This document shows, in pieces, positions 1-64,000 of a stretch of 64,000 nt of DNA. The notes under the pieces were generated by a model. The model had not been told where the DNA came from. It worked only from the letters and a program-made list of their open reading frames with translations, and did not search any database. Origin of the DNA: Devosia litorisediminis (GTDB taxonomy: Bacteria; Pseudomonadota; Alphaproteobacteria; Rhizobiales; Devosiaceae); NCBI RefSeq assembly GCF_018334155.1, contig NZ_JAGXTP010000001.1:2170001-2234000 (forward strand), written 5' to 3'. The stretch's first letter is position 1, and each line of letters opens with the position of its first letter. The position numbers were made by a program, and so were the translations under genes.

Positions 1-129
1 TACCGTCCCAATTGGCGTACAAGAGTGGACCTGCGCAGTCGCTGACGCCAGACTACACGAAAGTGCCGAGTCTGCTGTTGCGGCGCGGCCACAGTTTATT
101 TTCAGACCGACGAATTTACGGATCCTTCC

Positions 130-2772
130 ATGCGCACCGAGACCGAGCAAACCATCTACCTCAAGGACTATGCGGTCAGCCCGTACCGGATTGTGTCAGC
201 AGACCTCGATTTCAAGATCACCGAGGCTGATACGCGGGTCCGGGCGCAGCTGACCATCGAGCCCAACCCCGGTACTGCCGCCGGCACGCCGCTGGTGCTG
301 GATGGCGATGAACTTGCTCTTGGGTCCGTGGCCATTGACGGCGCGCCACTGGTGCAATCGGCCTATGCCGCCGATGCGACGAGCCTGACCATAGTCGAGC
401 CGCCGCTGCGCCGCTTTGTGCTCGAGACCGAAGTCACCATCAAGCCCGCAGGCAATACCAAGCTGATGGGGCTGTATCGCTCGGGCGGCACCTGGTGCAC
501 GCAGTGCGAGGCCGAGGGCTTCCGCCGCATCACCTATTATCTGGATCGACCCGACAATCTGGCCGTGTTCAAGGTCCGCATCACCGCGCCGCAGGCCGTC
601 GCGCCGGTGCTGCTGTCGAACGGCAATCTGATCGAACAGGGCGATGCCGGCGACGGCATGCACTTTGCCGTGTGGGAAGACCCCTTCCCCAAGCCGAGCT
701 ATCTGTTTGCGCTGGTAGCGGGTGATCTGGGATCGATCACGGACAGCTTCACCACCGCCTCGGGCCGCAAGGTCGATCTGGCGATCTATTGCACCCATGG
801 CAAGGAAGACCAGTGCCTGTGGGCCATGGATAGCCTGAAGCGCTCCATGGCCTGGGATGAACGGCGCTTTGGCCGCGAATATGATCTGGATATCTTCAAC
901 ATCGTGGCCGTGTCCGATTTCAATTTCGGCGCGATGGAGAACAAGGGTCTCAACATCTTCAACGACAAGCTGGTGTTCGCGCAGCCCGAGACCGCCACTG
1001 ATGCCGATTACGATGGCATTGAGCGCGTGATCGCGCACGAATATTTCCACAACTGGACCGGCAATCGCATCACCTGCCGCGACTGGTTCCAGCTGTGCCT
1101 GAAGGAAGGGCTGACGGTCTATCGCGATCAGGAATTCACCAGCGACGAGCGCAGCCGACCCGTCAAGCGCATCTCCGATGTGGTGACCTTGCGTGCGGCG
1201 CAATTCCCCGAAGATGGCGGCCCGCTGGCCCATCCGGCGCGGCCCAGCCAGTATGACGAAATCAACAACTTCTATACGGCCACCGTCTACAATAAGGGCG
1301 CCGAAATCGTGCGCATGCTGGCGACGCTGCTGGGCGAGGCCGGGTTCCGCAAGGGCATGGACCTGTACTTCGAGCGCCATGACGGCGAAGCCACCACGAT
1401 CGAGGCATTCCTGGCCGTGTTTGCCGAGGCCAATGACGTCGATCTGGAGCAATTCAAGACCTGGTATCTGCAGGCCGGCACGCCCCGCCTGAGCGTCAGC
1501 GACAGCTATGATGCGGCCAGCCAGACCTATACGCTCAACCTCAAGCAGGAGACCCAGCCAACGCCGGGTCAGCCGGAAAAATCGGCGCTGGTGCTGCCCA
1601 TCAAGTTCGCCCTGATCGGACCCAATGGCAGCGAGATGAGCTGGACCGGGGTAACGGGCGGCGATGTGCGCCAGGACATGATCGTGCTCGACGCTGCCAG
1701 CGCCACGATCACCTTTAGCGGCGTGCCGAGCAAGCCGGTCCCCTCGCTGCTGCGCGAATTCTCTGCGCCGGTGAGCATGGACAGCGCGCTGTCCCAGGCC
1801 GACCAGTTGTTCCTGGCCCAGCATGACAGCGATCCATTCAATCGCTGGCAGGCGCTGCAGGATGTCGGCATGGGGCTGGCCGTGGCCGCCATTGACGGCA
1901 CGCCGTGGAGCGACGCATCGGTGAAGGCGCTCAGCCAGGCCATGGCTGAAACCCTGGCCAGCGACACGCTGGATGATGCGTTCAAGGCGCTGGCACTGAG
2001 CCTGCCCGCCGAAGCGCAGATCAGCCGGACCATTGGCAAGGAGATTGATCCGGACCGCGTGCACAAGGTGCGCAAGGAATTGCTGAAGGCGGTGTTCGCC
2101 CCGCTGGCGCTGGAAATGCTCAATGCCTATCTGGCGCTGTCTAGCGAGGCGCCCTATGCGCCAGATGCCGCGAGCACGGGCCGCCGGTCACTGCGCAATC
2201 GGCTGCTGGCCCTGATGGTCGCCAGTGATTGCGCCGGTGCGGTCGGGCTGGCCGCCCAGCAATATGCCGGCGCGCGCAACATGACCGACCGGTTGGCGGC
2301 CCTGAGCGCCAGCACCCTTGCCTGGACGCCCGACGCGGCCAAGCTGCTGGGCGACTTCCACGCCAATTTCGCGGCCAATGATCCGCTGGTGCTGGACAAG
2401 TGGCTGGCGGTCACCGCATCGGTGCCCGAAGATGGGGTGATCGAGCGCATTCAGGCGGTATTGGCCGATCCGGGCTTCCCCAAGACCAATCCAAACCGCC
2501 TGCGCTCACTGATGGGATCGTTCACGTTGAACAACCCGACCCAGTTCGCCCGCGCCGATGGGGCCGGTTTCCGCTTTGTGGCTGATTTTGTTGCCGAGGT
2601 AGACAAGATCAATCCGCAGGTGGCTGCCCGGGTGCTGACGGGCTTCCGGATCTGGCCGATGCTGGATCAGAGCCGTCGCGACGCCGCAAAGGTGGCGCTG
2701 GGCGGGCTACAGACCAAGGGGTCGCTGAGCCGCAACACGGCGGACATACTTGCCCGCATGTTGGCAAGCTAA
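130..2772 (+). CDS. pepN: Aminopeptidase N (M1 family zinc metallopeptidase)
   Basis: Cytosolic M1 metallo-aminopeptidase of 880 residues, the usual length for the bacterial PepN family, which removes N-terminal residues from peptides. The sequence shows the exopeptidase motif GAMEN at about residues 267-271 and the zinc site HEYFH at 303-307 with the third ligand Glu326 in LKEGLTV. Downstream are the beta-sandwich and the long helical C-terminal domain (from about residue 550) typical of PepN. The ATG at 130 is the first in frame before the conserved N-terminus. Bases 1-129 upstream hold no gene that I can see. A strong palindrome follows the stop codon. All key residues are intact. Confidence 0.97.
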   Translation: MRTETEQTIYLKDYAVSPYRIVSADLDFKITEADTRVRAQLTIEPNPGTAAGTPLVLDGDELALGSVAIDGAPLVQSAYAADATSLTIVEPPLRRFVLETEVTIKPAGNTKLMGLYRSGGTWCTQCEAEGFRRITYYLDRPDNLAVFKVRITAPQAVAPVLLSNGNLIEQGDAGDGMHFAVWEDPFPKPSYLFALVAGDLGSITDSFTTASGRKVDLAIYCTHGKEDQCLWAMDSLKRSMAWDERRFGREYDLDIFNIVAVSDFNFGAMENKGLNIFNDKLVFAQPETATDADYDGIERVIAHEYFHNWTGNRITCRDWFQLCLKEGLTVYRDQEFTSDERSRPVKRISDVVTLRAAQFPEDGGPLAHPARPSQYDEINNFYTATVYNKGAEIVRMLATLLGEAGFRKGMDLYFERHDGEATTIEAFLAVFAEANDVDLEQFKTWYLQAGTPRLSVSDSYDAASQTYTLNLKQETQPTPGQPEKSALVLPIKFALIGPNGSEMSWTGVTGGDVRQDMIVLDAASATITFSGVPSKPVPSLLREFSAPVSMDSALSQADQLFLAQHDSDPFNRWQALQDVGMGLAVAAIDGTPWSDASVKALSQAMAETLASDTLDDAFKALALSLPAEAQISRTIGKEIDPDRVHKVRKELLKAVFAPLALEMLNAYLALSSEAPYAPDAASTGRRSLRNRLLALMVASDCAGAVGLAAQQYAGARNMTDRLAALSASTLAWTPDAAKLLGDFHANFAANDPLVLDKWLAVTASVPEDGVIERIQAVLADPGFPKTNPNRLRSLMGSFTLNNPTQFARADGAGFRFVADFVAEVDKINPQVAARVLTGFRIWPMLDQSRRDAAKVALGGLQTKGSLSRNTADILARMLAS

Positions 2773-2820
2773 AATACGGACAAGCTTGGAAGAATTTTTC
2801 TTCTGCAGCTAAGTGATTCT

Positions 2821-2846
2821 CCTGACTCGCAAATTTGCGGGTCAGG
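2821..2846. terminator. 26-base near-perfect palindrome after pepN
   Basis: Two 13-base arms, CCTGACTCGCAAA and TTTGCGGGTCAGG, pair with a single mismatch and no spacer. The site lies 49 bases after the pepN stop and 105 bases before the next start, and a short T run (gcgttttgcg) follows at about 2857. It could be the pepN terminator or, because it has no true loop, an operator for the downstream kinase gene. The sequence alone does not decide. Confidence 0.45.
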
Positions 2847-2951
2847 CCTGGTCGGGCGTTTTGCGGGTCTGGACACCGGAGTCCTGCTGATTCATTGTTC
2901 GTTAAGGGCAAATCGGGTCGGACTACCACCCCCCACAAGACGGAGACACTT

Positions 2952-4610
2952 ATGCGGTCGGCGGAGACATCCGGCGTCGGCGCCAATGGATTCGGCGCAG
3001 ACCAGGAGCAGGCGAACACTCGCCAGGTCAACGACAGCAGAAGCCCCGCCAACCCATCGGGCTGGCAGGCCGTTATCTCACCCATTACAGCCGCTGTGGC
3101 ACTCACCGCGCTGTGCGCGGCAACACTGTTTGTCGCCTATGACACCATGCGCACCTTTGAGGATGCGCGCCATGAACTGGCGGTTATCGGCAGCAGCATC
3201 GCAGCAGACATTGCGGGGCTTGCGCCCGAAGCGGCGGCCCTGGCCGTGGATACCCTGCCCCAGCGTTTCAACACCGTGACCCGCGCCAGCCTGTCGTCAG
3301 CGCGCGAGGCCGTTGATCTTCCCGCCTTTTTGAGCCAGTTCGTGCCCGCCGGAGACCACGGCACGCTGGCGCTGGAAGCCACGCCGGAAAGTGCCTGGTC
3401 GGCCATTGGCCAGCGGGCGGGTATTGCATTCGGTCTGGCGGGCGTTTTGACCGCCTTTGTGTGGCGTCGCCGGCGCGGCGACATGCCTGACCTACTGCAA
3501 CGCCACAATTACCGCACACTGGCGGCAGCCATTCCGATGGGCGTGGCGTGCTGGACCAAGGACGGCTCGCTGGTGGTGTGCAATGAGCAGTATCGCGAGC
3601 GCTTCAAGCTGCTCGGCAAATCACTGACCTATCATCACGCCGTCAAACGCATGATCGAGGGCGGCTATATGAAGCTGCTCAATGAAGACGAAAACAATCG
3701 CCTGCTCGAAGTACACCGCCATGACGGATCCTGCCTGCTGATCGACGAGCGCCCGCTTTCCGATGGCGGGTTCATGACGCTGGTCAGCGACGTGACCGAG
3801 CGCAAAAAGACCGACACCATGTTGCACGCGATCCGCGAAGAGCAACGCCATCTGGCCCGGCGCTACCACGAGGAAAAGCTCAAGGCCGAGGCTGCCAGCC
3901 ACGCCAAGACCAACTTCCTCGCCCATCTCAGCCACGATATCCGCACCCCGCTCAACCACATTATCGGCTTTGCCGAACTGATGCGACACCAGGCCTATGG
4001 CCCGTTGGGTGATGAGCGTTATGCCGACTATGTGCAGTCGATCAAGACCTCTGGCGAACACCTGCTGGCGTCGTTCGCCACCATCCTGGATCTCGCTGAG
4101 CTTGAGAACGGTCAGAAAGCCCTGCGCCGCGATCCGGTGGCTATCGATGCGGTGCTGCGCAATGTCATGGAGCGTTTCGCCGCCCCCGCGGCACGCGCCA
4201 AACTGGCATTGAGCATCAGCCAGAGTTGCGACGCCACCATTGAAGGCGATCAGCTGGGTCTGGTCCGGATGATCTCCAATATCGTGGAGAACTCTCTGCG
4301 CTTCACCCAACCGGGCGGACAGATCGCGCTGGCCGCCTATCAAGCCGATGACGGGGTGGTGATCGAGATCACCGATACCGGCATCGGCATGAACCAGGAG
4401 CGCCTGGCGACATTGTCCCAGCCGTTCGCGCTTGGCGATGCGACATTCACCCGCGAGGGCATGGGGCCAGGTCTGGGCATTTCGATTGCGCGCGCCATTG
4501 CCGAACTGAGCGGCGGTCGTCTGGTGATCGACTCCAGTCCCTCGCTTGGCACCACTGTCGCAATCTCCCTGCCGCTGCAGGTGACCAGCGACGTTTCCGT
4601 CGCCGCCTGA
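2952..4610 (+). CDS. PAS-domain sensor histidine kinase
   Basis: Membrane-bound histidine kinase of 552 residues. It has one transmembrane segment near residues 38-60 and a second near 155-175, then a PAS-like region (about 190-290), a short coiled stretch, the HisKA box [19 protein letters not shown] and a HATPase domain with NIVENS (N box), DTGIGM (G1) and GPGLGIS (G2). I chose the ATG at 2952 rather than an in-frame upstream start at 2835 because ggagac lies just before it and the upstream codons look non-coding. No response regulator is adjacent, so it is an orphan kinase. Its position next to glnE and pepN is, from memory, conserved in rhizobia. The signal and partner are unknown. It converges tail to tail with glnE with only 13 bases between. 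Confidence 0.9.
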
Positions 4611-4623
4611 GATCACAACTCCT

Positions 4624-7506
4624 TCAGAGCGTGCGCGCCTTGGCGTACCATTGTGCCGCTGCCGCAGAGACCTCGGCCCGCATATCGGCCAAATCGATCT
4701 CGAGCCGCCCGAAATCGGGATAGTGCGTCAAACCTGCCAGCAATTCCTTGAACGCATTGGGCCAGGGCTCATCCTTGAGCGGGTCGATCAGCGCTGCTGT
4801 CATCACCTGCATCACCGTGGAATAGACCTGATGGATTTCGGCAAGGCGCCGACCAGCGGGCACGAGATCGGTTTCGCTGAGCCGTACCAAGACCTGCGCC
4901 GGGGTTGCCTGAGGCAAGGCAATGGTCTTGCCGGCGACCAATTGGGCGGATTGCGCGATGAATTCGAGATCGACCAGACCACCATCGGCCAGCTTGAGAT
5001 CAAATGCGTGCCGGGGGGGCCGCTCCTTGCCCATCAGACCGCGCATTTCGACAACATCATCAATGGTCTTGGACGCATCGCGCGCGCGCGACATCACGGT
5101 CGAGATGGCGTCGGCGACGGCATAACCAAAGCTGTCATCGGCCAGCACAACGCGGGCGCGGCTGAGCGCCAGATGCTCCCAGGTCCAGGCATTGTCGCGG
5201 TGATAGGCGCTAAAGCCAGCCAGGCTGGTGGCAAGCGGGCCGGCATTGCCTGAGGGGCGCAGGCGCATATCGGCTTCATAGAGCACGCCCTCGGCCGTCG
5301 GGGCGGTTATGGCGGCAACCAGACGCTGGGTCAGACGGGTATAGTACTGATTGGTGCTGAGCGGCTTTTCACCGTCGGATTCGCCATCCGGTGCGTCGTA
5401 AAGCAGAATAAAGTCGAGATCGGAGGCGACAGTCATCTCTCGGCTGGCCATCTTGCCGAAGGCCAGCAGCGCCACCGTGCCACCGGCCATAATGCCGTGG
5501 CGGCGTTCAAACTCGGACCGGACGCTACCGAACAGGCGATTGAGCAGGGTTTCGGCAAGGGCGGTGAACTGCTCCCCGGCCCCATGCGCATCAACCGTGC
5601 CCGAAAGCAGGCCTGCGGCGATCAGGAACTTCTGCTCCTGCCCGATAATGCGGGCGCGGTCGATGACCTCCTCATAGGAGCGGGCATCCGCCAGAAAGGC
5701 ATCGACCTTGGCCACCAGCACATCACGATGGGTCACATCATTGGCAAAGGCGGGGTCGATCAATCCATCCATGACATGGGCGCGATGAATGACGGCCTCG
5801 GACATGCGGGGTGCCGACGCCATTAACTGCACCAGCAGTGTGCGCAGGCTGGGGTGATTGCGCAGCAGGGCAAACAGTTGCACGCCCGTGGGCAGGCGCG
5901 ACAGGAAATTGTCGAACTTGGCCAATGCCGCATCGGCATTGCCGGCATTGCTTAGTGTGGTCAGCAGCGCGGGCAGCAATTCTGTGAGATGGCCCCGGGC
6001 CGCAGAAGCACGGGTGGCGGGATAGCTGCCATAGTGCCACTTGCGGACAATCTCGATGACCTTGGATGCATCGCCAAAGCCCATATTGGTCAGGGTTTCA
6101 AGCGTGCCTGGATCGTCGTCATTGCCGGTAAAGACCAGATTGCCTTCCCCACTCCCAAGGCTTTCGCCCTCGGTGAACAGTTCGGAATAATAGGCCGAGA
6201 CCAGCTCCAGCGCGCCGCGATAGTCGGCCTCGAACTGGCGCAGATCGGGCTGTCCCATCAACTGGCCAATAATTGCCACCTCTTCGGGGGTGGCGGGCAT
6301 GACATGGGTCTGTTCGTCACGCAGCATCTGCAGACGGTTTTCGACAGCGCGCAGATACCAATAGGTATGGCGCAGCTCGGAGGCGGCGCGTGGGGTGATC
6401 CAGTTGGCATCGGCCAACGCTGCCAGCGCATGGGCAGTCGGCTTGACGCGCAGCGTCTTGTCGCGGCCACCGGCAATCAATTGCTGGGTCTGGGTGAAGA
6501 ACTCGATCTCGCGAATACCGCCACGGCCAAGCTTGACGTTGTGTCCCTCAACGCGGATATCGCCGACATTCTTGGCGATATTGATCTGGCGCTTCATGGC
6601 CTGGATATCGGCGATGGTGGCGAAGTCGAGATGCTTACGCCAGACATAGGGAGCCAGTTCCTTGAGGAAGGCCTTGCCCACTTCCTTGTCGCCAGCGCAG
6701 GCGCGCGCCTTGATCCAGGCGGCACGCTCCCAGTTCTGGCCCCGGCTTTCGTAATAGGACAGCGCGGCATCGAACGAGATGGCGACAGGGGTCGAGCCAG
6801 GGTCGGGCCGCAGCCGCAGATCGGTGCGGAACACATAGCCATGGGCCTGCCGCTCCTCCATCAGGCCGACCAGCTTCTGGACCATGCGCGAATAGATCTT
6901 GGTGGCTTCCAACGGATCCTTGAGCACGCCCTTTTCGGGATCGTAGAACACCACAATATCGATATCGGAGGAGTAGTTCAGCTCCTGCCCGCCATGCTTG
7001 CCCAAGGCGAAAATGGCGAGACCGGAATTGGCCGCATTGGCCTGTTCGGGCTCCAGGGTCAGTTGGCCCCGCTCGGCAGCCTGCCGCATCAACATGTTGA
7101 GTGCGGCATCAAGGGCCGCGTCAGCCAGATGGGACAGCGCGGCTGTGGCCTGCGCGGTGGTCCAGGCGCCGCCGGTTTCGGCGACGGCTGCCAGCAAGGC
7201 GGTACGCCCCTTGGCAATGCGCAGCAGCGGGGCGAGTTCGGCTTCGTCGGCGGCACTGCGCCCGGCAGTGTCGACCGCTTCGATGATGTCGGTGAAGGCA
7301 CCGTCAGGATTATCGCTGAGCGCCTCGACGAACCAATCAAGATTGGTCTGCGCCAACGCGAGCAGATAAGGCGCTGATTCCAGCAGCGGCCCGATAGCGG
7401 GCGCATTGGGCTTAAGGGCAGCGCGCTGGTCAGCCGAGGCCTCTGCGAGCCATGCGTCAAAGACCGGCGTTTTGATCGGAGGCAGGGCGTTCAGTGTTGT
7501 GACCAT
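4624..7506 (-). CDS. glnE: Bifunctional glutamine synthetase adenylyltransferase/deadenylylase
   Basis: GlnE adds AMP to, and removes it from, glutamine synthetase in response to PII proteins, setting ammonium assimilation. The 960-residue length is normal. Two nucleotidyltransferase domains are visible: the N-terminal one with GKHGGQELNYSSDIDIVV at about residues 170-188, and the C-terminal one with GKMASREMTVASDLDFILL at about 685-705, each followed by helical GlnE-type regions. I prefer the ATG at 7506 (protein MVTTLN...) over an in-frame codon 12 residues upstream, since the extra residues look unlike the family. The upstream kinase gene ends only 48 bases away and points the same way, so the genes may be co-transcribed. 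Confidence 0.97.
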   Translation of the reverse strand: MVTTLNALPPIKTPVFDAWLAEASADQRAALKPNAPAIGPLLESAPYLLALAQTNLDWFVEALSDNPDGAFTDIIEAVDTAGRSAADEAELAPLLRIAKGRTALLAAVAETGGAWTTAQATAALSHLADAALDAALNMLMRQAAERGQLTLEPEQANAANSGLAIFALGKHGGQELNYSSDIDIVVFYDPEKGVLKDPLEATKIYSRMVQKLVGLMEERQAHGYVFRTDLRLRPDPGSTPVAISFDAALSYYESRGQNWERAAWIKARACAGDKEVGKAFLKELAPYVWRKHLDFATIADIQAMKRQINIAKNVGDIRVEGHNVKLGRGGIREIEFFTQTQQLIAGGRDKTLRVKPTAHALAALADANWITPRAASELRHTYWYLRAVENRLQMLRDEQTHVMPATPEEVAIIGQLMGQPDLRQFEADYRGALELVSAYYSELFTEGESLGSGEGNLVFTGNDDDPGTLETLTNMGFGDASKVIEIVRKWHYGSYPATRASAARGHLTELLPALLTTLSNAGNADAALAKFDNFLSRLPTGVQLFALLRNHPSLRTLLVQLMASAPRMSEAVIHRAHVMDGLIDPAFANDVTHRDVLVAKVDAFLADARSYEEVIDRARIIGQEQKFLIAAGLLSGTVDAHGAGEQFTALAETLLNRLFGSVRSEFERRHGIMAGGTVALLAFGKMASREMTVASDLDFILLYDAPDGESDGEKPLSTNQYYTRLTQRLVAAITAPTAEGVLYEADMRLRPSGNAGPLATSLAGFSAYHRDNAWTWEHLALSRARVVLADDSFGYAVADAISTVMSRARDASKTIDDVVEMRGLMGKERPPRHAFDLKLADGGLVDLEFIAQSAQLVAGKTIALPQATPAQVLVRLSETDLVPAGRRLAEIHQVYSTVMQVMTAALIDPLKDEPWPNAFKELLAGLTHYPDFGRLEIDLADMRAEVSAAAAQWYAKARTL

Positions 7507-7554
7507 AGGCACATGGTTATCTTGGCGCCGTGCAACGGGCAAGGTGGGCGCGCA

Positions 7555-8979
7555 TCACACAGCGGCGGCGGGCAGATCGATCACGGCGCGCACGCCGGGA
7601 TCATTGTCCTCGATACGGAAGCTGCCGCCATGCAGGCTCGCAACGGCATTGACCAGTGACAGACCCAGACCCGAGCCGACTTCGGAACGGCTCTTTTCGA
7701 GGCGCACGAAGCGTTCAATGGCCCGCTTGCGGTCGGCCTCGGGAATGCCAGGACCATTATCGGCCACTTCGATAAGGACACGATTGCCGGCCTGGCGCAG
7801 CCCGACAGTAATCCGCCCCTGCCCCTCGCCATGGGGTTTGGCGTATTTGACGGCGTTTTCGAGCAGATTGACCATGGCCTGGCCGATCAGTTCGCGATTG
7901 GCATGCAGGTGCACCGCGTCAGCGATGGAGGTTTCCACCACAATGCCTTCATCCTCCGCCACCGGCCCATAGAGCTCGGCAACGTCGGCAACGATGGCGC
8001 TGACGTCCACATCGCTCAAGGCGCCCGAAGGAGCCCCGGCTTCGGCACGGGCAATCATCAACAGCGCGTTGAAGGTCTGGATCAGCCGGTCACTCTCGGC
8101 AATGGTGGTCTCGAGCGCCAGCTGCCGGGTTTCGTCGCTGGCGCCTTCACGCAGGGCGGACTCGGCCTGATTGCGCAGTCGGGTCAGCGGCGTCTTGAGA
8201 TCGTGGGCCACATTGTCGGTGACCTCCTTGAGGCCCTGCAGCAGCTGCTCAATGCGGTCGAGCATGGCGTTCAGATTGGTGGCAAGCCCATCGAATTCGT
8301 CATTGCGCTTGGTGACCGGCACGCGCTCGGACAGGTTACCCGACATGATCTTGGTGGAGGTGTCGCGGATGGTGTCGATGCGGCGCAGCACGCGTTGCGC
8401 GGTTATGCCGCCCGCAATGATGGAGAACAGAATGATGCCCAGCACGCCAATCAGGAAACTCTGAATGATGATCGCCGAGAAGCCTCGCCGCTCGATCACG
8501 TCGCGCCCGACCACCAGTCGCATGCCATTGCTCAGCTCGACCGAACGCACCACGGCATAGCCTGATTTGGCGCGCGGCGGGCGTCCGTCGGTCTGATTGG
8601 TGGTGTCGGTCAGCGCCTCGGCGCGCTCGTAGTCGAAGCCGTAGGTGCCGGGGGTAACCAGCACCTCGGCGGGTACATCGGTGATATTGCCAAGCAGATA
8701 CTGGCCAGAAGCGTCCCCGAGATAGTAGACGCCGGGCCCGGGTGAGCGCGATACGCGCTCGACGGCGAAAGCCACCGCGCGCACGCCCTGATTGGTGTCG
8801 ATGCGCTGCAGTACCCGCACTTCGCGGTCGATATCGTCGGCCTGCTGGCGCTGGATCGAGATGCTGGACTGCCAGCCGATAAAGCCCAGCAGCAGGATCG
8901 AAAATATCCCGAAGATCAGGATAAACGTTGCCGTCAGCCGGACCGTGGATGTGCGCCAGAGCTGGGCAATGGTGTTCAC
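7555..8979 (-). CDS. Two-component sensor histidine kinase with HAMP domain
   Basis: Inner-membrane kinase of 474 residues that would phosphorylate the regulator encoded just upstream, whose stop lies 4 bases from this start. Transmembrane segments are at about residues 12-33 and 170-195 around a periplasmic sensor domain, then HAMP, the HisKA box VAHDLKTPLTRLRN with the phospho-accepting His near residue 260, and the ATPase motifs NLLENAVKYA, DNGPGI and GSGLGLSL. The gene lies between an OmpR-type regulator and glnE and downstream of degP. The same neighbourhood is known from rhizobia, where the pair is of the RagAB/FeuPQ type. I do not assign a symbol. An envelope-stress role linked to degP is inference. 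Confidence 0.93.
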   Translation of the reverse strand: MNTIAQLWRTSTVRLTATFILIFGIFSILLLGFIGWQSSISIQRQQADDIDREVRVLQRIDTNQGVRAVAFAVERVSRSPGPGVYYLGDASGQYLLGNITDVPAEVLVTPGTYGFDYERAEALTDTTNQTDGRPPRAKSGYAVVRSVELSNGMRLVVGRDVIERRGFSAIIIQSFLIGVLGIILFSIIAGGITAQRVLRRIDTIRDTSTKIMSGNLSERVPVTKRNDEFDGLATNLNAMLDRIEQLLQGLKEVTDNVAHDLKTPLTRLRNQAESALREGASDETRQLALETTIAESDRLIQTFNALLMIARAEAGAPSGALSDVDVSAIVADVAELYGPVAEDEGIVVETSIADAVHLHANRELIGQAMVNLLENAVKYAKPHGEGQGRITVGLRQAGNRVLIEVADNGPGIPEADRKRAIERFVRLEKSRSEVGSGLGLSLVNAVASLHGGSFRIEDNDPGVRAVIDLPAAAV

Positions 8980-8983
8980 AAGG

Positions 8984-9655
8984 CTACTCGCGGATCATGT
9001 AACCAGCGCCGCGCACGGTCTGCAGCAAGGGGCTGGCATGCCCCTTGTCGACCTTGGAGCGCAGGCGCGACATGTGGACGTCAATGACATTGGTCTGGGG
9101 GTCGAAGTGGTAGTCCCAGACATTTTCAAGCAGCATGGTACGGGTCACCACCTTGCCGGCATTCTTCATGAGATATTCGAGCAGGCGGAATTCACGTGGC
9201 TGGAGCAGGATGGTTTCGCCATCGCGTTCGACCTTGCGGGAGAGACGATCCAGGGTCAGGCCGCCCACGGCATAATTGGTGGCGGCTTCGGAGGGGCTGG
9301 AGCGGCGCGCCAGCACTTCGACGCGGGCCAGCAATTCGGTAAAGGCATAGGGCTTGGTGAGATAGTCATCACCGCCGGCGCGCAGGCCGGTGACGCGGTC
9401 ATCAACCTCGCCCAGCGCCGAGAGAATGAGAACAGGGGTTTTGTCGTCTTCAGCGCGCAGCGACTCAACGATGGACAGGCCATCGCGGCGCGGCAGCATG
9501 CGATCAACGATCAGCACGTCATAATCCATGCCCGAAGCCATGGCGTAACCGGTTTCGCCGTCGGCGGCGTGGTGGGTAATATGACCGGCTTCATCGAGCG
9601 CCTGGATCAGGTAGCTCGCTGCTTCGCGGTCATCTTCGATCAACAAAATCTTCAC
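8984..9655 (-). CDS. OmpR/PhoB-family response regulator
   Basis: Response regulator of 223 residues: a receiver domain with acidic pocket Glu7/Asp8/Asp9 and phospho-acceptor Asp51 in DVLIVDRMLP, then a winged-helix DNA-binding domain with the typical LTPxE-like segment (LQPREFRLLEYLMKN) and the C-terminal hairpin TVRGAGYMIRE. It is immediately followed by its cognate kinase. The gene starts 63 bases after the end of the degP-like gene on the same strand, so protease, regulator and kinase may form one unit. Confidence 0.95.
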   Translation of the reverse strand: MKILLIEDDREAASYLIQALDEAGHITHHAADGETGYAMASGMDYDVLIVDRMLPRRDGLSIVESLRAEDDKTPVLILSALGEVDDRVTGLRAGGDDYLTKPYAFTELLARVEVLARRSSPSEAATNYAVGGLTLDRLSRKVERDGETILLQPREFRLLEYLMKNAGKVVTRTMLLENVWDYHFDPQTNVIDVHMSRLRSKVDKGHASPLLQTVRGAGYMIRE

Positions 9656-9718
9656 CGCGGTGCCCCCGGGATACTGATGGGAAATGGCCCCGGAGCAATG
9701 CCCCGGAGCCGTACTGGT

Positions 9719-11254
9719 TTATTCGCTCAGTGGCAGGCCGACGAAGCGGGCTTGACCGTCGCGGCTGGCCTTGACCAGAGCGGTGTTGAGGCCCTTGGCC
9801 TTGACCGCATCAAGCGCAGCTTCGAACTCGTCGAGGCTGGAGACGGCCGTGTTGTTGACTTCCAGAATGGCGTCGCCGATGGCGAGACCCTTCTTGGCAG
9901 CTTCAGATCCCTCTTCAACGTCCTGGATCAGCAGACCGCCCGTACCATCGGAATTGGGCACAAGGGTCAGCCCAACGCTGGACTTGGTGGGGATTTCAGC
10001 CGGTGGTGTGGGCTGTGCTGGTTCCTCAACGGCCGGTGCTTCCTCGTTGAGAGTCTGCAGCTTGACCGACAGCTTGGTCTCGGCACCATCGCGCCAGATG
10101 GTCAGCTCAACGGTGGACTCGGGGGCCTTGCCGGCAATGGTGCGGCTGAGGTCGAGTGCATCGTCGATCGGATCGCCGTCGACTGCGGTGATGATGTCGC
10201 CCGACTTGACGCCAGCAGCGCCGGCAGGGCCGTCAGAGGCAGGCTCGCGGACAATGGCACCCTTGGCATCGGCCAGGCCAACACCGTCAGCAATGTCACG
10301 GGTGACATCCTGAATGGACACGCCAAGATAGCCGCGGGTTACCGAGCCATCATCGATCAACTGCTGGACGATACCCTTGACGGTAGCCGCGGGGATCGCA
10401 AAGGCGATACCGACATTGCCGCCATTGGGCGAATAGATGGCGGTGTTGACACCGACCACTTCACCCTGGGTATTAAAGGCCGGGCCACCGGAGTTACCGG
10501 TGTTAACGGCCGCGTCGATCTGCAGGAAATCGCCGTAGTTTGAACCACCAATATTGCGGCCCGACCCGGAGATGACGCCGACAGTAACGGTGCCGCCCAG
10601 ACCGAAGGGATTACCCACGGCGACGACCCAGTCACCAACGCGGCTCGACTCGGATTCAAACTTCACAAATGGCAGGTCGGTGCCTTCGATCTTGAGCACG
10701 GCCAGATCGGTGCGCTCATCGGTACCGACAATGGTGGCTTCCTGTTCGACGCCGTCGTCAAACACCACGGTGACCTTGGTAGCGTTTTCGACAACGTGAT
10801 TATTGGTGACGACATAGCCGTCAGCGGAAATCACGAAGCCAGAACCGGCTGCCATGAACTGGCGTGGCCGTGGTGCCTCGCCGCTATTGTCATTGCCGCC
10901 GCGCGGATTCTGCTGACCGAACTGGTCAAAGAAATCGCGGAAGGGGTGGCCTTCTGGCAGATCGGGGAAATTGAAGTCGAACTGGCCGCCGCCACGCTGC
11001 ACATTGCGCGGGCTTTCCTGGGCTTCGACAAGAATGGAAACCACGGCTGGTTTGACGGCCTCGACGAGGTCGGCGAAGCCAGCATGGGGCTGAACGGCCT
11101 GGGGAACGACAATCTGGGCGGCGTTCTGCACCTGGGCATTGGCGGTCTGGCCGGTGATGACATAGGCGGTCGAAACACCGCCGATACCGATCATCAGCGC
11201 CAAGGCGGAAGCCCCGAGCCACTGACTGGTACGCTTCATGATAGATGGACGCAT
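9719..11254 (-). CDS. DegP/HtrA-family periplasmic serine protease (Do-like)
   Basis: Secreted quality-control protease of 511 residues. An N-terminal hydrophobic stretch (LGASALALMIGIGG) acts as signal or anchor. A glycine- and aspartate-rich loop precedes the trypsin-like domain, whose triad is His153 in VTNNHVVENA, Asp183 in DERTDLAVLK and Ser255 in TGNSGGPAF. Two PDZ domains follow (about 275-370 and 405-500). I chose the ATG at 11254 because AAGGAGAAG lies just upstream; other in-frame starts at 11278 and 11239 lack a good ribosome binding site. It follows the ccm genes on the same strand, with a hairpin in the gap, and precedes a two-component pair that might sense envelope stress (inference). 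Confidence 0.95.
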   Translation of the reverse strand: MRPSIMKRTSQWLGASALALMIGIGGVSTAYVITGQTANAQVQNAAQIVVPQAVQPHAGFADLVEAVKPAVVSILVEAQESPRNVQRGGGQFDFNFPDLPEGHPFRDFFDQFGQQNPRGGNDNSGEAPRPRQFMAAGSGFVISADGYVVTNNHVVENATKVTVVFDDGVEQEATIVGTDERTDLAVLKIEGTDLPFVKFESESSRVGDWVVAVGNPFGLGGTVTVGVISGSGRNIGGSNYGDFLQIDAAVNTGNSGGPAFNTQGEVVGVNTAIYSPNGGNVGIAFAIPAATVKGIVQQLIDDGSVTRGYLGVSIQDVTRDIADGVGLADAKGAIVREPASDGPAGAAGVKSGDIITAVDGDPIDDALDLSRTIAGKAPESTVELTIWRDGAETKLSVKLQTLNEEAPAVEEPAQPTPPAEIPTKSSVGLTLVPNSDGTGGLLIQDVEEGSEAAKKGLAIGDAILEVNNTAVSSLDEFEAALDAVKAKGLNTALVKASRDGQARFVGLPLSE

Positions 11255-11332
11255 CGCGAATTCTTCTCCTTCGGGCAAGCCCTCAACAGCTTACGGTGTA
11301 GGTATGGAACACCCGAGCTTTCGGAGAGGTTG

Positions 11333-11362
11333 CGCCAACATTAAGGTTTGGCAATGTTGGCG
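11333..11362. terminator. 10-bp perfect hairpin between ccmH and degP
   Basis: CGCCAACATT and AATGTTGGCG pair perfectly around a 10-base loop. The hairpin lies in the 127-base gap between the end of ccmH and the start of the degP-like gene. No T run follows on the minus strand, so it is a poor intrinsic terminator. Partial attenuation, an mRNA-processing site or an operator are alternatives. Confidence 0.5.
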
Positions 11363-11381
11363 GCGAGAATGCGGCGAAGAC

Positions 11382-11846
11382 TTAGTCGCTGGTGTGGCGC
11401 TCAAGCGCGTCGAGCGCGGCGCGTTCTTCGGCGCTCAGCTCGGTTTGGGGCACGGGCGCGGGGCGGCGGCCAACAATCACCAACACAATCAGACCAACGC
11501 CCAGCAGCAGCGGCGCGGCGATCCAGAGCAGAAGCGTGTGCTCGTTCAGGCGCGGATTGAGCAGAACATATTCGCCGTAGCGGTCGACCAGATATTGCCG
11601 CACCGCTTCATCGCTATCGCCGGCGACAAGGCGTTCGCGCACCAGCACGCGCAGATCCTTGGCCAGATCGGCATCGCTGTCATCAATGGACTGGTTCTGG
11701 CAGACAAGGCATCGCAGGCCAGCGGAGATATCGCGGGCCCGCTGCTCGAGCACCGGGTCATCAAGCAGCTCGTCCGGGCTGACAGCGAGCGCGGCACCGC
11801 TCAGCAGCAGGGCCAGGCTCAGGGCCAGTGCGCGCAGCCAGATCAT
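11382..11846 (-). CDS. ccmH: Cytochrome c maturation protein CcmH
   Basis: Periplasmic, membrane-anchored thiol protein of 154 residues that acts with CcmF in attaching haem to apocytochrome c. It has a signal peptide ([18 protein letters not shown]), the redox motif RCLVCQNQ near residue 47, and one C-terminal transmembrane segment ([21 protein letters not shown]). This is the short form, also called CycL, without a fused TPR domain; the TPR part is encoded separately by ccmI. Its ATG overlaps the ccmF stop by four bases, indicating translational coupling. Confidence 0.96.
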
Positions 11847-13816
11847 TCTGCGGGCTCCAGAGCGGGCGCAGCAGCCCGGCGCGGTGCGCCAATGCGGACA
11901 CGCCGGTCACTGAGCGAAATGATGCCCGCCAGTGCCATCAGCAGCGTGCCGATCCAGATCAGCGTGATGTAGGGCTTGAACCAGATGCGCACCACATGGG
12001 TGTTTTCGAGTGGTTCGCCGAGCTGCAGGTAGAGCTGGGAGAAGCCATAGGTCTGAATGGCCGCCTCCGTGGTGGGCATACCGCTGGCGACATAGGTACG
12101 TCGGTCAGCCATGGTGTCGCGCATCTTGCCATCGGGCGCGGTGATGGTGAAGCGCCCCTCATCGGCCACATAATTGGGGCCCGGCACCTGAGTGAAGCTG
12201 TCAAAAGCCACGACATAGCCGGACAGTTCAGCGCTCTCGCCGGGGTTCAGCGTGGTGACCAGCTCCGTCTCCCACGCACTGGTGGCGACAATGCCCAGGA
12301 CGGTGACGCCAATCCCGAAATGGGCAATCGCGGTCGCCCAGCTTGCGCGTGGCAGACCGATCAGCCGGCGCCAGCTTTCGGAAACGGGGATACGGCCCAG
12401 CCTAGTGCGCTCAACCAGTTCAGCGAAAGCGCCAAAGGCTACCCAGAAGCCGAGCAGCAAGCCCAATGGCGCCAGCGAGATGGATACCCCGCCCAACGCT
12501 GAAATCAGGATGGTAAAAAAGATCGCCAGCGCCCCGGCCCACATCAGGCGTTGCGCGGCCGCGACGATATCGGCGCGTTTCCAGGCAAGCATGGGGCCAA
12601 AGGGCAGCACCACCAGCAAGGGTGCCATCAGAGCACCAAAGGTGAGATTGAAGAACGGTGCGCCGACCGAGATGGTGGTACCGGCCACTGCATCAAGCAG
12701 CAGCGGATAGAGCGTGCCCACCAGCACTGCGCCAACGGCGGTCGCCAGGAACAGGTTGTTCAGGATCAGCGCACCCTCACGACTGACCGGCGCGAACAGC
12801 CCCCCCTGGCGCAGAGCGGCAGCCCGCAGCGCGAACAGGAAGAAGGCCCCGCCAATCAAAATGGCGAGCATGGTCAGGATCACCAGACCGCGTGTCGGGT
12901 CACTGGCAAAGGTATGCACCGATGTCAGAATGCCCGACCGCACAAGGAAGGTGCCCAGCAGCGACAGGCTGAAGGTGATGATGGACAGAAAAATCGTCCA
13001 TATTTTCAGCGCATTGCGCTTTTCCATCACCAGCGCCGAATGCAGCAGCGCCGTGCCGGCCAGCCATGGCATGAAGCTGGCATTCTCCACGGGGTCCCAG
13101 AACCACCAGCCACCCCAGCCGAGTTCGTAATAGGCCCAGTACGAACCCATGGCGATGCCCAGGGTCAGGAACGTCCAGCTCAGCATGGCCCAAGGGCGCA
13201 CCCAGCGCGCCCAGGCCTGATCGATACGGCCCGAGATCAGCGCGGCAATGGCAAAGGAGAAGCAGATCGAGAAGCCGACATAACCCGCATAGAGCAGCGG
13301 CGGGTGGATCGCCAGACCGATATCCTGCAGCACGGGGTTGAGGTCATTTCCCTCAAACGGCGCCGGAAAGACCCGCTCGAACGGGTTGGATGTGAAGATG
13401 GTGAAACCGGCAAACGCGGCGGTCAGCAGGCTTTGGGTGGCCAGAACCAGGGACAGAAGATCACTGGGCAGGCGGCGACCAAAGGCAGCCACCATGGCGC
13501 CAAAGCCGACCAGGATCATGATCCACAGGACCATGGAGCCTTCGTGATTGCCCCAGACGCCGGAGATCTTGAAAATCAGCGGCTTGAGCGAATGGGAATT
13601 ATTGACCGCCAGCAACAGCGAGAAATCGGAGGTTACGAACGCCTGGATCAAGGCCAGAAACGCGACCACGACCAAAACGAACTGCAGTACGGCAGCCTGG
13701 CGGAGAACCAGTGCAATACGGCTGCCCGAGCGCCAGAACAGGAAACCGCCCACCGTTGCCATTGTGGCAATGGCAAAGGCCAGGATCAGGGCGAAATGTC
13801 CGAGTTCAATGCTCAC
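11843..13816 (-). CDS. ccmF: Cytochrome c haem lyase subunit CcmF
   Basis: Polytopic inner-membrane protein of 657 residues that ligates haem from holo-CcmE to apocytochrome c. The tryptophan-rich periplasmic signature [14 protein letters not shown] is present, with many transmembrane helices along the whole length. I chose the GTG at 13816 (protein [10 protein letters not shown]) because it overlaps the ccmE stop as GTGA, matching the other junctions of the operon. An in-frame start eight codons upstream is possible. The genes for CcmABCDG are not in this window and must lie elsewhere. Confidence 0.95.
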
Positions 13817-14289
13817 TGTGATGCCATCTCCGGCCGCCATTCGCCGCTCGCCTTAAGCGCCTCTACGACTTCCTTGGGGATGTAATTTTCGTCGTGCTTG
13901 GCCAGCACATTGGTGGCCGTAAACTCGCCATCGGGCCGCAGACTGCCCTCGGCAACCACCCCCTGCCCTTCGCGGAACAGGTCGGGCAGCAGTCCGACAT
14001 AATGGGCGGCCACGTCGGTAGCGCCATCGGTAACGACAAAGCTGTTGTCCTGACCGTCGCGCACCCAGCTATCGGCCTTGACCAGACCACCCAGACGGAT
14101 GGGCTGGCCGATGGCAACGTCGCGGGCGATCACGTCCGATGGGGAATAGAAAAAGACGATCTGGTCGCGCAGCGCCACCAGCACCAGTGTGGTGGCAAGG
14201 CCCACCACCACAGCAAAACCGGCGATCACGGCCAATCGCTTCTGCTTGCGGGTCCAACCCGCCTTACGCATGCCGACGGGCGTGGTCAT
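13813..14289 (-). CDS. ccmE: Haem chaperone CcmE
   Basis: Periplasmic haem chaperone of 158 residues that covalently binds haem and passes it to CcmFH. There is one N-terminal membrane anchor (LAVIAGFAVVVGLATTLVLVAL), an OB-fold body, and the haem-binding histidine in the family motif AKHDENYIP. Start and stop overlap ccmI and ccmF by four bases each. The alternative name is CycJ. Confidence 0.97.
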   Translation of the reverse strand: MTTPVGMRKAGWTRKQKRLAVIAGFAVVVGLATTLVLVALRDQIVFFYSPSDVIARDVAIGQPIRLGGLVKADSWVRDGQDNSFVVTDGATDVAAHYVGLLPDLFREGQGVVAEGSLRPDGEFTATNVLAKHDENYIPKEVVEALKASGEWRPEMASQ

Positions 14290-15374
14290 TGCGAAGCTCC
14301 ATTGATGGTCAGGCCGGAATCGAGCGCAAGCGTGTCGAGATCACCGCGATCAAATGCCAGGGGATAGGCGGCAACAGCGTCGTCAAAGGCAGCCTGCGCC
14401 TTGGCCGTGTCACCCAGAACGAGATAGGCGCGGACCAATTGGGTCCACTCGTCAATCGAGCCGCCCTGATCGGCAAGACGGGTCGCGAGGCCCGAGACCA
14501 TCTGGCCGATCATTTCGGCTTCCTGATCATTGCTGGGAGCAACACCGTCATTGGTGGCCACCAATAGACCCTGTCGAGCCGCGCCAAGCCAGGGCTCATC
14601 CCCCTTGGACAGCGCCAGTGCCGCATTCCAGGCCTCAATGGCGGCGGGGAAATCTTCCTGACGCGTTAGTTCGGCAGCGATATAAAGCCGCGACAGCACG
14701 TGCTGGGGGTCGCTGGCCGCAGCGACTCGTAACAGGTCCATGGCCTCGGGTGATCCGGCGCCCTGGGCCTGAAACATCAGCGCCTCGGCCAGATTGGTCT
14801 GCAGGTCCGCACTCGCCCCATCCAGTTCAATCAGGCGACGATAGGCGTTGGCGGCGTCGGCAAAGCGCCCCAGTTCCATATAGGCGGGGGCGATTACGGT
14901 CCAACCACGCACATCGTCGGGATTGGCCGCCAGGGCGGCTTCGATGCGGGTAATGGCGCTGGTCAGATCGACCGGCTGCTCTACGGCCTCGGCAACACGC
15001 CCGGCCAATGGCTGGCTGGACATGCCGGGATTGCCCAGCACGGCGTAAAGCCCCAGCGCAATGGCGGCGACGCCAGCAAGGCCGACCAGAATGGTGGTGC
15101 GACCGACCTGTCTGGTGGCCGCAGCGGCGGGGCCTGCTTCGGACTTCAAGCGCAGAAGTTCACGGGCCAGTTCGCTTTTGGCAGCCAGCGCATCGGCCTC
15201 GCTGAGCTTGCCAGCGGCCTGATCGGCATCAATGCCGGCCAGTACAAGCCCAAAATGGCTGTTGGCATCAGTGATTTCAGGCGAGTTTGCGTTGACCGTA
15301 TGCGAACCGGCTGCGTAAAAAAGCGCAGCGCACGCAATGGTGGTAACGGCGATGGCAATAAACCAGAATATCAT
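14286..15374 (-). CDS. ccmI: Cytochrome c biogenesis protein CcmI (CycH)
   Basis: First gene of the ccmIEFH operon, 362 residues. It has an N-terminal membrane segment (FWFIAIAVTTIACAALFYAAG), a cytoplasmic loop with heptad-like charged helix, a second membrane segment near residues 95-115 (ILVGLAGVAAIALGLYAVLG), and a periplasmic TPR domain (about 140-350) that in this family presents apocytochrome c to CcmFH. The operon promoter should lie in the 123-base divergent gap shared with the flavoprotein gene at 15498. Confidence 0.93.
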   Translation of the reverse strand: MIFWFIAIAVTTIACAALFYAAGSHTVNANSPEITDANSHFGLVLAGIDADQAAGKLSEADALAAKSELARELLRLKSEAGPAAAATRQVGRTTILVGLAGVAAIALGLYAVLGNPGMSSQPLAGRVAEAVEQPVDLTSAITRIEAALAANPDDVRGWTVIAPAYMELGRFADAANAYRRLIELDGASADLQTNLAEALMFQAQGAGSPEAMDLLRVAAASDPQHVLSRLYIAAELTRQEDFPAAIEAWNAALALSKGDEPWLGAARQGLLVATNDGVAPSNDQEAEMIGQMVSGLATRLADQGGSIDEWTQLVRAYLVLGDTAKAQAAFDDAVAAYPLAFDRGDLDTLALDSGLTINGASQ

Positions 15375-15497
15375 GAGCCACAGTTACTTCGCGCCGCCGC
15401 GCGGCAATTGCTGCCCATCTATAAGCGGAATATGGCGAAAAACCACAAAAACACGGATCATTGAGGCGGACGCATTGCCACAGGTCAAGCAGGTGGC

Positions 15498-16562
15498 ATG
15501 ACGCATAGCCCGGTCGACTTTCTGATTATCGGCGCCACACCGCTGGCCCGGCTGCTGGCCGGACTGCTGGCGTCGACCCATGGCAAGTCGGTGCTGCTGC
15601 AGGGCGAACGGGCGTTTGGCATGCGCCTGTCGCGCGATCTGGATCTCTCGGTGGGCGCCATGACGCGACCTGAGAGCTGGGCGCTTTTGAGGGCGACCGC
15701 GCCCGAAGCGACCAGACTAATCAGCCGGATCGGCAAACGTGCCGCCATCGCGCGACTCGATCCTGTCGTGTTTGCCGATCACCTTGCGGGACAGCAGGCG
15801 CTGGGACATATCCGGCATATGGCAGCTGCCTATGGCGTGGCTGCAGAGCGGACGCCGCTCAATTATCTGGGCGCGGGCCGTCAGGGCGTCGTGCTGCGTG
15901 ACGCGGTGCTGTTGCGCCGCGCAGCGCTGGAGCCAGCGCTTGACGGGTGGCTCGAACAAAGCGGCGTGCAGCAATTGACGGCAGATGCCAGCCTGCATAT
16001 TGCGCGCGATGGCAGCGCCGAAGCCATGCTGGACAACAAGCCAATCACCATTGGTCGGACCATCCTGGCCGACGACGACGCCATTCTGGCGCATCTGCGC
16101 GATGGTGCCTGGCCTGCCCTGCTGCACCGACAGAATGTGAGCACCATCCTGAGCGAGCCGACGCTCCCGCTGGCTGCGCCGGTGATGTGCCAACTCGATG
16201 ATGGTGTGTTGCTGCACCAACAGGCCGAGGGTGGCATTCTCGCCCAGGGGCCGGGCGATATCGCCGCCTTCTCGGCGATGCTTGGCAATCTGCTCGGGGA
16301 AAAGCATACGATCGAGCATGCCGGGCAGACGCAGTCCGTACGTCTGCGCACCGGTGACGGCGCACCCGCTTTGGGACGCCTGCATGGCACGGGGGCCGAT
16401 ATATTGGCCGGGTTCGGTTGTATCGGGGCGTTTCTGGCACCAGCGATTGCCCGCTGGCTGACTGGCACAGCCAACGCCGCCGAGAATGCGTGGTTCGGCG
16501 CCCGCCTGATCAATCGCGGCACAGCCAACCGGTCGGTCAGCGATATCGGAGCGGCAGGATGA
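15498..16562 (+). CDS. Degenerate FAD-dependent oxidoreductase, sarcosine oxidase beta-like
   Basis: Protein of 354 residues resembling the DAO/glycine oxidase family. The N-terminus forms a Rossmann-like strand-helix (DFLIIGATPLARLLAGLL), and the C-terminus has the family's GDGAPALGRL and GFGCIGAFLAPAIARWL segments. The dinucleotide motif is damaged: the expected GxGxxG reads GATPLA, so FAD binding at this site is doubtful. AGGTGG lies before the ATG. The stop overlaps the next start as ATGA, so the two products are probably made in equal amounts and may form a complex like SoxB/SoxA. The substrate is unknown. I am confident of the fold but not of enzyme activity. Confidence 0.68.
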   Translation: MTHSPVDFLIIGATPLARLLAGLLASTHGKSVLLQGERAFGMRLSRDLDLSVGAMTRPESWALLRATAPEATRLISRIGKRAAIARLDPVVFADHLAGQQALGHIRHMAAAYGVAAERTPLNYLGAGRQGVVLRDAVLLRRAALEPALDGWLEQSGVQQLTADASLHIARDGSAEAMLDNKPITIGRTILADDDAILAHLRDGAWPALLHRQNVSTILSEPTLPLAAPVMCQLDDGVLLHQQAEGGILAQGPGDIAAFSAMLGNLLGEKHTIEHAGQTQSVRLRTGDGAPALGRLHGTGADILAGFGCIGAFLAPAIARWLTGTANAAENAWFGARLINRGTANRSVSDIGAAG

Positions 16563-18568
16563 GAGGGCAACCCAACCGGCTGGCCGCGGAAACCGCCGGG
16601 CCGTTTTCCGGCAGCGCCATTGACCGCAGGCAACCCCTGCAATTCCGCCTTGATGGCCGCACCATTGCCGGCTTTGTCGGCGATACCGTGCTCAGCGCCG
16701 TGCTGGCGTCGGGCGTTGATGCTGTCGGCAAGCGCGGTGACAGCACGCTGGCGCTCTCGCCCCGGTTTGCGCCGGCGATCATTCCGGCAGCACTGGCCAC
16801 CGACACCCAGCGGGCCCTGGCGATGGAGCGCACGCCGGCCAAAGATGGTGCGGATTATGTAACCCTGGCCCCACGCAAGCGACAGGTGCTTATCGATGGC
16901 CTGCGCCGTCTGGCATCGCCAAGCACCACGCTGGGTCTGGACCTGGACCATCCAGCGGCCATGCGCCAGCCTTGGCGGACAATTGCCGGGGTGGCGGAAA
17001 CACCGGCCCAGCTCATCGTGGTGGGCGGCGGCATTGCCGGCATGGCCGCGGCGGTTGCCGCGGCAAATGCTGGTCTGAGTGTGCTGGTGCTCGAAGCCTC
17101 CCCGCGGTTGGGCGGCCATGCAAGGCTGTTCGGCACGCTTGAGGGAGAAGAAGCTGCCGATGCCAGCTTTGTACGGCTGGGCGCCGCCATTGCCAGCGCG
17201 CCAAATGTCACCACGCTCACCCATGCCGCAGCTTTCGCGCTGCGGCCCGGCGTGGTGCGTGTGCACATCACCGATGTCTCGGGACCAACGCCTACGGCCC
17301 GCGTCGTCGACATGCATGCCCCCCATATTGTGCTGGCCACTGGCACAACCGAGCGCCTGCCGCTGTTTGCGGGCAATCGACTACCCGGCGCGGTCGGGGT
17401 GCGCGACGCCTATGATATGGCCGAACATTACGGGGTCTGGTGTGGGCAGTCGGCGGTCTTTGCCACCGCCAGCAGCGCCGCCTATCGTCTGGCCATGCTG
17501 GCCCGCGACGCCGGCATTGCCGTTCCGCGCATCATTGATGCACGGCCCCAGCCACAATCGCGCTTCATCGAATACTCCAAGGCCTACGGCATGACGCTGG
17601 CGGCGGGCACCATCATCGCCGAGGCGCGGCGGGCTTCGCAGGGGCGTGGCTTGTCCATCAGCCCGCAGCTGGCGGTGGATGGCTTTAGCCGCACCGAGCC
17701 GGGCATGAAGGTCGATCGTCTGGTGGTCTGCGGCGGCTGGCAGCCCGAACTGAGCCTGTGGCACATGGCGGGCGGCAACAGCCAATGGAATGCCCAGCGG
17801 CAACGCCTGGAGGCCGCCAATGGGCCCGACGGTATCGTTCTGGCCGGCAATGCGGCGGGACATCTGGGCCATCAGGCCTGTCTTGAGAGTGGTCAGGCTG
17901 CCATTGATGCCCTGCTTGGCCGCGCGCCGGGCAGCGTCAGCGAACATGGCGTCGATCCCATTTACGAAACGCCGGACGCCGCGACGCCAATCGCGCCGAT
18001 TGCGGGGGCTGGCGACAGCAGCTTCCTTGATGGTGGGCGCAGCTGTATCGAGCGGCCAACCCCGGCCCCGGCGCGCCGGCATGACTGGATCAAGGGCGCA
18101 TCGGCGCCGGACTGGCCGCTGGCCGATGGTCCCCATGCTCTGGGGGCGCCCGATGTGGCAGCCGGTGTGCAGTTAAGGGAAATTGATCCCGCGCATGCCG
18201 GATGGGTGGCCCAGCAGCGCGTCCCCATGGTGACGATTGCCACAGCAGCAGACAGGGCGCCGACAGCGCATGTATCAGCACCACTGGTCCCGGAGTTCCT
18301 GACCGACCGCTATGGCAGCGATGCCGGTTTGTGGCTGATCAAGCCCCATGATGCACGCTGGCTGGAGGCGGGCGCCCTGATCCAGCCCAATAGCGACGTA
18401 TCTGATCCTGCAGCGGCGGTTGGCGTGGTGCTGCGGCACGACAAGGATGGTTGTATTGCTTTGCTCAGGGCCGGGTTTGCCCAAGCCGGGCAGACAGCGG
18501 CCGTGTGCGAGCCAGGACGCGCGACGCCGGTTCGCGTGCTGTCAGCCTATCCGGCAGAGCAGGTCTAG
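16559..18568 (+). CDS. Sarcosine oxidase alpha-like flavoprotein lacking the GcvT domain
   Basis: Protein of 669 residues. Residues about 20-75 resemble the Fer2_4-type N-terminal domain of SoxA (FRLDGRTIAGFVGDTVLSAVL) but carry no cluster cysteines, as in true SoxA. A nucleotide-binding domain follows, with an intact VVGGGIAGMAAAVAAA motif near residue 155 and a second half with VLAGNAAGH. The roughly 380-residue C-terminal folate-binding (GcvT-like) domain of SoxA is absent; the last 130 residues are unrecognised. It is translationally coupled to the beta-like gene. No soxG or soxD lies here. The role may be an amine or opine dehydrogenase; this is a guess. Its stop overlaps the convergent next gene by four bases (CTAG). 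Confidence 0.72.
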   Translation: MRGQPNRLAAETAGPFSGSAIDRRQPLQFRLDGRTIAGFVGDTVLSAVLASGVDAVGKRGDSTLALSPRFAPAIIPAALATDTQRALAMERTPAKDGADYVTLAPRKRQVLIDGLRRLASPSTTLGLDLDHPAAMRQPWRTIAGVAETPAQLIVVGGGIAGMAAAVAAANAGLSVLVLEASPRLGGHARLFGTLEGEEAADASFVRLGAAIASAPNVTTLTHAAAFALRPGVVRVHITDVSGPTPTARVVDMHAPHIVLATGTTERLPLFAGNRLPGAVGVRDAYDMAEHYGVWCGQSAVFATASSAAYRLAMLARDAGIAVPRIIDARPQPQSRFIEYSKAYGMTLAAGTIIAEARRASQGRGLSISPQLAVDGFSRTEPGMKVDRLVVCGGWQPELSLWHMAGGNSQWNAQRQRLEAANGPDGIVLAGNAAGHLGHQACLESGQAAIDALLGRAPGSVSEHGVDPIYETPDAATPIAPIAGAGDSSFLDGGRSCIERPTPAPARRHDWIKGASAPDWPLADGPHALGAPDVAAGVQLREIDPAHAGWVAQQRVPMVTIATAADRAPTAHVSAPLVPEFLTDRYGSDAGLWLIKPHDARWLEAGALIQPNSDVSDPAAAVGVVLRHDKDGCIALLRAGFAQAGQTAAVCEPGRATPVRVLSAYPAEQV

Positions 18569-19782
18569 TTGGCGCGTTGAGCCGATGCGCGGGCGCGCTT
18601 GAGCGTTTCGGCATATTCAGGATTGAAGCGCACTTCAGCCATCTTGATGCCGGCATCGAGCCGGGCCGAAATGATCGGATCGGCAGGGTTTTGCCGGATC
18701 AGGTCGAGATTGCGCTGCAGCTGCATTTCGAGTGCCTCACCCGACTGGCTCCATGCCTGATCAAACACCGCGTTCAGCGCCATGGAGGCGCGGCATTCGC
18801 GGACAGTGGCCAGCAGATAGATGCCGTTGATCGCCGCCAGCAGCCGGTCATTGTCGAGCCGATCGGTGCTGGCGTCACGGCCCCGGCGCAGCGCCTGATT
18901 GAGGTCGGGCACGACATCGCGCAGGCGCGGTTCGATACGATCGGAAACCTGCTTGGTCAGCGATGACAGAATGGCCGCCCATGTGCTGCCGCGCTCAAAT
19001 TCGATATAGCCGGTCAGGGCCCGCACCAGCCGGTGGAAGCGATCCAGGCCACGGCAGATCAGGTCGATATCGGCAAATGGCCCGCTGGGCTGCAGCAGAT
19101 AGATCTGGTTCTGCGCATGGGCCAGCATGGCGTCGACAACCGGCGCAAAGCCGCTGCGGGCCACCGAGGCTTCAGTCGCATTGCCGGACAGCTTGATGAC
19201 GGTGGTGACCAGACGGGTCGGATTGACGATCTGGCGCATGGCGGCATGAAACAGCAATGCTGCCAGCGGCGGATCGCGCAGCGGCATGGATTGCAATGCC
19301 ACGCCGAGCGCAGAATCTTCGCCGATATTGTTGATGGCCTTGCCGAAGGCCGTGGCCTTGGCCAGCAGCGGGCGGGCACGCAGCGCCGACAGGATTTGCG
19401 GCAGGGCATCGCGGGCCTCGTCGCTGCCCAGCATGGTGCGCAGGCGGCGGGCGGTTTCGGGGTCCGCATCGGCCTTTTCCAGGGCCTCCTTCATGCGGGC
19501 CATGATCTTGGGGAGTTGTGGCTCGAGCACTGCCGAGGTCAGGCTGCCATCAGCAATTTCATCGGGTGAAATGAAATCGGAACAGATGTCGCGGCAGACC
19601 CAGGTCCAGCCGGCCACAACGCTGCTGCGGCGAATCGATCCCGGGAACGTAAAGGTCGCGGGATCTTCAACGATCACCACATCGAGTAGCCCCGCAAAAG
19701 GCCGCACTGCCGGGCGTCCGGCGCGATTGGTCGGACGGGCGGCAGCGGCTGACGGTTCGGATCGGTTGGCAGCTTGGGACAT
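18565..19782 (-). CDS. Hypothetical protein, unrecognised
   Basis: Protein of 405 residues with no signal peptide, no clear transmembrane segment and no motif I recognise. The N-terminal 25 residues are rich in Ala, Arg and Pro and look disordered. The remainder is predicted helical by composition, with paired cysteines near residue 63 (WVCRDIC) and repeated Leu/Ala heptads. Start at 19782 is the first ATG. Base composition matches the neighbours, and the gene is complete and long with ordinary codon use, so it is very probably real. It converges on the flavoprotein operon, sharing four bases at the stops. Confidence 0.8.
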   Translation of the reverse strand: MSQAANRSEPSAAAARPTNRAGRPAVRPFAGLLDVVIVEDPATFTFPGSIRRSSVVAGWTWVCRDICSDFISPDEIADGSLTSAVLEPQLPKIMARMKEALEKADADPETARRLRTMLGSDEARDALPQILSALRARPLLAKATAFGKAINNIGEDSALGVALQSMPLRDPPLAALLFHAAMRQIVNPTRLVTTVIKLSGNATEASVARSGFAPVVDAMLAHAQNQIYLLQPSGPFADIDLICRGLDRFHRLVRALTGYIEFERGSTWAAILSSLTKQVSDRIEPRLRDVVPDLNQALRRGRDASTDRLDNDRLLAAINGIYLLATVRECRASMALNAVFDQAWSQSGEALEMQLQRNLDLIRQNPADPIISARLDAGIKMAEVRFNPEYAETLKRARASAQRAN

Positions 19783-19869
19783 ATAAGCAGTCGGTCTGAG
19801 GATAGGTATTGACCTAAGCCTATAGCCCGTTCGTAAATTTTCCCTATCGCCCCAGTGGAAAGACCGCTG

Positions 19870-20349
19870 TTAGGCGGCAGCTTTCTCCACTGTCCAATTG
19901 CCGTTCTGCTCGCGGCAGGCGGTACCCTTTTTCACGAATTCCTGGCCACCGATTTTGACGGTGTGGGTGAAATCGCGGCAATCAAGATTGTTGACGCGGA
20001 CATAGGGGCCAACGGCCACCGAGCCGGTCGTGCCTTTGTCGCCGGTCCAGGCGCGCGGCGCACCGGGACGGCCGAACTGCAGGGCATAGAACTGGGCGGT
20101 GTTGGCGGCAGCGGAATCCTTGGCCGACATCTGTGCCAGGGCGGCCGTATCGACAAAGCCATTGGAAACGCTTGTGGTCAGCAGCGCCTGCTGGGTGGTC
20201 TGCGCGGGGCTGGCCACCAATGGGGCCGAATAGACGGGCGTGATCGGCGCAGCTACCGGCGCCTGAGCCACCTGATTGGATCCCGTGCTGGCGCAAGCAG
20301 CCAGAGTCAGGGCGAGCAGCGGGGTGGCAATGATGGCGAAGCGGGTCAT
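19870..20349 (-). CDS. Surface lipoprotein (RT0821/Lpp0805-like C-terminus)
   Basis: Exported protein of 159 residues. A signal peptide ends in the lipobox LTLAAC near residue 17, so the mature protein should be acylated at that cysteine. A low-complexity linker rich in Ala, Pro and Gln follows. The last 50 residues (VNNLDCRDFTHTVKIGG ... GTACREQNGNW) match what I recall of the C-terminal domain in the RT0821/Lpp0805 surface-protein family, with two cysteines that could form a disulphide. I chose the ATG at 20349 because the signal peptide begins there; the open frame upstream has no signal-like content. Confidence 0.8.
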   Translation of the reverse strand: MTRFAIIATPLLALTLAACASTGSNQVAQAPVAAPITPVYSAPLVASPAQTTQQALLTTSVSNGFVDTAALAQMSAKDSAAANTAQFYALQFGRPGAPRAWTGDKGTTGSVAVGPYVRVNNLDCRDFTHTVKIGGQEFVKKGTACREQNGNWTVEKAAA

Positions 20350-20407
20350 GTTTCTCGGTCTCTGCGTGGTTGGTAGGGTCTTGTGGTTCCAATGCGGCGA
20401 AAGTGCG

Positions 20408-21781
20408 TCAGGTTGCAGGTCGCGTGACACCGCTCTGGCGGGCTGTCGGCAGGCGCAACTCGACCAACAGGCCACCCAAAACCGAGCGTTTCAGGGCCAG
20501 ATCGCCGCCATATACATCCACCAGTTCCTTGACGATATCGAGCCCCAAGCCGCTGCCAGGTGTTTTCTCGTCGAGCCTGACACCGCGACGCAACACTTTC
20601 TGGGCGTCCTCCGCGCTCAGGCCTGGGCCATTGTCATCAATGGCGAGCAACAGGACCGTGCCCGCACTGCCCTGCTCGGCGCTGAGTCGGACCTCCACCT
20701 GTCCCCCGGACCATTTGCAGGCATTGTCGAGCAGATTGCCGGCGATCTCCTCGAGATCGGCCTCGTCTCCCCGGAACCAGGGCAGCGCGGGCTCGTGTGG
20801 ATGCAGGGTGATGGCGATATCGGGATGGATCTTGGCCATGACGCGCGACAGACGCGCCATGATCTTGGCGGCATCGGCCTTTTTGCCCACTACTGAGGTA
20901 CGCGCGGCCAGACGCGCCCGCTCGAGATAGGTCGTGACCATGGTGCTCATCTTGTCGCTTTCGGCCAGCACGACATCGGCCAGAGCGCCCTTACTGGTGC
21001 CCGCCTCGTTGCGCAGCACGGCAATGGGCGTCTTCAGGCCATGGGCGAGATTGCCAACCTGATTGCGCGCGCGCTCGATGATCTGGGTGTTGGAGCGCAG
21101 CAATTCGTTGACCTCTTCGGCCAGCGGCGCGATTTCGCGTGGATAGGTGCCGGTTACCGCCGCGCTTTCGCCGGCGCGCACGCTTTCAATAGCCGCGCTC
21201 AACCGGTCCACGGGGCGCATGGCAAAGCGGGCAACGATAAAGCTCATCATGGCCAGCATGACCCCGACCGCGCCCAGCACGATAAAGGCCTGACCGCGGA
21301 AATTGCCAACCAGTTCAAGGATTTCGCTCAGATTACCGGTGACGATGATTTCATAGGTATCGGGCCCGATCGTCACCGTGCGCTCGACCACCCGCATGCT
21401 TGTGCCAAAGCTGTCATCCATGATCGCGGTTTGGCGCCCCGAGGCACTCACCGGACCGGGAATATCGGGTGTGTCGATGCCCACCACCGAGCGCGAAAGA
21501 TTATAGAGCGTGCCGTCGGCATCGCGAATGGCCCAGTACCAGCCCGAGCGCGGCCGGCCAAAACGCGGATCGGCCAGAGCTATGTCCTGGCTTTGCGGGT
21601 CACCGGTCTCCAGCAAAGATCCGGCCAGGCTTTCAACATGGAAATCCAGCGTATCCGAGAGCGCTGTATCGAGCGCGCGGGAATAGAGGTCGGTCAGCAA
21701 AAAGCCGGTGGCGACCAGCGCCACAACGAGCCAGCCCGCCGACAGCCAGAACAATGATGCGGCGATCGAGCCTTTGCGCAT
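20408..21781 (-). CDS. Sensor histidine kinase, PhoQ-like
   Basis: Membrane kinase of 457 residues paired with the regulator at 21792. It has a first transmembrane helix at about 10-32 (LFWLSAGWLVVALVATGFLL), a periplasmic domain of about 120 residues, a second helix (IVLGAVGVMLAMMSFIVARFAM), HAMP, the HisKA box VGNLAHGLKTPIAVLRN, and the ATPase motifs NLLDNACKWS, DDNGPGL and GSGLGLDIV. I prefer the ATG at 21781 (MRKGSIAASLF), ten bases after the regulator stop; the earlier in-frame start would overlap the regulator. The family often senses divalent cations or envelope damage, but the ligand here is unknown. Confidence 0.92.
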   Translation of the reverse strand: MRKGSIAASLFWLSAGWLVVALVATGFLLTDLYSRALDTALSDTLDFHVESLAGSLLETGDPQSQDIALADPRFGRPRSGWYWAIRDADGTLYNLSRSVVGIDTPDIPGPVSASGRQTAIMDDSFGTSMRVVERTVTIGPDTYEIIVTGNLSEILELVGNFRGQAFIVLGAVGVMLAMMSFIVARFAMRPVDRLSAAIESVRAGESAAVTGTYPREIAPLAEEVNELLRSNTQIIERARNQVGNLAHGLKTPIAVLRNEAGTSKGALADVVLAESDKMSTMVTTYLERARLAARTSVVGKKADAAKIMARLSRVMAKIHPDIAITLHPHEPALPWFRGDEADLEEIAGNLLDNACKWSGGQVEVRLSAEQGSAGTVLLLAIDDNGPGLSAEDAQKVLRRGVRLDEKTPGSGLGLDIVKELVDVYGGDLALKRSVLGGLLVELRLPTARQSGVTRPAT

Positions 21782-21791
21782 GGCCTCCAGC

Positions 21792-22451
21792 TCAGTCTTC
21801 GGCGATCTGGTAACCCAGACCACGCACGGTCTGAATGCAGTCCTCGGGCAGTTTTTTGCGCAGGCGCCCGACGAACACCTCGATGGTGTTGCTGTCGCGG
21901 TCAAAATCCTGATCGTAGAGATGTTCGGTCAGCTCGGTGCGCGAGATCACCTTGCCCTTGTGGTGCATGAGGTAGCTGAGCAGGCGCAGTTCATGGCTGG
22001 TCAGCTTGATCGACTGGCCATCAACCGTCACCTTGCCCGAGCGCACATCAAGGCGCACCGTACCCGAGACAATCTCGTTGGAAGCCAGTCCGGCCGCGCG
22101 GCGCACCAGAGCCCGCAGACGCGCCAGTACTTCTTCCATATGAAACGGCTTGGCGACATAGTCATCAGCGCCGGCGTCGATGCCCTGCACCTTGTCGCTC
22201 CAGCGATCGCGGGCGGTCAGCAGCAGCACGGGGGTTGTCTTGCCATCGCGGCGCCAGTTTTCCAGCACCGACAAACCGTCCATCTGGGGCAGGCCGATAT
22301 CAAGGACGATGGCGTCATAGGGCTCGGTATCACCAAGAAAGTGCCCCTCTTCGCCATCAAAGGCGACATCGACAGCATAGCCGCCTTCGGTCAGGGCGTC
22401 CTTGAGCTGCCGATTGAGATTGACGTCGTCTTCGACAACGAGAATGCGCAT
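21792..22451 (-). CDS. OmpR-family response regulator, PhoP-like
   Basis: Regulator of 219 residues. The receiver has an acidic pocket at Glu7/Asp8/Asp9 and phospho-acceptor Asp51 in AIVLDIGLPQMDG. The DNA-binding winged helix includes KLTSHELRLLSYLMHHKG and ends with TVRGLGYQIAED. It is transcribed ahead of its kinase, after a small secreted protein 29 bases upstream. The three genes look like one operon. Confidence 0.95.
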   Translation of the reverse strand: MRILVVEDDVNLNRQLKDALTEGGYAVDVAFDGEEGHFLGDTEPYDAIVLDIGLPQMDGLSVLENWRRDGKTTPVLLLTARDRWSDKVQGIDAGADDYVAKPFHMEEVLARLRALVRRAAGLASNEIVSGTVRLDVRSGKVTVDGQSIKLTSHELRLLSYLMHHKGKVISRTELTEHLYDQDFDRDSNTIEVFVGRLRKKLPEDCIQTVRGLGYQIAED

Positions 22452-22480
22452 TGTCTGGCCCCCAGATGCAGTCGGAATGT

Positions 22481-22774
22481 CTATTGCGCGTCCAGAACCA
22501 GGTTCTGTGCTTCGCCGGTCGCGGTCAGCAGACCAATAACATAGACCAGACCGCCTCCCTCGTCACATACCGCAACATTGAGGATTTCCGCGCTGCCGTC
22601 GATACCGGCACCGGCCAGCACGGCGGCCAGCGACATGATCTGGCCAGACGATACCGCCTCCTGGATCTGTCGATTATCAAGGCACGATTGCGCGCCGGCC
22701 GAGCCCATACCGGCCAGACCAAGCGCCAGAGCAATGGCCAGGGGGGCAAGGCGTTTTGAGAGCAGTGTTTTCAT
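22481..22774 (-). CDS. Small exported protein, first gene of a two-component operon
   Basis: Protein of 97 residues with a clear signal peptide (RLAPLAIALALGLAGMGSAGAQS). The mature part of about 68 residues has two cysteines and the segments SGQIMSLAAVLA and GGGLVYVIGLL. That pattern resembles small PepSY-like proteins which often accompany PhoPQ-type systems, but the match is by eye only. It may be a periplasmic modulator of the adjacent kinase (inference). Confidence 0.75.
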   Translation of the reverse strand: MKTLLSKRLAPLAIALALGLAGMGSAGAQSCLDNRQIQEAVSSGQIMSLAAVLAGAGIDGSAEILNVAVCDEGGGLVYVIGLLTATGEAQNLVLDAQ

Positions 22775-22907
22775 GAGGCCAATCTATGGCGGGCAAGCTG
22801 AATGGGACATGAATGGGGCAAGCGGCGCCAGAGGGTCAAGATTTTCATGGCCCGAGACGCCCAATCGCTCTGTCATATCAGCACGCAACAGCCCGCCCGC
22901 AAGGCTT

Positions 22908-23663
22908 TCAGGCCTGCGCAATATCGCCCTTGAGCCCCTTGCGCAGGAAGATCACTGCCAGCGCCTCCATGATCAGATGGCCCGCTGAGCCGCCATCTAG
23001 CGTTGGCAGGTCAATGCCGAGTACCTGCGCCAGCCCGGCCAGCAGCATCAGGGCGGCCGTGATGTAGGTCTTGTAGCCGTTCAGGATATCCATGGTCTGT
23101 CTCCGTTTGGTGATGGATGGGGCGGCACCGGCAGCGTCCAGCGCTGCCTGCCGAATGGCCGTGACGCGGGCCGACCAGCCCTTGCCGAAGGTGGCGAAAC
23201 TGGCAAGGCGCGTGAGAAAGGACATGCGACGATCGCACAGCGCATTGATCAGGGTGGCAGCCCCTTCAAGCGCTATACGGGTTTTGAGCGCGCCCAGGGT
23301 CAGCGGCCCGATTGCGCCGTCGACCAGCACGCCCAGGTCCCCCTGCAGCGTCCGGATAGCCCGGTCGGGACCGGAATTGACGGCAAAATCAAACAGCGCC
23401 AGGTCAAGACCGGGTGGCATCTGATCGGCATTGACCCGGCTCCAGTAGCCCGCCCGGTAGATACGCGCGGCTTCAGCGCGTCCCAGCCCCTGCACATCAG
23501 CCTTGGGTAGCGCCCACCAGGGCGAAACATTGCGCCAGCGGGCCAGCGTCTTGCGGGTAATGCCCAGATTGGTGGCGCCGCCCGGATCGCGCGGATGATC
23601 GGCATAGCCGCCCTCGTGCTGCAGCACGGCGTTCAGGCAAATTTCAAATCGGGTTTCACTCAT
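22908..23663 (-). CDS. GTA-linked GH108 endolysin with fused holin-like tail
   Basis: Protein of 251 residues at the 3' end of the GTA cluster; its start overlaps the gp15-like stop by eight bases. Residues 5-90 match glycoside hydrolase family 108 muramidases, with catalytic Glu17 in LQHEGGYADHPRDPGGATN. Residues about 110-165 look like the paired peptidoglycan-binding domain (FDFAVNSGPDRAIRTLQ). The last 61 residues contain two hydrophobic segments (ITAALMLLAGLAQVLG and IMEALAVIFL) like a small holin. An internal ATG at 23093 with GGAG seven bases upstream could start the holin part alone. In R. capsulatus the GTA lysis genes are encoded away from the structural cluster, so this linkage is notable. 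Confidence 0.88.
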   Translation of the reverse strand: MSETRFEICLNAVLQHEGGYADHPRDPGGATNLGITRKTLARWRNVSPWWALPKADVQGLGRAEAARIYRAGYWSRVNADQMPPGLDLALFDFAVNSGPDRAIRTLQGDLGVLVDGAIGPLTLGALKTRIALEGAATLINALCDRRMSFLTRLASFATFGKGWSARVTAIRQAALDAAGAAPSITKRRQTMDILNGYKTYITAALMLLAGLAQVLGIDLPTLDGGSAGHLIMEALAVIFLRKGLKGDIAQA

Positions 23664-26600
23664 TGAACTCTCCCACTGCAGCGTGGCCCGCGCCCAGAAC
23701 CGGGCTTAGCTGGGCGATGGTGAAGCTGAAACTGGTTGCAGGCGCGCCGAAATCGGCGGTTTGATCAGCGCTCGCATAGGTCGCTGCAGCGTTTTCGGCT
23801 TCGATGACGCGTTTGAGTGTGGGTCCATCAAGAATGGTCACCCGATAGGCTTCAGGCGCATGCTCCAGCGTGGTTTGCGCCACGCCCCAGCCATCGGCAT
23901 CGGCCCGGCTGCGCCGCACCCAGGTCAACGTGATATCGCCACTGTCCCCGCGGATTGCACGCAGATGGACCGGCGGCAGCGGCAGGGCGGGGTCGGCGTC
24001 AACCACCACTGTTTCTTCAATACCCACCAGATCGCTACTGCCGGCATAGATACGGAAACTGCGCGTTTCACCGAGCCAGCCCGGTTCAACCGGCAAGCTG
24101 GCCGCTCGACTGTCGAGCACCACGACACGCTGACCGATTGCCGCAGAACCCATTCCGGGATCGCTTCCCTGCAGCCCGCGCAGCAGCTTGGCCAACCGAT
24201 AGCGCCCCGGCGCGATCAGGCTGGCCTCGGCGAAACCGATAACCTCCCAACTGCCCGCGTCGCTCTGCACCGCAATGCGGTTGCTGCCGGCCAGTACGGC
24301 CAGCGGCTCGGCAGCCGCCAGATGGCCAGCATGGAGCAATACCTCGAGGCTGTGCCCATTGTCCCAGAGGGATCTTGGCCCCGGCTCCAGCGCCGTCGCC
24401 AAGGTGCCCAGATAACCGCGCCGATCCAGATTGAGCACGGATGCACCGGTGGTTTCGTCCACCAGTTGCAGTGTGCCCGGCCAGGGACTGGCATAGCCCG
24501 CCAAGAGCAGTCGCGAGCGGCCGGGATTGTCCGGCAAGGGTGGCAGATGGGCCAGCGTCACCAGTGGCACCGCCCGCACAGCGGTGCCACTGCCACCGCG
24601 CACGGGCTGGTCAGCTCCCACCGCCTGTGCCGTTTTCGTCACCAGCGTGTGCGCCGTCACCCGTCGCATCAGACCATCGCGGATTTCAGCGATCTCGAAC
24701 GGTCCTTCGGCGAGCCCGTCAATCTCCACCAGATCACCCGGCTCGAGCGCCAGTTGATGCTGTGACAGGGCAAACTCCAACGTCTCGCGACGCGCGGCCT
24801 GCCCATCAAGCAGGCGTTCGGCCGATAGCCGCGCTGCTGCGCCATCGAGCACAAAGCCCACTGCCTGCGTTGTCAAAGGCCCGTCGTCCTGCGCCACAGC
24901 CGTCACCGTGCCGGTCAGATAATCGCGCTCGCGATCAACAAAACTCAGCGCCAGCCGCCCCGGCAGCTCCGCCGGATCCCCTCTTCTGCGCAGGAGATTA
25001 GCTGCTTCTCCATGCGCCAGTTCGTCTGGCGCCAACAGCGCAGCCGAACCATGCGCGGCATTGCCCAGATGCAGTCCGGTCGGACGATTGACCAGCCCCT
25101 GCCCCGCCACCGCGATCAGCGGCTCCAGCGCGTCGCGCGCCGTGGTCACACGCGTCAGTGCGTAGCCGCTGACAAAGGGCAAAGCTGGTTGCGCCTGCAG
25201 TTCGACGCCATGCGCGGTTGCGATAGCGCTGGCCAGTTCATCACTGGACAGCCCCCCCAGCCGCCCGGTCAGCCAATGGCCGTTGCGATGGTTCACGCCA
25301 TCGGACCAGACTGCACTGAGCGCCGGAAAGGCCGGATATGGCCGGGCGTCCCAGCTCCAGTGATAGATCCGGTCGGTATCGAGCATGCCGGGTGGATTGT
25401 TGCCGCCATCGCGCCAATGCGCCTGATGCGCGCGCAGAACCTGACGCTGGATCAACGGGTCCGGCAGACCGCTGGAAAGGTACGGACGCCCGCTTTCCGC
25501 GCTCTTGTCGTCGCCGAAAATATTGGGCTGGTTGGCGCCCTTGTCGACGGCGCCGCAGCCCAGTTCCGTTAGCCAGATTGGCTTTGCGCCCGGCACCCAG
25601 GCGGTTGGCGTGCCGCTGCGTACCCCATTGGGACGATCATGGTGCGGCTGGCTCCACCAGTTCGCGATATCCTTGAAACGCCAGACCCAGGGCTCCCCAT
25701 AGGCACCATCGCTGATCGGCGTACGGATCTGGCTGAGCCGGTCAGCAGTGCTGGCATAGAACCAGTCATAGCCCTCGCCACCGGCGATATTGCCCTGCAG
25801 ATAGGCCAGATCGTGCCCGGTATCGGACGAGCTCGCGTCGGCATGGCCGGTGCCGTCGCGCCAATCGGCCAGCGGCATGTAGTTGTCGATCCCTACCGCA
25901 TCGATATTGGCCGAGGCCCAGAGCGGGTCGAGATGGAAGAACTTTTCGCCGTCAGGCTGGTAGCCCGCATATTCGCTCCAGTCGGCGGCGTAGGTCAGCT
26001 TGGTGTCCGGCCCGACAATGGCGCGCACGTCGCTGGCCAAACTCACCAGCGCATCGACAAAGGGAAAGCTGTTTCCAGCCCCGCGTACCGTGCTGATGCC
26101 CACCATTTCCGAGCCGATAATCAGGGCGTCGACGCCGCCGGCAGCCACCGCCAGTCCGGCATAATGCAGTGCCATCAGCCGGTGGGCCGCAGCAAAGCTT
26201 GCCACTTGCGCGCTCGCAGCCGCACTCTGGTCGGGCGAGCCGGGCTGGCCCGGCGCCGGGTCACAGGTGATGCGCCCGCGCCAGGGATAGCTTGGCTGCG
26301 CTGCGCCACCATAGGGATTGGGCAGCATATTGTCCGTCGGGACATCCATCATGATGAGCGGATAGAGCGTCACCGACAGGCCACGCGCCTTGAGATCGGC
26401 AATCGCGGCCAGCACCGCGCTGTCCGAGGGCGTGCCCCCATAGGCCGCGCTGCCATTGTGGCTGGATACCACCGGCACATCGCCGCGTGCCAATCCCGCC
26501 ACCGACCAGTCCGTATCGAGCATGGGCCGGTGCGCCGCCTCGACGCGCGGGCCGATGCTGCACTGGCCGCAGCGTAGATCATCGCCGAACCAGGCGACCA

Positions 26601-27387
26601 CCAGCGCGACGTGCTGCAGGTTCGGACAAAGCGCTGTCAGCTCGTCGATCGACCAGCTCCAGTCGCTGACATGGGGGAAGACGTGGGTATTCTCCCCCAC
26701 CGTTTCGCCCGGCCCGGCCAGTCGCACGCGCGGCGTCGGATCATAGCCGAACTCTGTCGCGCCGGGGATCACCGTTACCGCCCGAATATTGGCTTCGAGG
26801 TCGCCCACGACCCGGCAGAGCTCGACCGAGAGCTGGGGAATGCGATTGCCGAAACGGTTGAGCGGGAGTTGCTCGACCACCAGATAGCAAAGCCCGCGAT
26901 AGGCGGGCGCGGTGCCTTGGGTCGCTTCAATCAACCCGTCAGGCAATTGATCCTCAGTGCCCCGATAAAACCGCAGCGTCAGACCCTCGGGGTCAAGCAA
27001 TTGCCCGTCAGCCCAGATACGGCCGAGCCGATGCACTTCGCCCTCGCAGAAGGCCACGGCAAAGCTGGCGCCGACCGCGTCCTGGGTCTGATCGCCGCCA
27101 AAGCCTTTGGCCCCGGCATTTTCACCACCCAGCAGTTCCAGCTCGCGGGCCCAGATAATATTGCCTGCGAGCCGGCTCCAGCCAAACAGACGCGGCACCG
27201 CCCCGCCTTCGCTGGACCCCTGCAGCCGAATGTCGACGCCGCCCGTCTCGGGCTTTTCACCAAACAGCGCATTGTCGAGCGCACTGCCAGCCAACGCGCC
27301 CAGCGCCCGGCCGATGGTGGCACCAATGGGCCCGCCAACCAGCCCGCCGACAGCCTGTCCAGCCAGCGAAAGCGCGAGAGTGGCCAT
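23656..27387 (-). CDS. GTA host-specificity megaprotein (RcGTA gp15-like, TIM-barrel tail protein)
   Basis: Largest gene of the GTA cluster, 1243 residues, close to the family length of about 1300. It forms the tail tip and central fibre that contacts the recipient cell. The N-terminus has glycine-rich membrane-active repeats (GQAVGGLVGGPIGATIGRALGAL). The middle (about 430-720) is the GTA TIM-barrel-like domain, recognisable from VDALIIGSEMVGI, FFHLDPLWASANIDAVGIDN and KPIWLTELGCGAVDKGANQPN. The C-terminal part (about 780-1240) matches the rcc01698-like phage-tail region. It is complete without frameshift. Confidence 0.93.
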   Translation of the reverse strand: MATLALSLAGQAVGGLVGGPIGATIGRALGALAGSALDNALFGEKPETGGVDIRLQGSSEGGAVPRLFGWSRLAGNIIWARELELLGGENAGAKGFGGDQTQDAVGASFAVAFCEGEVHRLGRIWADGQLLDPEGLTLRFYRGTEDQLPDGLIEATQGTAPAYRGLCYLVVEQLPLNRFGNRIPQLSVELCRVVGDLEANIRAVTVIPGATEFGYDPTPRVRLAGPGETVGENTHVFPHVSDWSWSIDELTALCPNLQHVALVVAWFGDDLRCGQCSIGPRVEAAHRPMLDTDWSVAGLARGDVPVVSSHNGSAAYGGTPSDSAVLAAIADLKARGLSVTLYPLIMMDVPTDNMLPNPYGGAAQPSYPWRGRITCDPAPGQPGSPDQSAAASAQVASFAAAHRLMALHYAGLAVAAGGVDALIIGSEMVGISTVRGAGNSFPFVDALVSLASDVRAIVGPDTKLTYAADWSEYAGYQPDGEKFFHLDPLWASANIDAVGIDNYMPLADWRDGTGHADASSSDTGHDLAYLQGNIAGGEGYDWFYASTADRLSQIRTPISDGAYGEPWVWRFKDIANWWSQPHHDRPNGVRSGTPTAWVPGAKPIWLTELGCGAVDKGANQPNIFGDDKSAESGRPYLSSGLPDPLIQRQVLRAHQAHWRDGGNNPPGMLDTDRIYHWSWDARPYPAFPALSAVWSDGVNHRNGHWLTGRLGGLSSDELASAIATAHGVELQAQPALPFVSGYALTRVTTARDALEPLIAVAGQGLVNRPTGLHLGNAAHGSAALLAPDELAHGEAANLLRRRGDPAELPGRLALSFVDRERDYLTGTVTAVAQDDGPLTTQAVGFVLDGAAARLSAERLLDGQAARRETLEFALSQHQLALEPGDLVEIDGLAEGPFEIAEIRDGLMRRVTAHTLVTKTAQAVGADQPVRGGSGTAVRAVPLVTLAHLPPLPDNPGRSRLLLAGYASPWPGTLQLVDETTGASVLNLDRRGYLGTLATALEPGPRSLWDNGHSLEVLLHAGHLAAAEPLAVLAGSNRIAVQSDAGSWEVIGFAEASLIAPGRYRLAKLLRGLQGSDPGMGSAAIGQRVVVLDSRAASLPVEPGWLGETRSFRIYAGSSDLVGIEETVVVDADPALPLPPVHLRAIRGDSGDITLTWVRRSRADADGWGVAQTTLEHAPEAYRVTILDGPTLKRVIEAENAAATYASADQTADFGAPATSFSFTIAQLSPVLGAGHAAVGEFNE

Positions 27388-27419
27388 GAGATATTCCTGT
27401 GATTGAGGATAAAGGCTGC

Positions 27420-27851
27420 CTAGTCCTCAGCAAGGCACCCCGGAAACCGGAACCGCCCCGCGACCCGGCGCGCCCAGGCTTCGGTCAGGTTGGCCTCAAC
27501 AACGCCGAGCCGCTCCTGCGCGTGGATAAACCGCGTTGGCGAAATCAGGATGCCGCAATGCTTGGGTTCGTGCCCGGCCAGCCTGAACAGCACCACCTGC
27601 CCGGTTCCCAGCGTGCCATGCTCGACCAGCAGCAGCGCTTCAGCTGCCACCCGCAGGGCCCCGGCATTCAGCGGATCGCGCAGATCGGCGCGATAGGGCG
27701 GCACCGCCATGGGTTCGCTGCCATACAGCGCCCGCCACACACCGCGCAGCAGGCCCAGGCAATCGCACCCTGCCCCAATTGTCGCCGCCTGATGCCGATA
27801 GGGCGTGCCCAGAAAGGCGCGCGCTGCCGTGACCACCGCATCGGGGTTCAC
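27420..27851 (-). CDS. GTA NlpC/P60 peptidoglycan peptidase (RcGTA gp14-like)
   Basis: Cysteine peptidase of 143 residues carried in the tail baseplate, where in RcGTA it opens the recipient wall during DNA entry. The NlpC/P60 motif GCDCLGLL contains the nucleophile Cys31, and His98 in GHEPKHCGI is the likely catalytic base. I chose the GTG at 27851 because it overlaps the stop of the preceding gene by four bases (GTGA), as with other junctions here. The upstream in-frame stretch lies inside that gene. Confidence 0.92.
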   Translation of the reverse strand: MNPDAVVTAARAFLGTPYRHQAATIGAGCDCLGLLRGVWRALYGSEPMAVPPYRADLRDPLNAGALRVAAEALLLVEHGTLGTGQVVLFRLAGHEPKHCGILISPTRFIHAQERLGVVEANLTEAWARRVAGRFRFPGCLAED

Positions 27852-28738
27852 GGCACCACCGCCCGTCCATCGAGCGCGTCGCCATTGCGCGGATGGCGCA
27901 GCACGTAGTCGCTGCCCGGAATATGCGGGAAGCCACGAAAATTGACCGCATTGTCGAACTTGGCCTGACAGGTGGAAAAGCGTCGGTCGCAACCCGCAGT
28001 GACGCCGAACGTATCGCCCACCGCCACCCAGTCGCCTATCCGGGTGCTGAACGCCAGCACATCCGCACTGCCCAGCCGCGCATGGTTCACCACCGCGTCG
28101 CTTAGACCATCGCGTTTGCCATCGCTCCACAGCACCGTGCCAAAGCTGAACCAGCCCTCAGCAAAGCCCTCCAGCCCGGTCACGACCGCGCGATAGGGAT
28201 CATCCAGTGCCGTCACCGTGGCAGAGCCCTGCAGGCTGGGCATCGCCAGCGTCACCCCACAGCGCGCATCGCCCACACGGGCATCGCACAGGCTCTGATA
28301 GATCCGGCCATGCGTCGCGTTAAGCCCCTGCTGGGCCGAGCGCAGTTCGGCACGAAATACCCCGTCCTCGCGCACAACCTCGCCAATGCTGTCGCGCCGC
28401 AGCAGCAGGCGCTGGCTCACATCGCTCCAGTTCACCCGCCAGGTCTGAACCTGGGCGCCATCATAGCGCCCGAGCAGAATATCGTCTTCGCTGATCACCT
28501 CGGCGCTGAGCACGCCGAGCACCTCGCTGGTCTGCACCTGCGCGCCCAACCGCGCCGGCACCTCGCTGCCATCGAGCCCATTGGCCGGCGTATAGTCTGT
28601 GCCATCAAAACTCAGAACCCGGTCATGATCGGTAAAGCCGAGCACCACGCCATCGCCCCGCGTCAGCTTCCAGCAATGGCACAGCGTGGTCTCGCTCTGC
28701 GCCAGATGCGCCGCCAGCCCGATATCGAGCGTTCTCAT
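27848..28738 (-). CDS. GTA baseplate hub protein, DUF2163 (RcGTA gp13-like)
   Basis: Protein of 296 residues of the DUF2163/phage BR0599 family, known as the tail hub in RcGTA. Family features include the N-terminal CHCWKLTRGDGVVLGFTDHD with conserved cysteines and the C-terminal AGCDRRFSTCQAKFDN and FRGFPHIPG. The conserved cysteines fit the iron-sulphur site reported for the RcGTA hub, though this is from memory. The start overlaps the DUF2460 gene stop by four bases and the stop overlaps the peptidase start. Confidence 0.93.
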   Translation of the reverse strand: MRTLDIGLAAHLAQSETTLCHCWKLTRGDGVVLGFTDHDRVLSFDGTDYTPANGLDGSEVPARLGAQVQTSEVLGVLSAEVISEDDILLGRYDGAQVQTWRVNWSDVSQRLLLRRDSIGEVVREDGVFRAELRSAQQGLNATHGRIYQSLCDARVGDARCGVTLAMPSLQGSATVTALDDPYRAVVTGLEGFAEGWFSFGTVLWSDGKRDGLSDAVVNHARLGSADVLAFSTRIGDWVAVGDTFGVTAGCDRRFSTCQAKFDNAVNFRGFPHIPGSDYVLRHPRNGDALDGRAVVP

Positions 28739-29355
28739 GGCAGAATCTCCACTAGCGGAATGCTGGGCACTTCGGCACCATCGAAGCTGGTCAGTTCGAC
28801 ATCGAGCCGGTCGGTGTCAAAGCGGACCGGCACGTCAAACAGAAACCCGGCGGTGACCGCCACACCCAGCCCCGGCGCCATATCAAAGCTGACCAATCCC
28901 GTGGTCAGATCAACCGTCCAGCCACTGAGCTGCTCCGCCCCGTCGAGCGCCACCCGCACCGAACCCGATACGGGCCGCGTGATGGGCCGCAGATAGGGAT
29001 CAAAATCAGCGCCATAGCGCTTGGTCAGTGCAAAGCCGGTCTGCGCCCCGTCCCCGGTGCCGATCGCCTGATCCAGCGGGCCTGGCATTGTCCCCGCACT
29101 GGAGAAGTCGAGCCCATCATGCCACAGAAAGCCATGCAGCCGGCCACGCCGCTCCTCGAAGAAAGCCAGCACCGCCGCCATATCGGCGCGTGATTTGACG
29201 CCATAACCCGCATTGTAGCGCCGCCGCGAATAGTGCCAGCGTCCATTGCGCTGCTCACCACCACCGGCCAGCGTGACCACATCGGTTCTGCGCTCCGGCC
29301 CACCCCGCGCCCCCAGCGCGACATCAAGCGGGAAACGGATGGAATGAAAGGCCAT
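28735..29355 (-). CDS. GTA distal tail protein, DUF2460 (RcGTA gp12-like)
   Basis: Protein of 206 residues of the DUF2460 family, the distal tail ring of RcGTA. Recognised by the N-terminus MAFHSIRFPLDVALGARGG, the central YNAGYGVKSRADMAAVLAFFE and the C-terminal FDVPVRFDTDRLDV. The ATG at 29355 is the family start. The open frame continues upstream into a palindromic repeat and is not coding there. This is one of few GTA junctions with a real gap (130 bases). Confidence 0.93.
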   Translation of the reverse strand: MAFHSIRFPLDVALGARGGPERRTDVVTLAGGGEQRNGRWHYSRRRYNAGYGVKSRADMAAVLAFFEERRGRLHGFLWHDGLDFSSAGTMPGPLDQAIGTGDGAQTGFALTKRYGADFDPYLRPITRPVSGSVRVALDGAEQLSGWTVDLTTGLVSFDMAPGLGVAVTAGFLFDVPVRFDTDRLDVELTSFDGAEVPSIPLVEILP

Positions 29356-29377
29356 GAAGATCTCCAACTGCTGCGCA

Positions 29378-29482
29378 CCCCCACCCAACCTCCCCCGGAA
29401 GGGGGAGGTTGGTGAAAGGTGCTCGATCTTGGTTCCGCCTCCGGGCCATCCCTCCCCCTTCAGGGAGAGGTTAGGTGGGGTA
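29378..29482. repeat. GC-rich palindromic repeat, copy A (between GTA gp11 and gp12 genes)
   Basis: Two hairpins in tandem: one built from acctcccccggaagggggaggt (about 29388-29409) and one from ccctcccccttcagggagagg. The outer ends (cccccacccaacct and aggttaggtggggt) are also inverted. It fills nearly the whole gap between the tape-measure and distal-tail genes. Related units occur at 31011 and 32467. I interpret it as a mobile REP- or MITE-like intergenic element common in rhizobial genomes. Confidence 0.8.
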
Positions 29483-29485
29483 TTG

Positions 29486-30040
29486 CTAGCTCGCGCGCGT
29501 GCCGCGCTTGACGGCGCGCAACAGCATGGCGCTGAGCTCAGCCTCGCTCGCGGCGAAGCTGCGGGCATCACTGGCCGTCACATTGAACGTCACATTGATC
29601 GCGCCGCCTCCACCACCGCTACCAACGCCCAGCCGACCGTCACTGCCGCGCTGCAGTGGCAACACCGCTTCAGCGCCTGCCTCGCCCATCACGCCCAGTC
29701 CCTGCCCGAGCGGGAAATAGCTCGGGCTGGCGATCACGCCGCCCTTGGCGAAGGGTGTCACCCCGGCCAACGCCGGATTGGTCGCGGCAAAAAGATTACC
29801 CACCATCCCGCCGACCAGATCGCCCAGCGGCCGAATGGCGGCCTTGAGCGCGATATCGGCAAAGCTCTTGGCGATGTCGCCGAGCAGGGATTTGAACGAC
29901 TTGCCGTCGCTGAGGGCCCCGCGAAACGCATTGCTGATGGAGCGGGCAACGCCATCGGCCAGATCGCCAATGCGGTCGAGTTCGAGCGACACATCGCTCA
30001 ATTCGTCACGAAAATTGTCGGCAAACAGATCATCGGCCAT
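29486..30040 (-). CDS. GTA tape measure protein (RcGTA gp11-like)
   Basis: Protein of 184 residues, short like the roughly 220-residue RcGTA protein, in keeping with the short siphovirus-like tail. The N-terminal half is amphipathic helix (FRDELSDVSLELDRIGDL), then a hydrophobic segment (LKAAIRPLGDLVGGMVGNLF). The C-terminal half contains the tail-protein signature GVIASPSYFPLGQGLGVMGEAG and a polyglycine stretch before INVTFNVTASD. The start overlaps the preceding chaperone gene by 11 bases. Confidence 0.9.
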   Translation of the reverse strand: MADDLFADNFRDELSDVSLELDRIGDLADGVARSISNAFRGALSDGKSFKSLLGDIAKSFADIALKAAIRPLGDLVGGMVGNLFAATNPALAGVTPFAKGGVIASPSYFPLGQGLGVMGEAGAEAVLPLQRGSDGRLGVGSGGGGGAINVTFNVTASDARSFAASEAELSAMLLRAVKRGTRAS

Positions 30041-30221
30041 CGGGGAAACGCTCCATCAGATCACTGAGATCGCCACGGCTGAGCGGACCGGTCTGCGCGC
30101 CCATAATGGCGCCCCAGGCCGCTGCCAGTTCACGCGGCGTCAGCGCCCAGAAATCGCGGGCTGGCAGGCGCAGCACGCCCAGCCCAAAACCCATCGCCGC
30201 GTCCCAGGGAAAGGGCGTCAT
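30030..30221 (-). CDS. GTA tail assembly chaperone, rcc01693 family (gp10.1-like)
   Basis: Small protein of 63 residues with WDAAMGFGLGVLRLPARDFW and LTPRELAAA, the pattern of the rcc01693 family encoded between gp10 and gp11 in RcGTA. It overlaps both neighbours (4 bases with gp10-like, 11 with the tape measure gene). In siphoviruses this position holds tail assembly chaperones; chaperone function here is from family knowledge. Confidence 0.88.
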   Translation of the reverse strand: MTPFPWDAAMGFGLGVLRLPARDFWALTPRELAAAWGAIMGAQTGPLSRGDLSDLMERFPDGR

Positions 30222-30532
30222 GAGCCTTCTCCAAAGGTCGCCTTAAGCAGTCGTGCAGCAATTTCGGCGGCGCCCTTGAGCCCGCCTTCAATACTCAACC
30301 GTGCCAGATCATCATCGCTGAGTTCATTGCCACCGCCGCGCAGGCCGGCGCCCAGAATGGCGGTCAGATCGGCAGCAGAAACCCGCCCGCCAGAAAAGCG
30401 CTCTGCCAGTCCCACCAGATCCCCGGCCTGCAGCCGGGTCTCCAGCTCGGCCAGCGCGCCCAGCGTCAGGCACAGTGTCAGCGTCTCGCCGCCAATGACG
30501 GCGTCAATTTCTCCGCGTTGGGTGATGGCCAT
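30218..30532 (-). CDS. GTA gp10-like tail assembly protein
   Basis: Protein of 104 residues of the gene transfer agent gp10 family. It begins MAITQRGEIDAVIGGETLTLCLTLGALAELE and has the helical body (DLTAILGAGLRGGG) seen in this family. It stands between the major tail protein and gp10.1-like genes, exactly as in R. capsulatus, and probably acts as a tail chaperone. Its stop overlaps the next start by four bases. Confidence 0.9.
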   Translation of the reverse strand: MAITQRGEIDAVIGGETLTLCLTLGALAELETRLQAGDLVGLAERFSGGRVSAADLTAILGAGLRGGGNELSDDDLARLSIEGGLKGAAEIAARLLKATFGEGS

Positions 30533-30556
30533 GTTCGTGGTCCTTTCGGTAAATGC

Positions 30557-30970
30557 CTAGAGCGCCGCAAAGCTGAGCTCGCCCGCGCTTTCCAGCGCCA
30601 GGTCGAACGTCACCTCGCCGGCATGGTCGCCGGAGAATTCCAGCGCCACGATCTGGAACGGCCCGGTGACGGTGCCGAAATCGGGGATGATCAACTGCCA
30701 GTCGCGCAGCGTGCCGGCAAAGAACAGGGCGCGGATCTGCGCGTCTGAAGCGCCATCCTTGAATACCCCGGCACCCGACACCGAGGCGCGTTTCACCCCA
30801 CCGCCAGCCAGCAATTCACGCCAGCGCCCGGCGCTTTCCTGATCGGTGGTGTCGACGGCCGCAGCATTGAACGCCAGCGCCCGCGTGCGCAGCCCCGCCA
30901 CGGTGAGAAAACTGCCCGACCCGGTCTGGTCGAGCTTGAGCAGCATGTTGCTGCCGCTTTGAGCGGCCAT
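30557..30970 (-). CDS. GTA major tail tube protein (TP901-1 family, gp9-like)
   Basis: Protein of 137 residues that polymerises into the tail tube. Recognised by MAAQSGSNMLLKLDQTGSG at the N-terminus, then LAFNAAAVDTTDQES, WRELLAGGGVKRASVSGAG and the C-terminal ALEFSGDHAGEVTFDLALES, all typical of the TP901-1-like major tail proteins. A 162-base gap with palindromic repeat copy B separates it from the upstream gp8-like gene, so its mRNA level could be set independently. Confidence 0.93.
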   Translation of the reverse strand: MAAQSGSNMLLKLDQTGSGSFLTVAGLRTRALAFNAAAVDTTDQESAGRWRELLAGGGVKRASVSGAGVFKDGASDAQIRALFFAGTLRDWQLIIPDFGTVTGPFQIVALEFSGDHAGEVTFDLALESAGELSFAAL

Positions 30971-31010
30971 GAGATTTGCCTTTCAAGAATTGCCACGGCG
31001 CCGTGCTAGC

Positions 31011-31115
31011 CACCCCACCCTCAATCCCTCCCATCAAGGGGAGGGAGGCGCCAGATCGGATGTCCGTGTTCATCGTCTCCCTCCCCCTTGTGGGGAGGGA
31101 TCAAGGGTGGGGGTG
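31011..31115. repeat. GC-rich palindromic repeat, copy B (between GTA gp8 and gp9 genes)
   Basis: Outer arms caccccaccctcaatccctc and gagggatcaagggtgggggtg are inverted, and inside lie ccctcccatcaaggggaggg and ccctcccccttgtggggaggg hairpins. The structure (two hairpins inside a larger inverted repeat, about 105 bases) is the same as copy A, but the sequence differs in detail. It sits just upstream of the major tail gene and could affect its transcript. Confidence 0.78.
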
Positions 31116-31132
31116 ACGCTACGGACGCTGCC

Positions 31133-31531
31133 CTACCCCGCTGCACTGAACACCCGGATCGCCACGGCGGCCCGCGCCAGCCCGGTATCGTCGTCGATCA
31201 CCGTGTCAGTGCGCACATGGCCGATATGGCTGAGCGCCAGTCCCGGTGCGTCAAGCGCCAGTGTCACCGCTACCACGCGCTCGGCCATGTCGAGCGCGCG
31301 CTGTCGGCTGGGTTGATCGCCCCAGCAATGCAGCTGCAGGCGGTGTTCCTGCCCCGGTGCCAGATCAACATTGCGCGTCAACACGTCGTGGCGGGCAATC
31401 AGCACATAGGGCGGCGTTCGCCCCCCGGGCGCAGCATCGAAGACGCCGTCATCGCCAATGATTGCGCCCAGCGCGACATCGGCTTTGAGCGCGGCGACCA
31501 ATGCCGTCTGCAGAACGGTGATGGGGTGCAT
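31133..31531 (-). CDS. GTA tail terminator, DUF3168 (RcGTA gp8-like)
   Basis: Protein of 132 residues of the DUF3168 family, which caps the tail tube at the head-tail interface. It has the N-terminal HPITVLQTALVAALKADVAL, the GDDGVFDAAPGGRTPPYV segment and the C-terminal GLARAAVAIRVFSA characteristic of the family. Three bases separate it from the gp7-like gene. Confidence 0.92.
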   Translation of the reverse strand: MHPITVLQTALVAALKADVALGAIIGDDGVFDAAPGGRTPPYVLIARHDVLTRNVDLAPGQEHRLQLHCWGDQPSRQRALDMAERVVAVTLALDAPGLALSHIGHVRTDTVIDDDTGLARAAVAIRVFSAAG

Positions 31532-31534
31532 GGC

Positions 31535-31876
31535 CTACCCCGTGAAGCTGGTTTCGCTGCAGGCGCAGCTGAGATAGGCGCGGCGGCCATTGAGGTCGGC
31601 GGCGCTCACCACATCCAGGTCACGCCCGCGATAAAGAATGCGGTCACCCGGTTTGATATCGGTGCGAAAACGCAACACCACGGCGTGCGAAATCTCCACC
31701 GCCCGGCCATCGGCGCTGGTGCCCTGCCGCCCGCGCAGCGTGCGTACCCTTGCCCACACGGCGGTCAGCGGCACAAACACCGTGCCATGGCCACCCGCGC
31801 CATCGGCGGCCATTTCGCGCCTTTTGAGCTGCACCCGGTCGGTCAGTGTGCCAATGGGCGGAACGCGCTCGCTCAT
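31535..31876 (-). CDS. GTA head-tail adaptor/closure protein (RcGTA gp7-like)
   Basis: Protein of 113 residues of the phage head-closure (SPP1 gp16/HK97 gp7) type. Visible are GTLTDRVQLKRRE, GTVFVPLTAVWARVRTLRG and FRTDIKPGDRILYRGRDLDVV, typical of this beta-barrel family. Its start overlaps the gp6-like stop by four bases. Confidence 0.92.
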   Translation of the reverse strand: MSERVPPIGTLTDRVQLKRREMAADGAGGHGTVFVPLTAVWARVRTLRGRQGTSADGRAVEISHAVVLRFRTDIKPGDRILYRGRDLDVVSAADLNGRRAYLSCACSETSFTG

Positions 31877-32439
31877 AGCCGCACCCGTTTGTGAGGCGCC
31901 ACCAACCGGTCAAAGCCGCTGGGCACCACAGCGCCCGAGCCCGCCACGATCACCGCATCGCGATGCTCAAACCAGTAACCGACCAGCACCAGCAGCGCCT
32001 GGCGGATATCGGCAGGCACATCCTCGGGCTCGGTCCCGAAGCCGGCGACATAGTCGACTTCAATCCCCTGCCGCTCCCGCAGCACCGGCATGCCCGCCAC
32101 ACTGGCTGGCAAGAGCAGCCGGTCGGGCTCGCTCAGAAACTGCGCCAGAGGCACTTCATGCCCTGCGCCATCACCATCGTACGCGGTGATCTCGGTAACG
32201 CTGATGAACGGGCTCACCGGCAGTTTCACCTGCCGATCTTCTGGCCAGGCGTCCAGCACCACGCGCCAGCTCTGCGCCAGCAGTGCCTGCCCGGTCACGC
32301 CCTCGACATGCAGCCGTGCTGCGCCAATCAATGTGGCGATCAGCCCGTCCTCGGCACTGTCATCGACCTTGAGAAAAGCCCTGGCCTCGGCAAGCGAAAC
32401 CGGCTCCTCCGCGGGTCCCGCGAGAAGATAAGACGTCAT
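31873..32439 (-). CDS. GTA head-tail connector (RcGTA gp6-like)
   Basis: Protein of 188 residues of the HK97 gp6-like connector family, which forms the adaptor ring under the portal. Recognised by EEPVSLAEARAFLKVDD, then DGLIATLIGAARLHVEGVTGQ, and VPADIRQALLVLVGYWFEHRDAV. I chose the ATG at 32439 because the family begins MTSYLLAGPAEEPVSL; the open frame upstream runs into repeat copy C and is not coding. Confidence 0.92.
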   Translation of the reverse strand: MTSYLLAGPAEEPVSLAEARAFLKVDDSAEDGLIATLIGAARLHVEGVTGQALLAQSWRVVLDAWPEDRQVKLPVSPFISVTEITAYDGDGAGHEVPLAQFLSEPDRLLLPASVAGMPVLRERQGIEVDYVAGFGTEPEDVPADIRQALLVLVGYWFEHRDAVIVAGSGAVVPSGFDRLVAPHKRVRL

Positions 32440-32466
32440 TTTGTTTGCCTTTTGTTGGGTTGCGAC

Positions 32467-32583
32467 AACCCCCTCCCAGCCTCCCCCTGAAAAGGGGGAG
32501 GAGCGAGCTCGGTGGTCCTTATGCGATTTCGCCCCGCCCACCACGCGGTTCCTCCCCCTGCCAGGGGGAGGTTAGGTGGGGGT
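32467..32583. repeat. GC-rich palindromic repeat, copy C (between capsid and connector genes)
   Basis: Hairpins cctccccctgaaaagggggagg (about 32480-32501) and cctccccctgccagggggagg (about 32551-32571) flank a 49-base spacer, with outer arms aaccccctcccagcctccccc and gggggaggttaggtgggggt. It fills the gap right after the major capsid gene. The stable RNA hairpins could protect the capsid message from 3' degradation or reduce read-through into the connector gene (inference). Confidence 0.8.
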
Positions 32584-32591
32584 CAGCGTTG

Positions 32592-33812
32592 TCAGCTCGC
32601 GGCGAACTTCAGCAGCTTGATCGCGTCATAATCGGCGATCCCGCCGCCGACGCGCTTGGTGGTGTAGAACAGCACATAAGGCTTGGCGCTGAAGGGGTCG
32701 CGCAACACGCTGACGCCTTGGCGGTCCACGATCAGATAGCCGCGGCGGAAGTCACCAAAGGCAATCGAGAGCGCATTGGCCGCGATATCGGGCATGTCCT
32801 CGGCCTCGACCAGATCAAAGCCCATGAAACGCGCCTTGCCATCAGCCGTCGCGGCGGGCTGCCACAGATAATTGCCGTCGGCATCCTTGAGCTTGCGCAG
32901 CGTGCCCTGCACCTTGCGGTTCATCACCCAGGATGCGTTCTGGCGGTAGCCGGCCTTGAGCGCATAGACCAGATCGATCAGCACATCACTGGCATTGGCA
33001 GTAGGCAGCGCCCCGGCCGAGCCGGTGGCGACATAGCCCAGATTGCCCCAGCTCCAGCTGGCTTCCGCCACCGTGGTGGCATCGAGAAATCCGGTCGGCT
33101 TGTTGACGCCATCGCCCGATACGAAAGCCGTGGTTTCCTGCGCCGCGAAGGCCGCGTTGACCTCGTCGGCAATCCACTGCCCCACATCGACCGCCGCGTC
33201 TTCGAGGAAGGCCGATGTCGCCGCCGGCATTGCGTAGAGCTCCATGGTCGGATAGCTCAGCTCGGCCAGGGTCTGGCTGCCGGTAATGGGGCGCGCCGCG
33301 GTCTCACCAACCCAGCCCACTGCGGGCCCCGTCACCGAGATGGGGCGCTTATAGACCGAGCCGGACACCTGCCGTACACCGGCAATGGCGCGAATGGGCG
33401 ACACCGCCGTCATCAGTCTTGTGATTTCGGTCTCGGTTTCGGGCGGCACGACATAGCCGCCATCGGCATTGACGCCCACCGAGAGCGCCTTCTCTTCGCC
33501 GCGCTTCACATAGGAGGCGAAAGCCTGCTTGTATTCGCCATCGACCGGCATTCCCTTGCCGTCGAGCTGCGGGCGGGCCCGCTCGATCAGCGCGCGATCC
33601 ATCGCCGCCTTGTTGGTGTCGAGCACGGCATTGAGCCGGTCGAGCTTGCCTTCGAGCAGGCCATCGGCGCTGCCGCGCTTTTCCAGCTCGCCCAGGCGCT
33701 GGTCATTGGTGGCCTTGAACTCTTCAAAGGCGGTCGAGAATTCGGCGAACAGCGCGGCAATATCGCCCTGCGCGCCGGCCTTGGTTTCAAGGCCGTCACT
33801 GGTGGTGGTCAT
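32592..33812 (-). CDS. GTA major capsid protein (HK97 fold, gp5-like)
   Basis: Protein of 406 residues. The first 100 or so residues form a charged coiled-coil scaffold region (FEEFKATNDQRLGELEKRGSAD), expected to be removed by the prohead protease. The body begins near DGGYVVPPETETEI and shows HK97 features such as VGWVGETAARP, DEVNAAFAAQETTAFVSGDG and WVMNRKVQGTLRKLKD. Length agrees with the 398-residue RcGTA capsid precursor. It is followed by repeat copy C. Confidence 0.96.
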   Translation of the reverse strand: MTTTSDGLETKAGAQGDIAALFAEFSTAFEEFKATNDQRLGELEKRGSADGLLEGKLDRLNAVLDTNKAAMDRALIERARPQLDGKGMPVDGEYKQAFASYVKRGEEKALSVGVNADGGYVVPPETETEITRLMTAVSPIRAIAGVRQVSGSVYKRPISVTGPAVGWVGETAARPITGSQTLAELSYPTMELYAMPAATSAFLEDAAVDVGQWIADEVNAAFAAQETTAFVSGDGVNKPTGFLDATTVAEASWSWGNLGYVATGSAGALPTANASDVLIDLVYALKAGYRQNASWVMNRKVQGTLRKLKDADGNYLWQPAATADGKARFMGFDLVEAEDMPDIAANALSIAFGDFRRGYLIVDRQGVSVLRDPFSAKPYVLFYTTKRVGGGIADYDAIKLLKFAAS

Positions 33813-33822
33813 ACAAATATCC

Positions 33823-34311
33823 CTATCGGTTGCGGATGGTGTGGGTGGCGGCGGCGATGGCCGCGCCGGTGCTCAAGCCCGAGGGCGCAATGCGTGCGTC
33901 CTCCAGCATGGGAAAGGTGACGATCGAGATTTCAAACAGATCGATCTGCCAGAGTTTGCGCAGTCCGCCAGCGCGGCTTGCCCGCACGGTGCGAAAGCCA
34001 ATCGAGAGTCCGTCCAGCGCCCCGTTTTCGATCAGCCGTCTGAGTGCATCGGCGCGCGGCACGCCGGGCACCAGCCGTCCGGTCACGAACAGGCCATGCC
34101 CATCTTCGCCAATGGTCTTCCAGGTGCCGACCGGCTCCTTGGGGTCATGCTGAAACAGCAGTCTGATGCGCTTGCCGCGGCGCGCCAGGCTCTGGGTGAA
34201 GGCGCCCGGCATCACCACATCGCCCCCGGCATCGCGCCGGTTGAACAGGCTGGCATAGCCGGAAAAGCGCCCGTCGCTATCGATGGGAATGGCGCTTGAA
34301 ATCGCGCCCAT
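33823..34311 (-). CDS. GTA prohead protease (HK97 family, gp4-like)
   Basis: Serine protease of 162 residues that trims the capsid precursor. The triad is visible: His55 in LLFQHDPKEP, Ser103 in LDGLSIGFR and Glu127 in DLFEISIVTFPM. The ATG at 34311 shares one base with the stop of the small upstream gene (TGATG), so translation is coupled. The capsid gene starts ten bases after its stop. Confidence 0.94.
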   Translation of the reverse strand: MGAISSAIPIDSDGRFSGYASLFNRRDAGGDVVMPGAFTQSLARRGKRIRLLFQHDPKEPVGTWKTIGEDGHGLFVTGRLVPGVPRADALRRLIENGALDGLSIGFRTVRASRAGGLRKLWQIDLFEISIVTFPMLEDARIAPSGLSTGAAIAAATHTIRNR

Positions 34312-34439
34312 CAGCGCTTTCCACTCGGCTTGGCCGCACTCTTGCCACCGGGTTTAGGGCTGGCCAGCGTACCGGCCAAATTCCAGGCAAACTGCCGGAA
34401 GACCTGTTGCGCTTTGGGAAAATTGTTCTTTTTTGCCAT
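34311..34439 (-). CDS. Small basic GTA-cluster protein, 42 residues
   Basis: Short gene encoding a 42-residue, strongly basic peptide starting MAKKNNFPKAQQVFRQFAWN and ending in a Lys/Gly/Ser-rich tail (AAKPSGKR). It ends TGATG on the prohead protease start, and its own start lies four bases after the stop of the next upstream gene. The tight packing and Lys/Arg content support a real gene. Its position corresponds to the small gene between portal and protease in some GTA clusters. I do not know its function; a capsid DNA- or scaffold-binding role is conceivable. Confidence 0.62.
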   Translation of the reverse strand: MAKKNNFPKAQQVFRQFAWNLAGTLASPKPGGKSAAKPSGKR

Positions 34440-34443
34440 GGGC

Positions 34444-34632
34444 TTAGTCATCCTTTCTGAAAAGCCGATTCAGATTGGCGATTTCCTGCACGAAGTCGTT
34501 GAAGTGTTGATTCACCCGCGCCATCTCACGCAGGCTCCACACAAGAAGGGCACTGGCCCCACTGGCCCACAGGAACAGCGCGAGATGGGCCAGATCCCCC
34601 CGCTCAATGACGGTGCGCGTCAGTTCGTCCAT
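34444..34632 (-). CDS. Small single-pass membrane protein of GTA cluster (gp3.5-like position)
   Basis: Protein of 62 residues: a short N-terminal helix (MDELTRTVIERGDLAHLAL), one transmembrane segment (ALFLWASGASALLVWSLREM) and a charged C-terminal helix (FNDFVQEIANLNRLFRKDD). It stands between portal and prohead protease, where R. capsulatus has the small orfg3.5. I recall similar small membrane proteins in rhizobial GTA loci but cannot name a family. A strong AGGAG (aaccactgcag side excluded; ggagaaat) precedes the ATG. Confidence 0.78.
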   Translation of the reverse strand: MDELTRTVIERGDLAHLALFLWASGASALLVWSLREMARVNQHFNDFVQEIANLNRLFRKDD

Positions 34633-34676
34633 GGATATTTCTCCTCGATAACCACTGCAGGTGCTTCAAACTCGGT

Positions 34677-34763
34677 CGTCACCCTCGGGCCTGACCCGAG
34701 GGCGTTGTACTGCCGGAGCGTCCGTGCAAGTGCAGTCCACTCGGGTCTGGCCCGAGGGTAACG
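34677..34763. repeat. Inverted repeat of the TCGGGxxTGACCCGAGG type
   Basis: Two hairpins, ccctcgggcctgacccgaggg (34682-34702) and actcgggtctggcccgagggt (about 34739-34759), facing one another across a 35-base spacer and themselves arranged as an inverted pair (gtcaccctcggg ... cccgagggtaac). This is a class of dispersed palindromic element common in rhizobial genomes. It marks the outer edge of the insertion between portal and protease genes. Confidence 0.72.
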
Positions 34764-34820
34764 GGCAGTGCGTGTGGAAGACCCTTTGTTCCCCAGACAA
34801 ATGCCCGCTAGAATGTCGAC

Positions 34821-35081
34821 ATGAGCACTTTGACGCTTGAGACAGCACCGCTTGCCGTGGACCTCGTCGTCGACAGCACCAGCTTGCGCGTCAGCCTAGA
34901 TGACGGCCGCGAGCTCGCCGTGCCACTGGCCTGGTTTCCCCACCTGCGCGACGCGTCAGACGCTGACCGCGCCAACTGGCGGCTGTTCGGCCGCGGTGAC
35001 GGCATTCACTGGCCAGCCCTTGATGAAGACATTTCCGTGCGCGGTCTGCTCGCCGGCCACCGTCAGGCCAACGCCGCCTAA
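34821..35081 (+). CDS. DUF2442-family protein, opposite strand within the GTA cluster
   Basis: Protein of 86 residues of the DUF2442 family, recognisable from SLRVSLDDGRELAVPLAWFPHL and WRLFGRGDGIHWPALDEDISVRGLLAG. It is the only plus-strand gene inside an otherwise minus-strand GTA cluster, so it is an acquired gene. DUF2442 genes are often paired with DUF4160 genes in toxin/antitoxin-like couples; no partner is present here. Its stop codon TAA lies exactly at the end of the duplicated portal fragment (35078), which shows that these segments were joined by recombination. Confidence 0.85.
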   Translation: MSTLTLETAPLAVDLVVDSTSLRVSLDDGRELAVPLAWFPHLRDASDADRANWRLFGRGDGIHWPALDEDISVRGLLAGHRQANAA

Positions 35082-35190
35082 ATCCCCAACATCGCCCGCT
35101 TCTCCGCATCGCTGAGAAACTCCGCATTCCCCACCCGGCTCCACAGCGCCGCGCGGTCTTCGGTCAGGGCTTGGTCGTCATTGAAATCCG
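35078..35190 (-). pseudogene. Duplicated 3' fragment of the portal gene
   Basis: Reading on the minus strand gives APDFNDDQALTEDRAALW followed by SRVGNAEFLSDAEKRAMLGI and a stop. The true portal gene ends with APDFDGVEALAEDRAALW and SRVGSAEFLSDAEKRAMLGI. By eye the two DNA copies differ at about 13 of 115 positions. The fragment has no start and its frame is not continuous with the gene at 35206. It is best read as the displaced original portal end, left behind when the module at 35206-36239 came in with a new portal 3' end. Confidence 0.9.
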
Positions 35191-35205
35191 GCGCAGGAAA
35201 AGCGC

Positions 35206-35856
35206 TCAGACCCAACTCTCGCGCAACTGCGCCAGGCTTGCGGCGGCCGCTTGGCTGCGGTCGGCCACCTGTTGTGTTCGCATTTTCCGGGCCGCCATGT
35301 CGGCCAGAAAAGCGGCAACATCATCGAGCGAAGCGGGTCGCTCCAGCAGCGCCACCAAAGCCGGCAGATCGTCGCGGTATTCACGCAATCCTGGCGGATT
35401 GTGCCTGGCGTCAATCGGGTCCCATTCCCGGTGCAGAATCGCATTGACGCCGTTGAGCTTGTCAGCGGCCCTGACAATCGCCTCCGCGCCCGGCAGCAAT
35501 TGTGCCTTGAAGAATTTCGGGTGGGTAAGCAGCAGGGTAATTTCTGCCTTGCTCAAGATGCTGTCGGGATAGTCCGGTCGTGCTGCAGACTTGCGATCCA
35601 GCCCGAGGGTGACGTCATACTGGTCCGCCGGCAGTCGGGCCGTTGACACGATCTCGATATAACCACCATCGGCATAGGTCCGGGTTCTGCCGTCGCGCGC
35701 AAACCTGTAGGCTATCTGTGTGGTCACGTGACGCGCCGAGAAGCTGCTACTGTCGGCCCTGTAGACGAGCAGCAGTTTCTCCTGGCCGCCGGCACCCAGC
35801 CCAAAGATCACGTCGCCGACTGTGATGGCGTTGAGGGCCTGCACTCTTAATGGCAT
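35206..35856 (-). CDS. Unrecognised cargo protein in GTA insertion (possible immunity partner)
   Basis: Protein of 216 residues starting MPLRVQALNAITVGDVIFGL. AGGTGAGG lies seven bases before the ATG at 35856, and the start is eight bases after the stop of the preceding cargo gene, so the two form an operon. Residues 1-90 look beta-rich. Residues about 136-192 (ILHREWDPIDARHNPPGL, EYRDDLPALVALLERPAS) resemble a small acidic helical domain I have seen in many unannotated bacterial proteins, but I cannot name it. No catalytic motif or membrane segment is visible. An immunity or partner role rests only on gene order. The flanking portal duplication shows that it is an acquired gene. Confidence 0.75.
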   Translation of the reverse strand: MPLRVQALNAITVGDVIFGLGAGGQEKLLLVYRADSSSFSARHVTTQIAYRFARDGRTRTYADGGYIEIVSTARLPADQYDVTLGLDRKSAARPDYPDSILSKAEITLLLTHPKFFKAQLLPGAEAIVRAADKLNGVNAILHREWDPIDARHNPPGLREYRDDLPALVALLERPASLDDVAAFLADMAARKMRTQQVADRSQAAAASLAQLRESWV

Positions 35857-35864
35857 CGAAAGCC

Positions 35865-36239
35865 TCACCTTGACTGGGTCTGCTCGAATGGTCGGAGCGT
35901 TTCTTCTTGCTCCCCGTGGGGCAGACCCTGAATTCCCAGAAACTTTATGGCGCAATCCCGACAAAGGTTCTTGCCGAAGATCGTGTACATTCCCGTCGTA
36001 CCAAATGTCCCTCCCAGCTGGCAGCCACCGGAGAACCCATCGCAACGGGAGCCCGCCGCAACATGCAAGCGGTCAGTGACCCACTGCCCGCCTTCCGGTG
36101 TGCCCTTTGGCGCTCGTGGCTGATCGGCACGGTAGCGCTTCTCGAGCGCCCGGGCCAGCATGCCAAGCTTCATCTCGAGCGTGGCCAATCGGACGGCAGC
36201 GATCAAGGCACGCAGCCGGATTTGCAGAAAACGCGACAT
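35865..36239 (-). CDS. Unrecognised cargo protein with GGQW linker motif and four-cysteine tail
   Basis: Protein of 124 residues directly downstream of the portal gene (eight bases from its stop; GAGG overlaps that stop). Residues 1-35 form one amphipathic basic helix (MSRFLQIRLRALIAAVRLAT). Residues 41-53 read PRAPKGTPEGGQW, a motif I associate with linkers ahead of variable C-terminal domains in rhizobial phage and GTA proteins. The tail has Cys66, Cys73, Cys93 and Cys96, possibly a zinc or disulphide knot. The helix plus linker could dock the protein on the GTA particle, and the variable tail could be an effector. That is inference; no enzyme motif is visible. Confidence 0.75.
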   Translation of the reverse strand: MSRFLQIRLRALIAAVRLATLEMKLGMLARALEKRYRADQPRAPKGTPEGGQWVTDRLHVAAGSRCDGFSGGCQLGGTFGTTGMYTIFGKNLCRDCAIKFLGIQGLPHGEQEETLRPFEQTQSR

Positions 36240-36247
36240 GACGAACC

Positions 36248-37402
36248 TCAGATCCCCAACATCGCCCGCTTCTCCGCATCGCTGAGAAACTCCGCGCTGC
36301 CGACCCGGCTCCACAGTGCCGCGCGGTCTTCGGCCAGGGCTTCGACGCCGTCGAAATCCGGTGCAATCGTCGCCCCGTCGAAGGCCGGGGCCAGCCAATT
36401 GCTGAGTTCATCGGCCACGCGGACCACCAGAGGGATCAGGGTCTGCCGCCACAGGGCGCGGTTGGCTTCGGCCAGATTGGCGTAGGTATTGTCGCCAGGA
36501 ATCCCCAGCAGCATGGGCGGCACGCCGAAGGCCAGGGCTATGTCGCGGGCGGCGGCGTGCTTGGCGTCGATGAAATCCATGTCGCGGGGGCTCAGCGCGA
36601 TGGTCTTCCAGTCCAGCCCGCCTTCGAGCACCATGGGCCGCCCGGCATTGCCCGCCCCGGCGAAATTGGCTTCGAGCTCATCCTTGAGCCGGTTGAACTG
36701 GTCTTCGGTCAGCGTGCCCGCCGCCATGGAATAGACCAGCGCCCCGCTGGGCCGCGCTGCATTGTCGAGCAACGCCTTGTTCCACTGCCCGGCGGCGTTG
36801 TGGATATCGAGGCTGGTCTGGGCGGCGTCGAGCGGCGCCATGCCGTAGTGATCGTCGAGTGGGTGAAACAGCGCCATGTGCAGCACCGCGGGCAGCGGCT
36901 CACTGTCCTGGCGCAGGCGCTGGCTGCGCCCGCCCACGGTATAGTCATAGGCCATCGGCCAGCCATCGGCGCCGGCCACCACCTTCATGCGGTCGGGCCG
37001 CAGGCAGAACAGCCCCCGCACCGCACCATCAATCATGCCCGCCTGCAGATAGGCGTTCCCCGCCGTCTGCAGATAGGCATAGACCGCCTCGAGCAGCTCG
37101 CCGCCCGATTGGCGCGCATTGGGCCGCCCCAGCAGTTCACTTAGCGGATGCTCCTCCACGCGCTGGCCGTTCACGCTGACCACCAGCGGCACCCGATTGG
37201 CCGTCTCGGCGATCAGCCGCACGCAGCGATAGACCACCGGGTTGCGCGCAAAGCCCTGATTGACCAGGCTGGCAAAGCCGCGCTGGCTCCAGTTTGCCGC
37301 GCCCAGCTGGTTGAGGCTGAGCAGGCTGTGCCCGGCAAAATTCTTGCGTTCATCAGGCGCGTTTGTTCGCCCGCCCAGCAGGCGGTTGATCCAGTTCGGC
37401 AT
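36248..37402 (-). CDS. GTA portal protein (HK97 family, gp3-like)
   Basis: Dodecameric portal subunit of 384 residues through which DNA enters and leaves the capsid. Family segments visible are FARNPVVYRCVRLIAETANRV, PLSELLGRPNARQSG, GNAYLQAGMIDG, and FGVPPMLLGIPGDNTYANLAEANRALW near the C-terminus. Length agrees with the RcGTA portal (about 396). Its last roughly 110 bases are repeated at 35078-35190. The gene itself is complete, so the inserted module did not disrupt it. Confidence 0.95.
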   Translation of the reverse strand: MPNWINRLLGGRTNAPDERKNFAGHSLLSLNQLGAANWSQRGFASLVNQGFARNPVVYRCVRLIAETANRVPLVVSVNGQRVEEHPLSELLGRPNARQSGGELLEAVYAYLQTAGNAYLQAGMIDGAVRGLFCLRPDRMKVVAGADGWPMAYDYTVGGRSQRLRQDSEPLPAVLHMALFHPLDDHYGMAPLDAAQTSLDIHNAAGQWNKALLDNAARPSGALVYSMAAGTLTEDQFNRLKDELEANFAGAGNAGRPMVLEGGLDWKTIALSPRDMDFIDAKHAAARDIALAFGVPPMLLGIPGDNTYANLAEANRALWRQTLIPLVVRVADELSNWLAPAFDGATIAPDFDGVEALAEDRAALWSRVGSAEFLSDAEKRAMLGI

Positions 37403-37420
37403 GGTTTGGTTCCTTGAACT

Positions 37421-38677
37421 CTAAAGCCCGCGCACCCGTGGCTGCACATCGTTGAGCAACAGCTCGGTGATTGCCCAGACCAGCGCATCGACCCGGTCGG
37501 GCGAATGGCCATCGCTCTTGCCGTCAGCGCCAAAGCTGCACATTTCGTCTTCCAGCGCACTCAGCCCGGCGAGATGGGCCACCAGCCCGCGCCCATAGAG
37601 CGCTGCAACCGGTTCGGCGCGCAGCCATTTGCCGCGATTAGCGCGTACCGGTCGTACCGGTACCTTGGGATCGATCTGCGCGATCACCGAGGCCACGAGA
37701 TCGCCGCCCTGATTGACCTCGGCCACAATGCCGTCGGCCTGATGAGCATGAAACGCCGCCACGGCGCGTCGGGCCCAGCGCAGCGGCGATGCGGCGCTCA
37801 GGGTGCAATCCTCGAGCACCACCGCCTCCTCCCCCTGGCGTCCGGCAACAACAATGCCGCAGGCATCGGATCTGGCGTGGCCGGTCACCGGCGGGTCCAC
37901 CGCCACTACAATGCGCTCCAGAGCCAGACTCTGGGGCGGTCGAAACATGTTGCGCTGCCACAGCGCGCCGGGCAGATCCTCGATCAGTTCGCCATCCAGC
38001 TCCTGACGGCCCAGCACCGTGCCGCGATAGCGCGCCACCACCGCATCAAGAAATTGCGGCGCCAGCTGCGCAGAATTCTCGATGGTGGCCATGCGCGTCA
38101 CCACGGTCTGCGGGTCGGCCAGCAGGCGCTTGAGCAGCCGCGTCGGTCGCGGTGTCGTGGTCGCCATCTGCTGCGGTCGTTCGCCCAGCCGCAGCCCAAA
38201 TTGCAGCATGTCCCAGGCGTCTTCCGCGCGTGGCCATTTGCCGATCTCGTCGCACCAGGCGGCGGCAAATTGGGGGCCGCGAAAGCGATCCGGGTCGGAA
38301 GCCGAGAGCAGCGTGGCTTCGACCCCGTTGGGCCAGATCAGCTGGTGCCCGCGCAAGACGGGGCGCTCCAGCTCGGGATGCACGTTGAGCAGCCCGCTTT
38401 CGCCCCGCACCATGATCGCCAGCGCCTCGGCGATGGTTTCACCCACCAGGGCAATCGGTCCGATCCGCTGCCGGACCAGCCCGCGCACCCATTCGGCGCC
38501 TGCCCTTGTCTTGCCCGCGCCGCGCCCGCCCATCAACAGCCAGGTGGTCCAGTCCCCCTGCGGCGGCCGCTGCTTGGGCAGCGCCCATTTGTTCCAGTCA
38601 TAATACTGCGCCTCGACCTGATCATCGGTCTTGGCGGCGACTTCGGCCTGCGCCTCAGCGCTTCTTGAACTGATCAA
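37421..38677 (-). CDS. GTA terminase large subunit (gp2-like)
   Basis: Packaging motor of 418 residues. The ATPase has Walker A GGRGAGKT at residues 50-57 and Walker B AAAWCDEI with Asp143/Glu144. The nuclease half contains VVAVDPPVTGHARSDACGIV near residue 259 and DRVDALVWAITELL at the end. In GTAs this enzyme packages host DNA by headful cutting without strong sequence choice. The frame opens with TTG at 38677, overlapping the small terminase stop by 23 bases; no later ATG precedes the ATPase. It is complete. Confidence 0.95.
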   Translation of the reverse strand: MISSRSAEAQAEVAAKTDDQVEAQYYDWNKWALPKQRPPQGDWTTWLLMGGRGAGKTRAGAEWVRGLVRQRIGPIALVGETIAEALAIMVRGESGLLNVHPELERPVLRGHQLIWPNGVEATLLSASDPDRFRGPQFAAAWCDEIGKWPRAEDAWDMLQFGLRLGERPQQMATTTPRPTRLLKRLLADPQTVVTRMATIENSAQLAPQFLDAVVARYRGTVLGRQELDGELIEDLPGALWQRNMFRPPQSLALERIVVAVDPPVTGHARSDACGIVVAGRQGEEAVVLEDCTLSAASPLRWARRAVAAFHAHQADGIVAEVNQGGDLVASVIAQIDPKVPVRPVRANRGKWLRAEPVAALYGRGLVAHLAGLSALEDEMCSFGADGKSDGHSPDRVDALVWAITELLLNDVQPRVRGL

Positions 38678-39131
38678 GGCGTTTGGCCAGCTTGTCGCGC
38701 AGATCGGCCATGTCCTTGCGGCTTGGCGGCTCCACGTCGCGTTCTGCGGCGCCCATCTCGATCAGCTTGTCGAGGGTCTTGGTCATGGTGGAAAGCACAT
38801 TGGCCTGCTTGTCGATCGGTTCGTTCACCGCCGCCTCCAAATTCCTGATCTGCTTGTCGAATACCTTGAGCATGCGGGCTACCAGATCGGCCTTGGTGAC
38901 GATCCGGGCCCGGCAACTCAACCAGCCCTCGCTCTGCCGCCGATAACGCAATTGGTAGGGGGTAATCCCGTGCCGCTTGCAGATCATGGCCGGCAGAAAG
39001 CTTCGGCTCTCATACTCCTGGCGAATGACAGCCCAATTCACCGCGCCAGTCTCTGCCGTCGGCTCGCTTGTGCGCATCACTGTCTCGCTGAAAAATCGGC
39101 CCGGGTCCGTGTGACCCAGTTTTCCGATCAT
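38655..39131 (-). CDS. GTA small terminase subunit (gp1-like)
   Basis: First gene of the GTA cluster, 158 residues. A helix-turn-helix-like N-terminal region (VIRQEYESRSFLPAMICKRHGITPYQLRYRR) is followed by a long charged helical segment (KADLVARMLKVFDKQIRNLE) for oligomerisation, as in TerS-like gp1 proteins. The start could be 39131 or 39077 (MRTSEPTAETG); neither has a strong ribosome binding site. In RcGTA the reduced DNA specificity of this protein is what makes packaging generalised. Confidence 0.85.
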   Translation of the reverse strand: MIGKLGHTDPGRFFSETVMRTSEPTAETGAVNWAVIRQEYESRSFLPAMICKRHGITPYQLRYRRQSEGWLSCRARIVTKADLVARMLKVFDKQIRNLEAAVNEPIDKQANVLSTMTKTLDKLIEMGAAERDVEPPSRKDMADLRDKLAKRLDQFKKR

Positions 39132-39397
39132 GTCAGAACAATAGCAGACCAGCGTGACGCGGGGATAAGAGGGGGAAGTTTCGTAGATCGGCAGGTCATT
39201 GCTGCGGCGACAGTGACGCGGCTCTGGTTCGTCTTGAATGTATCCCCTAAGCCAGTCCTTGAAGGTTGTGATCCATCAGCTAAAGACGATTAAACCATTG
39301 GGAATTCGCATTTAAGTTTCGGAAATTTGACGCCAACCTGGGGTCTGAGACTTGAGATGGGGCCGAGGGCGTGCTCAGTGCCCTCAGGAGAATAGAA
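39132..39397. promoter_or_regulatory. Intergenic region expected to hold the GTA promoter
   Basis: This 266-base gap separates the divergent GTA cluster and sunset-domain gene. It is the only place a promoter for the whole 16-kb cluster could lie upstream of gp1. It is locally less GC-rich (for example ttgggaattcgcatttaagtttcggaaatttg at 39298-39329). I could not identify a convincing -35/-10 pair or a full CtrA site (TTAA-N7-TTAA). A GafA-type activator site cannot be recognised by eye. Confidence 0.4.
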
Positions 39398-39652
39398 ATG
39401 AAACCCATTACACTCGTCGCGTCGGCGTTCATGGCTTTTGGCTTGGCCATGTTTGTTGCGACCGCCGCCACGGCAGGCGAAAATGACGCCTGCAATATCA
39501 AGGGCAATGTCAGCACCAGGGGAGAGCGAATCTACCACGTTCCCGGACAGCGATATTATGACCGCACGCGAATTAGCGCCTCACACGGAGAGCGCTGGTT
39601 CTGCTCAGAAGCAGAGGCGCGTGCTGCTGGCTGGCGCCGATCAAAGGTGTAG
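39398..39652 (+). CDS. Small exported sunset-domain protein
   Basis: Protein of 84 residues: a signal peptide (ITLVASAFMAFGLAMFVATAATA) and a single C-terminal domain with the pattern CNIKGNVSTRGERIYHVPGQ ... RWFCSEAEARAAGWRRS, the so-called sunset domain often attached to secreted nucleases in alphaproteobacteria. Two cysteines could pair. CAGGAG lies eight bases before the ATG at 39398. The function of the domain alone is not known. It faces away from the GTA cluster across a 266-base gap. Confidence 0.85.
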   Translation: MKPITLVASAFMAFGLAMFVATAATAGENDACNIKGNVSTRGERIYHVPGQRYYDRTRISASHGERWFCSEAEARAAGWRRSKV

Positions 39653-39709
39653 ACCAGAGGAGGAGCGCGCCGGGCATGGTTATGAGCCACCGCCCTGCAA
39701 ACTCTGTTG

Positions 39710-40477
39710 CTAGGTAGACATCCCGACCCGCAGAACCGCGCCCCGGGCCGTGCAATAAGTCCCAAAAGAGGCCGGACGCGCCGTGGAGCGTTCGCGGCTC
39801 ATGGCGCCGATCAGTTTAAGCGGCTGCTTTTGCCGACTGGCATCCTCAAGGCTGATATTGGGAAGTTCACAGCGCACGCAAGGCTCGCGCAGATCCAGCG
39901 CTGCCGGCCCGAAGTCCAGTGCGCGGGCGGCTTCCTCAGCAAAGGCTGCGTGGTTGCCCGACAGCACGATATTGGGGCGGAAGCGCTCGACGGCGATGGC
40001 CGACTCGCCACGTTCGGCCAGACGCGCATTGAGCGCTGCAAGCGAGACGGTGGAGACGGCGTGTACCGGGTTCAGCCCGCCCCAGCGATGGGCCTGTTCA
40101 CCGAGCCGAACAAGGCGGCAGGCTGCTCCAAGGCAGGAGCCCAGCCAGCTGGCGACGGCATCGCCCTGGTCAAACCCGGGCAGCTGATAGCCCTCCTGCT
40201 CAACCATGACTGGGCTGTCCGAGGCAATTTCGGGCAAGGGCCCCGGCCGCCCTTCGGCGTCCCTCAGCACCAGTCTGTCCATCTCAAGCTGTGCCGAAAG
40301 CAGGGCCATGCGCGGAATGTCGCCCTGCCAGAGCATGCTGCCATCGGGCCGCGTGACCAGCCATTCGCGGTCGCCGCGCAGCGAGCCGCTTGGCGTGATC
40401 TGCGCCTCTTGCACCGCCATCCCGCCCAGGGATTTGACCGGATAGAGAAACATCTGCTCGATGCGGAAGCTGGTCAT
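39710..40477 (-). CDS. MOSC-domain protein (YcbX/MOSC N-terminal type)
   Basis: Protein of 255 residues. It carries the MOSC beta-barrel N-terminal domain (QMFLYPVKSLGGMAVQEAQI, GDREWLVTRPDG) and the MOSC domain with FRPNIVLSGNHAAFAEE and LREPCVRCELPNI, including the conserved cysteine that binds molybdenum cofactor. The family reduces N-hydroxylated compounds or carries sulphur to Moco enzymes. The ATG at 40477 matches the family start MTSFRIEQ. No electron-transfer domain (2Fe-2S) is fused. Confidence 0.92.
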   Translation of the reverse strand: MTSFRIEQMFLYPVKSLGGMAVQEAQITPSGSLRGDREWLVTRPDGSMLWQGDIPRMALLSAQLEMDRLVLRDAEGRPGPLPEIASDSPVMVEQEGYQLPGFDQGDAVASWLGSCLGAACRLVRLGEQAHRWGGLNPVHAVSTVSLAALNARLAERGESAIAVERFRPNIVLSGNHAAFAEEAARALDFGPAALDLREPCVRCELPNISLEDASRQKQPLKLIGAMSRERSTARPASFGTYCTARGAVLRVGMST

Positions 40478-40517
40478 GAACATCCTTGCCGTGAGATACC
40501 GGGTTTGATCGCCAAGC

Positions 40518-42101
40518 TCATATCGCTGCCGCCACCGCTTCAGCAGCTTCAGAACAGGCCACAAGGCCCTGCGCGAAGGGATAGCGTTCCATCATGACAG
40601 GGATGGAAATGCAGAATATGTCGCTGGCAGAACGATCATCGAGCTGGAGCCGAAACTGGTCATCCGCGCTCTGGCCGCTGGTGCGCTTGAGCTGGTCAAC
40701 GGTTGCCAACGCTTGGTCGAGCTGGGTGAAACCCAGATCTGATATGGAGGCCGCATTCTGCCCACGTGCATCGATCAGCGTGCCAAAGCTTTCCGCACGA
40801 CCATCGGCGGCGAGCGCAAAAACGCCCGATCCATATCGGATAGTGCCCGTCTCGCCAAGGGCCACAACGTCCAGGCAGTTGGCGCCATGCAAGGCCAGCA
40901 GGCGCTGGATGGAAAGGTGGGGGACACAGCCATAGGCGTCGGCGAAAACCGGCGCGAGATGGCGTCGGAACCGGGCGAGATCCTTGCGGTCCAGAAAGGG
41001 GACGATCTCGCCAAAAACCTCATGGGCCCGCATCAGCGTATAGCGCCACATGATGACACGCCGGGCACGATAGTCTCGTCTGGATTGCTCGAGGTTTTCG
41101 GCGATCGCGTCGAAACCCTGGCATGCCTTGCGCATGGCGAGATAGGCCTTGCCGAAGCTTTCCGGGGTAAACCGTTTCACGTCGAGACGATCGAGGAAGT
41201 CCGGATCATCGGATGCCAATTGCTGCTTGAACAACTTGAAGGCCTTGGCCAGCAGTCCTTTCTGCCCCTCCTTGCGCAACAGGTCGAGCCGCGCTGGGGT
41301 AAAGATCATCAGCGGTTCTTCGGGAATCGGATAGAAAAAATCGGCGTCCGGGACCGTCCCCTTGCGGGAGGCCATGACAATGCGCAGCGGCTTGTCTGAC
41401 AGGGGCTTGTAGGACAGGTTCTGTTCCTCGCCTTCAAATCGGCCATAGCGGCTGGCAATACTGACGGCGGCGTCAATCGCGCTTAGCGAGGATCCCAGAA
41501 TCAGGGCCGCGCAATCACGCCCCAGTTCGATGTCCTGCACCGGATAGGGAGAGCGGTAGAGCCCCCCAACGGACGCGTTGTTGTCCGCTTCAGTCATGTG
41601 GCCGGTGGCCATGATTACGACATCAAAGCGCCGGCGGGCCCGCTTACCTTCCTTGTCGACAAAGACCGTCGTCCTGTTTCCATCCGGCTTGATGTCAAGC
41701 ACGCGGGTATTGGTCTCGATTGCAACGGTCTGCCAGGGGCCGCAGTCCTGCACCAGCCGGATGAGCTGGTCACTGTAGTAGGCACCGATCAGCACCCTGG
41801 GATAGAAATCACGGTCGCTCACCTTGTCGCGTGCGATGCCGAACCTCTTCAGCACTGCGGCATCTGCAGAACGGACCCAGTCTGAAAGCGATACCAGCAC
41901 TGGCGGAATCTCAACTGAGGTGATGTTGGCCATCATGTCCGCTGAATTGTGCAGTTCCGAATAGGGTATGCCGCAACCTGCGACCGGTCCCGCTTCAAAA
42001 ATGGTGATGTGCGACCTGGTCGCTTTCTGCAGCAGGTTCTTCAAGGTGTAGACGGCGGTTGGTCCACCCCCGACTACCGCGATCCGCTTTGTATGTGACA
42101 T
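40518..42101 (-). CDS. FAD/NAD(P)-binding protein (NAD_binding_9 family)
   Basis: Flavoprotein of 527 residues. The dinucleotide motif is KRIAVVGGGPTAVYTLKNLL at the N-terminus, followed by TIFEAGPVAGCGIPYS and a second nucleotide site in DVVIMATGH. This is the large NAD_binding_9 group of uncharacterised oxidoreductases, distinct from monooxygenases. The ATG at 42101 starts the Rossmann strand directly. It precedes the MOSC gene by 40 bases on the same strand, so they may be co-transcribed. The substrate is unknown. Confidence 0.87.
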   Translation of the reverse strand: MSHTKRIAVVGGGPTAVYTLKNLLQKATRSHITIFEAGPVAGCGIPYSELHNSADMMANITSVEIPPVLVSLSDWVRSADAAVLKRFGIARDKVSDRDFYPRVLIGAYYSDQLIRLVQDCGPWQTVAIETNTRVLDIKPDGNRTTVFVDKEGKRARRRFDVVIMATGHMTEADNNASVGGLYRSPYPVQDIELGRDCAALILGSSLSAIDAAVSIASRYGRFEGEEQNLSYKPLSDKPLRIVMASRKGTVPDADFFYPIPEEPLMIFTPARLDLLRKEGQKGLLAKAFKLFKQQLASDDPDFLDRLDVKRFTPESFGKAYLAMRKACQGFDAIAENLEQSRRDYRARRVIMWRYTLMRAHEVFGEIVPFLDRKDLARFRRHLAPVFADAYGCVPHLSIQRLLALHGANCLDVVALGETGTIRYGSGVFALAADGRAESFGTLIDARGQNAASISDLGFTQLDQALATVDQLKRTSGQSADDQFRLQLDDRSASDIFCISIPVMMERYPFAQGLVACSEAAEAVAAAI

Positions 42102-42291
42102 GTTGTTGTACCAGAAGAGCCGAGTTGTTGGGGTAACGCGCGTCGCGCAGAAAAGTACGCCCCTGCGCCGCATTCTCTGGCCAAAATATACTGCTGCCCT
42201 TGGCCAGCGTTACGCCCACCGTCAAGGTGCGGCCCGTTTGCGCGCACCTATCTCCGCCCAGGTGGGGCAGACTACAGGAGATAGACCAGAC

Positions 42292-43536
42292 TTATTCCCC
42301 GCCCTGCTCGTGCGCAAAGGCTGCTGCGTCTTCCAGCGTCTTGAGGTCGCTCTCGGCGGTCATGGCCTGGCGCGCGCGGGCGGCGGCGTCGCGGGCCATG
42401 GCGAGGGCGGGTTGCTTTAGTTCGTCGCTGGCATGGGCCAGGGTTTTTAGCCCCGCCAGCAGGCGCAGCACCACTTCGATGGTTGCGGCGCCGTCGCGGG
42501 CGATGGGGCGGAAGGCGTCGTCGATCAGATCGGCCGGATCAAGCGGCGGCGCCGAGACCAGATCATAGCGCGGTTGCTGATCCTCATTATGGGGCTGGCG
42601 GGCCACCAGCACGCGCACCAGCGTGCCGATCACGTCGATGGCCGTGCCCGCGTCATTGATGCCCGGTGACATGGCCTTGCTGGCAATTTCGCCCAGCACC
42701 ACCAGACCAAAGCGCGGATCGCTGTAAAAGGTGCGGCTGTCGCCCACGACAAAGGCCGCTGCCAGATCATCGACGCACGCGTCGGGCACGGACCCTTCAA
42801 CCAGCATGAGCGGCCGATTGGGGGCGACATAGGCGCCGGGGCGCGCGGTGATGGCGATGGTCAGCTCGTTTTCCTTGGCGATGCGCTGGAGCTTGCTGGC
42901 GTCGACATGCTGCACATAGCCCACCGAGCGGGCGTTGATGGGCATGCCCTGCGGCGCGATGATCTGCAGGCGGCAATCGAAAAACGGGTGCTCGGTGATC
43001 ATGGTGAAGGCTTCGCGGGTGGCGTGCTCGACCCGGTCAATCGTGTGGCCCACGCGACCAATGGCCGAGATCTGGCCGATCCAGCGGATCAGCGCGGTCA
43101 CCACTAGCACCACCACGCCCAGCGTCACCGCAAACAGGAACAGCCGTCCCGCCTCGCTGTAAAACCCGGCCGACAGCCCGATTATCCCGACGATGGAAAA
43201 CAGGAACGCGCCGATAAACACCGAGATCGAGGTCTGGGCGCTGCGGTCGCCGGTGATCAGCGACACGGCGCGCGGCGAGGTGGAATTGGAGGCACTCGAG
43301 AGCGCGCTGACCATGGTGGAGAGGGCAAACACCGCCACCGTCAGCAGGCTCGATGCCAGAATGGTCAGGATCGACACCACGCCGTTGGAGGGCATGGTGA
43401 ACGGCAGATTTTCCGGGGCGAAGCGAGCCAGAAACCAAGCGATGCCGATGCTCAATATGGCCACGACCGAGAACGCTGCGGGCAGAAACCACATGCGCTG
43501 CACGATCTGGCGTATCTGGAATGCAATCTGACTCAT
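42292..43536 (-). CDS. DUF2254 integral membrane protein
   Basis: Protein of 414 residues of the DUF2254 family. Four transmembrane helices occupy the first 150 residues (LPAAFSVVAILSIGIAWFLA, VVSILTILASSLLTVAVFAL, SVFIGAFLFSIVGIIGLSAG, LFLFAVTLGVVVLVVTALI). The family motif FALSTMVSALSSASNSTSPRA follows the second helix. The C-terminal soluble part has SPGINDAGTAIDVIG. The function is not known. Confidence 0.92.
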   Translation of the reverse strand: MSQIAFQIRQIVQRMWFLPAAFSVVAILSIGIAWFLARFAPENLPFTMPSNGVVSILTILASSLLTVAVFALSTMVSALSSASNSTSPRAVSLITGDRSAQTSISVFIGAFLFSIVGIIGLSAGFYSEAGRLFLFAVTLGVVVLVVTALIRWIGQISAIGRVGHTIDRVEHATREAFTMITEHPFFDCRLQIIAPQGMPINARSVGYVQHVDASKLQRIAKENELTIAITARPGAYVAPNRPLMLVEGSVPDACVDDLAAAFVVGDSRTFYSDPRFGLVVLGEIASKAMSPGINDAGTAIDVIGTLVRVLVARQPHNEDQQPRYDLVSAPPLDPADLIDDAFRPIARDGAATIEVVLRLLAGLKTLAHASDELKQPALAMARDAAARARQAMTAESDLKTLEDAAAFAHEQGGE

Positions 43537-43619
43537 GGAAGAACCCCCTGCCCTTTATAACGCGGGCGCGGGCAAAGGGTTGTCGGAAATCGACGCGGTG
43601 TCGGCGCGCGTGGGCGCGG

Positions 43620-44885
43620 TCAGCCGCGCGGCCCGAACTTGCGCGCGGCATCCATGGCCAGGCCGAGCCCCACGCTGCCCAGCACATCGGTGCGCACCAG
43701 TTCCGCCTCGGGGAACAGCGCCTCGAGCCGCTGGGCGATGGCGGGCACCTGGGTTGAACCACCGGTCAGGATCAGGCTGTCGATCTGGCCGATGCCCACC
43801 CCGGCCCGCCTGAGGGTTTCGCCGATGGTGGCCTCGATCCGCTCCACCGAATTGGCCAGCGCGGCGGTGAATTCAGCAAGCGAGATGGCCGTGCTGATGG
43901 TCTGGTCGCGCACCGGGAAGGCAAAGTTGGTGGCGTCGGCATCCGAAAGCGCAATCTTGGCGGCCTCAACGGCGCCAACCAGCCGATGCCCCAGCCGGTC
44001 CTCGATCAGCTCGATCATGGTCTCCACCCGCTCACCCGCCTGCGCCTCGCGACGGGTGCCGCGCAGGTCGCGCAGCGCCTGGGCATTGTAGAGCCGGTTG
44101 ATGCGGTGCCAGGTCGAGAGGTCATAATAGGGCGCGACCGGCAGATGGCGCTTGCCGTCCCGGGTCAGCGTGCCCAGCCCCAGCTCGGGCATGACCTTGG
44201 CCATCGAGAGTAGCCGGTCGAAATCTGTGCCGCCGACATGCACACCGGCCGTGGCCAGAATATCGCCGCTGCGATCGCTGGCCCGGGCCCGCTCTGGCGA
44301 CACCCGCACCACCGAAAAGTCCGAGGTACCACCGCCCAGATCGACGATCAGCGCCAGCTTTTCCGTGCGCACCTGCCGCTCATAGTCGAGCGCGGCGGCA
44401 ATCGGTTCAAACTGGAAGTCAATATGGCGAAAACCCTGCGCCCGCACGGCGCCTTCCAGCTGATCCTGCGCTGCGGCATCGGCCACCGGGTCATCATCGA
44501 CGAAGTGCACCGGGCGGCCGCATACCACGCTATCGAGGCCGGCGCCCAGCTCTGCCTCGCCGCGCTGCTTGAGCTGGGCAATGAACAGCCCCAGAATCTC
44601 GACAAAGCCATAGCTGCGCGCCTTGACCCGCGTGGTGTCGCCGATCAGTGCTGTGCCCAGCACGCTCTTGAGCGAGCGCATCAGCCGGCCATCGGCGCCG
44701 GTGACATATTCGGCCACCGCCTTGCGGCCGAAATGGATGGTGTCATCCTCAAAGCCAAAGAACAGCACGCTGGGAATGGTCGGCTTGCCGTCTTCAAGCG
44801 CCAGCAGATGGGGGACGCCATCAGCGTCGAGCTGGCCCATGGTTGAATTGGACGTGCCAAAGTCGAGGCCGCAAGCTTGGGTCAT
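43620..44885 (-). CDS. Hsp70-family protein, YegD-like
   Basis: Actin-fold ATPase of 421 residues without the substrate-binding domain of DnaK, as in the YegD group. Phosphate loop 1 is ACGLDFGTSNSTMG at the N-terminus, phosphate loop 2 is ALIVDLGGGTSDFSVVRV and the adenosine motif is LILTGGSTQVPAI. Client and partner are unknown. It lies 83 bases upstream of the DUF2254 gene on the same strand. Confidence 0.93.
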   Translation of the reverse strand: MTQACGLDFGTSNSTMGQLDADGVPHLLALEDGKPTIPSVLFFGFEDDTIHFGRKAVAEYVTGADGRLMRSLKSVLGTALIGDTTRVKARSYGFVEILGLFIAQLKQRGEAELGAGLDSVVCGRPVHFVDDDPVADAAAQDQLEGAVRAQGFRHIDFQFEPIAAALDYERQVRTEKLALIVDLGGGTSDFSVVRVSPERARASDRSGDILATAGVHVGGTDFDRLLSMAKVMPELGLGTLTRDGKRHLPVAPYYDLSTWHRINRLYNAQALRDLRGTRREAQAGERVETMIELIEDRLGHRLVGAVEAAKIALSDADATNFAFPVRDQTISTAISLAEFTAALANSVERIEATIGETLRRAGVGIGQIDSLILTGGSTQVPAIAQRLEALFPEAELVRTDVLGSVGLGLAMDAARKFGPRG

Positions 44886-44971
44886 TACCGCTCATCCATG
44901 GGAAAGGCGGGCGTCAGCGCGCCCGGGGGATGGCCGTCATAAGGGGTGATGGCGATGCGCGCAAGCCGGGG

Positions 44972-45640
44972 TCAGGCGGCTTTCTTGCGCTTGCGGTCCT
45001 GTGCGGGACGCAGGTCGATGGTCTCGACCCGGCCCAGACCCTTGCGTTGCGCCTTCTTGAGCGCATCGACCGCGGTCTGGAAAAACTTCTTGTCGTAACT
45101 GCCGCGCGGATTGCCGACCGCCAGCCCCATGCTGACGGTGACGGCACCGGCATGGCTTTCCTTGTTGCTCAGACCCAGGCGACGCACGGCCTCATGCATT
45201 TTGGCGGCGCTGGCTCGAGCCATGAGCACGGGTAGGTCGGGCAGCACCACGACAAGGCTCGAAGGTCCCCAGCGCAGGCAGGTGTCGGTGGCGCGGGGCA
45301 GGTTCTCGGTAATGGCCTGCATCACGCTGGCAATGCAGTCATCGGCTGCCGGTTTGCCATAGGCAATGAAGTAGTCGTTCATGGCATCGACTTCGATCAC
45401 CAGCAGCGAGAGCGAGACATGACGATGGGCCGCAGCGGCCCAGCCACTGGCAAGCTCTTCGTCGATGCGTTCACCCAGTTTGGGACGCAAACCGATCGTG
45501 CGGGCAATGGCAGGCTGATCATAGGAGAGCTGGCGGCTTGCCGAAACCGGACGCAGTGATGCGAGCGCGGCCCGCACGCGCGGCCAGAACGGCTCTGCGA
45601 CTTCCTTGTCGAACGCTGTGTCAGTCATTTCGCTGCCCAT
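44972..45640 (-). CDS. Degenerate GGDEF-domain protein
   Basis: Protein of 222 residues with the fold pattern of a diguanylate cyclase domain: SLSLLVIEVDAMNDYFIAYG (substrate-site helix), DDCIASVMQAITENL, then LRWGPSSLVVVLPD where RxGGDEFxxxLP is expected, and GAVTVSMGLAVG. The catalytic GGDEF is replaced by GPSSL, so cyclase activity is very unlikely; it may be a GTP- or c-di-GMP-binding regulator. The C-terminus is a basic tail (DRKRKKAA). Start may be 45640 or 45628. Confidence 0.78.
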   Translation of the reverse strand: MGSEMTDTAFDKEVAEPFWPRVRAALASLRPVSASRQLSYDQPAIARTIGLRPKLGERIDEELASGWAAAAHRHVSLSLLVIEVDAMNDYFIAYGKPAADDCIASVMQAITENLPRATDTCLRWGPSSLVVVLPDLPVLMARASAAKMHEAVRRLGLSNKESHAGAVTVSMGLAVGNPRGSYDKKFFQTAVDALKKAQRKGLGRVETIDLRPAQDRKRKKAA

Positions 45641-45732
45641 CCTAGGCCTGCACTCCCTCTGCACAGGGTTGATCAGGCCACAAGATGGTTAACGAGGCAT
45701 AAAGATTTGCGGGGAAGGTAATCGTTCCGAAC

Positions 45733-46188
45733 TTAAAGCTCTTCGGGCGGCTCCCATTCGGGCCACTCCACGGCGTGCTCTTCCCACGTGTCGGGTTCGA
45801 CATCGCCTTCGAGTACGGTGCGCCCACTGACCGACACGCCGACGTCAATCACCGTCTGGGGATCGCCCGATACCAGCGGGTGCCACCAGGCCAGTCCCTT
45901 GCCCTCGGAAATGCGGCGATAGGCGCAGGTCTTGGGAATCCAGGGAATCTCGGTGACATTCTGCAGCGTCAGCTTGATGCAGTCGGGCACCTTGGCCTGA
46001 CGATTGGGATAGTCGGTACAGCCGCAGGTATCACCGTCGAGCAACTGACAGCGCACATCCGAGGTGATCAGGATGCCCGTATCTTCATCCTCGAGCTTGA
46101 GCAGGCAGCAGCGGCCGCAGCCATCGCACAGCGCTTCCCACTCGGTCTCGGTCATTTGATCGAGGGTTTTTTCTTCCCAAAAGGCCAT
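45733..46188 (-). CDS. YcgN-family cysteine cluster protein
   Basis: Protein of 151 residues of the UPF0260/YcgN family, with clustered cysteines [22 protein letters not shown] and [15 protein letters not shown] likely to hold a metal or iron-sulphur centre. The length is the family standard. The role is not established. It is transcribed away from the PBP1A gene across a short divergent gap. Confidence 0.93.
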
Positions 46189-46320
46189 CTTAATCCGGTC
46201 ATGGTAACACTATGGTCGGTTTGCGCTTGTGTGGCGCGCGCCGCAATCATATTCCAGCGATAATGTTGCATTGGCGCTGGGTTGCGGACAACAGTCTGTG
46301 AGTGCCAACCGGGGAAATCC

Positions 46321-48480
46321 GTGCAGGATCCGTTCTATACCAAGGAAAAGCGCAAGAAGACCTCCAGCATGCTGGCGGCCGATGCGTGGCTTGATTCCTC
46401 ACTCTATGAGTTCGGCCAGTCGCTGGGCCGAGGCTGGACGCGCTTCCAGGATTTCATGTCGATTTTCCATGTCAGCGGCTTCAAGCGGCTGTTCGTGGAG
46501 ATCGTTTCGGACGGTCTGTCCTTCTTTGCGATTGGCTGTGTGCTGATGGTGGCGCTGGCGGTGCCGGCCTTTGATGCCACCGCGACAGGCGAGTTCAACA
46601 AGGCCGAAGACTATTCGGTGGTGTTTCTGGATCGCTATGGCGCCGAAATCGGCCGCCGGGGCATTCGATCGGACGATTCGGTGGCGCTGGCCGATATGCC
46701 CGACTATCTGATCAAGTCGACGCTGGCGACCGAAGACCGGCGCTTTTATGACCATTTCGGCATCGACGTGGTGGGCACGCTGCGCGCCATCGTGAGTAAT
46801 GCCGGCGGTGACAGTGGCACCCAGGGCGGCTCATCGATCACCCAGCAATTGGCCAAGAACCTGTTCCTGAGTTCGGAACGCACCATCGAGCGCAAGGTGA
46901 TCGAGGCGTTCCTGGCGGTCTGGCTGGAGTGGCACTATTCCAAGGACGAAATCCTCAAGCTCTACTTTGACAACGCCTATATGGGCGGCGGCAATTTCGG
47001 CGTGGTGGCGGCGTCCGACTATTATTTCGGCAAGAAGGTGCAGGATATCAGCCTGGCCGAGGCGGCCATGCTGTCGGGCCTGTTCAAGGCCCCTACCCGC
47101 TATGCACCCCATGTCGATCTGGCGGCTGCCCGTGGTCGCGCCAATCTGGTGCTCAGCAATCTGGTCGCGGCCGGCTTTCTGACCGAAGGTCAGGTGACCG
47201 CCGCGCGGCGACATCCGGCGACCCCGATCGACCGGGTGGCAGATGCCAATTCGCCGAACTACTTCCTTGATTGGGCTTTTGTCGAAGCCAAGAAGCTGAT
47301 CGAGGCGCGCAATCACACCACCAATAATTTTGTCGTGCGCACCACCATCGACACCACGCTGCAGAAATATGCAGAAGAAGCGGTGATTTCGACCGTGCGC
47401 GAGGGCGCCGAGCAGTATGATGTCGAACAGGCCGCCATGGTGGTCACCGATACCAAGGGCGCCATTCGCGCCATGGTGGGCGGCACTGATTACGGCAAGA
47501 GCCAGTTCAACCGCGCCATTGTGTCCACGCGCCAGCCCGGCTCGGCCTACAAGATCTTCGTATATTCCGAGGCGTTCGAGCAATTGGGGCTGACCCCCAG
47601 CGATATGATCACCGATCGACCGGTATGTATTGGCGACTGGTGCCCGCAGAATTATGGCCGCAGCTATAAGGGCACCGTCACCCTGGCCAGCGCCTTTTCG
47701 CAGTCACTCAATACCGTGCCGGTGACCCTGTCGATCAAGACGGGTCGCGATACCATTGCCGCGCTCAGCCACCGCATGGGGCTGCAGGCCGATTATCCCG
47801 TCACCCGCTCGCTGGCGCTGGGCGTGGCTTCGGTTTCGGTGCTGGATATGACATCGTCCTATGCGGTGCTGGCCAATGACGGTTACAAGACCCCGGCCTT
47901 CGGCATTACCCGCATGACCACGCTGAGTGGCGATCCGGTCTTTGACCTGGACCCCGATGCGCCGCGTGAACGCATTCTGAGCGAAACCACCGTCGCCAAC
48001 ATGAATTACATGCTGCGCGGCGTGGTCACCGGTGGCACCGGACGGCGCGCACAGGTGCCCGGTGTCCCGGCCCTTGGCAAATCCGGCACCACCTCATCAT
48101 ATCGCGATGCTTGGTTCTGTGGCTTTACCGGCAATTACGTTGCGGCGGTGTGGTTCGGCAATGACGACTATCACCCCACCAATAATCTGACCGGCGGTAA
48201 TCTGCCCGCCATGGCGTGGCAGAAATTCATGGCTTATGCCCACACCAATATCGACATCAAACCGGTGTTCGGGGTCGATTTTGTGCCCGAGCAGACCATC
48301 ATTGCCGACGCTGATGCCGATGGAACCGATACGGACATTCTCGAACGCCCACCGAGCCTGACCCCGGAAGCTGCGCGCAAGCTGGTGATTCTGGCCAATA
48401 TGTTCAAAGCCGAGCGCGAAACAGGCAGCATCACCACCGAAGCCAGCGCCCCACTGCCCGCAGCCGTCGAAGAACTGTAG
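46321..48480 (+). CDS. Class A penicillin-binding protein (PBP1A family)
   Basis: Bifunctional peptidoglycan synthase of 719 residues. One transmembrane helix (LSFFAIGCVLMVALAVPAF) is followed by the glycosyltransferase GT51 domain with Glu138 in EDRRFYDHFGID and GGSSITQQLAKNLF. The transpeptidase domain has Ser408 and Lys411 in GSAYK, the SxN motif in QSLNT, and KSGTT at 587-591. I prefer the GTG at 46321 (MQDPFYTKEKRKK), with GGGGA upstream; an ATG 13 codons earlier is possible. All active-site residues are intact. Confidence 0.95.
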   Translation: MQDPFYTKEKRKKTSSMLAADAWLDSSLYEFGQSLGRGWTRFQDFMSIFHVSGFKRLFVEIVSDGLSFFAIGCVLMVALAVPAFDATATGEFNKAEDYSVVFLDRYGAEIGRRGIRSDDSVALADMPDYLIKSTLATEDRRFYDHFGIDVVGTLRAIVSNAGGDSGTQGGSSITQQLAKNLFLSSERTIERKVIEAFLAVWLEWHYSKDEILKLYFDNAYMGGGNFGVVAASDYYFGKKVQDISLAEAAMLSGLFKAPTRYAPHVDLAAARGRANLVLSNLVAAGFLTEGQVTAARRHPATPIDRVADANSPNYFLDWAFVEAKKLIEARNHTTNNFVVRTTIDTTLQKYAEEAVISTVREGAEQYDVEQAAMVVTDTKGAIRAMVGGTDYGKSQFNRAIVSTRQPGSAYKIFVYSEAFEQLGLTPSDMITDRPVCIGDWCPQNYGRSYKGTVTLASAFSQSLNTVPVTLSIKTGRDTIAALSHRMGLQADYPVTRSLALGVASVSVLDMTSSYAVLANDGYKTPAFGITRMTTLSGDPVFDLDPDAPRERILSETTVANMNYMLRGVVTGGTGRRAQVPGVPALGKSGTTSSYRDAWFCGFTGNYVAAVWFGNDDYHPTNNLTGGNLPAMAWQKFMAYAHTNIDIKPVFGVDFVPEQTIIADADADGTDTDILERPPSLTPEAARKLVILANMFKAERETGSITTEASAPLPAAVEEL

Positions 48481-48498
48481 GCTTTGACTACAGTGTAG

Positions 48499-48648
48499 CG
48501 GGGCCACAATCAGTCCTCACGGGCCGCACAATCGGGCGTGAACCGTGTTCAGATCGCCGATATCGCGGCAGGCCGCAAGACTGGCTCGGTCGCGACGCGC
48601 GGCAAGCTGGCAGAGGCGCTTGGTGTGAGCATGGATGATCTGGGCTGA
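48499..48648 (+). pseudogene. Remnant of an XRE-type helix-turn-helix regulator (C-terminal half)
   Basis: Between an in-frame stop at 48496-48498 and TGA at 48646-48648 the frame reads AQSGVNRVQIADIAAGRKTG then SVATRGKLAEALGVSMDDLG. This matches the second half of a small Xre domain (recognition helix and the typical SVATLxKLAxALGVxxDDL end). The first helices and a start codon are missing, so it is probably a broken gene. A short product from GTG 48538 is formally possible. Confidence 0.65.
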
Positions 48649-48758
48649 TCAGTGCATCGACCCTTCCGCCCGCCCCGGCCCCTTGCTATAGGCTAAAGCC
48701 AGCCACTCCGCGCAGGTCCGTGTTGCCCATGCCGATTTTCAACCAGAGCCGCTAGACC

Positions 48759-49331
48759 GTGCGCTTTGTCCTCTATCTGCTGATGATGATTGCCGTTGCG
48801 CTCAGCGTGGGGTTCGGCCTGAGCTATTATGCGCTGACCGATGGCCGCCTGTTTGGCGCTGTGCAGGTGGGCCCCTGGACCGCCTGGCCAGATGTCGGCT
48901 CCGATGCCCCCAATCCCTATACGCGCGGCCTGTTGGCGCGCGAGGCCACGCTGCAGCTCGGGCAAGCCGAAGGGCTGCGTTTCAGCGCCAGCGTGGATGG
49001 TGACGAGCAGCCACTGACGAGAGAATGCAGCTACCGGGTCAAGGGCAATACGCCGCTGGCGACGGCCTGGACACTGGTGGCGCTTGATGCACAAGGGCGC
49101 AACATCGCGGCACCCGACACGCAGATGACCATGCGTTCCTCGGGTCTGGCACGGCTCAATGATGGCTCTATCGAGATCGGCATCGGCACATCGCTGATGC
49201 CGGGCAACTGGCTCGAGCTGACCGGATCGGGGCCGTTCAGCCTGGTGCTGACCCTGTACGACACCGCCGTGTTCTCGGGCTTTTCGAGTGATGAATCCAT
49301 GCCCACCATTATCCGGGGCAATTGTTCATGA
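48759..49331 (+). CDS. DUF1214-domain exported protein
   Basis: Protein of 190 residues with an N-terminal membrane anchor or signal (MRFVLYLLMMIAVALSVGFGLSYYAL) and a DUF1214 domain recognisable from WTAWPDVGSDAPNPYTRGLLA and SYRVKGNTPLATAWTLVALD. Many bacteria encode DUF1254 and DUF1214 as one fused protein; here they are separate genes overlapping by four bases (ATGA). Function unknown. Confidence 0.9.
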   Translation: MRFVLYLLMMIAVALSVGFGLSYYALTDGRLFGAVQVGPWTAWPDVGSDAPNPYTRGLLAREATLQLGQAEGLRFSASVDGDEQPLTRECSYRVKGNTPLATAWTLVALDAQGRNIAAPDTQMTMRSSGLARLNDGSIEIGIGTSLMPGNWLELTGSGPFSLVLTLYDTAVFSGFSSDESMPTIIRGNCS

Positions 49332-49888
49332 TGCGGCTTTTGCTCTGGCTGGCTGGAGGCGTGCTGCTGGGCGGCATCATCCACATCATCGTCATCCTCA
49401 CCCTGCCCCGGCTCGATGAGGACACCGTGTGGACCCGCATCGCGGCCATTGATGCGGTTGATCGCGTCACCATCCTGCCGCAGATCGCGCCTGGCGAACC
49501 CAACCCACTCGGCCTTGACCCCGAGGTGATCTACGGGGTGTGTCAGCTCGATCTGGCCAAGGGCCCCGGCTATATCAGCGGCGTGCTGCCCGAGGCATAC
49601 TGGTCGGTTGCGATCTACAACGAGGCCGGCGTGGTGACCTATTCGACCACCAATCGCGATGGCATCGGCCAAACGCTGGAAATGGGCATTTTCAATGCCG
49701 CGCAAACCCGCCTGCTCGCGCAGCAGCAGCTTGATGTGGCCGAAGGCCTGCTGGTGGTGGAGTCCGATGATGACAACATCTTCGCGCTGGTGCGCCTGCT
49801 GCCGCCCCATCAGGCCATGCGCGCCCGCTTCGCCGATGTGCTGGCTCAAACCGGTTGCGGCAATCGGGCCGATCGATCAGGCAGCTGA
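49328..49888 (+). CDS. DUF1254-domain membrane-anchored protein
   Basis: Protein of 186 residues. The first helix (LLLWLAGGVLLGGIIHIIVIL) anchors it in the membrane; the rest matches the short DUF1254 form (NPLGLDPEVIYGVCQLDLA, GPGYISGVLPEAYWSVAIY). Two start codons, 49328 and 49331, both overlap the DUF1214 stop. The partner pair is probably one complex. The 3' end overlaps the convergent GGDEF-EAL gene by 12 bases. Confidence 0.88.
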   Translation: MMRLLLWLAGGVLLGGIIHIIVILTLPRLDEDTVWTRIAAIDAVDRVTILPQIAPGEPNPLGLDPEVIYGVCQLDLAKGPGYISGVLPEAYWSVAIYNEAGVVTYSTTNRDGIGQTLEMGIFNAAQTRLLAQQQLDVAEGLLVVESDDDNIFALVRLLPPHQAMRARFADVLAQTGCGNRADRSGS

Positions 49889-51808
49889 GGAGCGCGACTT
49901 CTTGCTCTGACCCTCAAGCACGACGGCGGCGCTGACCGGGCGGCTGAAATAATAACCCTGGAACATGGTCGCGCCCAGCGCCCGCAGAGCGGCAATCTGC
50001 TCTGCCGTCTCGGTGCCTTCAACCACGCAGGAAATACCCAGGTTCTGGCACAGATCGAGTGTGGTCTTGACGATGGCCTGGCTGGCCCGACTGGTTTCGA
50101 CATTGGCGACAAAACACTGATCGATCTTGATCCGGTTCAGCGGCAGCGTCTGCACGCGCGACAGGCTGGAATGTCCAGTACCGAAGTCATCAAGCGAGAT
50201 GCGCGCGCCATGGGCCAGCAGCACGTTTAGCGCCGTGGTGGCCTCCTGGCTATCGTGCATCACTGCGGTTTCGGTAATCTCGAAATCGATGCGGCAGGGC
50301 TTGAGATCAGATGCTGCCAGAATGGCCGAGAGATTGTACATCGCATCGGCCGAGGCTAGATCGTGCATTGAGAGATTGACCGAGACACGCTGCTGATCGG
50401 GCAGTTTGGCCGCCAGATCGAGCGCATGGCGCACCATGCACTGGGTAATGCGCGGGATCAGGCCCAGCCGTTCGGCGATCGGGATGAAGCTGGCCGGCGA
50501 CACCTGGCCCAGCTCGGGACTGTGCCAGCGCGCCAGCGCCTCATAGCTTTCAGGCCTGCCCGTCGCGATATTGATGATGGGCTGAAACACCGGCACGAGT
50601 TCATGCTCGAAGCTGGCCTGCAGCAGCGCTCGTTCAATCTTGTGGGTGTGGCTGATCGTGGCCTGGTGTTGTTCGCCAAAGACGACAAGGCCACCCTTGT
50701 GATGGTGCTTGGCCTCATAGGCGGCGTAGTCGGCACGGTCGAGAATGGTTTCAGCGGAATCACCCTCAAGCGATTCCGCGATGCCCAGTGAACCGCCCAG
50801 TCGGGCGACCGCGGCATCGAGATAGAAGGGCTGCTTGAGCTGGGTGATCAGCATTTGCGACCAACCCTGCAAAATCTCAGCGTCAGGCTTGCCGGGCAGC
50901 AGGATGCCGAACTCGTCGCCGCCAATGCGGGCCACGACTGGCTTGAGCCGGCCATCCCCCTGCAGTCGGCGCGCCACTTCGACCAGCACCTGATCGCCAG
51001 CGGCGTGGCCATAGGCATCATTGATGCCCTTGAAGCCATCGAGATCGACAATGCACACCACAACCCCGTCGGCCTGCTCGACCATATCGGTGAGCATCTG
51101 CATGAAGTGGCGGCGATTGGGCAGACCGGTCAGAAAATCTATATTGGCCAAACGGGCGCTCTTTTCGGACAGCTCGAGCGTGGCCAATTGCGCCGCTTCG
51201 CTGCGAATGCGCGCCGTCACCTCGCGCTGCACCACGCCGCGCAGCAGGGTGGAGAGCCCGATACAGGTCACCGCCGAGGCGATCGCGATAAAGATGTAGG
51301 GTCCAAAGCTGGCGGGTTCGCTGCTCCGCGCAACCAGCAGCATTGAGCCCAGCGCAGCGGCAACACTGATCAGGACGGAACGCTGGGTCACCGACGACAT
51401 GGCAAAGGCCACAGCCAGAAGGGGAAAGTAGACCATTTTGGCCGGTTCGTAGTGCGCCAGCTGATAGGCCAGCACGTTGAGCAGCATCAGCAGATGCAGG
51501 ACACCATTGAGGAGTTCCAGCCCGCCGACGGATAGTTGACGGGTTTCGACAATGCGCCAGAGCAAAACGGAATAAAGCGCCGTCGCCGCCGAGATGGACG
51601 CCATAACCACAAGTGTGATGCCGCTCTCATCGGGAAAGTGGGCGAAGGTGACGAAGGAATAGTAGGCCATCGTGGCAATCAGAAAGCCACGATGCAGGGG
51701 CCGGTAAGCAACGGCGATGTGCTCGGCTAAACTCTTCTGTACGCTCACAGAATCGACCGTTGAAACGGATGCGGCTGTCTGGCCTTCTGGCCCGCGCTCA
51801 GTCTTCAT
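49877..51808 (-). CDS. Membrane GGDEF-EAL protein (c-di-GMP synthesis/degradation)
   Basis: Protein of 643 residues. Six or so transmembrane helices span residues 35-195 (MASE-like sensor). The GGDEF domain has an intact RIGGDEFGILLP; no RxxD inhibitory site is seen before it. The EAL domain shows ESYEALARW, NLSMHDL, DFEITE, DDFGTGHSS and KIDQCF, so the phosphodiesterase looks catalytically intact. Both activities are therefore possible. It follows the hybrid kinase cluster on the same strand after a 216-base gap that likely carries its promoter. Confidence 0.94.
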   Translation of the reverse strand: MKTERGPEGQTAASVSTVDSVSVQKSLAEHIAVAYRPLHRGFLIATMAYYSFVTFAHFPDESGITLVVMASISAATALYSVLLWRIVETRQLSVGGLELLNGVLHLLMLLNVLAYQLAHYEPAKMVYFPLLAVAFAMSSVTQRSVLISVAAALGSMLLVARSSEPASFGPYIFIAIASAVTCIGLSTLLRGVVQREVTARIRSEAAQLATLELSEKSARLANIDFLTGLPNRRHFMQMLTDMVEQADGVVVCIVDLDGFKGINDAYGHAAGDQVLVEVARRLQGDGRLKPVVARIGGDEFGILLPGKPDAEILQGWSQMLITQLKQPFYLDAAVARLGGSLGIAESLEGDSAETILDRADYAAYEAKHHHKGGLVVFGEQHQATISHTHKIERALLQASFEHELVPVFQPIINIATGRPESYEALARWHSPELGQVSPASFIPIAERLGLIPRITQCMVRHALDLAAKLPDQQRVSVNLSMHDLASADAMYNLSAILAASDLKPCRIDFEITETAVMHDSQEATTALNVLLAHGARISLDDFGTGHSSLSRVQTLPLNRIKIDQCFVANVETSRASQAIVKTTLDLCQNLGISCVVEGTETAEQIAALRALGATMFQGYYFSRPVSAAVVLEGQSKKSRSSAA

Positions 51809-52024
51809 CTATTCCGTCACCGCCATTCTTGGCGCGTCCCTGTTCAAGCCTTTCGTTGTAAGCAGATTGTCCGAAGCAATATTTAATGGCGGACCAGTAT
51901 TGGGGAAATACAGTCGCTTATCTGCATTTAAGCTCGTCAAATGCGCACAGCGTTACCAATATCCTACCCATGCATATATTTGCACGGGCGCCGCAAAATT
52001 ACAGCATGTCAGACTACATGCAGC

Positions 52025-54175
52025 TCAGGCCGCATCGCGCCGGAGCGTTTCGAGTTGCTCGCGATCGAGCGGACCGGCACCAAGATCATCGGCCCTGGCA
52101 GCGATTGCCGAATAGCCCAGTGCCAGCGCGGCGCCCTTGAGCGTATGCAGGGCACTCTTGAGCGCGAATTCATCGCTCTGACCGAGTGCGACAATGGCGC
52201 GATCAACCAAGTGCACGGCATCGGTCTTGAACTGCACCTCAAGCTGCCTGAAGCTGTCGGGACCCAGCTCTTCGATCAGGGTTTTCTGGTAGTCCTGATC
52301 GATATCGCTGGGGGTCAGATCGAGCGGGCGGTTCTCTAGCTGGTGCAGCAATGGCGACAGGGTGGCCTCGAGCTTGGCGCGGGTTACCGGCTTGGCGATG
52401 AAATCGTCCATGCCCACGCGGGCGCAGGCCTGCCGGTCCTCGGTCATCGCATTGGCGGTCAGCCCGACAATGGGCACGTTGAACCCCAGAGCGCGGGCAT
52501 GACTGGTCGCGGTGACGCCGTCGAGCACGGGCATCTGCATGTCCATCAGCACCAGATCCAGGCCACCCATGGCGATCGCATCAATGGCCTCTTCGCCATT
52601 ATGGGCGTAGACCGGCTGCAGCCCCATCTTTTTGACCAGAGCCCCGGCAACCTGACGGTTGATGGCATTGTCATCGACAATCAGCACCCGCCCGGTTCTG
52701 GCGGCCGGCTCGCGTCGGCTCGGTGACAGGCCCGGCAGGGTTTCCAGCGGCATGGCGGCCAGATCCGGTTGCTGCTCGTGCGCCTCGACGGCCGAAACGG
52801 GCAGCGTGAACCAGAAATTGCTGCCATGGCCGGGCGTGCTGTCGACGCCGATCTGGCCGCCGACAGCCTCGACCAGCCCCCGACAGATCGCCAGTCCAAG
52901 CCCGGAGCCGCCGTGCACGCGGGTGCTGGAGCTATCGAGCTGGCTGAACTGCTTGAACAGGTGGCGCACATCGCCTGCTGCAATGCCCGGTCCGGTGTCC
53001 TCCACCCGACAGCGCAGCACGCCGTCGGCGATCGTGGCAACGATGCTGACCGCACCATGCTCGGTAAATTTGAGGGCATTGCCAACCAGATTGACCAGCA
53101 CCTGGCGCAGCTTCGCCGGATCAGCGGTGAGGGTGACATCGGGATAGGAAAAGCTGAACTGCAGCTGCGCGGCCTTTGCCCGAGGCGCCATCATGTTGCG
53201 CACAAATTCCATCACCTCGGCCAGCGCGAAGTGCTGGGGCTGTGACTGGATGGCACCAGCCTCAAGCTTGGAGAAGTCGAGCACGTCATTGATCAGGTCG
53301 AGCAGCATGTCACCGGACTGGCGGATCACGCCCACCTGCTCGGCCTGCTCGGTATCAAGCGGGGTGTCGGCCAGCACGTCGGCCATGCCGATAATGCCGT
53401 TGAGCGGAGTGCGGATTTCGTGGCTCATCGTGGTCAGAAAGATGGATTTGGCTTCGCTGGCCGCCCGCGCGGCGCGGGCCGCCCGTGCGTTCTTCTGGCT
53501 GAGCAGTTCGACCTCGCGACCATTGCGCGAAAGATGCGCCAGTTGCAGCGCCAGCATGACGACAGTCAGGATCAACCCTATGGTGAGCGCTGCCATTGCC
53601 AAGCCGATATGAACATAGGCCTGCATGGTCGCTTCGCGCTCATTGACGCGGATTTCTCCCACTGCAGCATTGGCCGCGACGATCAAGCTGCCTGTGGCGC
53701 TGCGCAATTCGGTCGCGGCGGCGATTATCGCATCAATACGGGTCGCCAACTGCTCTGGATTGGTGGCCAGTGCATCCAGTTCAGGGGTAAGAGCGAGCAC
53801 CTGATCGCTTACTGCGCGCGCGCTGTCGCCGACGTCAGACCCGGCACCAAAGACTATTGCATAACTACCGCCGCCCAGCAGGCCAATACGGCTATAGAGC
53901 AGGTCGAACCGCAGCAGCAGCTCATCCACGGTGCTGTCGACCTTGGCATGCATGGCCGCTTCAATGAGACGTGAGGTTTCACGATCGACCTGATAGGCGG
54001 CCCATACGGCGTCCTCGCGCACACTTTGCGCCTGCGCATTCTGGCGCTCATCAATGCCGAAAACCAGCCAGATCACCGATGCCAGCATGATCGCGCTGGC
54101 CACGATGAGCACAATGATGCTCCACCCGATCCGCCGCGTCACTTTGCGCCGAAGTTTTATCGCCTTGCCAGCCAT
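52025..54175 (-). CDS. Hybrid sensor histidine kinase with receiver and HPt domains
   Basis: Phosphorelay kinase of 716 residues. Two transmembrane helices (about 15-38 and 187-210) enclose a periplasmic helical domain. Then come the HisKA box FLTTMSHEIRTPLNGIIGM, ATPase motifs NLVGNALKFT, DTGPGI and GSGLGLAI, a receiver domain with VLIVDDNAINRQVAG and DLVLMDMQMPVLDG, and a C-terminal HPt with the phosphorylatable His in LHTLKGAALALG. A complete His-Asp-His relay in one protein means a separate output regulator is required; the HD-GYP protein in the same operon is an obvious candidate. Confidence 0.95.
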   Translation of the reverse strand: MAGKAIKLRRKVTRRIGWSIIVLIVASAIMLASVIWLVFGIDERQNAQAQSVREDAVWAAYQVDRETSRLIEAAMHAKVDSTVDELLLRFDLLYSRIGLLGGGSYAIVFGAGSDVGDSARAVSDQVLALTPELDALATNPEQLATRIDAIIAAATELRSATGSLIVAANAAVGEIRVNEREATMQAYVHIGLAMAALTIGLILTVVMLALQLAHLSRNGREVELLSQKNARAARAARAASEAKSIFLTTMSHEIRTPLNGIIGMADVLADTPLDTEQAEQVGVIRQSGDMLLDLINDVLDFSKLEAGAIQSQPQHFALAEVMEFVRNMMAPRAKAAQLQFSFSYPDVTLTADPAKLRQVLVNLVGNALKFTEHGAVSIVATIADGVLRCRVEDTGPGIAAGDVRHLFKQFSQLDSSSTRVHGGSGLGLAICRGLVEAVGGQIGVDSTPGHGSNFWFTLPVSAVEAHEQQPDLAAMPLETLPGLSPSRREPAARTGRVLIVDDNAINRQVAGALVKKMGLQPVYAHNGEEAIDAIAMGGLDLVLMDMQMPVLDGVTATSHARALGFNVPIVGLTANAMTEDRQACARVGMDDFIAKPVTRAKLEATLSPLLHQLENRPLDLTPSDIDQDYQKTLIEELGPDSFRQLEVQFKTDAVHLVDRAIVALGQSDEFALKSALHTLKGAALALGYSAIAARADDLGAGPLDREQLETLRRDAA

Positions 54176-54177
54176 GC

Positions 54178-54684
54178 CTATTTCACCGCGATCGAGGTGA
54201 CCTGCCAGACGGAGCGACCAAAGATAACTTCGTTGTAAAGTTCTTCGTCCTGGTCGAAGGGGTAGATGACAAAGGACGGCCCCTTGTCACGCACCGATAG
54301 CGGCTGCCCGTCAATCTGGTTGGCAAGTATGATGCGGTAGTTCTCGAAATCCGCGAAGGGGATATCAGCCGAATAGTCGTTCAGCGCCGTGACGGTCACG
54401 GTGGTGCCGCTGGCGCCGACCAGTTCGAGCAAGGCCAGGGCTTCTGGCCCGGTAAAGCTCTGCGCGGTGTCATACCAGGGCGTGGTGGCGGTTGTGGTAT
54501 GCTGCGGCAATGCATCAAGCATGGCGCGATCAAACTCTGCGCGGCCAGTTGCATTGGTGTGAGCGATGTTGCCGGTGACGGTCAGCAACACCGGCCCTTG
54601 AGGCGTTTGCAGCGGCACAGCCTGGGAAGGCACCGCAGCGAACGCGACAAAGGCAATGGCGAGGGTGGTGAGACGGGTGTGCAT
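54178..54684 (-). CDS. Periplasmic molybdopterin-fold protein lacking the cofactor cysteine
   Basis: Protein of 168 residues with a signal peptide (LTTLAIAFVAFAAVPSQA). The body resembles the oxidoreductase molybdopterin-binding (sulphite oxidase) fold in small form (FDRAMLDALPQHTTTATTPW, FTGPEALALLELVGASG, GPSFVIYPFDQD). The protein contains no cysteine at all, so it cannot supply the usual molybdenum ligand and is probably a binding or sensor protein. It lies 9 bases after the HD-GYP gene and 2 bases before the hybrid kinase, so it may be the kinase's periplasmic sensing partner (inference). Confidence 0.8.
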   Translation of the reverse strand: MHTRLTTLAIAFVAFAAVPSQAVPLQTPQGPVLLTVTGNIAHTNATGRAEFDRAMLDALPQHTTTATTPWYDTAQSFTGPEALALLELVGASGTTVTVTALNDYSADIPFADFENYRIILANQIDGQPLSVRDKGPSFVIYPFDQDEELYNEVIFGRSVWQVTSIAVK

Positions 54685-54693
54685 GGGCTGTTC

Positions 54694-55737
54694 TCAGGCT
54701 GCGGTCTGAAGCTTGGCGGCGGCCGTGAGCGGCGCGATCCGCCCCCAGGCGCGCTCGAAGGCGGCTACGCAGTTGGGATCAAACTGGCTACCTGCGCACC
54801 GATTGATTTCGGCGCGCGCCTGGTTGACCGGCCAGGCCTTCTTGTAAGGGCGCTCGCTGCATAGCGCGTCGAACACGTCGGCGACTGCAGTGATACGCGC
54901 GGCCAGGGGAATCGCGTCGCCGGCAAGACCATTGGGGTAGCCTTTGCCGTCCCACCGTTCATGGTGGCCCAGCGCTACAATGGCGGCCATCTGGACCAGA
55001 TCTGAACTGCCACCAGAGAGAATTTCTGCACCGATCGCCGCATGGGTGCGCATGATGTCGAACTCTTCATCGGTCAGCCGGCCTGGCTTGTTGAGAATAG
55101 CGTCGGGCACACCAATCTTGCCGACATCGTGCAGTGGCGCAGCCAGAGCCAGCGTGCGGGCAAAGGCTTCGCTCTGCTGCATTTCTTCTGCGATGAACTG
55201 CGAAATCTGGGCGACGCGCTCAATATGCTGACCGGTCTCCCCGTCGCGAAACTCGATGGCGCGCGCCAGCCGGAACACCACTTCCTCTTCCCGCTCCTGC
55301 AAATGGCGCGTGGCGCGGTCCACCCGCACCTGCAGGTCTTCGCTGCGCTTGGCGAGCGCATTCTGGGCCTGACGCAAATCCAGCAGGTTTGTCACCCGGG
55401 CCCGCAATTCAAACGGATCGACCGGCTTGGTCAGGAAGTCAGTAGCGCCAGCTGCAATGGCCTGCAGCCGCAGGGCACGATCGCGGTCCGCAGTGATCAT
55501 GACCACGGGCACATGGGTGTGCATCGCCGTTGCACGCATCTCCTGGATCAGTTCCAGCCCATTCATGCCCGGCATGAGGTAGTCGACGATGACCAGATCC
55601 CACACGGATTCGGACAGTGCTGCCAGGGCGTCCAGCGAGTCCGCAAAACCGGTGCACTGAACGTGCTCCAGCCGACCGACCAGCTGGCAGATAACGGCGA
55701 GGTTGGAGCTGTTGTCTTCAACGACCATTACGCGCAT
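54694..55737 (-). CDS. HD-GYP response regulator (c-di-GMP phosphodiesterase)
   Basis: Protein of 347 residues. The receiver domain has phospho-acceptor Asp52 in DLVIVDYLMPGMNG, and the HD-GYP domain follows with PLHDVGKIGVPDAIL, the MRTHAAIGAEIL helix, GHHERWDGKGYPNGL (the GYP motif) and ITAVADVFDAL. The metal-binding residues look complete, so it should hydrolyse c-di-GMP. AGGAG at about 55744-55748 precedes the ATG at 55737. First gene of an operon with the molybdopterin-fold protein and the hybrid kinase. Confidence 0.95.
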   Translation of the reverse strand: MRVMVVEDNSSNLAVICQLVGRLEHVQCTGFADSLDALAALSESVWDLVIVDYLMPGMNGLELIQEMRATAMHTHVPVVMITADRDRALRLQAIAAGATDFLTKPVDPFELRARVTNLLDLRQAQNALAKRSEDLQVRVDRATRHLQEREEEVVFRLARAIEFRDGETGQHIERVAQISQFIAEEMQQSEAFARTLALAAPLHDVGKIGVPDAILNKPGRLTDEEFDIMRTHAAIGAEILSGGSSDLVQMAAIVALGHHERWDGKGYPNGLAGDAIPLAARITAVADVFDALCSERPYKKAWPVNQARAEINRCAGSQFDPNCVAAFERAWGRIAPLTAAAKLQTAA

Positions 55738-55923
55738 CTTGGATCTCCTAGTGAGACCCTGCATAATAAATTCCGTTGCGGAATTCATTCTGTTAAGGCG
55801 CGTAGGCTTTCCCGTTTATTACTGAACAGACGTCACAATGTATCATCGCCCTGCGCCATTGCAGAACGATGAACGCTTGAAAACAAATGATGTCAGGTCT
55901 TTACCTAAGCTAGGCCCCAGCGG

Positions 55924-56310
55924 TCAGAGTGCTTCGACAACATCGGACAGCATCTGTCGGACCTGCCCTGCCACCGACTGCAACTGCGCGTTCTCGATGG
56001 CGCTCATGGATGCAACAGGGTCAATCGCACTGACTTCAACGCCGCCATTGTCCAGTTCGCGGACGATAACATTGCAGGGCAACATGGCCCCGACCCGAGG
56101 CTCCAGCTTAAGCGCCTCAAAAGCCATTTTCGGATTGCAGGCACCAAGGATCACATAGCCCGGAATGGTCTCATCAAGCTTGGCCTTCATGGTCTTCTGC
56201 ACGTCGATCTCCGTGAGCACACCAAAGCCCTTATCGGCAAGCGCCGCCCTGGTGCGATCGATGGCGGCCTCGAACGTGGTATCGGCCAGGGTCTTGTTAA
56301 AGGTGTACAT
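55924..56310 (-). CDS. DUF302-domain protein
   Basis: Cytosolic-looking protein of 128 residues consisting of one DUF302 domain: MYTFNKTLADTTFEAAIDRT, GFGVLTEIDVQKTMKAKL, YVILGACNPKMAFEAL, GAMLPCNVIVRELDNG. The ATG at 56310 has GGAG seven bases upstream. The family is often encoded near stress and metal genes and has no proven activity. The gene stands alone, with 186 bases upstream of the HD-GYP gene region. Confidence 0.92.
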   Translation of the reverse strand: MYTFNKTLADTTFEAAIDRTRAALADKGFGVLTEIDVQKTMKAKLDETIPGYVILGACNPKMAFEALKLEPRVGAMLPCNVIVRELDNGGVEVSAIDPVASMSAIENAQLQSVAGQVRQMLSDVVEAL

Positions 56311-56513
56311 ATCGATCTCCAGCATTTGAACGGCAAAGGGGATTGGGGCGTTCCGCGTCTGAATCGCCACGAAGGAAACGCCTCAGGAACACGCACGTTC
56401 CGACAAAAGCCGGTCCATCCCGTACCGCTACAATATGCCGTTTTACTCAAACGCAATTGAGACAGGTCAAATCGCGCAGCCACGGGCCTCTGGTATTTTT
56501 CTCCGGGTCGCCG

Positions 56514-56894
56514 CTATTGTGCGTTCTGCGGTAGGCCATCGGCGATTTCGTAATAGTCACCCTTGTCGGCCACGAAGATGTGCAGGGCCAGCTTGGTGCC
56601 GGCCGGGCCGTCAAACGCCCCCATCATGATGCCGATCCAGTCGAGGTGGACCGGATCAAAGAACAGCGAGGATCCACACACAGCACAAAAGCCGCGCCGC
56701 ACCTTGTCCGATGATTTGAACCAGTTGATCTTGTCGTCGCCTGTCACAGTTAGCGATGCTCGTGGCACATCGACACCGGCTTCGTAGTGTCCGGTGTGTT
56801 TGCGGCACATGGTGCAGTGACAGGCAGATGCCTCGGGCAAGTCGCCCGCAACGCTGAACTGCACGGCGCCACACAGGCAGGATCCCGAATGCAT
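56514..56894 (-). CDS. GFA-family protein (glutathione-dependent formaldehyde-activating fold)
   Basis: Protein of 126 residues with the zinc-binding cysteine pattern of the GFA family: GSCLCGAVQFSV, CHCTMCRKHTG and CAVCGSSLFFD. Structural and catalytic zinc sites therefore look intact. Most GFA proteins have unknown substrates, so no specific reaction is assigned. Confidence 0.93.
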   Translation of the reverse strand: MHSGSCLCGAVQFSVAGDLPEASACHCTMCRKHTGHYEAGVDVPRASLTVTGDDKINWFKSSDKVRRGFCAVCGSSLFFDPVHLDWIGIMMGAFDGPAGTKLALHIFVADKGDYYEIADGLPQNAQ

Positions 56895-56950
56895 GATCGT
56901 CCCCCTTCAGACATGACTGGGCGGAGATTGAACCGTTTTGCGCCGGTGAA

Positions 56951-57571
56951 CTAGCCCATCCACGCCAGAGAACTGATGGCCAGAACGCCAAAGCCGCTCA
57001 GCACCAATCCGGACAGTCCTGCGACCCAGCCTGCAAAACCGGCTGGCAGACGCTTGTGGGCCAGCGCCACGCCGCCGCTGAGCAGGACCCACCAGCACAG
57101 CGAGCCGAGGAAAATACCGGCAACGACCATGACGGCGCCGCCGTCCCGCGCATCATTGGCCAGTCCCAGCCCGGCAAAGATGGCGGTAAACGAGACAATG
57201 GTCAGTGGACTGGTCAGCGTGAGCATGAAGGTCGCCAAAAGGGTGCCCAGCAGGTCCCCGGCGCCAATACGGGCCGCCTTTGATGCCGGTTTGGGCCTCA
57301 TGCTCCGCCAGCCCAGCCAGATCATGAACATCCCGCCCACCAACCGCATGGGGCCGTCGACATGGCTCAGCAGCGCCGCAAAAGCGGCAAAACCCAGCGC
57401 AGCCAGCGTGGCATAGAGTGCGTCGGCCAAAGCGGTGCCCAGACCGCCAACCATGCCAGCCCAGAAACCGCGCTCAAGCGTGCGATTGATGCACAACGCG
57501 CCAATTGGACCCAGCGGCGCGGCGATAGCCAGGCCCAGTATGAAGCTTTTGATGAACAGGGCTGGGTCCAT
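56951..57571 (-). CDS. LysE-family transporter
   Basis: Inner-membrane exporter of 206 residues with about six transmembrane helices. It begins MDPALFIKSFILGLAIAAPLG, then PIGALCINRTLERGF (the LysE-family motif after helix 1). The ATG at 57571 is eight bases after the chrA stop, so the two genes are likely co-transcribed. The substrate may be an amino acid or similar small molecule; not determinable here. Confidence 0.92.
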   Translation of the reverse strand: MDPALFIKSFILGLAIAAPLGPIGALCINRTLERGFWAGMVGGLGTALADALYATLAALGFAAFAALLSHVDGPMRLVGGMFMIWLGWRSMRPKPASKAARIGAGDLLGTLLATFMLTLTSPLTIVSFTAIFAGLGLANDARDGGAVMVVAGIFLGSLCWWVLLSGGVALAHKRLPAGFAGWVAGLSGLVLSGFGVLAISSLAWMG

Positions 57572-57578
57572 GGCGGTG

Positions 57579-58799
57579 CTAGACTGCCACCATGCCAAGG
57601 CCACCCAGCACCCCGCCGCTCACGGCCAGCGCCAGCACCACCACCCATGGGGGTGCCTTCCAGGCGACCAGCAATACAATGCCTGCGACGGCCAGAGCAA
57701 AGTCGATCGGTCCCAGCACGGCGCTGGTGAAAACGGGATTGTAGAGTGCGACGCCCAAAATACCGACCACGGCAGCATTGGCGCCCCGCATCCCGGCTTG
57801 CGCTAGCGGACGCGTGCGCACTGTGTTCCAGAAGGGCAGCACGCCCACCAGCAGCAAAAAACCCGGCGCGAAGATCGCAAGCAGTGCAATCAGGCCGCCG
57901 CCAATATCATTGGGCATGGGGGTTTGGGCGGCGCCCAGATAGGCAGCGAAGGTGAAGAGCGGACCGGGCACGGCCTGGGTCGCGCCATAGCCGGCAGTAA
58001 AGCTGTCGGCGGTCAGCCAGCCCCGCGCCACTGTCTCGGCTTCGAGCAGCGGCAGCACAACATGGCCGCCGCCAAACACCAGGGAGCCGGCACGATAAAA
58101 GGCGTCAATCATCCCCATGGCGTGGTTCTCGGCCATGCCGGCCAGAACAGGCAGCCCCAGCAGCAACACGGCGAACAGAACAAGGGCAATGAAGCCGGTC
58201 TGGCGACTGACGGAGAAATGAACCGGCGATGAGCCGGGAATCGGCAGATCACGACATAGCCAGAGCCCGCCGATCACACCCAGCACAATAGCCAGCACCT
58301 GCCCCAGCGCGCCGGGTACAAGCACCATGACGGCAATCGCCAATACGGCGATGCTGGCGCGGATACGGTCTGGTGTCAGCGATCGGGCCATGCCCCATAC
58401 GGCTTGGGCCACCACCGCGACTGCCACGAGCTTGAGCCCATGCAGCACGCCCTGAGCGATAGCGCCATCAAGCGCATTTGCGGCCATGGCAAAGGCGATC
58501 AGCAATGCTGCCGATGGCAGGGTGAAGGCGGCCCATGCCGCGAGAGCGCCCATGGGCCCTGCCCGCCACAGGCCCAGCGCGAAGCCGACCTGGCTGGAGG
58601 CCGGCCCGGGCAGGAACTGGCACAGCGCCACCAGATCGGCATAGGCGGCGTCATCAAGCCATTTGCGCCGCAAGACCAGTTCGTCGCGAAAATAGCCCAG
58701 ATGGGCAATCGGGCCGCCAAAAGCGGTTACGCCGAGCTTGAGAAAGGCGGCAAAGACTTCGCCCGGCGATCCGGCGGGTTTGACGGGGGAGGTATCCAA
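57579..58799 (-). CDS. chrA: Chromate transporter ChrA family, two-domain form
   Basis: Membrane protein of 406 residues formed of two homologous halves, each starting with a FxxFxxLGxxxFGGP-like motif (LKLGVTAFGGPIAHLGYF in the first half, GSLVFGGGHVVLPLL in the second). FLPGPASSQVGFALG and YGATQAVPGPLFTFAAYLG are the typical repeated signatures. The family exports chromate, although many members have untested substrates. Followed immediately by the LysE-type gene. Confidence 0.93.
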   Translation of the reverse strand: MDTSPVKPAGSPGEVFAAFLKLGVTAFGGPIAHLGYFRDELVLRRKWLDDAAYADLVALCQFLPGPASSQVGFALGLWRAGPMGALAAWAAFTLPSAALLIAFAMAANALDGAIAQGVLHGLKLVAVAVVAQAVWGMARSLTPDRIRASIAVLAIAVMVLVPGALGQVLAIVLGVIGGLWLCRDLPIPGSSPVHFSVSRQTGFIALVLFAVLLLGLPVLAGMAENHAMGMIDAFYRAGSLVFGGGHVVLPLLEAETVARGWLTADSFTAGYGATQAVPGPLFTFAAYLGAAQTPMPNDIGGGLIALLAIFAPGFLLLVGVLPFWNTVRTRPLAQAGMRGANAAVVGILGVALYNPVFTSAVLGPIDFALAVAGIVLLVAWKAPPWVVVLALAVSGGVLGGLGMVAV

Positions 58800-58822
58800 G
58801 GGGGGCTCCGGAATGGCAGGCG

Positions 58823-59707
58823 CTACTTCTGCAGCACGATCTCGGTGTCGCCCCTATTTTGGAAGCGTGACGGTATCACGACACTACCCTTGCCGCGTCC
58901 CGAGGTGCCATCGCCGCAAAAATCATGGCGGTTGGCGCGGGTGACATAAACCGACATCTGCCGCAGCGCCTCATCCACCGTCAGTGACTGCTCATGGGGT
59001 GTCTCCACCAGCAGGCTGTCCAGCGCGAAGTCATAGCTGTCATAGCGATAGTTCAGGGCCCGCACGAACCAGGCGATATAGGCGTCGTTCTCATATTTGC
59101 GGGCAGCGACGTCGCCAGAGGCACTTGCAGGCAGGTCGGCGCGCAGGCTGGCCAGGGCGGCAGCGCGCTGCTGATCAACCGCGATCACCGCGCAGATGGC
59201 GGCAAAGGTGGTCGGCAGTGTCTGGTTGTCGATCGAAACATTGGCGCCGACCGTGCTGTAGCGGGTGCGCGAGGACTGGTAGGCCGTCTTGCGCAGATAA
59301 TCGTAATAGCGATCGGTCTGGTAATAGGTGTCTTTGGGCGGGATGATCCGCGTGCGCTGCAGTTCGACCGAGGTGTCGAACAGCCAGTCCTTGGCATGGG
59401 GCGCGATCAGGAACCGCCAGACGCGATCGTGCATCTCGGTTTCCTGGTCGGTCTTGTTGAAGCCGGACACGGGCTCTTTGCGCATGCCGGCAATGACGTT
59501 GCCGGCCGCAGGCATGGCGGTGTCATGCGTGAAGCTGGGCTGCGCGCGGCCGAAATCGCCGACAGGTCGCGCGATGCAGCCAGCCAGCAGGCCGGTCAGC
59601 GCGACAATCGTAATCAGGCGCAGGCTTGTGCGAACGCGGTCAACCACGCTTTCGTTTTGGCCGAGGGTCGAGAGACTTCTTAGGTAGAGACGGCGTCCCG
59701 CGTTCAT
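58823..59707 (-). CDS. Putative lipoprotein, unrecognised
   Basis: Protein of about 294 residues from the first ATG; a GTG 21 codons later (protein MDRVRTSLRLITIV) may be the true start because the signal peptide then begins directly. A lipobox LTGLLAGC lies near residues 37-44. The mature part is polar with a helical look (KDTYYQTDRYYDYLRKTAYQ) and one further pair of cysteines. No domain recognised. It ends 23 bases before the chrA start on the same strand. Confidence 0.78.
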   Translation of the reverse strand: MNAGRRLYLRSLSTLGQNESVVDRVRTSLRLITIVALTGLLAGCIARPVGDFGRAQPSFTHDTAMPAAGNVIAGMRKEPVSGFNKTDQETEMHDRVWRFLIAPHAKDWLFDTSVELQRTRIIPPKDTYYQTDRYYDYLRKTAYQSSRTRYSTVGANVSIDNQTLPTTFAAICAVIAVDQQRAAALASLRADLPASASGDVAARKYENDAYIAWFVRALNYRYDSYDFALDSLLVETPHEQSLTVDEALRQMSVYVTRANRHDFCGDGTSGRGKGSVVIPSRFQNRGDTEIVLQK

Positions 59708-59920
59708 AACGCACCCCGGTAAAAATCAGGATCTGGGCGTCGACAGGTTTTCTTGTTCCCGTATCAAGCGACTTCCGTCGCCCATCGAATTTGACGAGCT
59801 TTCCCAAGCTGCCCTCCATCTGAACTCGCTCCCCCTTTCCCTGAGGACAGCGTCTCGTGTTGCAAATCGGCCAGCACGACGCCCCTCGTGCTTCCGAAAC
59901 CCATTAAGAGATCGTCAAGG

Positions 59921-59935
59921 TTAACAGTCTGCTAA
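59921..59935. promoter_or_regulatory. CtrA-like site upstream of the DUF2336 gene
   Basis: TTAA-CAGTCTG-CTAA fits the alphaproteobacterial CtrA consensus TTAA-N7-TTAA with one mismatch. It lies 67 bases before the ATG at 60002 in the roughly 290-base divergent gap, an appropriate place for a cell-cycle-controlled promoter. A single site like this can occur by chance, so confidence is low. The rest of the gap shows no gene. Confidence 0.35.
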
Positions 59936-60001
59936 CGAATTGGCGGCAAAGGTGGGTACACATCGAATGTGATGCGATTCCGAAGTGACGGTTCTTATAA
60001 A

Positions 60002-61147
60002 ATGCTTGGTTTCCAGCCCTACGAGACGTTTCAACTGCTGATCGAGACCGGCGGCATTGACCGAACGAACACGCTTTTGATTGCGGCGTGCGACGCCTAT
60101 ACGCGGCGCGGCAAAGCGACTGCTCCCGAAATGGAACAGTTTGAGGCGCTGGCCAGCCGCCTGTTCCCGATTGCCGGCCCGCAGGCCAAGGCAAAGGGTG
60201 CCGCCATTCTGGGTCGTGCCGAGGTTCTCTCGCCAGCGCTGGAGCGTCTGGTGGTCGAGAATATCGGCGAAGACCTCAACACATTCCTCAATGGCGCCAA
60301 GGAGTTGTCCGAGCAGACCATGCTCAGCATCGTGTCGCGCTATGACGTGCCGGGCGCTGCAACCATTGCCGCCCGCCCCGATCTTTCCAATGTGGTGCTG
60401 GCCAAGCTGTTCCAGATGAACTCGCGCAAGGTCTACCGCGCGCTGGCCTCCAACACCCATATTGTCCCCCGGGGCGCCTATCTCAGCGCCCTGGCCCGTT
60501 CGGCGCAGATGGACCACATGGTCGCCGAGTCGCTGGCCAAGCGGTCCGATTTCGACGCGGCCCTGCTGGCCCCGGCCTTCTTTGATCTCTCCGACACCGA
60601 TCGTCTCAAGGTCATTCAGGCCTTCGCCCATCGCGAAACCCCTGTCGCCCCAATCAAGAAGACCATCGAACAGTTGACCGTTGCCAATGCCGAGCTGACC
60701 AAGGCGCTGATGAAGCTGTTCTCGGAGAACCGCCGCCCCGAGGTCACCAAGCTGCTCAGCCAGATTACCGGTCTGGATGAAGTGCGTTGCGGGCAGATCG
60801 CCCATGACGTTACCGGCTCTGCCCTGTTCGTGATCCTGCGGGCCTTTGGCTGCAGCGCCTATGACGGGCTCAAGGTTCTGATCCACGCGACCAGCCACGA
60901 CAATGATCGCTCGCGCGCGCTGGCTGATTTTGCCACCATGTTCGGCAATGTCACACCGGATGCAATGGCTTATCTGATGAGCGCCTGGCGTGGCGAAGTG
61001 AACCTGCTCGAACTGGCCAAGCCAGAATACAAGCCGTTCACCGAGACCAGCCGCCGCACGCCATCTAGCCTTGCACCAGCGCATAATCCTGTGGTGGAAC
61101 AAGCCATCGAGGCTCTGGCACGCATCGGCATCAAGCGCGCCAGCTAG
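60002..61147 (+). CDS. DUF2336-domain protein
   Basis: Helical repeat protein of 381 residues of the DUF2336 family, common in alphaproteobacteria. The repeats are visible as recurring LSEQTMLSIVSRYDVPGAA-like units, e.g. SNVVLAKLFQMNSRKVY and DTDRLKVIQAFAHRETP. No catalytic motif. The ATG at 60002 is preferred (MLGFQPYETFQLLIET); in-frame GTG 59969 and ATG 59972 lie 10-11 codons upstream. A CtrA-like site precedes it. Members have been linked to cell-cycle or motility control in some species, from memory. Confidence 0.88.
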   Translation: MLGFQPYETFQLLIETGGIDRTNTLLIAACDAYTRRGKATAPEMEQFEALASRLFPIAGPQAKAKGAAILGRAEVLSPALERLVVENIGEDLNTFLNGAKELSEQTMLSIVSRYDVPGAATIAARPDLSNVVLAKLFQMNSRKVYRALASNTHIVPRGAYLSALARSAQMDHMVAESLAKRSDFDAALLAPAFFDLSDTDRLKVIQAFAHRETPVAPIKKTIEQLTVANAELTKALMKLFSENRRPEVTKLLSQITGLDEVRCGQIAHDVTGSALFVILRAFGCSAYDGLKVLIHATSHDNDRSRALADFATMFGNVTPDAMAYLMSAWRGEVNLLELAKPEYKPFTETSRRTPSSLAPAHNPVVEQAIEALARIGIKRAS

Positions 61148-61174
61148 GCGCGGCTCGGAAACAGGACATGTGGG

Positions 61175-61513
61175 CTATTTGACGACATCGATGCCCACAT
61201 CGTCGCCGCGCAAGTCCAGACTGAGCACCCAGAGATCGGGATCGAAATCGACTTCGCGGGCGATGCGATCGCGCACGTCTGCAGCCGAACTACGATGGAA
61301 ACGCTGCTGAAACACCAGAGCCGCGCTGTCATCGGTGCGACTGACCATGGGCGCAGGTGTATAAAGCGAGACCGTGCCGTCGAGATGGTCAACTTCAATA
61401 AAGACCTGGCCGGCGATCGGGTCACCGCGCCGAGAAACCACGCACATATTGCCCAGATCATTGTGCCGCCGCACGAACACACCGCACCAAATATCGCTAC
61501 GGAGCGTGCTCAC
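61175..61513 (-). CDS. DUF1491-family protein
   Basis: Protein of 112 residues of the DUF1491 family, restricted to alphaproteobacteria as far as I know. Typical segments are WCGVFVRRHNDLGNMCVV, GDPIAGQVFIEVDHLDG and DPDLWVLSLDLRG. Its start abuts the stop of the peptidoglycan-binding gene (one base apart). Function unknown. Confidence 0.92.
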   Translation of the reverse strand: MSTLRSDIWCGVFVRRHNDLGNMCVVSRRGDPIAGQVFIEVDHLDGTVSLYTPAPMVSRTDDSAALVFQQRFHRSSAADVRDRIAREVDFDPDLWVLSLDLRGDDVGIDVVK

Positions 61514-62713
61514 CTAGATGGAAGCGCCGGCGCTGCGCAGCAGGCTCACGAGGTCAGGCTTTACCTCACCGGTGAGCTTGTAGCTGTGGAAATTCTCGAA
61601 CTCACGGATCGCGCGGGCTGTTGAGTCACCGGGCTGACCATCGATGGAGCCATGATAAAAGCCAAGGCTGGCGAGGCCGCGCTGGATCTGGCTGACCAAT
61701 TGCTGATCATTGGCTGGCGCACCAGTGCTTACACCAGCCACCTGCTGCGGCGCAGGGGTGGCCGGGGCAGCAATCGGGGCCGCCATGGGTTCAAGCGAGG
61801 CCACCTGCACAGGCTTGGGCATGGGTTGGGCGGAACTGCCCAGCGCGACGGCCGGACGCGGACTGGTGCCTTGCGCGGCAGGCGTGCCACCAACTGCCGC
61901 AACAATGGAATCAATGGTCTGCGCGGCAGCATTGCCGACGGTATCAACAGCATTGTCGACTGGCGTCAGGGTTGGCAGGCGGGCGATCACCTGCACCTGC
62001 TCAACTGGCTGGGTCGGTGCTGGCTGAACGGGCTGGGCAACGGCCTGCTGCACGGGTTCAGGGCGGGTGGCGACCGGCGCCGGACGCGGCGCGATCTGAG
62101 CGGCCTGCTGGGTCATGGGAACTCGGCCTGCTGCGTCGGCTCCCAGGATTGCCTCCACGACGGCGGGCGTCAGCGCGCCTGTGGGCTCAAGCCCGTTGCG
62201 CTCTTCAAACGACCGGATCGCATTGGCTGTCATTGGCCCGTAAAAGCCATCGACCTTACCGTTGAACAGGCCAAGCTCGGTCAGTTTCTTCTGGACGGCA
62301 AAGGCTTCTCGATTGCCAACAGGCGCTTCTGGAATGCGCTGGGTCGGCGCTGCAACGCTGCCTGTGGTGTCATTGGCTGGCAAAGGCGCGACAACAGCCA
62401 GACGCTCGGCCGGCGCTGGAGCGGGCTCAGGCGCGCTAACGGGGTCCACAATTGCGGTCTGCCCGCTTTGGGCCGGCGCAAAGAACGGCGCAGGATGGTG
62501 GCCGGGCTGGAAATAGAGCGCATTGCTGCCCGCCAGTGCGGTCAGGGTCACCAGCGCCATCAGACCGGTCGATGCCAGCGGCGCCTTCATATAGTGCGAC
62601 AGGGCCCATAGGCCTGCGCGACCCAGCGAGGCCGCGACAGCGCTTCCTGCAGCCAGCGGCAGGTGAGTCAGAGTGGATGCTGTCATTGCGCTTTTCTTTT
62701 TTCGTCTTGCCAT
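61514..62713 (-). CDS. Membrane-anchored peptidoglycan-binding protein
   Basis: Protein of 399 residues (or 390 from MTASTLTHL at 62686). One transmembrane segment near residues 45-65 (STGLMALVTLTALAGSNALYF) is followed by two PG_binding_1 domains: about 135-190 (VQKKLTELGLFNGKVDGFYG) and about 335-399 (IQRGLASLGFYHGSIDGQPG). A proline/alanine-rich spacer of roughly 140 residues joins them. The design suggests a protein spanning from membrane to cell wall. The start overlaps the upstream kinase by 31 bases. Confidence 0.9.
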   Translation of the reverse strand: MARRKKKSAMTASTLTHLPLAAGSAVAASLGRAGLWALSHYMKAPLASTGLMALVTLTALAGSNALYFQPGHHPAPFFAPAQSGQTAIVDPVSAPEPAPAPAERLAVVAPLPANDTTGSVAAPTQRIPEAPVGNREAFAVQKKLTELGLFNGKVDGFYGPMTANAIRSFEERNGLEPTGALTPAVVEAILGADAAGRVPMTQQAAQIAPRPAPVATRPEPVQQAVAQPVQPAPTQPVEQVQVIARLPTLTPVDNAVDTVGNAAAQTIDSIVAAVGGTPAAQGTSPRPAVALGSSAQPMPKPVQVASLEPMAAPIAAPATPAPQQVAGVSTGAPANDQQLVSQIQRGLASLGFYHGSIDGQPGDSTARAIREFENFHSYKLTGEVKPDLVSLLRSAGASI

Positions 62714-64000
62714 GGGGTGCTGCGTTCGGCGGCTTGTTCTCTGTGGAGTGGGGTGATGGTGGCAGTCTCTGCGGTGTTTATTGCTGGACCGTTTATGGGA
62801 AGCAAGACAGTCACTGTTGTCCCCGCTCCGATCTCGGACATGGCACGCAGGGTGCCTTCATGCAGTTCGACCAGTCCCTTGACGATCGACAGCCCCAACC
62901 CGGTACCTTCGTATGGCCGGGAAAGGCCGCCCTGCGCCTGGAAGAAGGCTTCACCAACACGGGCAAGCGACTCAGGGGCCATACCAACACCTTGATCGAT
63001 CACGGACATGTTCAAACTTTGGCCCTGCCGCTTCATGTTGACGACAACCGTGCTGCCGGGATGGCTGAACTTGATGGCATTGGACATCAAGTTGAGCAGG
63101 ATCTGGCGGCAGGCGCGCTCATCGGCATTGAGGGTCGGCAAATTGTCTTCGACATTACTGACAAGGCGGACGTCGCGTTCCTGGGCCAAAGCCTCGACCA
63201 TGTTAAAGCACGGCTCGATGATGTTCTGCAGTTCAAAGGGTTCGCTCTGCAGCTCGAACTTGCCAGCCTCGATGCGCGACATGTCGAGGAGCATGCGGAC
63301 AACCTCGAGCAGATGTTTGCCACTCTGATGGATCAATCCGGCATATTCGCTGTGGGTCGGCGACAACTCACCCCCAATGCCTGTACTCATCATTTCGGAG
63401 AAGCCGACAATGGCATTGAGCGGTGTACGCAGCTCGTGTCCCATGGTGGCCAGGAAGCGCGACTTGGCGCTGGACGCTTCCTCGGCGGCCCGGTGGGCCT
63501 CGATCATGGCCGCTTCGTTGTCCTTGCGTGCGGTGATGTCACGGAACAGCGCGATGACTTCATGGCGCACACCGGTATTGTCCGGATCAAGGACCGGGGA
63601 CAGGCTGATCTCGACCCAGACGAAGCGGGGTACGGTCGGCGAGGAATGCGGATCGTCCTGACGCATCCGCACTTCGATCAGCCGGGTCTCCCCGCCCTGA
63701 TTGGCGTCGGCGAAGGCGGTCAGATAGGCAGGCCGATCCATCACATGCATGCGCGCGCCGAGACCGCTACCCGTCAGCTCAAAGCGACGGCAACCAAACA
63801 GCGTTTCGGACGAACGCGACGCCAGCAGCACTTCGCCATTGCTGGAAAAGCGGATGACTGCATCCTGAACATGCTCGATCAGGTGACGATAGGCGGTGAC
63901 CTGGGCCTTGTCGTAGACTTCAAATGCCCCGTTGATGCGGTTGGCAGTGTGGATGACCACGCTGACGCTGACGGCCAGGGTAATGCCCGATGCCAGCGTG
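62683..64000 (-). CDS. PAS-domain sensor histidine kinase, cut by the window edge
   Basis: The frame stays open to base 64000, reading on through a hydrophobic stretch (ASGITLAVSVSVVIHTA), so the N-terminus with at least one membrane helix lies outside the window. Visible are a PAS region (VQDAVIRFSSNGEVLLASRS), a PAC-like segment, the HisKA box FLATMGHELRTPLNAIVGFSE, and ATPase motifs NLMSNAIKFS, DQGVGM and GTGLGLSI. No regulator is adjacent. The family resembles the PleC/PdhS-type kinases of rhizobia, where kinase genes sit by cell-cycle genes, but I do not assign a name. Confidence 0.9.
   Translation of the reverse strand, partial: TLASGITLAVSVSVVIHTANRINGAFEVYDKAQVTAYRHLIEHVQDAVIRFSSNGEVLLASRSSETLFGCRRFELTGSGLGARMHVMDRPAYLTAFADANQGGETRLIEVRMRQDDPHSSPTVPRFVWVEISLSPVLDPDNTGVRHEVIALFRDITARKDNEAAMIEAHRAAEEASSAKSRFLATMGHELRTPLNAIVGFSEMMSTGIGGELSPTHSEYAGLIHQSGKHLLEVVRMLLDMSRIEAGKFELQSEPFELQNIIEPCFNMVEALAQERDVRLVSNVEDNLPTLNADERACRQILLNLMSNAIKFSHPGSTVVVNMKRQGQSLNMSVIDQGVGMAPESLARVGEAFFQAQGGLSRPYEGTGLGLSIVKGLVELHEGTLRAMSEIGAGTTVTVLLPINGPAINTAETATITPLHREQAAERSTPWQDEKRKAQ

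Follow-up and report, generated by a model that had tools for sequence, protein, structure and literature searches.

Gene transfer agents (GTAs) are a puzzle in that the cells producing them lyse and only the recipients seem to gain. In polymorphic toxins of the CdiA/Rhs type, exchange of the toxin tip displaces the old one. The two genes analyzed here, orfA and orfB, lie directly behind the portal gene of an RcGTA-type cluster in the window, by which we mean the whole 64,000-nt stretch of Devosia litorisediminis DNA under analysis (NZ_JAGXTP010000001.1, positions 2,170,001 to 2,234,000; G000 in our survey labels). Close counterparts are found in the MuF polymorphic toxins, which belong to temperate phages and which, according to the available parts of PMC5576092 and PMC3482391, resemble the pair in being encoded directly downstream of the portal, in their variable C-terminus and in the small gene behind them, and for which loading into the head has been proposed, as we propose for OrfA. 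Unlike MuF toxins, orfA lacks a MuF domain match, its host is an RcGTA-type cluster with GTA_TIM and not a temperate phage, and in some relatives the role of carrier falls to the portal. With CdiA/Rhs-type toxins, as outlined in the accessible text of PMC3482391, the locus shares a constant front with an exchangeable tail and a putative immunity gene, and the domains PF18431 and PF18451 in proteins related through the orfA linker; the front here, in contrast, appears to be a GTA head element. Old ends are displaced in both, those displaced here having belonged to GTA genes and not to toxins.

Phage portal and MuF proteins fused to ART, Nudix and 2H effectors, which are thought to be packaged and injected (PMC9503650, in its available portion), offer a further parallel, an enzyme fused to a head protein; those effectors serve infection, whereas here the carriers are GTAs, the toxins are of the CdiA type and an immunity-like gene adjoins. 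The host cluster is like that of RcGTA in running from TerL, portal, protease and capsid to a g15 with GTA_TIM and Rcc01698_C, and differs from it in that the part of PMC7296036 at hand describes no toxin cargo. Among the open-access papers searched, a scope that takes in neither preprints nor most of the subscription literature, none reports in its title or abstract that GTAs bear polymorphic toxins, and the available text of PMC5576092 and PMC3482391 uses the term gene transfer agent 0 times.

A cassette and a second portal end

The host cluster is assigned to the RcGTA type on the basis of its ordered TerL, portal, protease, capsid and tail genes and a GTA-type g15 (Table 1). On the head side, Pfam identifies Terminase_6N/6C, the PF04860 portal, Peptidase_S78, Phage_capsid and Phage_HCP, and on the tail side Phage_tail_2, DUF2460, Phage_phiJL001_Gp84_N, NLPC_P60, GTA_TIM (2.6e-132) and Rcc01698_C; the roles thus covered are those of terminase, prohead protease, capsid, head completion, tail tube, baseplate hub and NlpC/P60. 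The g-numbers are those we presume from gene order. The portal stop and the orfA start are 8 nt apart, and the interval from portal to g3.5 holds, in this order, orfA, orfB, a second copy of the portal end and a convergent DUF2442 gene.

Table 1. Features of the GTA cluster and its cassette (positions within the window)
Feature	Position	Strand	Evidence
RcGTA-type structural cluster, TerL to g15, housing the cassette	23656..38677	-	Pfam
TerL	38677-37421	-	
Portal gene (g3), intact	36248..37402	-	PF04860 2.8e-87, TIGR01537 1.3e-63
Portal 3' end, proximal (working) copy	36252..36365	-	
orfA, 124 aa, proposed toxin	35865..36239	-	
orfA helix, residues 3-35	about 36135-36233		
orfA GGQW linker, residues 36-53	about 36081-36134		
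orfA type-1 tail, Cys-bearing, residues 57-124	about 35868-36071		
orfB, 216 aa, proposed immunity protein	35206..35856	-	
Portal 3' end, distal copy with stop, apparently displaced and decaying	35078..35195	-	
DUF2442 gene, convergent, putative old neighbour of the portal end	34821..35081	+	PF10387 4.6e-22
g3.5-like gene, 62 aa, downstream border of the variable interval	34444..34632	-	tblastn conservation, Devosia GTA loci
Small conserved gene, 42 aa, behind g3.5	34311..34439	-	conservation across Devosia GTA loci
g15	27387-23656	-	

The structural model of OrfA (mean pLDDT 71, confidence being low in residues 46-62 and 70-80) consists of a single helix over residues 3-35 and a small Cys-bearing end, and that of OrfB, which is confident (pLDDT 94), of strands followed by helices. 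No match was obtained for orfA in Pfam or PHROG at E up to 1, nor for orfB above the cut-offs of the families searched, these two collections included; similarly, the type-1 tail of the window and OrfB matched no known toxin or immunity family, and the orfA of the window did not match the profile of the CdiA-CT RNase A toxins (PF18431).

Alignment of the two portal ends, as proposed in the initial annotation, yields a repeat of 114 nt (35082-35195 against 36252-36365) with 89% identity, in which 102 of the 114 positions are identical, or 101, with 13 differences, when the copies are aligned in codon register, and which is the longest among 17 direct-repeat families in the region 33000-38500. 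Both copies end in DAEKRAMLGI and a stop codon, TGA in the proximal and TAG in the distal one, and the 3' end of the DUF2442 gene falls on the stop codon of the distal copy. The annotation had counted about 13 differences in 115 bases and noted both the shared protein end and a DUF2442 gene ending exactly at the copy, all of which holds; its coordinates for the copy (35190-35078) do not, since this spans 35195-35078 with its stop.

When the 300 nt preceding the portal end were compared by blast with the sequence after it in each of 53 Devosia GTA loci, a long repeat (the 114 nt) was found only in the window, the four further matches measuring just 15 to 30 nt. In the cassette-free locus G074, the DUF2442 gene converges on the portal end at the offset also seen for the distal copy of the window (3 nt between the aligned ends in either case), and TTTAGGCGGC is common to the two junctions; the offset in G027 is almost equal (4 nt), and in G022 the DUF2442 gene lies 155 nt from the portal end. 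At four places the distal copy carries residues (N, D, Q and T) that occur in 0 of the 52 other Devosia portals, three of which are invariant apart from this copy (V, E and A), and every residue of the proximal copy is also present among those 52. The portals are nearer to the proximal copy in 42 of 52 cases and to the distal one in 6, with 4 ties, and portal-end identity to the same 52 pinpointed no donor of the incoming end. Because it combines a G074-like DUF2442 junction with residues lost only there, the distal copy reads as the displaced and decaying original portal end, a remnant left on its old neighbour, which supports the displacement initially suspected and fits a cassette that arrived together with an incoming portal end.

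Tail exchange among Devosia GTA loci

Some portal match was found in 62 of 75 genomes, orfA-like sequence in 24 and orfB-like sequence in 16. Among the 53 Devosia GTA loci compared, from which G032, G054 and G055 were left out for holding portal fragments only, 20 present an orfA-like N-terminus (helix and GGQW linker) behind the portal, two (G030 and G051) a partner gene without the putative toxin, and 31 no cassette. Within the 20, the contig of G046 stops short of g3.5 and G053 has a g3.5 fragment in between. Devosia strains with a cassette include D. subaequoris DSM 23447 and D. equisanguinis CIP 111628. The portal-adjoining N-terminus is followed by at least six dissimilar tails. Type 1, the tail of the window, is succeeded by orfB in all 12 of its loci (G000, G010, G013, G015, G026, G036, G038, G043, G047, G057, G058 and G070); type 2 is found in G003, G046, G053 and G073, and other tails in G025, G037 and the first gene of G038. 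The tail of G031, inside a TerL-g15 cluster, is a CdiA-type RNase (PF18431, 1.7e-11, 45.4 bits against a cut-off of 27). The G012 tail was left untyped, and the orfA of G058 has a stop inside its N-terminal part. The prediction that conserved flanks and a helix/GGQW N-terminus would accompany varied tails is thus matched by these 20 loci, and the outcome named as fatal to it, relatives all carrying the same two genes and no portal repeat, was not encountered among Devosia loci. In G034, the same interval holds a DUF1902 gene (25.2 bits, cut-off 22).

Seventeen genes could be compared over both parts of the protein (G026 and G073 were dropped upon failure of the linker pattern, and G012 and G058 were not entered). 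In the 88 cross-type pairs, mean identity is 54% for the N-terminal part and 25% for the tails under forced global alignment, the corresponding values for the 48 same-type pairs being 63% and 61%. N-terminal identity between types is highest in two pairs, at 47 of 53 positions (89%). A constant N-terminus with exchangeable C-terminal domains is the mark of polymorphic toxins, and cassette exchange is well supported. On a portal tree of 50 rows, without the three split-portal loci, cassette absence takes 12 changes, a value equally low in 10 of 500 shuffles, and is therefore partly inherited; type 1 takes 9 changes, equally low in 102 of 500 shuffles, and one starred group unites G013 and G036, of type 1, with G037, which bears another tail. 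Median pN/pS values of 0.375 for orfA (36 pairs), 0.396 for orfB (45) and 0.296 for the portal (36), rough because pS is near saturation for the cassette genes, fit genes kept by selection.

Displaced gene ends are also seen at other loci. In G038 the g3.5/42-aa segment occurs twice (91% over 255 nt), and G053 holds part of a g3.5 gene as well (94% over 116 nt). Direct repeats overlapping GTA genes occur in 3 of 22 cassette loci versus 0 of the 31 others, a small difference (one-sided Fisher about 0.07). The total count of direct repeats of at least 80 nt was rejected as a cassette marker, since 5 of the 22 loci with a cassette and 6 of the 31 without one have such repeats.

Linker proteins and portal fusions outside Devosia

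A profile of 14 N-termini (A1) matched 31 of 136 family genomes, 53 of 397 order genomes and 17 of 385 class genomes. Of the 37 Devosia matches listed, 21 are behind the portal and 16 elsewhere; the former score at least 73.9 bits and the free-standing ones at most 52.2, on a profile built from the portal-adjoining set. Free-standing GGQW pairs in Devosia sit among housekeeping genes. Forty linker regions, mostly top-ranked, were inspected (37 from the order search and 3 from the family search), and GTA genes are present in 19 and absent from 21; in L217, L222 and L230 the linker pattern missed the match.

The pattern is broader than is visible from the window alone, and GGQW proteins reside in the GTA clusters of further Hyphomicrobiales, at TerL/portal (G086, G090, G153 and G233), behind the portal (G104, G136, G413 and the second gene of G090) or at protease/capsid (G207, G241 and G271). 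Doubled gene ends recur among them. In G196, from another family, a portal-linker-tail arrangement, with the portal match split across two frames, is followed by a 289-nt portal segment at 94.8%, and in the TerL-g15 cluster of G149 the protease is followed by a linker gene, which holds a stop and whose end looks HNH-like by eye, and then by a 236-nt copy of the protease end (92.4%).

In G486, a single ORF of 633 residues, located in a cluster with TerL to g15, joins the portal (PF04860, 2e-87) through the linker to RNAse_A_bac (PF18431, 6.5e-13). Its residues 440-633 retrieved 30 proteins, of which 15 carry PF04860 and PF18431, 6 PF18431 only, 8 PF04860 only and 1 PF18451. Portal parts 87-92% identical bear different tails in P0131, P0153 and P0154 (Hyphomicrobium denitrificans 1NES1 by name), and again in P0146 and P0157, these tail-swapped fusions keeping short matches beside the linker; the tail of P0152 measures 27 residues. 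P0160 has a short front with a helix and the same linker before a CdiA_C end (PF18451, 1.8e-10), and the type-1 tail is also found on other N-termini (P0125 and P0129). MafB19-deaminase (G420) and AHH-nuclease (G241) matches fell under the curated cut-offs, and G358 encodes a PF18431 linker protein (5.5e-18) in surroundings devoid of GTA genes. The initial comparison with polymorphic toxins is supported by the PF18431 and PF18451 tails on the same linker and by the portal-toxin fusions; its extension to MuF finds no support in Pfam or PHROG, neither of which matched orfA at E up to 1, and any kinship with MuF would be very remote. No source was found in the phage collection: orfA has no match there at E up to 1, none of the 1610 records matching G486 covers 80% of its portal-RNase, and the 12 matches listed are portal-side.

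A putative toxin load for GTA particles

The location of the cassette, the exchange of tails, the displaced ends, the toxin domains in relatives and the portal-toxin fusion in a GTA cluster are evident from the sequences compared, and a toxin-immunity nature of the cassette seems likely. We consider it probable that orfA-orfB is a polymorphic toxin-immunity cassette in the head module of the Devosia GTA, swapped at the portal and presumably particle-borne and delivered. The constant front would be the helix with the GGQW linker in Devosia, or the portal with the same linker in Hyphomicrobium-like GTAs, followed by an exchangeable C-terminal toxin and an adjoining immunity gene. The cassette would have come with an incoming portal 3' end that recombined into the resident portal and restored the gene, pushing the old end downstream to decay. 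Since the same linker elsewhere joins toxin domains directly to the portal, the Devosia helix may do the same as an adaptor of its own that keeps the toxin at the portal or inside the head. Through the helix, or through the portal where the two are fused, the toxin would probably be built into the particle; recipients would receive it, and cells without a matching immunity gene would be harmed. Related bacteria have known toxin domains either in the corresponding position or as part of the portal protein, which suggests that GTA particles, so far regarded purely as DNA carriers, may deliver toxins as well. Packaging and delivery are plausible from these fusions and from the analogy with polymorphic toxins, an analogy on which OrfB is the presumed immunity protein; the tail of the window would itself be toxic. 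Counted against this interpretation are the window's tail and OrfB, which match no known toxin or immunity family, the linker proteins away from GTA genes (21 of 40 regions and 16 of the 37 Devosia matches listed, with the PF18431 protein of G358 and the matches in G019 and G049 among such proteins), the absence of a cassette from 31 of 53 Devosia loci, the general repeats, equally common without one (6/31 vs 5/22), and the harm that a toxin load would do to recipients of GTA DNA.

The main competing explanation, which we regard as unlikely, is that toxin-antitoxin-like cassettes lodge in a permissive hot spot downstream of the portal, serve the producer cell from within, whether by addiction, by maintaining the GTA cluster or by abortive defence, and do not enter the particles at all. 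The free-standing GGQW pairs among Devosia housekeeping genes, the 21 of 40 regions without GTA genes and the DUF1902 gene of G034 would agree with it, but in other GTAs this linker attaches the toxin directly to the portal, which also speaks against a classical toxin-antitoxin module acting in the producer only. Moreover, PF18431 and PF18451 are, by their Pfam names, domains of delivered CdiA toxins, and portal-adjoining N-termini score apart from free-standing ones, though on a profile built from the former. It is quite improbable that OrfA is instead a structural or accessory GTA protein, such as a portal-binding head protein with fast-changing ends, with orfB as its chaperone and no toxin involved. 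Its position in the head module, a type-1 tail without known toxin match and conserved Cys that suggest a small metal-binding fold would be compatible with such a role, which is harder to reconcile with its absence from 31 of 53 Devosia loci, with PF18431 among the tails at the same place and with type-1 tails on other N-termini. Very little credence is due to the second portal end being an ordinary local duplication with no tie to the cassette: direct repeats of at least 80 nt are indeed not rare, with the cassette (5/22) or without it (6/31), but those overlapping GTA genes number 3/22 vs 0/31, the old DUF2442 junction is kept at the distal copy, and GGQW genes stand between two copies of the portal end in G196 and of the protease end in G149.

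If the cassette is a portal-tied toxin-immunity load, the GTA cluster would be of direct use in competition and would supply a rule for recognising kin, and the question of why GTAs are kept would become testable with defined genes. CdiA-type toxins would gain a route by way of the portal, and the exchange of cassettes a record that can be read. More tentatively, and as less likely than not, many Hyphomicrobiales GTAs might be armed in this way, their particles bearing a toxin at or next to the portal that spares no recipient except those with the matching immunity gene. Gene transfer would then be limited to kin, with the GTA doubling as a phage-derived weapon, and cassettes could spread via GTA-delivered DNA, which would explain the displaced gene ends.

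Two further observations concern the distribution of the cassette genes. G019 and G049 have orfA-like matches yet no portal match, and genes resembling the type-2 partner are also found (by eye) behind orfB in G036 and G047.

GGQW genes at other chromosomal sites

The genome of the window also carries a free-standing gene encoding the GGQW linker motif, paired with a gene for a 115-aa partner and flanked by housekeeping genes; it looks like a separate chromosomal module. Two-gene sets that resemble this pair, as judged by eye, are found in three further regions (L135, L138 and L041). Outside the GTA cluster of G053, a GGQW gene is accompanied by a gene for an 89-aa partner, which matches the C-terminal part of orfB, the second gene of the portal cassette (33% identity, E 3.1e-4), and the DUF4258 match of this GGQW gene falls under the cut-off. 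G521, which belongs to another family, has a GTA-like cluster in which g13 and g14 flank a GGQW gene, so that the head module is not the sole site of such genes. The type-1 tail of the window orfA is joined to different N-termini in the database proteins P0125 and P0129.

The portal/g3.5 interval and its repeats

In G034, a DUF1902 gene (PF08972, 25.2 bits) stands in place of a cassette between portal and g3.5. Repeats of 89 to 180 nt, falling outside the GTA genes, are common to the TerL/portal and portal/g3.5 gaps of G067 (L089), G066 (L090) and G062 (L113). The gap between the convergent DUF2442 gene and g3.5 in the window harbors an inverted repeat (35 nt, 80% complementary, 17-nt loop) that resembles a REP-type element.

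Coordinates of the features described
Feature	Genome	Region	Position
Free-standing GGQW pair	G000	L133	4747-5555 (C3, about 254746-255554)
GGQW gene with 89-aa partner	G053	L134	4372-5116
GGQW gene, g13/g14	G521	L270	1357-1959
DUF1902 gene	G034	L087	2856-3131 (oriented)
Inverted repeat	G000	window	34677-34763
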